Assembly: GCA_900321275.1 (NCBI GenBank)
Contig: ONVI01000029.1
Span: forward strand, 1-40,369
Origin: an uncultured Eubacteriales bacterium
Lineage (GTDB): Bacteria; Bacillota; Clostridia; Oscillospirales; Oscillospiraceae
Length of the DNA: 40,369 bases
Reading direction: 5' to 3'
Shown here in pieces: positions 1 through 40,369 of this stretch. Below the pieces are notes generated by a model that had not been told where the DNA came from, searched no databases, and saw nothing but the letters and a program-made list of their open reading frames with translations. The number at the start of each line of letters is the position of its first letter. Positions within the stretch are counted from its first letter, which is position 1. Made by a program: the position numbers and the translations under genes.

Positions 1-28
1 GCATTCGCCGGACGTGGCCTCTGCCGCC

Positions 29-93
29 GGGCGATTCGTGAATCGCCCCTACAGTCATACAGAGAAGCTTGCTGTGTCAAGCCGATACCCATA
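29..93. repeat. Dispersed hairpin repeat, copy A
   Basis: A perfect palindrome GGGCGATTC-GT-GAATCGCCC (29-48) leads into a 50-base segment (44-93) that recurs exactly at 14902-14951. It lies just downstream of the ftsH stop. The palindrome has no T-run in the direction of ftsH transcription, so it is not an obvious terminator. Bases 1-28 are the end of something outside the window and I see no gene there. Confidence 0.85.
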
Positions 94-97
94 TTTT

Positions 98-2170
<2,073 letters not shown>

Positions 2171-2237
2171 ATTACAGTCACTTCCTTTATCTTGCTGGGA
2201 AAACGGCAAGCCATACCGAGCGGGGCAGGCTTGAAAC

Positions 2238-2771
2238 TTACGAATAAACCTCCGGCCTCAAAACCCCGATGTAGGGGAGATTGCGGTAATGCTCGTCATA
2301 ATCCAGGCCGTAGCCGACGACGAAGGCATCCGGCACCTCAAAGCAGGAGTAGTCGGCATGGACGTCGGCCTTGCGGCGGGCGGGCTTGTCCATCAGCGTG
2401 GCGATGGTGATGGAGGCGGGACGCCGTACCATGAGGTACTGCTTGAGATAGCTCAGCGTCACGCCGGAATCGAGGATATCCTCGACAATGATGACATGGC
2501 GGCCCTCAATATCCTCGCTGAGGTCCTTGGTGATCTTCACCGCGCCCGTGGAGCTCGTGCCGCTGTAGGAGGAGACGGCCATGAAGTCCATGGTGCACTT
2601 GATGTCCACATGCCGCATCAGATCCGCCATGAAGATGAAGCAGCCCTTCAGCACCCCGACGAAGATGGGGTCCTTGTCCCGGAAATCCGCGGTGATTCTA
2701 CGGCCCATCTCGGCGACGCGGGACTCAATTTCATCCTTGCTGATAAGGACGTTTTCAATATCGTTGAGCAT
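2238..2771 (-). CDS. hpt: Hypoxanthine phosphoribosyltransferase
   Basis: Purine salvage enzyme that joins hypoxanthine (and usually guanine) to PRPP, giving IMP or GMP in the cytosol. The product of 177 residues has the normal family length. The PRPP-binding loop [14 protein letters not shown] is at about 93-106, and the C-terminal [16 protein letters not shown] is typical of bacterial HPRT. The ATG at 2771 is preceded by CAGGGAG with good spacing. It sits between tilS and ftsH, the conserved tilS-hpt-ftsH arrangement of Firmicutes. The 95-base spacer from tilS holds a dispersed hairpin repeat. Confidence 0.95.
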
Positions 2772-2805
2772 GTTGTTACTCCCTGTGTGTATTTTGGTAT
2801 ATATC

Positions 2806-2864
2806 ATAGGGGTCGATCCCCTGATCGACCTGCATTTATGCGATATACGACGGGCCAATGAGGG
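2806..2864. repeat. GTCGATC-type dispersed hairpin between tilS and hpt
   Basis: The hairpin GGTCGATC-CCCT-GATCGACC (2811-2830) is preceded by ATAG. A second block, CGGGCCAATGAGGG, follows at 2851-2864. The same two blocks in the same order occur at 15005-15150 and 35778-35922. The element ends right against the tilS stop codon (2867-2869). Confidence 0.75.
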
Positions 2865-2866
2865 AT

Positions 2867-4162
2867 TCACATTGCCTCAAAGCTGACCCTTGCCGCCTCG
2901 TCCCCGATCTCCGGCGCCGCTCTCTCGTCGATGGCGAGGCCGCGAACCAGCAGGGGGCCGTTTTCATCTCGCAGGATGAGACAGGCGTCACGCCGGGCTC
3001 TGGTATAGCACGCTTCCTTGAACAGGGTGCTCAGCTTCTTGCTGACGCCGCGCCCTTTGGGACGGATCGTGTCGCCGGGGCGTCTGCCGGTCAAAAAAAG
3101 GCCGGTAGATACTATCTCATATTTGAGGTAAGAAGTCTTGAACAAGTCGTGAATTTCTCCGTGATAACGACAAAGCGCGCACGATACGCGAAGCCCCAGC
3201 TCCGGAAGCTCCGCGCTCTCGCCGGGGCGCAGCCGCCGCGTCTGTATGCGGACTTCCTCGCCCGGCGTCAGATACAGCCTGCCCTGCTCGCGCCGGAGTG
3301 TTTGCCCCGGAAGCTGCAGAAGGCCGTATTCGCTGTCCCGGCAAAAATCCAGCACCGCCTCGCAGCGCTCCATCGAAAGCCCCGGAAAGAGCCGCCGCAC
3401 CGCGCGCGAGGCGACGGCCGGGTGCAGCGCGTTGAGAGCCGCAAGCGGCAGGCTCCCGTCTTTCAGCTCCCGCGTCAGAAAATCCGCCGCAAGCCCGGAC
3501 AAAAACTCCTCGTCCCGGTCCAGCAGCGCCGCTGTGCGGGCCGCGGCTTCGGAGAAGCGGGGGTTGATTTCCCGCAGAAGCGGTACGATCTGATGGCGGA
3601 TGAGATTGCGGGTATAGTCGTCGCTTTCGTTGGTGCTGTCCTCCACATGGGGGACATGGTTTTCGCGTAAATATGCCTCAATCTCCCCGCGGCCTGTACC
3701 CAGCAGCGGACGCAGGATCAATCCGCGCTCCCTCGGAATGCCGCTCAAGCCCGCCGCTCCGCTGCCGCGGGTGAGGTTGAACAAAAGCGTCTCGGCGTTG
3801 TCGTCGCGGTTGTGCGCGGTGAGGATGCGCGCCGCGCCCAGCTCCTGGAGCGTTTTGAAAAGGAAGGAATAGCGCAGCGCCCGCGCCGCCTCTTCGAGAC
3901 TCAGGCCGTGCGCCGACGCGTATTGGGGCGCGTCGCCGTGACCCAGGACAAAGGGGACGCCGTGTTCCCGGCACCAGCCCTCGACAAAGGCCGCGTCCCG
4001 CAGAGATTCCTCCCCGCGGATGCCGTGCTCGAAGTGGGCGACGACGACGTTATATCCTTCTGCGTACAGCAGATGCAGCAGGCACATGGAATCCGCCCCG
4101 CCGGACACGGCGCACAGAAGCTTTTCGCCTCTGCCCGGCGCGGGGTCGAGCTTAATACTCAT
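2867..4162 (-). CDS. tilS: tRNA(Ile)-lysidine synthase TilS
   Basis: Attaches lysine to the wobble cytidine of tRNA-Ile(CAU), changing its codon and amino-acid identity; it is essential in most bacteria. The PP-loop ATP site SGGADSM is at about residues 20-26, and VAHFEHGIRGEES, LTAHNRDDNAET and TRNLIRH follow as in the family. The C-terminal domain contains RPGDTIRPKGRG. The 431 residues are full length. The ATG (4162) overlaps the end of dnaB by 11 bases, which implies translational coupling. The gene ends immediately beside a dispersed repeat, but the C-terminus looks complete. Confidence 0.95.
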   Translation of the reverse strand: MSIKLDPAPGRGEKLLCAVSGGADSMCLLHLLYAEGYNVVVAHFEHGIRGEESLRDAAFVEGWCREHGVPFVLGHGDAPQYASAHGLSLEEAARALRYSFLFKTLQELGAARILTAHNRDDNAETLLFNLTRGSGAAGLSGIPRERGLILRPLLGTGRGEIEAYLRENHVPHVEDSTNESDDYTRNLIRHQIVPLLREINPRFSEAAARTAALLDRDEEFLSGLAADFLTRELKDGSLPLAALNALHPAVASRAVRRLFPGLSMERCEAVLDFCRDSEYGLLQLPGQTLRREQGRLYLTPGEEVRIQTRRLRPGESAELPELGLRVSCALCRYHGEIHDLFKTSYLKYEIVSTGLFLTGRRPGDTIRPKGRGVSKKLSTLFKEACYTRARRDACLILRDENGPLLVRGLAIDERAAPEIGDEAARVSFEAM

Positions 4163-5498
4163 CTTCGCGCCGCTTCTCGTAGAGGCTGAAGCTGGTGTAC
4201 TCGGGCAGCCACAGCAGCTCCACCGTGCCGGTCTGGCCCTTGCGGTTTTTCAGGATGATCGCTTCGGCCAGATTCGGATTCTCGCTCTCCTTGTTATAAT
4301 ACCCATCGCGGTACAGTCCTATCACAACGTCGGCGTCCTGCTCGATGGCGCCGGACTCGCGCAGGTCAGAGAGCATGGGGCGCTTGTCCTGGCGCGACTC
4401 GTTGGCACGGGAGAGCTGGGACAGGCAGATCACGGGGACGTTCAGCTCCTTGGCCATGATCTTGAGCATGCGGCTGATGTCGCTGACGGCCTGGGTGCGG
4501 CTCTCGTTCGACCAGGAGTGGCCGCTGCCCGCAGACTGCATCAATTGCAGGTAGTCGATGACCACGAGGCCGAGATTGGCGACCCTGCGGCACTGGGCGT
4601 TCATGTCCGAGACCGTGAGCGTCGGGTTGTCGTCGATGCGGATATCGGTGGCGCTGAGCGCCTGGGCGGCGTTGGAGATCTCCCGCCACTGCGTATCCGA
4701 GAGCTGCCCGGTCAGCAGATTCTGGGACGGGATCAGCGCCGCGCGCGACAGCAGCCTCGTGACCAGCTGCTCGCGCGACATCTCCAGCGAGAAGATCGCG
4801 ACGGTCTGGTGCTCGTTCATGGCGGCGTGCAGAGCCATGTTCAGGGCGATACTGGTCTTGCCCATGCCGGGGCGCGCCGCAATCAGGATGAGCTCGGACC
4901 TGTTGAGGCCGAGGATCACCCGGTCGAGATCCGGCAGGCCGGTAGGCAGGCCGGGGATCGCGTTGCCGGAGGCCGCCGCCTCGGAGAGATTGTCAAACAC
5001 GTTCTGCACGACGGAGGACACAGGAATCAGGCCGCCGACATTCCTCCCCTGGCGCAGGGCGTAGATCTTGCGCTCCGCCGCCTCGAGCATGGTTTCGGCC
5101 TCGCCGCTGCCCTCGTAGACCATGGACGTGATTTCGTCCGCGGCCTCGCCGAGCCTCCTGAGAAGCGCCCTGTCGCGCACAATGGCGGCGTATTCGAGGA
5201 CGTTGGCGGCGGTTGGCGTGACGCGCATGATCTCCGCGAGGTATTCCTCGCATTTGTCATTGTACACGCCGCGCACCTTCATCTGACCCAGCACGGTGAC
5301 CGGGTCGATGGCCATGCTGAAGGAGAACATCGAATAGATGGTCTCGTAGATGTCGCGGTTGAGCTGGATATAAAATTCGTCGGGCTTGAGCTTCTCAAGG
5401 ACTTCCGGAATGCAGCGGGAGTCGATGAGCATGGAGCCGATCACCGCCTGCTCCGCCGGGGCGGAGTGGGGCGTTTTCCTGCCCAGCAGTTCGTCCAT
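4152..5498 (-). CDS. dnaB: Replicative DNA helicase DnaB
   Basis: Hexameric 5'-3' helicase of the replication fork (called DnaC in Bacillus). The N-terminal DnaB domain covers about 1-110. The RecA-type ATPase has its Walker A ARPGMGKTS at about 208-216, then IFSLEMSREQLVTRLLS, VVIDYLQLM as Walker B, and LSQLSRANESRQDKRPMLSDLRESG. The product of 448 residues has the usual length and no intein. The start ATG (5498) has AGAGGT upstream. It follows rplI, a neighbour pair conserved across Firmicutes, and runs into tilS. Confidence 0.97.
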   Translation of the reverse strand: MDELLGRKTPHSAPAEQAVIGSMLIDSRCIPEVLEKLKPDEFYIQLNRDIYETIYSMFSFSMAIDPVTVLGQMKVRGVYNDKCEEYLAEIMRVTPTAANVLEYAAIVRDRALLRRLGEAADEITSMVYEGSGEAETMLEAAERKIYALRQGRNVGGLIPVSSVVQNVFDNLSEAAASGNAIPGLPTGLPDLDRVILGLNRSELILIAARPGMGKTSIALNMALHAAMNEHQTVAIFSLEMSREQLVTRLLSRAALIPSQNLLTGQLSDTQWREISNAAQALSATDIRIDDNPTLTVSDMNAQCRRVANLGLVVIDYLQLMQSAGSGHSWSNESRTQAVSDISRMLKIMAKELNVPVICLSQLSRANESRQDKRPMLSDLRESGAIEQDADVVIGLYRDGYYNKESENPNLAEAIILKNRKGQTGTVELLWLPEYTSFSLYEKRREDEY

Positions 5499-5536
5499 TT
5501 TGTTACCTCTTGGTTCTTAATGGCCTTCCTCTTCGA

Positions 5537-5645
5537 GGGAGGTGCCCAGGTGCTCACACCGGGGCGGAGGAAGCCTCAGATTGCAGACAAAGTCACTTGC
5601 CTCCCCCTCCAGGGGAGGTGCCCAGGTGCTCACACCGGGGCGGAG
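5537..5645. repeat. Paired 33-bp direct repeats upstream of dnaB
   Basis: Two exact 33-base copies (5537-5569 and 5613-5645) begin GGGAGGTGCCCAGGTGCTCA and end CGGGGCGGAG. Each is preceded by a pyrimidine-rich arm that pairs with its GGGAGG start; the second arm pair is CCTCCCC/GGGGAGG. They lie in the rplI-dnaB spacer and are probably co-transcribed. Confidence 0.8.
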
Positions 5646-5664
5646 AGGGCAAAACACTTTGTAT

Positions 5665-5692
5665 ACCTATAAAAGCTGACGCCTTTATAGGT
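5665..5692. repeat. Stem-loop in rplI-dnaB spacer
   Basis: A 9-bp perfect stem ACCTATAAA/TTTATAGGT with a 10-base loop. There is no clear T-run on either side, so a terminator role is not supported. It may act in mRNA processing or stability between rplI and dnaB. Confidence 0.6.
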
Positions 5693-5707
5693 ATTATTGT
5701 GTGTGCG

Positions 5708-5763
5708 AAATCCCCATGAATCAGCTTCTATTCATTGCGGCAAGGCTTGCCGCATGGGGATTT
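5708..5763. repeat. Nested inverted repeat at the rplI stop
   Basis: The outer arms AAATCCCCATG (5708-5718) and CATGGGGATTT (5753-5763) enclose a hairpin GCGGCAAG-G-CTTGCCGC (5737-5753). The right arm includes the rplI stop codon. On the minus strand the hairpin follows the stop directly, as a 3' stabilising structure or weak terminator would, but there is no U-tract. Confidence 0.7.
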
Positions 5764-6211
5764 ACTTGTCCTCCACGACCAGCACATTGACCGTACCGTT
5801 GACCTCATAGCCGAGCTTGGCCTTGACCTGGTAACTGCCGAAGGTCTTGATGGGGTCGGCCTGGATGATCTTGTTCTTCTCAATGTCAATGCCGTGCTGC
5901 TCTTTGAGCGCGTCGCTGATCTCCTGGGAGGTGACGGCGCCGAAGAGCTTGCCGGAGCCGCCGGCCTTTGCGCGGATGATGACCTGAATGCCGTCGAGCT
6001 TTTTGGCGTTTTCCTCGGCCTCGGCCTTCTCGCGGGCCATCTGCGCGGCCTTCGCCTTCTCCTTGAGCTTGAGGGCGTTGATGTTGTCGGTCGTGGCCTC
6101 GCTGGCAAGACCCCGGGGAATGAGGTAGTTCCGGGCATAGCCGATGGAGACTTCCTTCATCTCACCCTTCTTGCCCTGACCCTTGACGTCGGTATTGAAG
6201 ATGACTTTCAT
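5762..6211 (-). CDS. rplI: 50S ribosomal protein L9
   Basis: Structural protein of the large ribosomal subunit that binds 23S rRNA with its N-terminal domain. The start [17 protein letters not shown] and the signature [13 protein letters not shown] match the family. A long charged helix rich in Lys, Ala and Glu joins the two domains, giving 149 residues, the usual length. The ATG at 6211 has AAAGGAG at the right distance. The gene lies between gdpP and dnaB, the order seen in Bacillus and Clostridia. Its 423-base upstream spacer is full of stem-loops. Confidence 0.96.
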
Positions 6212-6243
6212 TCTGTTTTTCTCCTTTCGGGATGGATGATTAG

Positions 6244-6375
6244 TCAATTGCGAAACGAGTTTCGCAATTGAGGACTCGCGCTTATCGCAGCGGCTTTGGG
6301 CCGCTTTGGTCGGCGCGAGGCCTCGCAAAAGCTCGGCTCAGGGAGTTTTTGAGGCGGCAAAGCTGCCTCAAAAAC
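6244..6375 (-). promoter_or_regulatory. Candidate structured leader of rplI
   Basis: Three consecutive stem-loops lie 30-165 bases before the rplI start. They are GTTTTTGAGGC/GCCTCAAAAAC (6345-6375), a composite with outer stem CTCGCGC/GCGCGAG (6275-6319) around an inner stem AGCGGC/GCCGCT (6289-6305), and a 13-bp perfect stem TCAATTGCGAAAC/GTTTCGCAATTGA (6244-6271). The GCGAGG arm at 6315-6320 can alternatively pair with CCTCGC at 6321-6326, giving two exclusive folds. The structures are directly visible; a regulatory role is inference, and a dispersed repeat is the other possibility. Confidence 0.45.
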
Positions 6376-6467
6376 GGATTCCGATTCCCTCCGGGGATCT
6401 GAACCAAGCGTGCTGGCGACTTTCGCAATCGGCTGGGATGGATGATGAAAACGGGAGTTGCGGCATC

Positions 6468-6623
6468 AGCTCCCTCTCAGAGGGAGCTGTCACCAGTGCG
6501 CACACTGGTGACTGAGGGAGTCAGCGTCCATCTTTTTGAGCGCTCAAAGAGACGCACATTGACTCCTTCCGTCATCCGGCTCGCGGGAGACGCCGGATGC
6601 AACCTCCCTCAGAGAGGGAGGTT
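6468..6623. repeat. CTCCCTC-type non-coding element, copy 1
   Basis: A 156-base element bounded by hairpins AGCTCCCTC.../GAGGGAGCT (6468-6488) and AACCTCCCTC.../GAGGGAGGTT (6601-6623). Inside are a hairpin GTCACCAGTG/CACTGGTGAC (6489-6512), then TGAGGGAGT, TTGACTCCTTCC and a hairpin CATCCGGC/GCCGGATG. The same framework in the opposite orientation lies at 23593-23765. There is no coding capacity, so it is MITE-like. Confidence 0.8.
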
Positions 6624-6634
6624 AAGAGGAATTT

Positions 6635-8644
6635 TTATGACAGATAATCGTCGATGGCGGCGCGGACTTTTTCCAGGACCTGATCGGCGGATTCGCCGGC
6701 AAACTGCGCCGCCGCGGCACTGCGGTTTCCGCCGCCGCCGAGCTTTTCCATGATGAGCTGGACATTGACCTCGCCGATGGAGCGGGCCGAGACAAAGCAC
6801 CCGCCCTGGGCGTTCGGCACGATGACGACGGAGGCGTCCACGCCGGAGATGTTTAAAAGCTCGTCCGCAGCCTGGGCGGCGACGACGCGCTCCTGCGGCT
6901 CCGAAGGGGCGGCGATGGCGATGCCCTTGTAGATCTCCGCCTGCTGGAGAATGCGGTAGCGCGCTACGGTGTGCGCCAGGTCCAGCTGGAACAGGCGCTT
7001 GACGGCGCTGGTGTCCGCCCCCTCGCTTCTGAGCCAGGAGGCTGCGTCAAAGGTGCGTTCTCCGGTGCGGAGGGTGAAGCTCTTGGTGTCCAGCACAATG
7101 CCGGCCAGCAGCGCCTCGGCTTCGCAGCGGAGGATATGCGACATATCCGGCATTTCCTGCAGGATCTCGGTCACCTGCAGGATCTCGGTCACAAGCTCGC
7201 ACGCCGAGGAGGCGTAGGGCTCGACATAGTTGAGCGCGGCGTTCTGAATATAGGTTGCCCCGACGCGGTGGTGGTCGATGACCACGACGCGCTCACACTG
7301 GTTCAGGAGCGCCGGAACCTCCACCTGCTCGGGTCTGCTGGTGTCGACCACGACGAGCAGCGTGTCCGGCTCAATCTTCGCGGGCAGATCCGCGGGATCG
7401 AGGAAAGCGTCCCGGTATTCCGCCTCCCGCCGGAGTGTTTCGATCAGGCTTTTCGCGGCCGATTGCCGGACGTCGGCGACGATCGAGGCCTTCAGTCCGC
7501 GCTGGCGGGCGATGCTGTAGATGCCCACGGCGGCGCCGTAGCTGTCCATATCGCCGTTGCGGTGCCCCATGATGAGAAGGCCGGACGACTCCTGTACGAG
7601 ATTGGAGAAGGAATTGGCCGTAACGCGGGAGCGCACCTTGGTGCGTTTTTCCACCTCGCTTCCGCGGCCGCCGAAGAAGGCAAAGCCTGTGCGGTTTTTG
7701 ATGACGGTCTGGTCGCCGCCTCTCGAGAGCGCCAGCTCCACCGCGGTCTCCGCGGCCTGCATGGCGTCCGCAAAGCTCTCGGCCTCCGCGCCGAGGCCGA
7801 TGCTGATGGTTGCGTTGATGCCGGAGGGACTGACCACATCGTGGATCTCATCCGTGATGCTGAATTTCCCCTCCTTCAGCCGCTCCAGATGCTGCCGCTC
7901 CATCATGAGCAGATAGCGGTCGCGGTCGTAGCGGCGCAGGATGCCGCTGAAGTCCGCGCACCAGCGGCCGAGCTTGTCCTCCACCGCGTCGCGCAGATCG
8001 TTCTTGACGCGGTCGGGCTGGTTTTTCATCAGCTCGTCCAGATTGTCGATGATGATGATGCCGGCGACGGGGCGGGTGTTTTCATACAGGATGCGGGTGT
8101 TGTCGTACTCCGTGGCGTCCACCCAATAGGTGATGCCCATGAAGACATTGGCGCCCGCTTCCGGGCTCTGGTCGCTGCTGATAAGGCTGCCGTGGAGGCT
8201 GTATTTGCGGCCGTTGACCTCCAAAAGGGTGGGATAGACGGTCTTGCCCTCCAGCAGCCAGCTTCCCGTAAACTGGGGCACCAGATCCGAAAGGCAGGCG
8301 TCGAGGCGCGTGCCGGTCTCGCCGCACATCCGGAAAAACTCCTCATTCCCCCAGACGATACGCGAGTCCTCCAGCTTAAAGATCGCGATGGGCAGAGGAA
8401 AGTTCGAGAGCGTGTTGCTCTTGGCGTTGTCCGTCTCGTAGAGACGGGCTTCCACATAGGCGGCAAGCTCTTTTTCCCGGCGTCTGCGCTCCACCAGATC
8501 GAAAATCAGCAGAAGGACGATCGCCCCGCCGCAGCAGGCGGCGAGGATATACTGCCCCAGATACGCGGACACGGCCGCGATGCAGAGCAGCAGAAAAACC
8601 GGCAGCCTGCCGGGCCGCACGAGCTGCCGCAGAGTCTTATCCAA
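6635..8644 (-). CDS. gdpP: Cyclic-di-AMP phosphodiesterase GdpP
   Basis: Membrane-bound enzyme that hydrolyses the second messenger c-di-AMP to pApA. Two N-terminal membrane helices (about 12-50) are followed by a PAS-like region (about 75-170), a degenerate GGDEF domain (about 173-305), and a DHH-DHHA1 pair. The DHH metal residues are visible: GHRNGDMDSYGA at about 360-371, VVDTSRP at about 432-438 and IDHH at 456-459. GGGGN at about 636-640 marks DHHA1. The product has 669 residues. The start is a TTG (8644) with AGGAGGTG five bases upstream. An 18-bp tandem duplication at 7156-7191 adds TEILQV after DHH. It is the first gene of the housekeeping run and has its own sigma-A promoter. Confidence 0.95.
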   Translation of the reverse strand: MDKTLRQLVRPGRLPVFLLLCIAAVSAYLGQYILAACCGGAIVLLLIFDLVERRRREKELAAYVEARLYETDNAKSNTLSNFPLPIAIFKLEDSRIVWGNEEFFRMCGETGTRLDACLSDLVPQFTGSWLLEGKTVYPTLLEVNGRKYSLHGSLISSDQSPEAGANVFMGITYWVDATEYDNTRILYENTRPVAGIIIIDNLDELMKNQPDRVKNDLRDAVEDKLGRWCADFSGILRRYDRDRYLLMMERQHLERLKEGKFSITDEIHDVVSPSGINATISIGLGAEAESFADAMQAAETAVELALSRGGDQTVIKNRTGFAFFGGRGSEVEKRTKVRSRVTANSFSNLVQESSGLLIMGHRNGDMDSYGAAVGIYSIARQRGLKASIVADVRQSAAKSLIETLRREAEYRDAFLDPADLPAKIEPDTLLVVVDTSRPEQVEVPALLNQCERVVVIDHHRVGATYIQNAALNYVEPYASSACELVTEILQVTEILQEMPDMSHILRCEAEALLAGIVLDTKSFTLRTGERTFDAASWLRSEGADTSAVKRLFQLDLAHTVARYRILQQAEIYKGIAIAAPSEPQERVVAAQAADELLNISGVDASVVIVPNAQGGCFVSARSIGEVNVQLIMEKLGGGGNRSAAAAQFAGESADQVLEKVRAAIDDYLS
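7156..7191 (-). repeat. 18-bp tandem duplication inside gdpP
   Basis: The 18-base unit CCTGCAGGATCTCGGTCA occurs twice head to tail in frame, so the protein reads TEILQV-TEILQE (about residues 486-497). It lengthens a helix between the DHH motif and the conserved AEALLAGIVLDTKSF segment without breaking the frame. Confidence 0.95.
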
Positions 8645-8702
8645 GCGAACACCTCCTCTGTATCAAAACTCCATGTATGGCCGTCTTATACGGTGATGTT
8701 AC

Positions 8703-8731
8703 ATTATACCAAAAAAACCTGCTGTTTACAA
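8703..8731 (-). promoter_or_regulatory. Sigma-A promoter for gdpP
   Basis: Reading the minus strand, the -35 is TTGTAA (8726-8731), the spacer is 17 bases, and the -10 is a perfect TATAAT (8703-8708). It lies 59 bases upstream of the gdpP TTG and probably drives the gdpP-rplI-dnaB-tilS-hpt-ftsH run. Confidence 0.85.
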
Positions 8732-8791
8732 TCATAAATTGCGCCGTGAGCCCAATAATACGAACAGAATCAAGATACGGGAGGAAAAATC

Positions 8792-9811
8792 ATGAAGGCA
8801 GTGATCCTGGCGGGGGGATTGGGGACGCGGCTGCGCGCGGTGACGGGGGAGCATCCCAAGCCTTTAGCACCGCTGCTCGGCAGACCGGTGATGGAGCATA
8901 TCGTGGAGCTGCTGCGCGATCAGGGCTTTACCGAGATCTGCGCGGCGCTGCACTACCGCGCGGGGGAGATCATGGCGCATTTCGGCGACGGGCGGCGCTT
9001 CGGCGTACACATGGAATACCGCATCGAGACGGCAAACCTCGGCACGGCGGGCAGCGTCAAAAATTGCCGGGATTTTTTCGGGGACGAGGACTTCCTCATC
9101 ATCTCCGGCGACGCCGCCTGCGATTTTAGGCTTGACCGGCTGATGGAGCTGCATCGGAAAAAGCATGCGGCCGTCACGATCGCCCTGAGTCGGGAGAGTG
9201 AGCCGCTGCGTTACGGTCTGGCGGTGACGGACGGGGACGGGCGCATCCGCTCCTTTATCGAAAAACCGGGCTGGCCCCGGGTGGTGACGGATCTCGTGAA
9301 CACGGGCATCTATGTCCTGTCCCCGCAGGTGCTCGCGCGTGTCCCGGAGGGGGGCGGCGACTTCGGCCGCGACCTCTTCCCGCTGCTCTTAAAGGAGAAT
9401 GCGCCCCTCTACGGGCAGGTGATGGAGGGCTACTGGCGGGACATCGGCACGCCGCTGGACTACTACCGCTGCTGTGCCGACGCGTTGGAGGGGAAGCTGA
9501 AGCTCACCCCCGGGGAGCGTTTTCGGCAGGCGGCGCAGGAGCCGGTGTCCGACAGCGAGGAGGACGGCTGCGTCACGCTCTGTACGTGCCAAAACCGCGC
9601 GCGGCTGATGGGGACGCTCTCGGAGCTGATGCTGGAGCTCGGCGCGGACTACGACGACGGTATCCGCCTCAAGGGGCCGCATTACGAGCTGCATATCAGC
9701 CCCAGCGCCGTCAGCTCCGCCGTGCGCGTGGCGGTGAAATCCGACGACGCGGAATATGCCCGGGCCCTCTGCCTCGCCGCCGGGGACGTGGCGAAAAAGC
9801 TGGAAATGTAA
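8792..9811 (+). CDS. Sugar-phosphate nucleotidyltransferase with phosphoglucomutase-like tail
   Basis: The first 235 residues are a nucleotidyltransferase fold that joins a sugar-1-phosphate to an NTP: GGLGTRL at 8-14, HPKPL at 21-25, SGDAACD at 105-111, EKP at 157-159 and YWRDIGTP at 214-221. Substrate cannot be fixed; mannose-1-phosphate guanylyl or glucose-1-phosphate transferases are closest in style. The usual left-handed beta-helix repeats are absent. Residues 259-339 instead resemble the final domain of phosphoglucomutase/phosphomannomutase, but the phosphate-binding loop is altered (ISPSAVSSAVRV). This looks like a long transferase-mutase fusion that lost its middle. The ATG has GGGAGGAAAAATC upstream. 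Confidence 0.8.
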   Translation: MKAVILAGGLGTRLRAVTGEHPKPLAPLLGRPVMEHIVELLRDQGFTEICAALHYRAGEIMAHFGDGRRFGVHMEYRIETANLGTAGSVKNCRDFFGDEDFLIISGDAACDFRLDRLMELHRKKHAAVTIALSRESEPLRYGLAVTDGDGRIRSFIEKPGWPRVVTDLVNTGIYVLSPQVLARVPEGGGDFGRDLFPLLLKENAPLYGQVMEGYWRDIGTPLDYYRCCADALEGKLKLTPGERFRQAAQEPVSDSEEDGCVTLCTCQNRARLMGTLSELMLELGADYDDGIRLKGPHYELHISPSAVSSAVRVAVKSDDAEYARALCLAAGDVAKKLEM

Positions 9812-9830
9812 ATCCCGATAAAAAAAGCAA

Positions 9831-9860
9831 AAGCAGAGTGCCTGACCACTCTGCTTGCTT
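9831..9860. terminator. Terminator hairpin after nucleotidyltransferase gene
   Basis: A 10-bp perfect stem AAGCAGAGTG (9831-9840) / CACTCTGCTT (9847-9856) with loop CCTGAC. On the plus strand it is followed by the modest tail GCTTGCTCATTTT. On the minus strand a better T-rich tail follows, so it could stop transcription both ways. Confidence 0.65.
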
Positions 9861-9972
9861 GCTCATTTTAAGGGGAGTTCTCTCTGCTTGCAAGGATATG
9901 ATAACGCAGAGCTGTTACAAAAGAGAGACAATTTATGTTACCAAAATGTAAATATTCGTCAACGCTTTTCGC

Positions 9973-10001
9973 TTGAACAAAAATCCGTCCGGTGGTATAA
10001 T
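9973..10001 (+). promoter_or_regulatory. Sigma-A promoter for degV gene
   Basis: -35 TTGAAC (9973-9978), 17-base spacer, perfect -10 TATAAT (9996-10001), 31 bases before the start codon. Confidence 0.85.
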
Positions 10002-10032
10002 AAGAATGTAAAACACTGGAAAGGAAATCCTC

Positions 10033-10920
10033 ATGGCTGACTATGTATTGAGCGGCTGTTCCGCCGCCGATCTGAGCAGAGAACACTTTGAGCGAATCGG
10101 CGTCCGATACATCTGCTTTCATTATATGCTGGACGGTGTTCTGTACCCGGACGATCTGGGGCAGACGCTGCCCGCTGACGAGTTCTATGCCCGCATGGCG
10201 AAGGGCGCGATGACGAAGACCTCGCAGATCAACCTCTCCGAGTATGTGGACTACTTCAGCGCCTTCTGTGAGCAGGGGCTGGATATTGTGCACGTTACGC
10301 TCTCCTCCGGCATTTCCGGCACCTATAACTCCGCCTGCAGCGCGGCTGCCATTGTCAGGGAGACCTATCCAGACCGTGAGATTTTTATCGTGGACTCTCT
10401 GGGCGCGTCCTCCGGGTACGGCCTGCTGCTGGATACCGCCGCCGCCATGCGCGACCGCGGCCTGGGCGCGCGGGAGCTTGCAGGCTGGATCACCGAAAAC
10501 CGCCTGAAGCTGCACCACTGGTTCTTCTCCACGGATCTGACAAGCTATGTGCGCGGCGGGCGCATTTCCAAGGCGGCGGCCTTTTTCGGCGGCGTGTTTG
10601 AGATCTGCCCCCTGCTGAACATGGACTATCTCGGCCGTCTCATCCCGCGCAAGAAAATCCGCACCAAAAAGAACGTTATCCGCGAAATCGTGCGCGCCAT
10701 GGTCGAAAACGCGGACAACGGCACGGACTACGACGGCAAGTGCTTCATCTCCATGTCCGCCTGCCGGGAGGATGCCGAGGAGGTGGCGCGCCTCGTGGAG
10801 GCGGCCTTCCCGAAGCTCAACGGCAGGGTGCTCATCAACAACATCGGCGGCCTGATCGGCGCGCACACCGGCCCCGGCACCGTGGCCCTCTTCTTCTGGG
10901 GCGGCGAGAGAATGGATTGA
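10033..10920 (+). CDS. DegV family fatty-acid-binding protein
   Basis: DegV/FakB-fold protein. Members bind a fatty acid and some present it to a fatty acid kinase, but no kinase gene is present here, so the role is open. Family features visible are TKTSQINLSEYVDYF (residues about 60-74), the ligand loop LSSGISGTYNSAC at about 93-105, VDSLGASSGYGLL, and the DLTSYVRGGRISKAAAFFG segment. The product of 295 residues has normal length. The ATG is preceded by AAAGGAAATCC and a good promoter, and the gene ends in a strong terminator, so it is a single-gene unit. Confidence 0.9.
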   Translation: MADYVLSGCSAADLSREHFERIGVRYICFHYMLDGVLYPDDLGQTLPADEFYARMAKGAMTKTSQINLSEYVDYFSAFCEQGLDIVHVTLSSGISGTYNSACSAAAIVRETYPDREIFIVDSLGASSGYGLLLDTAAAMRDRGLGARELAGWITENRLKLHHWFFSTDLTSYVRGGRISKAAAFFGGVFEICPLLNMDYLGRLIPRKKIRTKKNVIREIVRAMVENADNGTDYDGKCFISMSACREDAEEVARLVEAAFPKLNGRVLINNIGGLIGAHTGPGTVALFFWGGERMD

Positions 10921-10944
10921 AAAGAAAAAACGGATAATTTATAT

Positions 10945-10985
10945 GGCGGCTGCGTATCATGATGCGCAGCCGCCAATGCTTTTTT
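10945..10985 (+). terminator. Rho-independent terminator after degV gene
   Basis: Stem GGCGGCTGCG (10945-10954) / CGCAGCCGCC (10965-10974), 10-base loop, then a T-run at 10980-10985. It is shared by the converging phosphoesterase gene that ends at 10984 and may work in both directions. Confidence 0.85.
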
Positions 10986-11466
10986 ATGGGGCTGTCAGCT
11001 CCCGGATCTCGCAGGCGATCGCGCCGTTGTCGAAGACGCTGAGGAGGGCGAAGCTGAGGTTCCGCCCCTTGCCCGCTGTGCCGGGGTTTATGAGCGTCAC
11101 GCCGCCGAGCTGTTCGTTCACGGCGCAGTGCGTATGGCCGAAAAGCGCCAGGCTTGCCCCTTGCTCCTGCGCGGCGTAGACCAGCCGGTCCGCCTGCCAT
11201 GCGCTGACGCCGTACAGGTGCCCGTGGGTGAGAAAGGCCCTGACGGGACCGAGCTCCACCGTCAGGCGCGGCGGGGCGAGGGGATTTATATCACAGTTGC
11301 CGCAGACGCTGTACAGGGGCGTATCGGGGAAGGCCTCGCGCAGCAGCGCCGCGTCGCGGTCATGGTCTCCGAGATGGATATGGACGTCGGCCCGCGCCTC
11401 CCGCGCCGCCGCCAGCATGGGGGCGTTGTTGCCGTGGGTATCGGAAAAAACCGCTGCTTTGATCAT
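10984..11466 (-). CDS. YfcE/MJ0936-type metallophosphoesterase
   Basis: Small calcineurin-like phosphodiesterase that uses two metal ions; natural substrates of this branch are mostly unknown. Metal ligands are visible in order: FSDTHGN (about residues 7-13), HLGDHDRD (about 31-38), GNCD (about 56-59), THGH (about 81-84) and FGHTH (about 108-112). NPGTAGKGR near the C-terminus matches the usual NPGS motif. I use the ATG at 11466, with GGAGG seven to eight bases upstream, giving 160 residues; an in-frame upstream ATG at 11487 lacks such a site. It stands alone and converges on the degV gene. Confidence 0.9.
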   Translation of the reverse strand: MIKAAVFSDTHGNNAPMLAAAREARADVHIHLGDHDRDAALLREAFPDTPLYSVCGNCDINPLAPPRLTVELGPVRAFLTHGHLYGVSAWQADRLVYAAQEQGASLALFGHTHCAVNEQLGGVTLINPGTAGKGRNLSFALLSVFDNGAIACEIRELTAP

Positions 11467-11501
11467 AAGATCGCCTCCGATCATCATTTTTTCTGTTCCC
11501 G

Positions 11502-11510
11502 CATAGAATA
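11502..11510 (+). promoter_or_regulatory. Possible sporulation-type -10 element
   Basis: CATAGAATA, 23 bases before the first of three small genes, fits the -10 pattern CATANNNTA used by sigma-K and is near that of sigma-E. No convincing -35 is visible, and no sigma-A promoter is seen here either. Confidence 0.25.
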
Positions 11511-11532
11511 GACCGAAGCGGGGTGAGACGCA

Positions 11533-11772
11533 ATGCTGAATTTTGAACAGCTGGGCCGGGAACTTGAGCGCCGCGGAAAGACGACGGAGCTGCGCGCCCT
11601 GGCCGAGTCCGAGGATGGGGCGCGGCTTGCGGCCATGCTGGACGCGGACAGTCTCGCGCGGGCGGCGAAGTCCGGCGACGGCGAGGCGCTGCGCGGCGCG
11701 CTGGGGACAGTGCTCTCAACGGAAGAGGGAAAACGCCTCGCGGAGCGCATCCGGCGCATGATGGGGTCGTAA
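11533..11772 (+). CDS. Small helical protein of unknown function
   Basis: A 79-residue acidic/basic protein that reads as helices: LNFEQLGRELERRGK, then paired Leu/Ala/Glu-rich segments, ending RIRRMMGS. There is no signal peptide, membrane segment or cysteine. GGGGTGAGACGC precedes the ATG. It is the first of three closely packed small genes (22-base gap to the next, then a 17-base overlap), which suggests one transcript and a shared job. I do not recognise the family. Confidence 0.7.
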   Translation: MLNFEQLGRELERRGKTTELRALAESEDGARLAAMLDADSLARAAKSGDGEALRGALGTVLSTEEGKRLAERIRRMMGS

Positions 11773-11794
11773 GCGGGCCGGGAGGTGAAGCGCC

Positions 11795-12133
11795 GTGGGC
11801 GAGCTCGAGGATCAACTCAACAGCATACTCTCCGACCCGGAGCAGATGGCGAAGATCGCGGGTCTGGCAAAATCGCTCATGGGCGGCGGAGACGACGCCC
11901 CGCCTCCTGCGGGGGAAGCGGGGCCGGATCCGGGACTCCTGCAAATGCTGGGCCGGGCGATGAATACCGGCGGCGAAAACAGCCGGGAGCAGGCGCTGCT
12001 TGCGGCGATGAAGCCCTATCTGTCGGAGAAGCGGCAGGGCAAGATCGACCGGGCGATGAAGCTTGCGCGGCTTGCCCGCATCGCGGGGCTTGCCCTCGGA
12101 GAGGCGGGAGGCGGTCATGATCAATCGCTATGA
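11795..12133 (+). CDS. Small protein of unknown function, middle gene of trio
   Basis: 112 residues from a GTG start with GGGAGGTGAAG upstream. It begins with a helix-rich segment containing LNSILSDPEQMAKIAGLAK, has a glycine/proline linker, then a second helical segment with QALLAAMKPYLSEKRQGKID and RLARIAGLALGE. The two MAKIAGLAK/LARIAGLAL stretches are similar, hinting at an internal repeat. It has no membrane segment and overlaps the next gene by 17 bases. Function unknown. Confidence 0.7.
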   Translation: MGELEDQLNSILSDPEQMAKIAGLAKSLMGGGDDAPPPAGEAGPDPGLLQMLGRAMNTGGENSREQALLAAMKPYLSEKRQGKIDRAMKLARLARIAGLALGEAGGGHDQSL

Positions 12134-12398
12134 GGGCAACACCGGCCGCGTAACCCGCCTGCCGGAACCCCACGATCCGCCGCCTCTGCCGGAGAGACCG
12201 CCGCGGCCGGCGCCCGGGCGTCCCCAGCCCCCGCCGCCCGGCCCGCTGCCGGGATTGGATCTGCGGCGGCTTCTGCCGGGGCTTTCCGACGGGCTGGAGA
12301 CGGAGGATCTGCTTCTGCTGCTGATCCTCTATCTCCTGTACCGGGAGAGCGGCGACACGGAGCTGCTGGTCATCATGGGCGCGATGTTTCTGCTATAA
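12117..12398 (+). CDS. Small proline-rich protein with hydrophobic C-terminus
   Basis: 93 residues from the ATG at 12117, which has GGGAGG five bases upstream; this start overlaps the preceding gene. The first half is a proline/arginine-rich tract (about residues 13-46, many PPP and RPP runs). The second half ends in two short hydrophobic helices, LLLLLILYLLYRE and ELLVIMGAMFLL. This could be membrane-attached or self-assembling. I cannot name the family. Its place in a three-gene unit is the only functional clue. Confidence 0.7.
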   Translation: MINRYEGNTGRVTRLPEPHDPPPLPERPPRPAPGRPQPPPPGPLPGLDLRRLLPGLSDGLETEDLLLLLILYLLYRESGDTELLVIMGAMFLL

Positions 12399-12418
12399 TA
12401 CTGACTTTCAATAAAAAC

Positions 12419-12540
12419 AAGACAATCTTTGCGGCCAGAATTGCGCCATACTGCGTTGAAGCCCTTGACCATATATTTCCATTATGCTCTGCGGGCCTCG
12501 CCTTGTCTGGCACAATTCTGTCTCGCAAATCTTTGACTAA
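12419..12540. repeat. Non-coding inverted-repeat element, left of the MocR gene
   Basis: Imperfect terminal inverted repeats: AGACAATCTTTGCGG...CAGAATTGCGCCA on the left, and on the right TGGCACAATTCTG...CGCAAATCTTTGAC. Between them are about 60 bases without a coding frame. It sits 20 bases after the third small gene. With the next element it fills the 337-base gap, in which I see no gene. Confidence 0.7.
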
Positions 12541-12556
12541 TTTCTATTGTAACTTA

Positions 12557-12738
12557 GGGAAGCGCTGATTAAATCGGAGCGTGCGGATTGGCGAGCAGAT
12601 TTTTCGGCTGACGAAGCCTGAAAAGCGCAGGAATACTTTGTGTATTTCAAGTTTTTCAGGCAAAGTCAGGCGGAAAAGAAAGTCAGGCGGAAAAGATGTC
12701 GTCAAGACGTGCGCGGCGATTTATTCAGCGTTTCCTTA
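12557..12738. mobile_element. MITE-like element ending at the MocR stop codon
   Basis: The terminal inverted repeats GGAAGCGCTGATTAAATCG (12558-12576) and CGATTTATTCAGCGTTTCC (12717-12735) match at 17 of 19 positions. CTTA is found at both ends (12553-12556 and 12735-12738), a possible target duplication, though the edges are ambiguous. Inside is a short tandem repeat AAGTCAGGCGGAAAAG (two copies near 12663-12695). It has no coding capacity. Its right edge supplies or adjoins the TAA that ends the regulator gene. Confidence 0.75.
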
Positions 12739-13815
12739 GTATAAATCCCTCTGCTGTCTGAGCTTTCTGCGCCTGCGGCTGATGTAGCGCTCCAGCTCGC
12801 CGCCGTTGAGAAACTCCGCCAGGACGTACTGCTCGAACACCGGGACGGCGCAGGAATAAAAGCCCAGCTTTTCCTGCCAGGGCTCCGCCAGCGCCTCCGG
12901 CAGCACCAGATAGGCCGTGCGCATGGAGGGCGCGAAGCTGCGGGAGAAGGTGTTGAGGTACAGCACCCGCTCCGGCGCGAGGGAGCAGATCGTCTCGATG
13001 TGCTTTGTCACCGAGGCCAGCTCCGCGTCGTAGTCGTCCTCCACGATACAAGCGTTTCGCGCCCGCGCCCAACGGGCGTACTCGTGCCGCTTCGAGGCCG
13101 AGGCGGTGACGCGGCTCGGATAGCTGTTGAAGGGCGTGACGTGCAGGACGCCCGCGTCGCAGTGCTCCAGCGCGCGGCTGACAATGCCGTCCGCGCCCAT
13201 GGGCAGACCCTCGCAGTGTGCCCCGTTTGCCTCGTAGACCTGGCGGATGCGGGCATAGCACGGCTCCTCCAGGGCAAAGCGCGTCTCCGCGCCGAAGAAC
13301 TGTACGATCAGGCCATAGAGATATTCCGCCCCCGCGCCGACGACGATGCGCTCCGGGTCGACGACGAGACCGCGGCTGCGGGCAATATAGGCAGCGATCG
13401 CGGCGCGCAGCTCCCAGACGCCGCTGCCGGGGGAGCGCTCGAGAATGCGCCGGTCATAGACCGTGAGCACCCGGCGCATGGTTTTTGCCAGGGACGTGAA
13501 GGGAAAATCCTGCGGCGCGGAGCTTCCGGCGGGCGCGGGGGACGGCACGGCCAGCGGCTCTTCCCGCCCGGCGGCGCCGCCGAAGCTCACATAGGCGCCG
13601 CTGCGCTCGCGGGTCTCGATATAGCCCTCGTCCGCAAGCAGGGCGCAGGCGTGTTCCACCGTGATGAGACTCAGGCCGAGCTCCTCGGCAAGCGTGCGCT
13701 TGGAGGGCAGCTTCGCCCCAAGCGGAAGCGCCCCGGAGAGGATATCTCCCCGGAGCTGTCGGTAGAGCTGCATATAGGCGGGCGAATCCGCGCCGCGTTC
13801 GATCACATAGTTCAT
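12736..13815 (-). pseudogene. Truncated MocR/PdxR-like GntR regulator
   Basis: An N-terminal GntR winged helix (about residues 11-78, with LPSKRTLAEELGLSLITVEHAC) is fused to an aminotransferase-like domain. MocR proteins sense pyridoxal phosphate, and the adjacent divergent gene encodes a PLP-salvage kinase, so this looks like its PdxR-type activator. Two defects are visible. The protein stops at 359 residues after RRRRKLRQQRDLY, about 100 short of the family, exactly at the edge of a MITE-like element. The Schiff-base lysine, expected in the TFSKS motif, is Arg292 (TFSRS). The ATG (13815) has no strong ribosome site. The DNA-binding part is intact, so it could still act as a truncated regulator. 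Confidence 0.75.
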
Positions 13816-13929
13816 CTGGTCTTATAAAAAGTTATTAATCTGAGTATATTTACATTACCAGAGAGAGTGTATAATCATCCGCATAAAAAGTCAAGCGAAA
13901 GCATGGCATAATTTGAAAGGGTGATCCCA
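13816..13929. promoter_or_regulatory. Divergent control region, MocR-like gene / pyridoxal kinase gene
   Basis: On the plus strand a perfect -10 TATAAT lies at 13870-13875, but no good -35 is found at 17 bases, as is common for activator-dependent promoters. On the minus strand TTGACT (-35) with TATACA 15 bases away is a weak candidate for the regulator gene. The A/T-rich stretch 13820-13856 is where an operator would be expected; no clear direct repeats were found. Confidence 0.5.
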
Positions 13930-14763
13930 ATGAAAAAAATCGTCAGTATTCAAGACATCTCGGCCCTCGGCAAGTGCTCGCTCACGGTGGCGCTGCCGAT
14001 CGTCTCGGCCATGGGAATCGAGTGCGCGGTGGTGCCGACGGCGGTGCTGTCCACCCACACGCAGTTTCAGGGCTGGACCTTCCACGACCTGACCGATGAG
14101 ATGGAGCCCATCGCCGACCATTGGAAAAGCCAGGGCTTTACCTTCGACGCGATCTATACCGGCTATCTCGGCTCGGCGCGCCAGGTGGATATCGTCAAGC
14201 GCTATTTCCGGGACTTCGGCGCGGGGGCAAAAATCATCGTCGACCCTGCCATGGCGGACAACGGGAAGCTCTACGCGGGCTTTGCACCGGACTTTCCGCA
14301 GAAGATGGCGGAGCTGCTCGACGGCGCGGATCTGGTGCTGCCGAATCTGACGGAGGCCTGCTTCCTGCTGGACAAGCCCTACCGCGAGAAATACGACCGC
14401 GCCTATATCATGGAGCTTCTGACGGGGCTTCTGAACAAAGGCGCGAAGGTCGCCGCCCTCACGGGGGTGAGCTTTGAGGAAGGCAAGCTCGGCGTCGTGT
14501 CCCTTGACGGCGAGACCGGGGCCTTTTCCGAATACTATACCGATCGCCTGCCCGTGAACTTCCACGGCACGGGCGACATCTACTCCTCGACGGCGGTGGG
14601 CGCGCTGATGAACGGCATGTCCGTCCCCGACGCGCTGGCCCTGGCCGCGGACTACACGGCGGAGTGCATCCGCCTGACGCTCAAAGAGGAAAATCACAGC
14701 TGGTACGGCGTGAACTTCGAGCAGGCCGTGCCCTTCCTGCTGGAGCGGATGAAGAAGTTATAA
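13930..14763 (+). CDS. pdxY: Pyridoxal/pyridoxamine kinase
   Basis: Phosphorylates the B6 vitamers pyridoxal, pyridoxine or pyridoxamine in the PLP salvage pathway; ribokinase superfamily. The N-terminal KIVSIQDISALGKCSLTVALP, substrate-binding STHTQFQGW (about 41-49), IIVDPAMADNGKLY (about 102-115), and the anion-hole/catalytic motif HGTGDIYSS (212-220, Asp216) are all present. 277 residues is normal. The ATG at 13930 has AAAGGGTGAT upstream; an in-frame GTG at 13921 lies inside that site and is unlikely. It is transcribed away from the MocR-like gene. The pdxK versus pdxY choice is not certain. Confidence 0.88.
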   Translation: MKKIVSIQDISALGKCSLTVALPIVSAMGIECAVVPTAVLSTHTQFQGWTFHDLTDEMEPIADHWKSQGFTFDAIYTGYLGSARQVDIVKRYFRDFGAGAKIIVDPAMADNGKLYAGFAPDFPQKMAELLDGADLVLPNLTEACFLLDKPYREKYDRAYIMELLTGLLNKGAKVAALTGVSFEEGKLGVVSLDGETGAFSEYYTDRLPVNFHGTGDIYSSTAVGALMNGMSVPDALALAADYTAECIRLTLKEENHSWYGVNFEQAVPFLLERMKKL

Positions 14764-14788
14764 GAACAGGGGATACGGCAAAACAGGC

Positions 14789-14973
14789 AAACCGATAAAA
14801 ATCAATCTGGGTATCGGGTTTATTCAGCAAACAACCAACATGCACACCGTAGGGGCCGTTCACGAACGGCCCGGCAGTACACGATCGGTTTTTCGGATTC
14901 GCGCCCCTACAGTCATACAGAGAAGCTTGCTGTGTCAAGCCGATACCCATAAAAATCAATATGGTTATCGGCT
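14789..14973. repeat. Repeat cluster: two related hairpins, a palindrome and the 50-bp repeat copy B
   Basis: Hairpin 1 is AAACCGATA/TATCGGGTTT (14789-14821, one G-T pair) and hairpin 2 is AGCCGATA/TATCGGCT (14938-14973). Both have AAAAATCAAT in the loop side. Between them are the palindrome GGGCCGTTC-AC-GAACGGCCC (14853-14872) and a 50-base exact copy (14902-14951) of bases 44-93. No gene is seen between 14764 and 15219. Confidence 0.8.
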
Positions 14974-15004
14974 TTAATCGGCAAACCCTCGAAACTGTCG
15001 TTGC

Positions 15005-15182
15005 GTAGGGGTCGATCCCCAGATCGACCCGCGTGATAATCCTGCCGAATATGAAAAATTCCCGGATAAACATGTGTTGCTTCACATATTTTATCCGGGA
15101 ATTGTGCTGCATTGGAGGTTATGCTGACGGGCCGATGAGGGCATCGGCCCCTAAAATTTCGCATGGCTATGCATTTTGCAAC
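15005..15182. repeat. Composite hairpin element downstream of dpaB
   Basis: Three hairpin blocks in order: GGGTCGATC-CCCA-GATCGACCC (15009-15030), a long stem at 15057-15103, and GGGCCGATG-AGGG-CATCGGCCC (15129-15150). An ATTTCGCATGGCTATGCATT block follows at 15155-15174. The element at 35747-35957 has the same blocks in the same order, with changed but still pairing stems in blocks one and two. Confidence 0.75.
15050..15103 (-). terminator. Probable terminator for dpaA-dpaB
   Basis: Read on the minus strand, AATTCCCGGATAAA pairs with TTTATCCGGGAATT, extended by TATGTG/CACAT across a small mismatch, and is followed by TTTTTCAT. It lies about 115 bases beyond the dpaB stop and is also the middle block of a dispersed composite repeat. 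Confidence 0.55.
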
Positions 15183-15219
15183 GCGCCCGTCAAGAGGCTG
15201 TATTATGCCGGATGCCGGC

Positions 15220-15792
15220 TTACCGCAAAATCGGCTGCAATTGCTCACCCCGCAGGGCCGCCTCGACCGTCTCGCCGAGAAGGGAGAAATCCGCCTGGAG
15301 GGAATTCGGCTTCTTCACGGGATCGTCCTGCCGGAAGGGGACGAAGTAGACGTGTTTGCGGTTGAGAAGCCGCGCGATATTTTCCGCCGAGCCGGAGAGC
15401 CCGTCGTTGGTGGAGAAGGCGATCACCAGCGGCCTGCCGTTTCTCAGGTGCGCCTTGGCCGCCATGGTGACGGCGCTGTCGGTCACGCCCCGGGCAAGCT
15501 TTGCCAGGGTGTTGCCCGTGCACGGCGCGATGAGCAGGGCGTCCATCGGTACGGAAGGCCCCAGCGGCTCCGCCTGCGCGATGGTGGTGACCACCCGCTT
15601 TCCCGTCAGCTCCATGAGTCTTCGGATGTGGTCGACGGCGCGCCCGAAGCGGCTGTCCGTCTCGGCGGCGGTCTCGCTCATGATGGGGACGAGCTCGTAT
15701 GTTCCGGCAAGCTTCTCCGCCGCGGCGAAGACCTGATCGTAGGTGCAGTAGGAGCCGCACAGAGCCAGCCCCAGACGTTTATTCGTTTCCAT
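15220..15792 (-). CDS. dpaB: Dipicolinate synthase subunit B
   Basis: Flavoprotein-fold subunit that with DpaA makes dipicolinic acid from the lysine-pathway intermediate in the mother cell; dipicolinate with calcium fills the spore core. The start METNKRLGLALCGSYCTYDQV, then IAQAEPLGPSVPMDALLIAPCTGNTLAKLARGVTDSAVTMAAKAHLRN, shown here by its key parts LLIAPCTGN and TDSAVTMAAKAH, matches SpoVFB. 190 residues is usual. The ATG at 15792 overlaps the dpaA stop by 14 bases, so the two are translationally coupled. An open frame runs further upstream inside dpaA but has no homology there. Confidence 0.93.
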   Translation of the reverse strand: METNKRLGLALCGSYCTYDQVFAAAEKLAGTYELVPIMSETAAETDSRFGRAVDHIRRLMELTGKRVVTTIAQAEPLGPSVPMDALLIAPCTGNTLAKLARGVTDSAVTMAAKAHLRNGRPLVIAFSTNDGLSGSAENIARLLNRKHVYFVPFRQDDPVKKPNSLQADFSLLGETVEAALRGEQLQPILR

Positions 15793-16651
15793 CCTTTTCC
15801 TCCCTTTCCCGCATGACGGCATAGATCGTGTCCCGCATAAGCGCGGCGGCGGCGCAGGGGGCGCTCCTGCCCGGCAGTCCCGGCGCAAAGACGGTATGCA
15901 GCCCCAGCTCCTCCGCCGGCGCCCTGTCAAAGCCCGGCTCGGACGCAAGCTCCAGCAGCACGGCGTCGGGGCGCAGCCGCTCCAGAGCCTCTTTCGGGAT
16001 GACGGGCGCGGGCACGGTGTTGATGAGACAGTCCGTCTCCCCGGCCAGATCGGCGATCTCCGGCATTTTGCAGGAGCGCAGCCCCAGCCCCTCGGCCTCG
16101 GCCCGATCCCCGGCCTTGCGCGCGGCGACGGTTGTCTCGCAGCCCAGGGCATGCAGCCGCGGCGCGAGCTGACGCGCGATTCTCCCCCAGCCGGTCACCA
16201 GCGCCCTGCCCTTCCAGAGACTGCGCGGGCTCTCCCGGATCAGCAAACCCAGGGCGCCCTCGGCGGTCAGGGCCGCGTTGCCGGCGGTGAAGTCCCGCCT
16301 TGTCATCAGGTCGCAGACCGCGATCCCCGCCCGCACCGCGGCAAGGGCCGTCTCCTGCCCGAAGCGCCCGCCGCAGAGCGTCTGTCCCGGCCAGAGTGCC
16401 GTGAGCAGCTCCTCCGTGCGCAGCTTCTGTACCGACAGCGGAGCATAGAGCTCTCCGCTTTTCTCCGCCGGGGTTCCGACGATCACCCAGTCCGCCCCGT
16501 AGACGCAGGCCTCCGGGGACGAGCATTGGGTAATCCGCTGGGGCATGGCGGCCTTCTCCAAAGCATAGGCGCGCAGACTGTGTCCGTCGGCGGCGAGCAG
16601 CGCCGCCAGCCAGGCCGCGCGCGCATCGCCGCCGATCACCGCGAATTTCAC
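15779..16651 (-). CDS. dpaA: Dipicolinate synthase subunit A
   Basis: NAD(P)-binding subunit of dipicolinate synthase (SpoVFA), which acts in the mother cell late in sporulation. It starts KFAVIGGDARAAWLAALLA (Rossmann motif), has TQCSSPEACVYGADWVIVGTP, and a second nucleotide-binding segment ALVTGWGRIARQLAPRLHALG. The tail FAPGLPGRSAPCAAAALMRDTIY is typical. I choose the GTG at 16651, because GGAGG lies eight bases before it; upstream in-frame GTGs at 16657-16660 overlap that site. The product is 290 residues. This gene and spoVT mark the organism as a spore former. Confidence 0.93.
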   Translation of the reverse strand: MKFAVIGGDARAAWLAALLAADGHSLRAYALEKAAMPQRITQCSSPEACVYGADWVIVGTPAEKSGELYAPLSVQKLRTEELLTALWPGQTLCGGRFGQETALAAVRAGIAVCDLMTRRDFTAGNAALTAEGALGLLIRESPRSLWKGRALVTGWGRIARQLAPRLHALGCETTVAARKAGDRAEAEGLGLRSCKMPEIADLAGETDCLINTVPAPVIPKEALERLRPDAVLLELASEPGFDRAPAEELGLHTVFAPGLPGRSAPCAAAALMRDTIYAVMREREEKDGNE

Positions 16652-16668
16652 GGGCACCACCTCCGGCC

Positions 16669-16696
16669 TATCCTATGCGGCGGCAGACCGGAGGGT
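16669..16696 (-). promoter_or_regulatory. Candidate sigma-K promoter for dpaAB
   Basis: On the minus strand CATAGGATA (16669-16677) fits the sigma-K -10 pattern CATANNNTA. An AC (16695-16696) 17 bases upstream fits the -35. The mother-cell role of dpaAB agrees. The caution is that the implied leader is very short, with the ribosome site almost at the 5' end. Confidence 0.4.
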
Positions 16697-16719
16697 GAGG
16701 CCCGACGAGATTTACGGAC

Positions 16720-16748
16720 TTGTATCTCGCGGGGAAACGTGCTACAAT
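16720..16748 (+). promoter_or_regulatory. Sigma-A promoter for LRR protein gene
   Basis: -35 TTGTAT (16720-16725), 17-base spacer, -10 TACAAT (16743-16748), 63 bases before the start codon. It is divergent from dpaA. Confidence 0.75.
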
Positions 16749-16810
16749 TTTTATAATATTTGAGAAATATTGCGCCGCGCGCTTCGCGTACGGCTTTGGG
16801 GAGATGGAAT

Positions 16811-18226
16811 ATGAAAGCTGTCATAATCAAGAGAACGGGCTGTCTGCTGCTTGCGGCAGCGCTGCTCACGCTGGGACCGGGCGCGGCTTTGGCGGAGGAG
16901 ACCGACATTGAGCTGGCGCCGATGGCGATCGACTGGGTGGAACCGGACTTCAACGATACGCAGGCGCCCGCGCCGGAGACCCCGGAGGAAGAGCCTGCCG
17001 CGCCCGAGCTTTCCGAGGAGGTACTGCCGGATCAGCCCGAAGCGCCGGAAGCGATGGAAGCGCCGGAGCCTGTACATGTTTTTTCCGCTGAGGAAGGGGA
17101 TCTCGCAATCGATGAAGAGAATTTCCCCGATCCGAATTTCCGGGCATATTTGAAAACGCTCCCCCACAGCGGGGAGGCGGGCAACGAGTATTTCACCGCC
17201 GGACAGCTTGCAGGAATTACGGAGATGGACTGCTCCCGGCGCGATATCGCCTCTTTTGAGGGGCTTGAAAGCTTTCCCGCGCTGGAGAAGCTGAACTGCG
17301 CCGGCAACGCGCCGGAGAGACTGGACATCGGCAAAAACACGGCGCTTCGCTTTCTGGACTGCGGCGGCAGCGGCCTGACCGGACTGGACGTCAGCAAAAA
17401 CCCGTATCTGGCGGAGCTTGTACGCAATACCGAGGCTGAGGCGGTCGATGGTGAAGTTTCGCTGCGGCAGTACGCAATCGCGGACGAGACCGGCGAGCTG
17501 TACGCCGCTCTCCGCTGCGGCGAGGAGCTCAAGCTGTACACCGAGAAACCGGCGGCCGACGCCGTTCAAATCACGGCCTTTGTCAAGACGGGGGACGCGC
17601 TCGCCGTTTCGCTCCTGGCTGAGCCGGCCGCGGGGTCCGATCCCGCGAAATATCGGATCACTGCCGAATTTGACGGACAGACGCTTGACGCGATTCCGGC
17701 GGACGACGTGCATTACATTCCCGACGCCGCCCTTGTCAGCCTTTCCCAACTGACAGCGCCCATCACGGTCACGGTCTCCTGCGGGGAGGACGAGGCGCTG
17801 TACAGCTTCACCGTGTTCGATTACCTGAAAGCGCTGCCTTCTTACACCGAGGCCCCGCTGCCGACCAATCAGGCGGCGTGCACGGGTGAAATCGGCGGCG
17901 TCGGCGACTTTCACGCAAAGCTCGCAGGCGAAGGCGACCCTGTTGTCAGGCTCTATTTCCGCGCGGAGAGCACCGACGGCCTGACCTTTGCCTGCGACGG
18001 TCATACGATCGGCGCCCCGGAAAAGGAGGACGAAGGGCTCTGGTTTGTCACGGTGGGCGATCTCACCCCTGCCGATCTTCCCGCCGATCTGCTCATCACG
18101 GCCGAAAAGGAGGCGCAGCAGGCGCAGATCCGATTCTCACCCTTCAGCTGGGCAGCCAGGCACTGGGAGGAGACGGACGAGCCGCTCATTGCCCTCTGCC
18201 GCGCCCTCTCCGCCGCGCAGCCATGA
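16811..18226 (+). CDS. Secreted leucine-rich-repeat-like protein
   Basis: A 471-residue exported protein of unknown target. Signal peptide about 1-29 (KRTGCLLLAAALLTLG, cleavage near ALA). A Pro/Glu/Ala-rich linker covers about 48-90. The INEENFPDPNFR-type entry motif (DEENFPDPNFRAYL at 101-114) is typical of clostridial surface LRR proteins. It is followed by about three short LRR units (135-203) with LDCGGSGLTGLDVSKN. The remaining 270 residues look like beta-rich, Ig-like modules. There is no LPXTG or C-terminal membrane anchor, so it is released or loosely bound. The ATG has GGGGAGATGGAAT upstream; the in-frame extension to 16760 is not supported. Confidence 0.75.
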   Translation: MKAVIIKRTGCLLLAAALLTLGPGAALAEETDIELAPMAIDWVEPDFNDTQAPAPETPEEEPAAPELSEEVLPDQPEAPEAMEAPEPVHVFSAEEGDLAIDEENFPDPNFRAYLKTLPHSGEAGNEYFTAGQLAGITEMDCSRRDIASFEGLESFPALEKLNCAGNAPERLDIGKNTALRFLDCGGSGLTGLDVSKNPYLAELVRNTEAEAVDGEVSLRQYAIADETGELYAALRCGEELKLYTEKPAADAVQITAFVKTGDALAVSLLAEPAAGSDPAKYRITAEFDGQTLDAIPADDVHYIPDAALVSLSQLTAPITVTVSCGEDEALYSFTVFDYLKALPSYTEAPLPTNQAACTGEIGGVGDFHAKLAGEGDPVVRLYFRAESTDGLTFACDGHTIGAPEKEDEGLWFVTVGDLTPADLPADLLITAEKEAQQAQIRFSPFSWAARHWEETDEPLIALCRALSAAQP

Positions 18227-18239
18227 CATGAATATACAG

Positions 18240-18300
18240 TATCACAACAATCATGGGCGAATACGCACACAAAACTGTGCGTATTCGCCCATTGTCGTCA
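18240..18300. repeat. GGGCGAATAC hairpin repeat, copy 1
   Basis: Perfect 15-bp stem TGGGCGAATACGCAC (18254-18268) / GTGCGTATTCGCCCA (18277-18291), flanked by ACAACAAT and TTGTCG. A near copy, including flanks, lies at 35823-35885. It lies between two converging genes and may serve as a terminator, but has no strong T-run. Confidence 0.8.
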
Positions 18301-18388
18301 TAATACCACAAAAACTGCCTTCATCGGAGCTCGATTTGTCTCGGAATTCGCTCTCGCCCTCGCCGAATTATGCGGTGTTGTCCTTGTT

Positions 18389-19141
18389 TTAAAGGCCGTT
18401 CTTTTCTTGCTTTTTTTCTTCTTCTTCTTTTTTCTCTTCCTGCAGGATGTCCATATAGCCTGCCGTGATAATGCCGGCGGGCAAAGCGATGATCGCGATG
18501 CCGAAAATTGCCGAGACCATTGTAAACGCGCGGCCCAGCGAAGAGATGGGGTAGATGTCGCCGTACCCCATGGTCGTGAGGGAAACCGTTGCCCAGTATA
18601 CGGCTTCAAAGAAATCGGTGAAGGATTCCGGCTCAATATTCAGAATAATCAGCGCGGAAATCAGCACATACATGATCGCCAGCGAACACACGGCAATCAG
18701 CGCTTCGTGGGACCGGTCCAATACCTTAAGGATTCTCCGGGTGTTCCTGGAATAGCGCGCCGCCTTGAAAATGCGCAGCACCCGCAGCGCCCGGAACATG
18801 CGGAACATGCGCAGCACCTTGAAGCTGTCGTTGATGACGGTGAAGCTCGGGAGGATCGAAACCAGATCGATCACCGCCATGAAGGTAAAGGGATACTTGA
18901 TAAAAGCCAGCACAGAGTGGTCGCGGAGTTTATAGTCGGCGGTTATGAGCCGCAGCAGATAGTCCAAGACAAACAGGCAGGCGCAGCCCTTGTCGATACA
19001 GGCGAGCAGCGGCGTCTCATACTTGAACGCGAGCGGTATCAGGCTGAGAACGATGAGAATGAGCATCACGGCGTCATAGATGTTGCTGATGCCGTCTCCG
19101 TCCTTTGCGGGCTCTATGATCTCAAAAATGCGTTTTCTCAC
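18389..19141 (-). CDS. Voltage-gated-type potassium channel
   Basis: Six-helix K+ channel subunit of 250 residues. The selectivity filter TTMGYGD is at 189-195, with Met in place of the common Val. The S4 helix (about 107-131) carries regularly spaced arginines: VLRMFRMFRALRVLRIFK. S1-S3 lie at about 22-100, S5 at about 147-167 and S6 at about 203-230. The tail is a run of Glu and Lys (EEKKEEEEKKQEKNGL) with no RCK domain. The GTG start (19141) has AGGAGG eight bases upstream. It lies 29 bases downstream of the DUF1846 gene and is probably co-transcribed with it. Confidence 0.9.
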   Translation of the reverse strand: MRKRIFEIIEPAKDGDGISNIYDAVMLILIVLSLIPLAFKYETPLLACIDKGCACLFVLDYLLRLITADYKLRDHSVLAFIKYPFTFMAVIDLVSILPSFTVINDSFKVLRMFRMFRALRVLRIFKAARYSRNTRRILKVLDRSHEALIAVCSLAIMYVLISALIILNIEPESFTDFFEAVYWATVSLTTMGYGDIYPISSLGRAFTMVSAIFGIAIIALPAGIITAGYMDILQEEKKEEEEKKQEKNGL

Positions 19142-19170
19142 TTCGGGTGCCTCCTGTGATTTTCCCGCGC

Positions 19171-20655
19171 TTACTTATGATACAGCTTCTTGGCCTGGTA
19201 TTTCGGCTCAAAGGAGATGTTGACGCCGAGCTTTTTGAACAGATCCTCGTCGACATGGGAGAGGATCACGGTGGAGTGCGCCTCGCAGCCCTTGAGCTTG
19301 GAGAGCTGGTCAATGGCGAGGTCTGCCATGGGGTTTGTGACCGCGCAGATCGTCAGGGCGATCAGCACCTCGTCCGTGTGCAGGCGGGGGTTGTGGTTGC
19401 CGAGATGCTCCACCTTCAAGTGCTGGATGGGCTTGATGACGCCCGGCGCGATGAGGGGGAGCTTTTTGTCGATTCCGGCGAGGGCTTTCAGCGCGTTGAT
19501 GAGCGCCGCGGAGGACGCGCCGAGCAGGGAAGTGGTCTTGCCGGTGACGATGGTTCCGTCGTTTAATTCGATGGCGACGGCGGGACCGCCGCTTGCCTCG
19601 GCCTTCTCCAGCGCCGCGGCCACCACCGGGCGGTCGGCGGCGGAGATGTTGAGAGAGTTCATGATGAGCTCGATCTTGCGCATCTCCTCCGGCTCGCCGA
19701 GACCCTTGCGCACCGCGACGGCGGCGGCGTACCAGCGGCGGATGATCTCCTGCTTGCTGGCCTCCCGGCACACCTCGTCATCCGAGATGCAGTTGCCCAC
19801 CATGTTGACGCCCATATCCGTGGGGCTTTTGTACGGGCTCTCGCCGTATATGGATTTGAAGATCGCCTCCAGCACGGGGTAGATCTCCACGTCGCGGTTG
19901 TAGTTGACGGTGGTCTCGCCGTAGGCCTCCAGATGGTAGGGGTCGATCATGTTCACGTCGTCGAGGTCGGCGGTCGCCGCCTCGTATGCGAGATTCACCG
20001 GATGTTTGAGCGGCAGGTTCCAGACGGGGAAGGTCTCAAACTTGGCGTAGCCCGCGCTGACGCCGCGCTTGTGCTCATGGTAGAGCTGGCTGAGGCAGGT
20101 GGCCATTTTGCCGCTGCCGGGGCCGGGAGCCGTGACGACGACAAGACTGCGCTCGGTCTCGATATAGTCGTTTTTCCCAAAGCCCTCGTCCGAGACGATG
20201 AGGCCCACGTTCGCGGGGTAATCCGGGATGATGTAGTGCACATAGGTGCGCACGCCCAGAGCCTCCAGGCGCTTGCGGAAGGCGTCGGCGATGGCCTGGC
20301 CGCGGTAGTGCGTGATGACGACCGAGCCGATATACAGGCCGATGCCGCGGAAGGCGTCGATGAGGCGGAGGGTGTCGTCCTCGTAGGTGATGCCGAGGTC
20401 GCCCCTTCTCTTGCTGCGCTCGATATCGTCGGCGGAGATGGCGATGACGATCTCGGCCTCGTCCTTCATTTCCAGGAGCATGCGCACCTTGCTGTCCGGC
20501 TCAAAGCCGGGCAGGACGCGGGCGGCGTGGTAGTCGTCAAAGAGCTTGCCGCCGAATTCGAGATACAGCTTGCCGCCGAACTTGCCGATCCGGTCGCGGA
20601 TGTTCTGGGACTGGAGCTTGAGATATTTCTCGTTGTCAAAGCCGATAGCGTTCAT
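19171..20655 (-). CDS. DUF1846 family protein
   Basis: A conserved cytosolic protein of Firmicutes, 494 residues, the normal length; its biochemical role is not established. Recognisable parts are MNAIGFDNEKYLKLQSQNIRDR (shown by NEKYLKLQSQ), TAPGPGSGKMATCLSQLYHE (nucleotide-binding-like loop at about 167-176), AFETFPVWNLPLKHPVN-like text (KFETFPVWNLPLKHPVNLAY) and NMVGNCI. I start at the ATG at 20655 with GGGGGGAG seven bases upstream. A second ATG two codons earlier is too close to that site. The K+ channel gene follows after 15 bases of non-coding sequence plus its ribosome site. Confidence 0.9.
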   Translation of the reverse strand: MNAIGFDNEKYLKLQSQNIRDRIGKFGGKLYLEFGGKLFDDYHAARVLPGFEPDSKVRMLLEMKDEAEIVIAISADDIERSKRRGDLGITYEDDTLRLIDAFRGIGLYIGSVVITHYRGQAIADAFRKRLEALGVRTYVHYIIPDYPANVGLIVSDEGFGKNDYIETERSLVVVTAPGPGSGKMATCLSQLYHEHKRGVSAGYAKFETFPVWNLPLKHPVNLAYEAATADLDDVNMIDPYHLEAYGETTVNYNRDVEIYPVLEAIFKSIYGESPYKSPTDMGVNMVGNCISDDEVCREASKQEIIRRWYAAAVAVRKGLGEPEEMRKIELIMNSLNISAADRPVVAAALEKAEASGGPAVAIELNDGTIVTGKTTSLLGASSAALINALKALAGIDKKLPLIAPGVIKPIQHLKVEHLGNHNPRLHTDEVLIALTICAVTNPMADLAIDQLSKLKGCEAHSTVILSHVDEDLFKKLGVNISFEPKYQAKKLYHK

Positions 20656-20693
20656 GGTCATTCTCCCCCCGAAAAAACAATTCACGATTTCGT

Positions 20694-20722
20694 ATTTTAA
20701 CATAGAACCGCTCTCAGGACAA
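20694..20722 (-). promoter_or_regulatory. Sigma-A promoter for DUF1846 / K+ channel genes
   Basis: On the minus strand -35 TTGTCC (20717-20722), 17-base spacer, -10 TAAAAT (20694-20699), 39 bases upstream of the ATG. Confidence 0.7.
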
Positions 20723-20758
20723 GATGACAAAATCGGACTTTTTTTATTCACATTCTTG

Positions 20759-20767
20759 TGGTATAGT
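20759..20767 (+). promoter_or_regulatory. Extended -10 promoter for secA
   Basis: TGG-TATAGT is an extended -10 element 44 bases before the secA ATG. The -35 position is only a T-run, which is tolerable with an extended -10. Confidence 0.55.
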
Positions 20768-20810
20768 CTATCTTGTATTGGTATCCACTATAGAAGAAAG
20801 GCACATCACC

Positions 20811-23585
<2,775 letters not shown>

Positions 23586-23592
23586 GCTTTTG

Positions 23593-23765
23593 CCTCCCAC
23601 TCTGAGGGAGGATTCTGACGCGCGGGAAGCGTGCGACATTCCAAGCTCTGCTGACCGCAAAGCGGTGGAAGGAGTCAACGTGCGCCGTTTACGCGCGCGG
23701 AATAACGAAAAACTCCCTCAGTCACCGCCGCAAGCGGCGGCGACAGCTCCCTCAGAGAGGGAGCT
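23593..23765. repeat. CTCCCTC-type non-coding element, copy 2
   Basis: Inverted copy of the framework seen at 6468-6623. End hairpins are CCTCCCACTC/GAGGGAGG (23593-23611) and AGCTCCCTC/GAGGGAGCT (23745-23765). Inside are GGAAGGAGTCAA, ACTCCCTCAGTCACC and a hairpin CACCGCCGC/GCGGCGGCG. The shared blocks are conserved and the variable hairpins differ in sequence but still pair. It starts seven bases after the secA stop. Confidence 0.8.
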
Positions 23766-23787
23766 AAAACGGCATTGCGAGGTAACC

Positions 23788-24576
23788 ATGTCATTCTACG
23801 AAATCAACACCAACGGCCTGATCTATATGCGTTCGACCATCATCGGCGCGAAGCATGCCTTCACCACCCGCTTCGGCGGGGTGAGCAGGGGCGCGTTTGC
23901 GTCGCTCAACCTCGCCTCCGAAAAGGGGGACGACCCGGAGGCCGTGTGTGAAAACTTCCGCCGGGTCTGCGCCCTCTTCGGCACGGACGAAAACGGGGCG
24001 TGTACGGCCAGGCAGGTACACCAAAATCAGGTGCGGGCCGTGACCTCGGCGGATAAGCACAGCTGCCTTGCGCCCGCGGCTATCGAGGCCGACGGACTTG
24101 TGACCGCCGAAAAGGGCCTGCCCGTTTTCTGCTTTGCCGCCGACTGCACGCCGATGCTCCTGTGGGACACGGAAAACCGCGCCGTCGGGGCGATCCACTG
24201 CAGCTGGCGCAATTCGGTCATGGATATGCCCGGCAGGGCCGTCGCGGCAATGGGAGCGCTGGGCGCCGGGCCCGAAAAGCTCTGCGCGGCGCTCGGCCCG
24301 GCGCTCGGCCGCTGCCACTTTGAGACCGATGACGACGTGCCGGACGCCATCGAAGCCTGGATCGGTGACGCGGCGGGGCTTTTCGACCGCCGCCCGGACG
24401 GCAAGACCATGGTCGACCTGCGCGCGGCGATCGCCAGACGTCTTGTGCAGCTCGGCGTTCCGGCGGAGAATATCGACGTCTCCGGCGAGTGTACCTTCTG
24501 CAGCCACGACAAATACTGGTCGCACCGCTATGTAAAGGGGCCGCGGGGACACCAGGGCGCGGTTATCATGCTCTGA
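23788..24576 (+). CDS. pgeF: Purine nucleoside phosphorylase / polyphenol oxidase family protein (YfiH/LACC1)
   Basis: YfiH-type enzyme. Family members cleave purine nucleosides by phosphorolysis and deaminate adenosine; in E. coli PgeF corrects peptidoglycan precursor errors. The metal ligands are visible: RQVHQNQV (His), CFAADCTPMLLWD (Cys) and GAIHCSWR (His). The C-terminal CTFCSHDKYWSHRY is typical. 262 residues. The ATG at 23788 has GAGGT upstream; the frame is open back to 23590, but that part is repeat DNA. The stop nearly touches the following lipoprotein gene. Confidence 0.88.
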   Translation: MSFYEINTNGLIYMRSTIIGAKHAFTTRFGGVSRGAFASLNLASEKGDDPEAVCENFRRVCALFGTDENGACTARQVHQNQVRAVTSADKHSCLAPAAIEADGLVTAEKGLPVFCFAADCTPMLLWDTENRAVGAIHCSWRNSVMDMPGRAVAAMGALGAGPEKLCAALGPALGRCHFETDDDVPDAIEAWIGDAAGLFDRRPDGKTMVDLRAAIARRLVQLGVPAENIDVSGECTFCSHDKYWSHRYVKGPRGHQGAVIML

Positions 24577-24585
24577 GGTATGGCT

Positions 24586-26157
24586 ATGAAAAGAAAGGTT
24601 CTGTGTCTGCTGCTGTGCGCGGCGTCGCTGCTGCTCTCCGCCTGCGGGGGGAGCGCCGCCACCGACCCCGACTCGCTGATCCCCCAATCCACCAAGGGCA
24701 AGGACGTGACGCGCGCCGCGGCCGCAGACAAGCTCTTCTCCCTCAACTGGAACGAGGAATTCAGCCTCAACCCCATCCTCGCCACCAACCACTCCAACCA
24801 GCTCCTGTGCGATCTGGTCTACGAAAACATGGTGGAGCTGGACGACAACTTCAACGTCATCCCGAACATCCTCGACGAGGGGATGCCAAACGACGACGCC
24901 ACCTACTGGACGTTCAAGATCAACCCCGACCACGTCTTTCACGACGGCACCCCCGTCACCGGGGCGGACATCCGCTATTCCCTCGAGCGCGCCGTGGCCA
25001 CGCAGGATCGCTTCCGCGGCCGCTTTTCCAGCTATCAGGGCTCCGGCTATGACGACGCCCACTTCTATGTGACGCTCGGCATCGGGGACACGCAGTTTGC
25101 CAAGCTCCTGAATATCCCGGTCATCAAGTCCGGCACCATGGACATCAAGCCCCCCGTCGGCTCCGGCCCTTACAACTACCGCGAGGACGGGCACGCGCTG
25201 GTGGCCTATGAGGGCTACCCGGGCTATGAGGAGCTGCCGGTCGACACCATCCATCTGGTGGCCTTCACCACCGCCGACGAGATCCTGTCGAATTTCGAGG
25301 ACGGCGTGATCGACGCGGTCACCAACGACCCCTCGAGCTATACGAACCTCGGCTACTCCTCGTCCAACGAGATCCGCAACTTCAACACCACGAATCTCCA
25401 CTACATCATGTTCAACGAGGAGGGGCTGATCGGGCGCTACAGCGGCTTCCGGCAGGCGATGCTCTACGCCTTTGACCGCCAGTACTGGGCGGAGACGCTC
25501 ATGCACGGCAACGCCGTCGCCGCCGCCGTGCCCATGCATCCGGCCTGCGCCGACTACCCGGCGGAGTACGCCACGGCTCTCGGCTATAACCTGGACACCT
25601 GCCGTGTCGTGCTGGAAAACGCGGGCATCCGCGACTATGACGACGACGGGATGCTGGAATACATGTCCGGCACGGCCCAGGACATCGATGTGAACTTCAT
25701 CGTCTGCTCCGATTCCAGCGCGAAGTCCGGCGTGGCGCGCCGCTTCGCCGCGGATATGGAGAGCATCGGCCTCAAGGTCACCGTGCGGGAGCTGACCTGG
25801 GACGAGTATCTCACCGCGCTCGAAGAAGGCGACTTCGACATGTACTACGGCGAGGTCAAGCTGCGCAACAATTTCGATCTGACCGAGCTTCTGGACCCGG
25901 ACAGCGACCTCAACTACTCCCGCAGCATGGATACGGGCTACGTGGCCATGATCAACAACTATCTCTCCTGCGCCGCCGCCCAGCGCTCCGCCGTCTACAA
26001 GCAGCTTTGCGACTACATCAACGCAAACGGCGCGCTCATTTCCATCGGCTTTGAGGATCAGCAGCTCATCGTGCACCGCGGCGTGATCCGCGGCCTCGCC
26101 CCCAACGCCGGAAATCCGCTCTACGATTTCCAGCACTGGGAAATCATGCTTGACTAA
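24586..26157 (+). CDS. Family 5 ABC-transporter substrate-binding lipoprotein (peptide-type)
   Basis: Extracytoplasmic solute receptor of the OppA/DppA family, likely for peptides or nickel-like chelates; the ligand cannot be told. The lipoprotein signal ends in the lipobox LLSAC (Cys20). Core family features follow: WNEEFSLNPI, YWTFKINPDHVFHDGTPVTG (key part DHVFHDGTPVTGADI) and FRQAMLYAFDRQ. 523 residues. I start at the ATG at 24586, six bases after AGGT; an in-frame ATG at 24580 is two codons earlier. No permease or ATPase genes lie nearby, so the transporter partners must be elsewhere. The gene follows pgeF by nine bases. Confidence 0.88.
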   Translation: MKRKVLCLLLCAASLLLSACGGSAATDPDSLIPQSTKGKDVTRAAAADKLFSLNWNEEFSLNPILATNHSNQLLCDLVYENMVELDDNFNVIPNILDEGMPNDDATYWTFKINPDHVFHDGTPVTGADIRYSLERAVATQDRFRGRFSSYQGSGYDDAHFYVTLGIGDTQFAKLLNIPVIKSGTMDIKPPVGSGPYNYREDGHALVAYEGYPGYEELPVDTIHLVAFTTADEILSNFEDGVIDAVTNDPSSYTNLGYSSSNEIRNFNTTNLHYIMFNEEGLIGRYSGFRQAMLYAFDRQYWAETLMHGNAVAAAVPMHPACADYPAEYATALGYNLDTCRVVLENAGIRDYDDDGMLEYMSGTAQDIDVNFIVCSDSSAKSGVARRFAADMESIGLKVTVRELTWDEYLTALEEGDFDMYYGEVKLRNNFDLTELLDPDSDLNYSRSMDTGYVAMINNYLSCAAAQRSAVYKQLCDYINANGALISIGFEDQQLIVHRGVIRGLAPNAGNPLYDFQHWEIMLD

Positions 26158-26198
26158 AGTGCTATCGTAATAACAGGTATAGGAAGGGAGAGAAGAAC

Positions 26199-26579
26199 AT
26201 GACTGACAGAGAGCTTCTGTCGAAGGCGAAGGCGGCGTCGATGAACGCCTATGTCCCCTATTCCCGCTTTGCCGTGGGCGCGGCGCTGGAGTGTACGGAC
26301 GGCACGGTGTTCACCGGCTGCAACGTGGAGAACGCCGCCCTCGGCAGCACCATCTGCGCCGAGCGCACCGCCTGCTGCAAGGCCGTCAGCGAAGGCCATC
26401 GGGAGTTTCGCCGCATCGCCATCTACGCCGACAGCGAAAACTGGTGCACCCCCTGCGGGGCCTGCAGGCAGTTCCTGGCCGAGTTTTCGCCCGACATGGA
26501 GGTGCTGTGCGCCAAGGCCGGCGACCGCTATGTGAGCTATCGGCTGTCGGAGCTGATGCCCCATGTTTTCAATTATTGA
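26199..26579 (+). CDS. cdd: Cytidine deaminase
   Basis: Converts cytidine and deoxycytidine to uridine forms in pyrimidine salvage. 126 residues, the size of the tetrameric bacterial type. YVPYSRFAVGAAL at about 18-30, NVENAALGSTICAERTA with the zinc ligand Cys53 and catalytic Glu55, and TPCGACRQF with Cys86 and Cys89 are all present. The ATG has GGAAGGGAG upstream. The gene ends in a strong terminator and is probably the last gene of the pgeF group. Confidence 0.95.
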   Translation: MTDRELLSKAKAASMNAYVPYSRFAVGAALECTDGTVFTGCNVENAALGSTICAERTACCKAVSEGHREFRRIAIYADSENWCTPCGACRQFLAEFSPDMEVLCAKAGDRYVSYRLSELMPHVFNY

Positions 26580-26595
26580 TGCAGCGCCGACAAAG

Positions 26596-26650
26596 GCAGG
26601 CGCGGAGAGCCAAGCGCAGGAAGCGGGCCCTCCGCGCCTGCTTTTTCTTT
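26596..26650 (+). terminator. Rho-independent terminator after cdd
   Basis: 12-bp perfect stem GCAGGCGCGGAG (26596-26607) / CTCCGCGCCTGC (26630-26641), 22-base loop, then TTTTTCTTT. It separates cdd from the antiporter operon. Confidence 0.85.
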
Positions 26651-26745
26651 ATGGCAACGCACGATCCGCCTTCGGCGCCTCCTGGAAAATTTGCGCTCGC
26701 CGAATTATGCGGTATTGCCCTGTCGAAATACGGCGCAACTGAACC

Positions 26746-26774
26746 TTGAAACCAACTGTTTTCTATAGTATAAT
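26746..26774 (+). promoter_or_regulatory. Sigma-A promoter of the antiporter operon
   Basis: -35 TTGAAA (26746-26751), 17-base spacer, perfect -10 TATAAT (26769-26774), 44 bases before the mrpE start. It is one of the strongest promoters in the window and is the only one seen for the ten-gene unit. Confidence 0.88.
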
Positions 26775-26817
26775 ATATAAGTTTCAAGCGGCAAAAAACT
26801 TTACGGAGGGATGACCC

Positions 26818-27276
26818 ATGTTTGTTGTCCTGATGATCCTCTGGCTGATCTTCGCCGGGAGCGTGACGGTCACGAACCTGATCCTCGGCGCGATCGTCAG
26901 CGGGCTTATCACGCTCCTGTGTACAAGGTACATGGGATACAGCACGAAGCGCTTCTATCGGGGGTTCAGCAAGGCCGATGAGATCGCCTTTTACCTGGCC
27001 TTTCTGCTCAAGGAGATCGTGCGCGAGAACTTTGACGTGCTGCGCTTTGTCTACCGCAAGGGGCAGCCGAAGCCCATGCTGGTGCACTTTCACAGCAATA
27101 TCCGGACCGAGGCCCTGCGCGTGCTGGTGGCAAACTCCATCACCCTGACCCCCGGCACCTTCACGGTCAGGCTGGAGGGGGACGAGTTTGCCGTGCACGC
27201 CCTGGACGAATATTTCCAGATTGACATTGAGCACAGCGAATTTGCGAAGCTGGCAAAGAAGGTGGAGGAAGCGTGA
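26818..27276 (+). CDS. mrpE: Mrp/Mbh antiporter subunit E (MbhA-like)
   Basis: Small membrane subunit of the multi-subunit cation/proton antiporter. The first 45 residues are two hydrophobic helices. The family's LLKEIVRENFDVLRFVY and NSITLTPGTFTVRLEGDEFAVHALD are clear. 152 residues. GGAGGG precedes the ATG. It is the first gene of the operon, and its TGA overlaps the ATG of the next gene. The operon order that it opens is that of Mbh modules (A-B-C-D-E-F-G-H) rather than bacterial mrpABCDEFG. Confidence 0.9.
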   Translation: MFVVLMILWLIFAGSVTVTNLILGAIVSGLITLLCTRYMGYSTKRFYRGFSKADEIAFYLAFLLKEIVRENFDVLRFVYRKGQPKPMLVHFHSNIRTEALRVLVANSITLTPGTFTVRLEGDEFAVHALDEYFQIDIEHSEFAKLAKKVEEA

Positions 27277-27557
27277 TGGAAGACAAGCTCTTGACAGGCG
27301 TATTGATCCTGCTCGCCCTCTTTATGCTGGCCCTGATGCCGAAGGTAATCAGGGGCCCGCGCTTTACCGACCGCATCGTCGCCATCAATGCCATCAACAC
27401 GATGGTCACGGCCTCGATCTGTCTGCTGTCCCGTCTGCATCGGGCGGGGTATCTGCTGGACGTGGCGCTCATCTACGCGCTTTTGGGCTTTACGGCGACG
27501 ACGCTCTTGACAAGACTTTTGGCCGCCGACCGGCAGAAGGAGGGGAAGAAAAAATGA
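27276..27557 (+). CDS. mrpF: Mrp/Mbh antiporter subunit F (MbhB-like)
   Basis: 93-residue membrane subunit with three helices. The family core GPRFTDRIVAINAINTM and DVALIYALLGF are present. The ATG at 27276 overlaps the preceding stop (TGATG), and its own stop overlaps the next start (ATGA), which implies coupled translation. A GTG three bases earlier is an alternative start. Confidence 0.9.
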   Translation: MEDKLLTGVLILLALFMLALMPKVIRGPRFTDRIVAINAINTMVTASICLLSRLHRAGYLLDVALIYALLGFTATTLLTRLLAADRQKEGKKK

Positions 27558-27871
27558 TCCGTGTGATTCTGGCAGGGCTCTTCCTGGCCTTCGGGGTCTT
27601 CATGTTTTTCTCCGAAATTGTGGGCTTTTATAAGTTCACCTACGTCATGAACCGCATGCACGCCGCCGCCATGGGCGATACGCTGGGCATCGGCTCGATC
27701 CTCATTGCCGTCGGCATTCTCACCGGGGAGCTCGTCCCCATCTTAAAGCTTGTTCTGATTCTGGTCTTCATGTTCCTCACCGGCCCCGTGGTCACCCACC
27801 TGATCGCCGGGGCGGAGGTCGAGACCCACAAAAACGCCGGACACGAATACAGGGAGGTGGACAGACGGTGA
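27554..27871 (+). CDS. mrpG: Mrp/Mbh antiporter subunit G (MbhC-like)
   Basis: 105 residues with three membrane helices. FMFFSEIVGFYKF, RMHAAAMGDTLGIGSILIAVG (key part RMHAAAMGDTLG) and VLILVFMFLTGPVVTHLI match MrpG. The ATG overlaps the mrpF stop and the TGA overlaps the next GTG start. Confidence 0.9.
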   Translation: MIRVILAGLFLAFGVFMFFSEIVGFYKFTYVMNRMHAAAMGDTLGIGSILIAVGILTGELVPILKLVLILVFMFLTGPVVTHLIAGAEVETHKNAGHEYREVDRR

Positions 27872-28122
27872 AAATCGTAGAGTGCATTCTGCTCCTGCTG
27901 CTTATCATCACGGGCGTGACCGCGCCTTTGCAGAAGCACCCCCTGCTCATGGTCATCACGTTTACCACCTTCGGCCTGGTTATGAGCGTGATCTGGATGC
28001 TGCTCCAGGCCCCGGACCTTGCCATCACCGAGGCCGCCGTCGGCACGGGTGTGTCGGGCGTGCTGTTCTATCTCTGTCTGCGCCGCGTCCGCGCGATGCA
28101 GGGAACGGAGGATGAGAAATGA
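27868..28122 (+). CDS. MbhD-like subunit (DUF4040), separate gene
   Basis: 84 residues, three helices, equal to the MbhD part that in bacterial MrpA forms a C-terminal domain. QKHPLLMVITFTTFGLV and QAPDLAITEAAVGTGVSGVLF are its signature; the Asp/Glu of this last segment line the ion path in Mrp/Mbh structures. The GTG start overlaps the mrpG stop. Having MbhD as its own gene is the archaeal/Mbh arrangement. Confidence 0.87.
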   Translation: MKIVECILLLLLIITGVTAPLQKHPLLMVITFTTFGLVMSVIWMLLQAPDLAITEAAVGTGVSGVLFYLCLRRVRAMQGTEDEK

Positions 28123-28967
28123 GCGAACCGAATACCTTTTCCAAATGGGTGGACGGGGAAAAGCCTGTCCCGCTCAAGACGGCGTGGAAGCCCGTCCCCG
28201 AGAAAAAGCCGAAGAAAAAGCCCGCCGCCATCGACGACAAAAAGCGCTTCGACGGCTTTATGAAGCTCTACGCCCGGTGCGCGGTGGTCATCAGCGTTCT
28301 GATGCTGATCGTGCTGTTTATCGGCGCCATCGCCCTGCCGGAGTTTGCTGCGCCCGGAAACCCCACCGACAACGAGGTCGTGCATCGCTATGTCGGCTCT
28401 GCCGAGCAGGAGACCGGCGCGGAAAATGTCATCGCGGGCATGATTTTGAATTACCGCGGCTTCGATACCTTCGGCGAGAGCTGCGTGCTGTTTCTCGCGG
28501 TCTGCTGCGTGATGCTCCTGCTGTGGGCGACGAACGACAAGCTCAGGGCCGAGGCCCAAGCCTGCGAGAAGACCGCCCCGCGCGACGCGATCCTCGCCAA
28601 TGTGGCAAAGCTCCTGCTGCCGTGCGTGCTGTGCTTTGGGATGTGCGTGCTGTTTAACGGCCATGTCTCCCCGGGCGGCGGCTTCTCCGGCGGCTCCATC
28701 CTCGGCGCGGCGCTCATCCTCTTCGCCGTGGCCTTCGGCGCGGAGGCCGTGCAGCGCTTCTTTACCGAGAAGGTCTTCAACACCGTGCGCATCACCGGCC
28801 TCATGATCTACGCCGTGATGTTCGGCGTGTACATCTACCAGGGCGCAAACGGGGTGCAGTCGAATCTCGCCCACTATATCGTGCTGGTCATCGACATTGC
28901 CGTCGGCCTCGTGGTCATGAGCACGATGTACGGCTTCTATTCCTTCTACACGAAAGGAGAGCTGTGA
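28119..28967 (+). CDS. Fused MbhE-MrpB subunit
   Basis: 282 residues. A basic, proline/lysine-rich cytosolic segment (about 1-45, EKKPKKKPAAIDDKKR) is followed by an MbhE-like part (54-138, ETGAENVIAGMILNYRGFDTF) and an MrpB/MbhF part (155-280, with FNGHVSPGGGFSGG at 179-192). In Mbh these are two genes and in bacterial Mrp they are the MrpA tail and MrpB, so this is a fusion between neighbours. The N-terminal extension is unusual. The ATG overlaps the previous TGA. Confidence 0.85.
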   Translation: MSEPNTFSKWVDGEKPVPLKTAWKPVPEKKPKKKPAAIDDKKRFDGFMKLYARCAVVISVLMLIVLFIGAIALPEFAAPGNPTDNEVVHRYVGSAEQETGAENVIAGMILNYRGFDTFGESCVLFLAVCCVMLLLWATNDKLRAEAQACEKTAPRDAILANVAKLLLPCVLCFGMCVLFNGHVSPGGGFSGGSILGAALILFAVAFGAEAVQRFFTEKVFNTVRITGLMIYAVMFGVYIYQGANGVQSNLAHYIVLVIDIAVGLVVMSTMYGFYSFYTKGEL

Positions 28968-29341
28968 TGCTGCAGACGATCATCGACAACCGCTTTGCCG
29001 TCGCGGCGGTCATCCTTTTCGTGACGGGCTTTGTGAACATGATGGTTCACCCGAACCTCATCAAAAAGGTCGTGTCCTTCAACATCATGGACTCGGCCAC
29101 CTTCCTGATGCTGGCAAGCCGCGGCATGATCGCCGGGCGCACCGCCGCCATCCTCACCGACGGCGGGGCCGACGTGACGCGCTACGTCAATCCCATCCCC
29201 GCGGGGCTCGTGCTCACGGGCATCGTGGTCTCCGTCTCGGTCAGCGCCTTTTCCCTCGCCCTGATCCAGCGCATCTACGGCACCTACGGCACCGTCGACA
29301 TGCGGGAGCTGCTGGAAGCCATGAAGAAGAGGGGGGAGTGA
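28967..29341 (+). CDS. mrpC: Mrp/Mbh antiporter subunit C (NuoK-like)
   Basis: 124 residues with three helices, homologous to complex I NuoK. HPNLIKKVVSFNIMDSATFL and NPIPAGLVLTGIVVSVSVSAFSLAL (key part PAGLVLTGIVVS) are the family signature. GGAG lies seven bases before the ATG at 28967, which overlaps the preceding stop. A GTG three bases earlier is possible. Confidence 0.9.
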   Translation: MLQTIIDNRFAVAAVILFVTGFVNMMVHPNLIKKVVSFNIMDSATFLMLASRGMIAGRTAAILTDGGADVTRYVNPIPAGLVLTGIVVSVSVSAFSLALIQRIYGTYGTVDMRELLEAMKKRGE

Positions 29342-29345
29342 AGCG

Positions 29346-30830
29346 ATGCCGTTTGCCTGGAATCTCCCCTATTTGAGCGTCTTTCTCACGATGGTTACGG
29401 CGATTTTGCTCTCCGTGCTCCCCGGGGCGAAGCGGGCGTACCGGATCACGGTATGCGTCGCTGCCGCTGTGGCCGGGATGTCGCTTGCTTTTCTCGTCTT
29501 CATCGCGAACGCCGACGCCTCCTACGCCTTCACCATGGGCAAGTTCCCCGCCCCCTTCGGCAATGAGATCAAGTTCGGCCCCCTCCAGGGGATCTTCGCC
29601 TATGTCTTTTCTTCCGTAATGTGCCTGTCGCTGCTCGGCGGCAGGGAGGAGCTCTTTGAGGACGTCGACCCCAAGAAGATGGGTCTTGCCTGCGTCATGT
29701 TCAACATGGTGCTGGCAAGTCTGCTGGTGCTGAGCTACACCAACGACGCCTTCACCGCCTACGTCTTTATCGAGATCAGCACCATCGCGGCCTGTGCCCT
29801 GGTCATGATCAAGGACTCCGGCCCGACGCTGGTGGCCACCGTGCGCTACCTCTTCATGAGCCTGCTGGGCTCCGGCCTGTTCCTGTTTTCGATCATCCTG
29901 CTCTACGCCATCACCGGGCATCTGCTCATGCCCCAGCTCACCGAGAGCGTGAAAAGGCTCATGGCGGACGGGTCTTACACCAAAGTCCTCGCCCTGCTGC
30001 TGGGCATGATGACGGCGGGTCTCGGCGTCAAGTCCGCCATGTTCCCCTTCCACCGCTGGCTCCCCGACGCCCACGGCACGGCGACGACCTCCTCCTCCGC
30101 GGTTCTGTCCGGTCTGGTGGTCAAGGGCTACGCGGTGCTGCTCATCACCATGTATGTCCGCGTCTTCACCCTCGACACCGTGCGCGCCTTCCATATCCAC
30201 GACGCGGTCTTCGCCCTGGGCTTCTGCGGGATGATCCTCGGCTCCGTCATGGCGATCCGCGAGACCCACGCAAAAAGGATGCTGGCCTATTCGTCTGTTG
30301 CCCAGCTCGGCTATGTGTTCATGGGCATCGGCCTCGGCACCCCCGCGGGCGTCGCGGCGGCCTGCTTCCAGATCCTCGCCCACGCGTTTACCAAGCCCCT
30401 GCTCTTCGTCTCGGTGGGGCGTCTCGCCTCCACCGTGGGACACGACAAGCAGCTCAGATCCCTGCGCGGCACCGCCTGGGGCTGCCCGCTGGCGGGCCTC
30501 GGCTTCGGCGTCGGCGCGCTTTCGATGGTGGGCATCCCGCTCTTCGGCGGTTTTGCCGCGAAGGTGAATTTCTCCACCGCCTCCATCTTCGGGGACGAGA
30601 AGGTCGCCCTGACGCTCGGCGTGCTGGCCCTGTCCTCAATTCTGAACGCGCTCTACTACATCCCGGCGCTCATCAATATCTGGAGCGAGAAAAACCCCAA
30701 CGCCAAAGACGCCGAAAAGGACTACACCGCCACGGCGGCGATCGTCCTGCTTGCCGCCGGGGTGCTGTTTCTCGGCCTGCGCTTCACGCCCGTGATGGAC
30801 CTCATTGTCCGCGGGCTGGAGCTCATGTGA
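29346..30830 (+). CDS. Antiporter-like subunit 1 (MrpD/MbhH type)
   Basis: 494-residue NuoL/M/N-type ion-translocating subunit. The conserved charges of the family are present: Glu143 in YVFIEISTI, Lys229 in GLGVKSAMFPFHRWLPDAH, Lys260 in LSGLVVKGYAV, and Lys in AHAFTKPLLF. The motif AYSSVAQLGYVFMG follows. The FPFHRWLPDAHG and SSAVLSGLV segments are closest to MrpD, so this is the regular D/H subunit. It starts five bases after mrpC. Confidence 0.88.
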   Translation: MPFAWNLPYLSVFLTMVTAILLSVLPGAKRAYRITVCVAAAVAGMSLAFLVFIANADASYAFTMGKFPAPFGNEIKFGPLQGIFAYVFSSVMCLSLLGGREELFEDVDPKKMGLACVMFNMVLASLLVLSYTNDAFTAYVFIEISTIAACALVMIKDSGPTLVATVRYLFMSLLGSGLFLFSIILLYAITGHLLMPQLTESVKRLMADGSYTKVLALLLGMMTAGLGVKSAMFPFHRWLPDAHGTATTSSSAVLSGLVVKGYAVLLITMYVRVFTLDTVRAFHIHDAVFALGFCGMILGSVMAIRETHAKRMLAYSSVAQLGYVFMGIGLGTPAGVAAACFQILAHAFTKPLLFVSVGRLASTVGHDKQLRSLRGTAWGCPLAGLGFGVGALSMVGIPLFGGFAAKVNFSTASIFGDEKVALTLGVLALSSILNALYYIPALINIWSEKNPNAKDAEKDYTATAAIVLLAAGVLFLGLRFTPVMDLIVRGLELM

Positions 30831-30846
30831 AAGGGGGCATGAGAAG

Positions 30847-32307
30847 ATGTTGATGGTACTCTCATTCCTGCTCCCCGTTGTCGGCGCGGTGTTGGTCTTC
30901 CGCGAGACGGACAGCGCGAAGCGGCAGAAGCTCACGATCATCTCCGTGATTGCGGCCGCGATCCTCGCTGTCGCCGCAGCCTTCCTCGGCCAGCTGACCG
31001 AGTTTTCGCGCGAATTTACCCTTCTGCGCCTGAGCGACACCCTGGCGCTGACCTTCGCCGCGGACGGGCTGGGGCTCTTCTTCATCGCCCTGGTCGGCTT
31101 TATCTGGACCTTTGTCCAGTTCCACGCCTTCGGCTACATGAAGCACGAGGGCAGGGAAAGCCAATTCTTCGGCTTCTTCCTGCTGACCTATGCGGCCCTC
31201 ATCGCCCTCGCCTTTGCGGCAAATGCCGAGACGCTCTACATGTGCTTTGAGCTCATGACCCTCTGCTCCATGCCGCTGGTGCTGCATAACGGCTCCGAGC
31301 AGTCCCGGCGGGCAAGCTTCGCCTACCTCGGGTACTCGACCCTCGGCGCGTCGCTGGCGCTGCTGGGCTTCTTCCTTCTCGCCGCCCAGGGCAACAACCT
31401 CACGTTTATTCCCGGCGGCGGCGGACAGCTCACCGGCGATCCGAAGACCCTGTCGGCCGCGGCCTTTCTGATCATCCTCGGCTTCGGCGCGAAGGCCGGC
31501 ATGGTGCCGCTGCAGATGTGGCTGACGGAGGCGCACCCCGTGGCCCCCTCGCCCGCGAGTGCCGTGCTGTCCGGCCTCATCACCAAGGGCGGCGTACTCG
31601 CAATTATCCGCTGCACCTTCCAGCTCTTCGGGCGGGAGATGCTCCGCGGTACCTGGGTACAGACCGCGATCCTCGTTTTAGCGATCGTGACGATCTTCAC
31701 CGGTTCCATGCTGGCGCAAAGGGAAAAGCTTCTCAAAAAGCGGCTGGCTTACTCCACGGTCTCGAACGTCTCCTATGTGCTGTTCGGCCTCTTCGTGTTT
31801 GACGAGGTGGGCATGGGCGTCCCCGGGGCGTTTCTGCAGATCGTCTTCCACGCGCTGGCCAAGGACGCGCTCTTCCTCTGCGCGGGCTCTGTCATCTTTG
31901 CCACCGGCAAAACGAAGGTGGACGAGCTCAAGGGGATCGGAAAGCAGATGCCTGTCACCATGTGGTGTTTTGCCATCGCATCCCTGTCCCTGATCGGCAT
32001 TCCCCCGATGGGCGGCTTCTTTGCCAAGTACCTGCTCGCCATGGGGGCCCTGGATACCGGTACGACCCTCGGCCTCGTCGGCGTGGCGGTGCTGATGGTC
32101 TCGGCCCTGCTCACGGCCTTCTACCTGCTGCCCATCGTCTCGGCGGCCTTCTTCCCCGGAAGGGATTTTGACGCGGGCGAAAAATGCGAGGTGCCGAAAA
32201 CCATGCTGGTCCCGCAGATCGTCTTCGCGGGTCTCACGGTACTGCTCGGCATGTTCCCGAACGTGCTGACTGCTTTCACAGCCATACTCGACGGCTGGGT
32301 GCTGTAA
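30847..32307 (+). CDS. Antiporter-like subunit 2 (NuoL/M type)
   Basis: 486 residues of the Proton_antipo_M family. Conserved charges: Glu135 in CFELMTL, Lys216 in GFGAKAGMVPLQMWLTEAHP, Lys247 in SGLITKGGVLA, and Lys in HALAKDALFLCAG. The motif AYSTVSNVSYVLFG is shared with subunit 3. Start ATG 30847 is preceded by GGGGG; another ATG lies two codons later. This is the second of four such subunits and the first that has no place in a standard Mrp complex unless it acts as the MrpA core. Confidence 0.85.
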   Translation: MLMVLSFLLPVVGAVLVFRETDSAKRQKLTIISVIAAAILAVAAAFLGQLTEFSREFTLLRLSDTLALTFAADGLGLFFIALVGFIWTFVQFHAFGYMKHEGRESQFFGFFLLTYAALIALAFAANAETLYMCFELMTLCSMPLVLHNGSEQSRRASFAYLGYSTLGASLALLGFFLLAAQGNNLTFIPGGGGQLTGDPKTLSAAAFLIILGFGAKAGMVPLQMWLTEAHPVAPSPASAVLSGLITKGGVLAIIRCTFQLFGREMLRGTWVQTAILVLAIVTIFTGSMLAQREKLLKKRLAYSTVSNVSYVLFGLFVFDEVGMGVPGAFLQIVFHALAKDALFLCAGSVIFATGKTKVDELKGIGKQMPVTMWCFAIASLSLIGIPPMGGFFAKYLLAMGALDTGTTLGLVGVAVLMVSALLTAFYLLPIVSAAFFPGRDFDAGEKCEVPKTMLVPQIVFAGLTVLLGMFPNVLTAFTAILDGWVL

Positions 32308-32319
32308 GGAGGGGTGGAT

Positions 32320-33792
32320 ATGCGTATACTGACAATTTTATGCGTGCTCTTCCCCGTTCTCGCGGGCGCGGCGCTCTTTGTATGGCGGCCGCAGGATCGG
32401 AAGCTCCGCAACCGCTACGCGATCACCGTGGTCGGGATCAACGCCGTCTTTGTCCTCACTACGGCGCTGCTCTCCGCTGTAAACGGCGCGGACAGCATGG
32501 CGGTGCATATTGCGGACTTAAGCCCCATGCTCTCGATCGCCTTCCGGCCCGACGGGGTGAGCCTCGTCTTCGGCTGCATCATCGGCGTTCTCTGGCCCGT
32601 GACCACGCTCTACGCCTTCTCCTACATGGCGCACGAGGGGCGGGAGAATCTGTTTTTCGGCTTCTTCATCATCACCTTCGGCGTGGTGGCGGGCATTGCG
32701 TACTCGGCAAACTTCTTTACCCTCTACCTCTGCTATGAGTTCATGACCCTGGTGACCCTGCCGCTCGTCATGCACGAGATGGACGACAAGGCCCGCGCAG
32801 CGGGAAAGAAGTACGTCCTCTATTCCATGACCGGCGCGGCGCTGGTGTTCATCTGCCTGATGTACTTCTGCCGCTATGCCGATTCCCTCGCCTTCACCTA
32901 CGGCGGGATTCTCAACCTGGACAAGGTGAAGGGACACGAAAAGGAGCTCATGACCGTGTTCGTCCTGGCCTTCTTCGGCTTTGGCGTCAAGGCGGCGATC
33001 TTCCCCTTCCACCGGTGGCTGCCCGCGGCGTCGGTGGCGCCGACCCCGGTCACGGCGCTGCTTCACGCGGTGGCGGTGGTCAAGTCCGGCGCGTTCGCGG
33101 TGATGCGCCTGGTGTACTTCGGCTTCGGCTGCGACTTCCTGCGCGGCACCTGGGCGCAGTACATCGTCCTCGCGGCCTCGGCGTTTACGGTGATGTTCGG
33201 CTCGGTGATGGCGCTGAGAATGCCGCACCTCAAGAGAAGGCTTGCGTATTCCACCGTCTCCAATCTGAGCTATATCCTGGTGGCCTTCGCCTCCATGAGC
33301 CCCGCCGGGCTCGTGGGCGGACTGCTGCACATGATCTTCCACGCGGTCATCAAGATCTCTCTCTTTTTCTGCGCGGGCGCGATGCTCCACCACAACGAGC
33401 TGGAGTATGTCTGCGACATGGAGGGACTGTCGAAAAAGATGCCCGTGACCTGCGGGGTGTTTTTGCTGGCGTCCCTTGCCCTGATGGGGATTCCGCCCTT
33501 CGGCGGCTTCCTCAGTAAGTGGACGATCGGCACCGCCGCCGCGGCAAACATGAACTGGGCGGGCTATCTCGGCGCGGCGTCCCTGATCGTCTCGGCGATT
33601 TTGACCACGCTCTATATGATGAGCGCCGCCGTGCGCTTCTACTTCCCGCTGAAGTCCGCGCCGGAACAGCCGGAGCGCGTCCATGAGGCCGACCGCCTGA
33701 TGACCTGGCCGCTTACGTTTCTCATGGGGCTGCTCTGCGTTCTGTCGCTTTGCTCCGCGCCCCTGAGCGCATGGATCGGAGGGCTGGTATAA
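32320..33792 (+). CDS. Antiporter-like subunit 3 (NuoM type)
   Basis: 490 residues. Conserved charges: Glu140 in LCYEFMTLVTLP, Lys224 in GFGVKAAIFPFHRWLPAAS, Lys255 in AVAVVKSGAFA, and Lys in HAVIKISLFFCAG. The motif AYSTVSNLSYILVAF is present. PTPVTALLHAVAVVKSG resembles NuoL/HyfB-style proteins more than MrpD. AAGGAGG lies nine bases before the ATG at 32320. Its stop overlaps the next start (TAATG). Confidence 0.85.
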   Translation: MRILTILCVLFPVLAGAALFVWRPQDRKLRNRYAITVVGINAVFVLTTALLSAVNGADSMAVHIADLSPMLSIAFRPDGVSLVFGCIIGVLWPVTTLYAFSYMAHEGRENLFFGFFIITFGVVAGIAYSANFFTLYLCYEFMTLVTLPLVMHEMDDKARAAGKKYVLYSMTGAALVFICLMYFCRYADSLAFTYGGILNLDKVKGHEKELMTVFVLAFFGFGVKAAIFPFHRWLPAASVAPTPVTALLHAVAVVKSGAFAVMRLVYFGFGCDFLRGTWAQYIVLAASAFTVMFGSVMALRMPHLKRRLAYSTVSNLSYILVAFASMSPAGLVGGLLHMIFHAVIKISLFFCAGAMLHHNELEYVCDMEGLSKKMPVTCGVFLLASLALMGIPPFGGFLSKWTIGTAAAANMNWAGYLGAASLIVSAILTTLYMMSAAVRFYFPLKSAPEQPERVHEADRLMTWPLTFLMGLLCVLSLCSAPLSAWIGGLV

Positions 33793-35732
33793 TGCTTGTG
33801 CTGATGGTTTTTCTGCCCGTTATTGTGGCAATTTTGTGCTATCCCCTCTGCGGGAAATCCGAAAAGGCATGGACGACGCCCTGCCTCGTGGTGACCGGCG
33901 CGGTGTTCCTGATGGCCCTGTCCCTGCTCTGGAGCCCTGAGCTTACAGAAGGCGTGGACGGCTTCTGCGGCTTCGGCGTCCACTTCCGCGCGGGCGGGAT
34001 GCGCACCGTGATGGCGATTTTGGCCGCCTTCATGTGGGTGATGACGGCGCTGGCTTCCCCCGAGTATTTCGAGGGCGCGCGGCTCAACGGGCGCTACTTC
34101 TGCTTCTATCTCTGGACCCTCGGCGCGCTGGAGGGCGTGTTCCTCGCGGCCGATCTCATGACGCTTTTCATCTTCTTTGAGATGATGAGCTTTACCTCCT
34201 ATGTCTGGGTGGCGCAGAACGAGACGCCCCAGGCCATCCGCGCGGGAGAAACGTACCTGTTCATCGCGGTCATCGGCGGCCTCACCATGCTGATGGGGCT
34301 CTTCCTGCTGGATAACGCGGTGGGAATCCTGACCTTTGAAAACATCCTTGAAAAAGCGCCGGAGATGCGGCCATCTCTCCGCTGGGCGGTCGGAATCTGC
34401 GCACTGGTGGGCTTCGGCGCCAAGGCGGGCATGTTCCCGCTGCACATCTGGCTTCCCAAGGCGCACCCCGTGGCCCCCGCCCCCGCCAGCGCCCTGCTCT
34501 CCGGCATCCTGACCAAGAGCGGCGTCTTCGGCGTGATCGGGATTACCTGCTGGCTCTTCGATGGCGTTCCCGGCTGGGGGAATTTCCTGCTCGTGCCCGC
34601 GGTGATCACCATGTTCCTCGGGGCGCTGCTGGCGGTGTTCTCTGTCGACCTCAAGCGCACCCTCGCCTGCTCGTCCATGAGCCAGATCGGCTTCATCCTC
34701 ACGGGCGTGTCGATGTGTTCCCTTCTGGGCGAGCACGGCTCCATCGCCGCCTGCGGCGCGGTGCTGCATATTCTGAACCACTCGCTGATTAAACTGACCC
34801 TCTTCATCGCGGCGGGCGTCGTGTACTTCAATGTCCACTCGCTGGACTTGAACGACGTGCGCGGCTTCGGCAGGGGCAAGCCGCTGCTGATGCTGCCCTT
34901 CCTCTCAGGCACCTTAAGCATCGCGGGCATCCCCGGCTTCGGCGGCTATATCAGCAAGACGCTTTTGCATGAGGGGATCGTGGAGTACTGCGTCCACCTC
35001 GCGGAGCACGGTCACAGCGCCGCACTCTACCGCGCGGTGGAGTGGATTTTCCTGCTCTCCGGCGGGCTGACGCTTGCCTACATGGCGCGGCTTTTCTACA
35101 TCCTCTTCATTGCCGCAAAGCCGGAGCACCAGCATCACAAGCAGGGCCGATACATGACCCCCATGACGGCCGCGGTGCTGGTGATCGGCGGGATTTTGAT
35201 GCCCCTGCTCGGCAGCTTTCCCCATCAGACCATGGACAAAATCGCGGCCTATGCCCTGCCTTTCTTCCGCAGGGAGCCCCTGGCCCACGCGGTACACTAC
35301 TTCTCGCCTGCAAACCTCAAGGGCGCGGCTGTCTCCGTCACCATCGGCGCGCTGGTCTTCGTCTTTGTCGGCATGAAGCTTCTGACAAAACGCGAGGACG
35401 GACACGAGGTTTATCGCAATGTCTGGCCCTCGGGGCTTGATCTGGAGGACGCGGTTTACCGTCCCGCCCTGCGAGGCCTCGCTTTTGTCGGCGGCGCGGC
35501 GGCGAGACTGGTGGAGACCTGCGGCGCGCTGCTCATCTACGGCACGGTCGACCTTCTCTTCCTCGGAGCCAAGGACAAGGTGATCCCGCCCGAGGACGAT
35601 CAGTTCTCCGCCTATGCCAGACAGAGCGAGCGGGGCCGCGTTGCCAGAAGCTTCTCGTCCGACCTCCTGTGGGCCGCCTGCGGCGTACTGGCGCTGCTGC
35701 TTTTGGCGGCGTGGAATATGCTGGGCGCGTAG
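33792..35732 (+). CDS. Antiporter-like subunit 4, long form (NuoL/MrpA-like)
   Basis: 646 residues, about 150 longer than the other three. Conserved charges: Glu130 in IFFEMMSFTSY, Lys211 in GFGAKAGMFPLHIWLPKAHPV, Lys242 in SGILTKSGVFG, and Lys in NHSLIKLTLFIAAG. After about residue 480 come extra segments: a helix near 525-545 (VTIGALVFVFVGMKLL), a hydrophilic stretch with DLEDAVYRPALRG, and a last helix LLWAACGVLALLLLA. That layout recalls NuoL/HyfB long C-termini. GGAGGG precedes the ATG. It is the last gene; an inverted-repeat element starts 14 bases after its stop. Confidence 0.85.
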   Translation: MLVLMVFLPVIVAILCYPLCGKSEKAWTTPCLVVTGAVFLMALSLLWSPELTEGVDGFCGFGVHFRAGGMRTVMAILAAFMWVMTALASPEYFEGARLNGRYFCFYLWTLGALEGVFLAADLMTLFIFFEMMSFTSYVWVAQNETPQAIRAGETYLFIAVIGGLTMLMGLFLLDNAVGILTFENILEKAPEMRPSLRWAVGICALVGFGAKAGMFPLHIWLPKAHPVAPAPASALLSGILTKSGVFGVIGITCWLFDGVPGWGNFLLVPAVITMFLGALLAVFSVDLKRTLACSSMSQIGFILTGVSMCSLLGEHGSIAACGAVLHILNHSLIKLTLFIAAGVVYFNVHSLDLNDVRGFGRGKPLLMLPFLSGTLSIAGIPGFGGYISKTLLHEGIVEYCVHLAEHGHSAALYRAVEWIFLLSGGLTLAYMARLFYILFIAAKPEHQHHKQGRYMTPMTAAVLVIGGILMPLLGSFPHQTMDKIAAYALPFFRREPLAHAVHYFSPANLKGAAVSVTIGALVFVFVGMKLLTKREDGHEVYRNVWPSGLDLEDAVYRPALRGLAFVGGAAARLVETCGALLIYGTVDLLFLGAKDKVIPPEDDQFSAYARQSERGRVARSFSSDLLWAACGVLALLLLAAWNMLGA

Positions 35733-35746
35733 GAAGAATAAAGGGG

Positions 35747-35957
35747 CTGTCTCAAAATGCATGTTGAACCAAAACCGTAGAGGTCGATCCACAGATCGAC
35801 TCGTGCGGAAAAAGCGATATTTACAACAATAATGGGCGAATACATACACGAAATTGTACGTATTCGCCCATTGTCGGTATAATATCACCGTTCATGCTGC
35901 CTGGCTGATGAGGGCATCGGCTCATGCAATTTCACATGGCTGTGCATTTTGAGACAG
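35747..35957. mobile_element. MITE-like composite element with 15-bp terminal inverted repeats
   Basis: Perfect 15-bp terminal inverted repeats: CTGTCTCAAAATGCA (35747-35761) and TGCATTTTGAGACAG (35943-35957). Inside, in order, are AGGTCGATC-CACA-GATCGACT (35781-35801), the GGGCGAATAC hairpin (35833-35870), GGCTGATG-AGGG-CATCGGCT (35903-35922) and TTTCACATGGCTGTGCATT (35930-35948). The same order of blocks occurs at 15005-15182. The element fills the 244-base gap between the antiporter operon and the VWA gene, where no gene is seen. Confidence 0.8.
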
Positions 35958-35976
35958 TAACTATAATAATCCCGTA

Positions 35977-38565
35977 TTACCAGGCCTCGTTGCGGCGGCG
36001 CAGCCAGAGAAGCAGAGCGCCCGTCGAGCCGATCCCGGTCAGGGCGGCCAGCGCCCATAATGCGTAACGGATCGTCATGTTTTTCTCCGTGAGCGTGACG
36101 GGGACGTCGGCGCTCAGGCCGTATTCGTCCGTCGCGGTGACGGTGAAGGCGGCTTTTTTCTGCCCCGTCATGTTCACCCGCAGGGTCGTGCCGTCGATTT
36201 CCGCCGCGCCGCCCAGATCGTCGGACAGCGTATACGTCAGCTTCGTCCCCTTCGGGTCGCGGAACAGCACGTCAAGGCGTGTTTCCCACAGCCCCTTGTT
36301 TTTCTGGAACAGCCCGGTTTTGACCGTCTCCGTGATGGCGCCCGTTGTCGCGGCGGGGCCCGGCAGCCTGATCTTGAAGGGTATGACGGCCTGCCGCTCG
36401 ATCGTGTCCGTGGCCGTCAGGGTAAATTCCGCCTCCTTCAGCGCGTCAAAGTCCACCGCCAGCGCATCCTCCGTGAGCGCGACCGCGCCGCCGTAATCAT
36501 CCGAAAGCACGTATTCCAGCGGGCCGCCTTTGGGATCGTCAAAGAGCTCATCCAGCCCGATTTCCCATTGGAAGCCATCCAGACGGCCCTGCTTGAGGAC
36601 ATTGTTGACCACATCGACCTTTGCGGTGACGCGGGGGACGGTAAAGTCGAAGGAAACCTGCGCGCTCTGCCCGGTCAGATCCGTCGCCGTCAGGTCAAAC
36701 GCCGCCCGGTTCAGCTCACTGAGATCCACCAGCAGGACGCCGTCCCCGATTGTAACCGCACCGCCGCAGTCGTCCGACAGCGCATAATCCAGCGGGGCGT
36801 CCTTGGGCTCTGAAAACAGCTCGTCCAGGTCAATCTCCCAGCGGGGGCCGAGAGGCTGCCCGTGCTCTGAAAGGCTCATCACGCTGCGCAGCTTCGCCTG
36901 CACGGGCGGCGCCGTCAGCTCGAAAGCGATCTCGGCGCTCTGTCCCATCTGATCCTCCGCCGTCAGCGTGAAGGCGTAGGTTTCCGCATCGCGCAGGGCC
37001 GCCGTCAGCACGCCGTCCTCCACCGTCAGCACACCGCCGAAGTTGTCCGAGAGCGTGTATGTAAGGCCAGCGCTCCTGCCGGTGCCGAAGAGCTCATCCA
37101 GCTCCAGCATCCAGTCGCCGTTCCGGAACTGCCCGAATTCAAGCATGTCCGTAATCCGCTCGACCTGGGGCTTGAGGGGCCGGTTTTCCACACGGAGCTC
37201 CAGACTGTTGGAGCATACCTCAAACCCGCCGACCCCGAGCGCGGCTTCGATCCGATAGTCCCCGCCCGCGGGGAAGCTGATTTCGCATTCGTACCCGCCG
37301 TCAATGATCTCCATAGCGTATTCGCGCACGGTTCCGGTCGAGAGCTGCTCCACCGTGAGGCGTGCGTCCATTTCCGCGAGCTGCCCGTCCGTGAGATGCG
37401 GCACGCCGGGATCGTCGACCCAGGCAGAGAAGACATAGGGCGTGAGGGCTTCGTATTTTTCAAGATCGGGTTCTACGATTTCAAGCGTGAGGCGCATGGA
37501 GGCGTTGTAGACCATCGTGACGTCAACCCAATCCTCGGGCGCCCCCTTCAAATGGACGTTCCAGACACCCGGATGCGGATGGGGGATCTTCACGAGTCTG
37601 TAACGGGCACTGTCGAGATCATGGCCTGTAATGTCGAAGAGCGTTTCGTCGGGGCGAAAAATCGCCATCTCCACGCGCTCTCCGCCGCCCTCTCTGCGCA
37701 GGTCGTCGCTGTCCTCGGCGCGCAGATGCTCACCCTCGATCACGACGTTGACCTCCTCCACGCCGAAGCTCGGCACGAGAAAGCGGTATTCCGCCTCGCC
37801 CTGTTCGGAGAAGGAGACGCGCTCCGACCCGGTATAGCGGGCGTTGTTGATGATCGCGTAAAAGCGCCGGAAGGCCGCCGCCAGATCCTCCGGGCGGCTC
37901 ACCTCTTCAAACGCGCCGTGCGTCCCGTGGGTATAGAGCTGAAACTCGATCCGGCCGTCCTCGGCAATGCCGTCCACGTTCAGGAGGATGCCGTTGATGG
38001 TGATGCCCTGCGCCTTCGCGGTCTCCAGCGCCTGATCCGCAATCGCCCAGGACCGCAGCTTTCTGCCGGAAATGTCATCCGTCGAGAAATCCGTCATGCC
38101 GTCGGAAAACAGGAGGATCATGCAGGGCAGGCCGTTTTCCTCGTGCATGCCCGTCAAAAGCTCCGTCGCCCGCAGGACGGCGCTGCCGATATCCGTGTCG
38201 TAGCTGGGGGTATAATACTCCAGCTCCCGGATCAGCGCCTTTTTCTGCTCCATGCCGTCAAGCTGCTCCAAGGCGGCCTCATAGCGGATCCGCTCGTCAA
38301 AGACGATCGCGCCCACGTTGTTCCCGCTCTCCGTCAGGAGCCCCAGGAACAGGCGCAGCGCGTCAAAGCGCAGCCCGTCGGGGTCGGTTCCGTGTCCCCG
38401 CTGATTCCGGAGACTGCCGCTCTTGTCCACAACCAGCACCACGTTGAAGCGGTTGACCGCATCACTCGGCGCCTCGGCGAGGGCAGAACCCGGCAGGCCG
38501 AGCAGAAGGGAGAGGGAAAGCAGCAGCGCCATCGCGGCCGCGCACATCTTTTTCTGTATTGTCAT
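35977..38565 (-). CDS. Secreted, membrane-anchored VWA protein with four cadherin-like repeats
   Basis: 862 residues. Signal peptide about 1-30 (cleavage after SALA). The von Willebrand A domain (about 38-245) has an intact MIDAS: DKSGS at 47-51, Thr124 in SYDTDIGSA and SDGMTD at about 154-159. Residues 250-460 are beta-rich. Four repeats of about 90 residues follow (about 465-553, 554-643, 644-735, 736-827), each with a WxxxLDELF-like start (DVLF in the fourth), a TYTLSD..GG core and an AFTLTATD-type end. A C-terminal helix (833-855) and LRRRNEAW anchor it, so the bulk lies outside the cell. Function unknown; adhesion or scaffold is the simplest idea. GGAGGT lies upstream of the ATG; the nuclease-like gene ends 35 bases before. 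Confidence 0.8.
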   Translation of the reverse strand: MTIQKKMCAAAMALLLSLSLLLGLPGSALAEAPSDAVNRFNVVLVVDKSGSLRNQRGHGTDPDGLRFDALRLFLGLLTESGNNVGAIVFDERIRYEAALEQLDGMEQKKALIRELEYYTPSYDTDIGSAVLRATELLTGMHEENGLPCMILLFSDGMTDFSTDDISGRKLRSWAIADQALETAKAQGITINGILLNVDGIAEDGRIEFQLYTHGTHGAFEEVSRPEDLAAAFRRFYAIINNARYTGSERVSFSEQGEAEYRFLVPSFGVEEVNVVIEGEHLRAEDSDDLRREGGGERVEMAIFRPDETLFDITGHDLDSARYRLVKIPHPHPGVWNVHLKGAPEDWVDVTMVYNASMRLTLEIVEPDLEKYEALTPYVFSAWVDDPGVPHLTDGQLAEMDARLTVEQLSTGTVREYAMEIIDGGYECEISFPAGGDYRIEAALGVGGFEVCSNSLELRVENRPLKPQVERITDMLEFGQFRNGDWMLELDELFGTGRSAGLTYTLSDNFGGVLTVEDGVLTAALRDAETYAFTLTAEDQMGQSAEIAFELTAPPVQAKLRSVMSLSEHGQPLGPRWEIDLDELFSEPKDAPLDYALSDDCGGAVTIGDGVLLVDLSELNRAAFDLTATDLTGQSAQVSFDFTVPRVTAKVDVVNNVLKQGRLDGFQWEIGLDELFDDPKGGPLEYVLSDDYGGAVALTEDALAVDFDALKEAEFTLTATDTIERQAVIPFKIRLPGPAATTGAITETVKTGLFQKNKGLWETRLDVLFRDPKGTKLTYTLSDDLGGAAEIDGTTLRVNMTGQKKAAFTVTATDEYGLSADVPVTLTEKNMTIRYALWALAALTGIGSTGALLLWLRRRNEAW

Positions 38566-38600
38566 GGTGGTCTGTTCACCTCCGCTTGAGCGGTATCGCT

Positions 38601-39815
38601 TTACCAGTCGTCATTCTCCGTGCCGTAAACGGGCTGTTCATAGACGGAGTCGTCATATCTGAGCTTGTCGGTCAAATTGCTTCCCGCCATTTTGTCGATG
38701 GCGCTCTCCGGCAAATCAAAAATACTGTTCTTTGCAGACTGCGCGGTTTGCGTCTCCTTTGTCGAAGCGGGCGCGCTTTGAGAGCTGCCTGCGGCGGCGC
38801 TGCCAGCAGGGGAGGAGGCCTTCTTTTCCTTCTCCTTTTCAGCGGCAATCGCCTGACAGAAATCGCAGCGGTCGTAATATCCCATTTCAAGGAGCTCATG
38901 CGGCGTTCCGGTGAAATCCCGCCGGTATTCGGCAGGAGGCAGATGGCCGCAGTCTCCCGTGTGGTATATCTTTGTCTGTGTATTGAGAATATAGGCCGAT
39001 GTTTTGGACTTGCCTGCCGCGCTCGCTGCCGCCGTATTGGCTGTGGCACTCAAATTGGAAAACGATCCCACCGAAGGCGCGTCCGAACCGGGGCGCGTCT
39101 GGTACTGATGCAGGCGGAGGATATCGCCCGCCGTGGACATGACCTCGACCGAGGGGCTCTGGGCGCTCTTTCCGCTGCGATAGTCGATCGTGACGCCGGG
39201 CTGGATGTTGTACAGGAAGACGTTGAGGGAGATCGTCCGTCCCGCGTCCTCCGCGGAATACGCCTCCAGCTGCACCCCGTACGGCACCAGCTCGTCCCCA
39301 TGATAGACCGGCGTTGCGCGGTAGAGGATGTGATACGCCGTGCGCGAGACGAAACCGGCGACCAGATCTTCAAAAGGCCGCAGCCCCTCCGCGCGGAGAA
39401 AGCGGGTGCCGGTGAAGACGTTGCGTGCGTCCGGGCCCGAGCCGGAAAGCGCCGGGGAAATGAGCTGGCAGACAGAGTACAGATAGCCCCCGTCGATCAC
39501 GTCGTCGTAGCGCACACTCTCCCAGCCGACGGGGAGATAAGCGTCGCTCTCCGCGCGCAGCTCCGCCGGACGGGACGCGCTGCTGAGACAGGCCGTCGCC
39601 GGGCCGGGTCTGCCGAGAGCGTCGAGCTCGCTGTACCGGATGTAGTCCTCCCCGGTAAAGTCGTCGGGCGAAAAGGCCGGGACAAAGCCGCTCAGCTCGA
39701 TCGCCGCCGCGCCGCCGAATTCCGGAATGTCGGGGGCGGCATACGCCGAAGAGGGAACAAGCAGAGAAAGCATCAGCAGCAGAGGCAAAATAACCGTTAG
39801 GATCCGAATACGCAT
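38601..39815 (-). CDS. Secreted nuclease-fold protein with lost catalytic motif
   Basis: 404 residues with a signal peptide (about 1-27). Residues 58-215 follow the pattern of secreted DNA/RNA non-specific (EndA-like) endonucleases: YSELDALGRPGPA, ARNVFTGTRFLRAEG, HILYRATPVYHGDELVPYGVQ and NVFLYNIQPGVTIDY. At the place of the catalytic RGHLIG motif it reads VCQLIS (115-120), so the general-base His is Gln117. A second small domain (274-323) has AYILNTQTKIYHTGDCGHL and DRCDFCQ, the Cys/His module found at the C-terminus of such nucleases. A low-complexity Ser/Ala/Lys tail follows. The ATG at 39815 has GGAGG ten bases upstream. It forms a unit with the VWA gene. It is probably a non-catalytic binding protein. 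Confidence 0.75.
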   Translation of the reverse strand: MRIRILTVILPLLLMLSLLVPSSAYAAPDIPEFGGAAAIELSGFVPAFSPDDFTGEDYIRYSELDALGRPGPATACLSSASRPAELRAESDAYLPVGWESVRYDDVIDGGYLYSVCQLISPALSGSGPDARNVFTGTRFLRAEGLRPFEDLVAGFVSRTAYHILYRATPVYHGDELVPYGVQLEAYSAEDAGRTISLNVFLYNIQPGVTIDYRSGKSAQSPSVEVMSTAGDILRLHQYQTRPGSDAPSVGSFSNLSATANTAAASAAGKSKTSAYILNTQTKIYHTGDCGHLPPAEYRRDFTGTPHELLEMGYYDRCDFCQAIAAEKEKEKKASSPAGSAAAGSSQSAPASTKETQTAQSAKNSIFDLPESAIDKMAGSNLTDKLRYDDSVYEQPVYGTENDDW

Positions 39816-39884
39816 ATCCGTTGGGCCTCCTTCCGAACGACGCCGCCCCGGAGAGAGCGACGGGCACAGCCATTTTCTGACACC

Positions 39885-39913
39885 ATTATAAGAGATTTCC
39901 GAATTCATATCAA
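39885..39913 (-). promoter_or_regulatory. Sigma-A promoter of the nuclease-like / VWA genes
   Basis: On the minus strand -35 TTGATA (39908-39913), 17-base spacer, perfect -10 TATAAT (39885-39890), 70 bases before the ATG. This points to vegetative rather than sporulation control. Confidence 0.85.
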
Positions 39914-39936
39914 GCCTAAACGACGCTTCCGTCCGA

Positions 39937-39972
39937 CAAAAAACGGCCAGACCGCGATTCTGCGATCTGACC
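39937..39972 (-). terminator. Rho-independent terminator of spoVT
   Basis: On the minus strand GGTCAGATCGC pairs with GCGGTCTGGCC (with G-U pairs) over a six-base loop, followed by GTTTTTT. It is placed 14 bases after the spoVT stop. Confidence 0.8.
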
Positions 39973-39985
39973 GAATCCGGATTTG

Positions 39986-40369
39986 TCAGCTTTCCATCTG
40001 CTTGCCGAGGAAGGCGGCCACCGTCTGGGCGAGGCGGCACTCGATCTCCCCGGCGGGCGGCGCGTCCTTTGGAGCGACGAAGAGGACGCCGCCCATCACA
40101 TCCCCCTCGGAAATCACGGGCGCGGCGACGGAGACGATGAACTTCTCGTCACTGTCGCTGACGATGACGCCGCTGCCGCCGCTGTGACGGTAGAGGGCGC
40201 GTTCCTCGAGAATCTCGCTCAGGCGCGGGCTGATCGGCTTTTCCAGCAGCTCCCGCCGCCCGCCGCCTGCGATGGCGATTACCGCGTCCCGGTCGCACAC
40301 CGCCGCAATCGCGTCGGTCGAGCGGCGCAGGCTGTCGCAGAGCTGCCCCGCAAAATCCCCCAGCTCCCC
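39986..40369 (-). CDS. spoVT: Stage V sporulation protein T, C-terminal part (cut by window edge)
   Basis: Only the C-terminal 127 residues are in the window; the frame is open through 40369, so the N-terminal AbrB-type DNA-binding domain lies outside. The visible part is the SpoVT GAF-like domain: GELGDFAGQL, DAIAAVCDRDAVIAIAGGGRRE (key part CDRDAVIAIAGG), VAAPVISEGDVMGGVLF and the ending RLAQTVAAFLGKQMES. SpoVT tunes forespore sigma-G genes. A possible internal GTG at 40300 is not the true start. It is followed by a terminator, so it is transcribed separately from the next gene. Confidence 0.9.
   Translation of the reverse strand, partial: GELGDFAGQLCDSLRRSTDAIAAVCDRDAVIAIAGGGRRELLEKPISPRLSEILEERALYRHSGGSGVIVSDSDEKFIVSVAAPVISEGDVMGGVLFVAPKDAPPAGEIECRLAQTVAAFLGKQMES

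Follow-up and report, generated by a model that had tools for sequence, protein, structure and literature searches.

A ten-gene Mrp-type operon of gut bacteria with four antiporter-like subunits, probably a stand-alone group 3 cation/proton antiporter

Closest described systems

Group 3 Mrp complexes with several mrpD copies form a class that was already described (PMC8415708; PMC numbers here and below refer to excerpts of the papers), and extra mrpD-like genes were described in a cyanobacterium (PMC5703873) and in a Nitrospira (PMC7784846). The stand-alone Mrp of Pyrococcus furiosus (group 3, mrpEFGBB'CD) resembles the locus studied here in the order of its front module and in displaying neither an MrpA gene nor a redox module (PMC8415708), and deletion work on it points to Na+/H+ exchange (PMC8415708). 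It has, however, one antiporter-like subunit instead of the four found here (S1 to S4, in gene order), and its MbhD is fused to MbhE, whereas here the fusion joins MbhE to MnhB. Three-subunit relatives were already annotated in public plasmid records. In Peptoclostridium acidaminophilum and Natrononativus amylolyticus, a stand-alone Mrp with three such subunits shares with our locus the E-F-G-MbhD/E-B-C order, an Asn in MrpF and the lack of adjoining redox genes, but contains a single middle-type antiporter-like subunit; the first and last such subunits of Natrononativus branched outside the S1 and S4 clades.

Among redox-driven enzymes, MBS of P. furiosus (PDB 6u8y) supplied the best solved match for the MbhE/MnhB protein (MbsE), MbhD, C, G and S1, and nearly so for F. 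Its last subunit, MbsH', carries a lateral helix (PMC7684303), as does S4, but MBS combines two antiporter-like subunits with a sulfur-reducing redox arm, which our locus lacks. Best solved matches outside MBS were MBH chain 6cfw_H for S2 and S4 and NuoL chain 8e9g_L for S3. Group 1/2 Mrp (Bacillus, Anoxybacillus, Dietzia) displays homologous E, F, G, C, B and MrpA domains, the fold of S4 being closest to MrpA, yet differs in its two antiporter-like subunits, its undivided MrpA and the presence of MrpF Asp35. Four antiporter-like subunits are also found in the complex I homologues of Chadwick et al. 2018, whose title refers to a higher pumping capacity (via PMC7419157); these are redox-driven and are no antiporters.

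Operon layout and channel residues

In the window (the whole stretch of 40,369 nucleotides that was analysed, from a Clostridia-type genome), ten genes occupy one strand between positions 26818 and 35732, with overlaps or with gaps of at most 16 nt (Table 1). A sequence-only reading had proposed the order E-F-G-MbhD-MbhE/B-C followed by four antiporter-like subunits, and this was confirmed, as all ten proteins scored above curated Pfam cut-offs (MNHE, MrpF, MnhG, MbhD, MbhE plus MnhB in a single protein, Oxidored_q2 for MrpC/NuoK, and four times Proton_antipo_M). The MbhE/MnhB fusion matched MbsE of archaeal MBS better than MBH. The same reading had placed the operon end at an inverted-repeat element with no hydrogenase, ferredoxin or quinone genes beyond it. 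This was borne out: none of these was found between operon and contig end, where the genes, encoding von Willebrand A, endonuclease and SpoVT-type domains, lie on the opposite strand.

Table 1. Features of the operon and its immediate flanks (window positions)
Feature	Position	Strand	Remarks
Promoter-like site upstream of operon	26746..26774	+	TTGAAA-17-TATAAT, 11/12 consensus match only; ends 44 nt 5' of first gene
mrpE-like subunit, 152 aa	26818..27276	+	PF01899 95.1 bits, cut-off 27
mrpF-like subunit, 94 aa from GTG (alternative ATG 27276)	27273..27557	+	PF04066 49.3 bits
mrpG-like subunit, 105 aa from ATG	27554..27871	+	PF03334 72.7 bits, read from 27557
MbhD-like subunit, 84 aa, part of MrpA C-terminal domain	27868..28122	+	PF13244 71.7 bits; nearest solved chain 6u8y_D (MBS)
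Fused MbhE + MnhB subunit, 282 aa	28119..28967	+	PF20501 + PF04039; profile best match 6u8y_E (MBS), E 7.8e-31
mrpC/NuoK-like subunit, 125 aa	28964..29341	+	PF00420 56.3 bits; nearest solved chain 6u8y_G
S1 antiporter-like subunit, 494 aa	29346..30830	+	PF00361 185.7 bits; nearest solved chain 6u8y_H
S2 antiporter-like subunit, 486 aa from ATG, middle-type (with S3)	30847..32307	+	PF00361 173.5 bits (read from 30841)
S3 antiporter-like subunit, 492 aa (alternative ATG 32320), second middle-type copy	32314..33792	+	PF00361 191.2 bits
S4 antiporter-like subunit, 646 aa, C-terminal lateral helix, MrpA-N/NuoL fold	33792..35732	+	
Inverted-repeat element	35732..35972		At operon end; 38 matching pieces genome-wide, itself counted

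No mrpA gene was present, as in group 3 Mrp, whose antiporter-like subunits are all of mrpD type and at times several in number (PMC8415708). The four PF00361 proteins are separate and none includes MbhD or MnhB domains; S4 is nonetheless MrpA-N-like in fold. Components E, F, G, B and C were all encountered. The set of Mrp parts is complete, S4, MbhD and MbhE together standing for a split MrpA.

The channel residues that had been listed from the sequence (TM5 Glu, TM7 Lys, TM8 Lys and the H..(K) site) were correctly placed in all four subunits and proved near-invariant among relatives. They correspond to E143/K229/K260 in S1, E135/K216/K247 in S2 (numbered from ATG 30847), E140/K224/K255 in S3 (numbered from ATG 32320) and E130/K211/K242 in S4, and all four also display the H..K site and the TM12 Lys. 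Channel residues were invariant in S1 (79/79), S2 (73/73) and S4 (69/69), while in S3 Asn took the place of the TM8 Lys in 7/70 relatives, and Arg that of the later Lys in 1/70 and of the TM12 Lys in 1/70. The four subunits thus keep intact channel residues and would, judged from these residues, transport ions.

This conservation bears on the suggestion that S2 and S3 serve a structural or regulatory purpose, adding no proton paths to an ordinary two-module Mrp that exchanges about 2 H+ per Na+. The coexistence of one- to four-subunit Mrp-like complexes in one class and the missing TM8 Lys of some S3 proteins are compatible with such a role, but the TM5 Glu, TM7 Lys and His were invariant in S2 (73/73) and S3 (70/70), and the TM12 Lys was kept in 73/73 and 69/70, respectively. 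As this is what working channels would display, we regard a purely structural role as quite unlikely.

Relatives and the question of a redox partner

The ten-gene complex was present in many gut bacteria. Among the best 80 relatives from a scan of public genomes, 63 loci retained the complete gene order, 16 were broken by contig ends and one was a three-subunit version. Within the same class, the same front module was paired with one, two, three or four antiporter-like subunits. Of the 43 MbhD matches among relatives, 42 were read. S2 and S3 appeared as sisters in the tree; the fourth subunit is the product of a duplication of the middle subunit, which probably happened twice. Deep branches of the tree comparing S1 to S4 with NuoL/M/N, MrpA/D and HyfB/D/F were weak, for which reason no one-to-one orthology with these proteins is claimed.

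The lateral helix of S4 was considered as a ruler of subunit number. The stretch from Glu552 to TM16 had a median of 100 residues (64-161) in 72 four-subunit proteins and of 88 (26-133) in 11 three-subunit proteins, compared with 39 in the genome's own Mbh subunit, but E. coli NuoL reached 51, HyfB 69 and HycC 45. The medians are suggestive, but no rule emerged: S4 of the window, tied with 11 others, lies at the four-subunit minimum of 64, and a region among the shortest of the 72 argues against length tracking subunit number.

The sequence-only reading had offered two alternatives, a stand-alone antiporter of high stoichiometry and a membrane arm joining a redox arm encoded elsewhere. According to the latter, the complex would dock a hydrogenase, ferredoxin- or NADH-oxidising arm and act as an energy-converting enzyme, as might be expected from a gene order and an MbhE/B fusion like those of the MBS membrane arm, and from a genome that does encode one 49-kDa subunit and NuoH. 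This set, however, sits in another operon, that of a complete Mbh hydrogenase which has a membrane arm of its own. Moreover, among 59 genomes with the cluster (11 relatives plus the genomes that carry 48 of the 80 loci), no 49-kDa/NiFe subunit was found in 47; in six of the 12 that encode one the location was read, and in all six it was a separate Mbh operon. NuoH was not found in 28 of 33 genomes, a hand-picked subset of the 59 in which NuoH, PF00361 and Rnf/Nqr genes were counted. Four named strains were among the cluster-bearing genomes in which neither 49-kDa nor NuoH genes were found, and in 28/33 genomes the four PF00361 genes of the cluster were the only ones. An assignment to complex I likewise fails on the two subunits sought genome-wide, as NuoH and the 49-kDa (NuoD) arm are missing from most of the cluster-bearing genomes examined.

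The operon and its related loci contained no redox module (J, K, L, N, M), and no flanking partner was conserved in the 80 loci: the commonest families, some of them reading frames with nothing to mark them as genes, occurred in 11, 11, 10 and 7 loci. The redox-arm alternative is thus contradicted and, in our estimation, highly improbable. Given that no redox partner was found in most genomes examined and that the redox genes of the window's genome belong to a separate Mbh, the ten-gene unit, with its four proton modules, is probably a group 3 Mrp-type antiporter that stands alone and exchanges monovalent cations for protons.

Cation path, proposed mechanism and significance

Cation-path residues were largely kept in relatives: the MbhD Glu in 90/90, the first Asp of MrpF in 90/90 and the MrpG Pro in 90/91. 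The position of MrpF Asp35 was occupied by Asn in 89/90 relatives, and in the window by Asn39 (counted from GTG). This Asp, called invariant in Mrp, was retained in redox-coupled complexes (30 of 31 Mbh MrpF frames were compared, the other being too short), whereas stand-alone group 3 complexes had Asn instead. Replacement by Leu inactivates A. flavithermus Mrp, and replacement by Glu or Asn causes milder harm in B. subtilis (PMC7419157). As the residue lies on the proposed Na+ path, the ion choice or the path itself may differ from those of usual Mrp.

The consistent Asn would also suit an Mrp-like exchanger of another ion (K+, Ca2+, NH4+), or a Na+-driven proton exporter serving acid tolerance instead of a Na+ extruder. 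Stand-alone Mrp of P. furiosus is thought to import Na+ and expel H+ at low pH (PMC8415708). Rnf/Nqr genes, present in 31/33 cluster-bearing genomes, could supply the Na+ gradient. On the other hand, the remainder of the cation path is conserved, and a high H+/cation ratio would oppose Na+-driven proton export. We consider these exchangers unlikely, although less so than structural S2 and S3. A search for sodium-type ATP synthase c subunits gave 13 places in seven genomes; the three F-type sequences that were read (L190, L195, L196) may be Na+-binding types by their ligand set, a mere hint to which no weight is given here.

For the favoured stand-alone antiporter, we infer the assembly, membrane order, ion, direction and stoichiometry as follows. 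S4, with its lateral helix, would occupy one end, followed by S3, S2 and S1, the last placed against MrpC, and MbhD-MbhE/B with F, G and E would form the cation path at the opposite end. Membrane potential would drive protons in through the four linked subunits, and their entry would expel Na+ (or another cation) via charge coupling of the kind proposed for Mrp. With more proton modules to each cation path, the H+/cation ratio would rise, and a cation gradient could then be sustained at low proton-motive force. For Mrp with two subunits, a model arrives at 2 H+ per Na+ (PMC9568556), and Steiner and Sazanov noted that complex I-like enzymes allow a longer chain, of three or four (PMC7419157).

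More tentatively, as a possibility to which we give well under even weight, the class may form a gear series in which an invariant cation module (E-F-G-MbhD/E-B-C) is combined with one to four proton modules and H+/cation stoichiometry rises with their number. In gut Clostridia, the four-module form would act as a low-force transformer, with two or more independent origins, and MrpF Asp to Asn would mark complexes driven by ion gradients only, as opposed to redox-driven ones.

The novelty that had been claimed for a four-channel complex lacking an electron source stands in part: we found no earlier description of a stand-alone group 3 Mrp with four antiporter-like subunits, where one or two are usual, while the class, extra mrpD copies and three-subunit relatives were already known. 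Natural complexes that differ mainly in subunit number (one to four), free of redox chemistry that could confuse the count, would make the number of protons per subunit directly measurable. Does every antiporter-like subunit carry one proton? The same question is central to complex I research. As the only complex with antiporter-like subunits in 28/33 genomes, the four-subunit Mrp also matters to how its gut carriers manage sodium and pH.

Composition and surroundings of the ten-gene unit

The window covers the whole of contig C20, part of a 2.74-Mb draft genome that was 93% complete and probably belonged to the class Clostridia. Its Mrp-type operon was composed of ten genes on one strand, overlapping or nearly touching, in the order MrpE, MrpF, MrpG, MbhD, fused MbhE-MnhB, MrpC and four antiporter-like subunits of NuoL/M/N type (S1 to S4, in gene order); a promoter-like site lay directly upstream. 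All ten proteins exceeded the curated cut-off of their Pfam family in profile searches, and the order resembling that of Mbh (the redox-coupled membrane-bound hydrogenase), proposed in the sequence-only reading, was confirmed. Its claim of four subunits with intact channel residues also held, since S1 to S4 each retained Glu-TM5, Lys-TM7, Lys-TM8, the His..Lys pair and Lys-TM12 (TM numbers assigned by homology). Orthologues from other genomes displayed unchanged channel residues in S1 (79/79), S2 (73/73) and S4 (69/69), while in S3 Lys-TM8 was replaced by Asn in seven of 70, and the Lys after His and Lys-TM12 by Arg in one of 70 each.

The inverted-repeat element downstream had 38 matching pieces in this genome (itself counted), including pieces near 18244 and 15121 of the window, and it resembles a non-coding mobile element that has dispersed through the genome. 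Genes past it were encoded on the opposite strand and unrelated to the unit, in line with the earlier claim that no redox genes follow the operon. The von Willebrand A protein found there displayed no NCBIfam match. Elsewhere in the window, a DUF1846 gene was flanked by an ion-channel gene (PF00520) on one side and secA on the other.

Coordinates of the ten-gene unit, its surroundings and two further operons
Feature	Sequence	Coordinates	Strand	Remarks
DUF1846 protein	window	19171-20751	minus	PRK13663, 828.7 bits vs cut-off 631
Ten-gene unit	window	26818-35732		MrpE to S4
Inverted-repeat element	window	35732-35972		directly downstream of ten-gene unit; ends GGGGCTGTCTCAAAATGCA / TGCATTTTGAGACAGT; inner hairpin
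862-aa protein	window	35977-38565	minus	N-terminal von Willebrand A domain
479-aa protein	window	38601-40040		nonspecific endonuclease domain; adjoins 862-aa protein
Mbh operon (L023)	contig C64 of same genome (G000)	131-11194		complete
Complex I-like operon (L148)	Ensifer adhaerens plasmid	11116-25305		four antiporter-like subunits

Distribution and redox gene content

MbhD was present in 37 of the 60 relatives searched, at 43 places. Of the 42 places read, 31 corresponded to a redox-coupled Mbh operon and 11 to the ten-gene unit (six complete, including two genomes from other families, and five cut by contig ends). A scan based on the MbhE/B profile yielded at least 581 confirmed relatives in public genomes, of which the best 80 were retained. 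A survey for the ten-gene order, suggested with the sequence-only reading, found it complete in 63 of these 80 loci (two with one frame split); since they were chosen by similarity, this figure demonstrates conservation near the window rather than the whole range. Another 16 of the 80 ran off their contig and one, from an Erysipelotrichaceae assembly (L089), encoded just S1, S2 and S4, with S4 truncated where the contig stops. Apparent E-G-F orders arose because stop-to-stop frames had been sorted by their starts. Among the strains that record titles name were Hungatella hathewayi WAL-18680, Schaedlerella arabinosiphila, Parablautia muri and Gemmiger sp. An120. The ten-gene unit is no local accident.

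The suggestion that the unit serves a redox arm encoded elsewhere was not borne out. The only 49-kDa/NiFe-type gene of the window's genome (two matches in one frame) was located inside a full Mbh operon (L023) that also encodes a membrane arm of its own, subunits resembling NuoH, NuoB and ferredoxin, and HypA, HypE and HypD. For the stand-alone unit, this operon offers a natural comparison within one genome. Redox genes were sought in 59 genomes harboring the unit, some of them incomplete drafts: the 11 relatives, plus the genomes behind 48 of the best 80 of at least 581 loci. The 49-kDa subunit was not found in 47 of the 59; NuoH was not found in 28 of a subset of 33. Four PF00361 genes were counted in 28 of these 33, and a fifth in each of the five genomes that have NuoH (in two genomes with five matches, two fell within one frame). 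The four named strains likewise lacked 49-kDa and NuoH genes. Where the 49-kDa locus was read (six of the 12 genomes having it), it was always a separate Mbh operon, and no conserved genes were found in the flanks of the unit. Rnf/Nqr membrane subunits were detected in 31 of the 33 genomes, most of which therefore have another primary pump.

Number and origin of the antiporter-like subunits

The class was sampled evenly, giving 196 genomes; MbhD was detected in 29, the window's genome included, and all 31 places outside that genome were read. Stand-alone loci (no gene of NuoB, NuoD or NuoH type within the stretch retrieved) displayed four, three, two and one antiporter-like subunits in five, nine, two and ten cases, respectively; three further loci were redox-coupled and two were cut by contig ends. 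Three-subunit units were found on public plasmids of Peptoclostridium acidaminophilum and the archaeon Natrononativus. Two stand-alone loci with one or two subunits (L179, L184) had NuoF/NuoG-like genes within a few kilobases, possibly electron-bifurcating hydrogenase neighbours. In another locus of the class (L171, contig C4 of genome G190), a fused MbhE-MnhB was part of an MBS/Mbx-like redox complex that has two antiporter-like subunits.

In a carefully built tree (104 subunits), first subunits grouped together whether they came from three-subunit or four-subunit units (100/99), and likewise the last (100/99), Natrononativus excepted in both cases; middle subunits also clustered (99/95). In the main four-subunit type (11 genomes), S1, S2, S3 and S4 each formed a clade (100/100). 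S2 and S3 were united (97/92), so the fourth arose by duplication of the middle subunit. A second four-subunit lineage was composed of L158 (one frame split) and L160, whose third subunit branched apart and whose second clustered with a three-subunit relative (100/100). Uniting all third-position subunits was rejected (p-AU 0.030); as this test was named only after the first tree was seen, it constitutes moderate evidence that the four-subunit form arose twice. In the first tree, two antiporter-like subunits of the Ensifer operon (L148) branched with haloarchaeal Mrp subunits, and Mrp subunits may thus have been recruited into a redox complex.

Class membership, MrpF and possible working

The unit fits the description of group 3 Mrp by Haja and others, which lacks mrpA and has mrpD only, sometimes in several copies; the stand-alone Mrp of P. 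furiosus is given there as mrpEFGBB'CD (PMC8415708). Ito and others defined this group by irregular gene order, with two mrpD genes in Aphanothece (PMC5703873), and a Nitrospira group 3 locus has two extra NuoM/L-like genes (PMC7784846). By sequence, the small subunits were mostly nearest to the membrane arm of MBS, an archaeal complex with a sulfur-reducing redox arm. In the P. furiosus MBS structure, chains 6u8y_E, 6u8y_D, 6u8y_G, 6u8y_C and 6u8y_H were nearest to the MbhE/B fusion, MbhD, C, G and S1, respectively, whereas F, S2 and S4 were nearest to MBH chains and S3 to a NuoL. The fold of S4 resembled MrpA-N and NuoL, with TM15, lateral helix and TM16, as did that of Hungatella S4; the 'missing' MrpA is therefore present in pieces, as S4, MbhD and MbhE.

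According to Steiner and Sazanov, MrpF Asp35 is invariably conserved on the Na+ path, and Asp35Leu inactivates the complex (PMC7419157). Asp occupied this position in all five solved MrpF chains matched, while the window's family displayed Asn (89/90) or Gly (1/90). In the class survey, stand-alone loci carried Asn (25/26) or Cys (1/26) and redox-coupled loci Asp (3/3); the contig-cut loci L157 and L181 had Asn and Asp, respectively. Asp was also found in all 30 alignable Mbh loci of the genus, and Asn in Peptoclostridium and Natrononativus. Since stand-alone and redox-coupled sets differ in ancestry too, the residue can be taken as a marker but does not yet amount to a mechanism.

The claimed novelty of the complex stood in part: its class is already known, while the copy number, how widely it occurs in gut Clostridia, the series running from one to four subunits and the marker residue in MrpF all appear new. 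The titles and abstracts searched, mostly from outside the subscription literature, described neither a four-subunit stand-alone Mrp nor the Asn rule.

Judged by homology with solved Mrp structures, the linked antiporter-like subunits would let in protons that drive a cation out via the MrpC/MbhD/MbhE/F/G region. One Mrp model gives 2 H+ per Na+ (PMC9568556), and Steiner and Sazanov point out that related redox enzymes have chains cut down to a single such subunit or extended to three or four (PMC7419157). The presence of four intact modules points to a higher ratio of H+ to cation, which would be of use at low proton-motive force.
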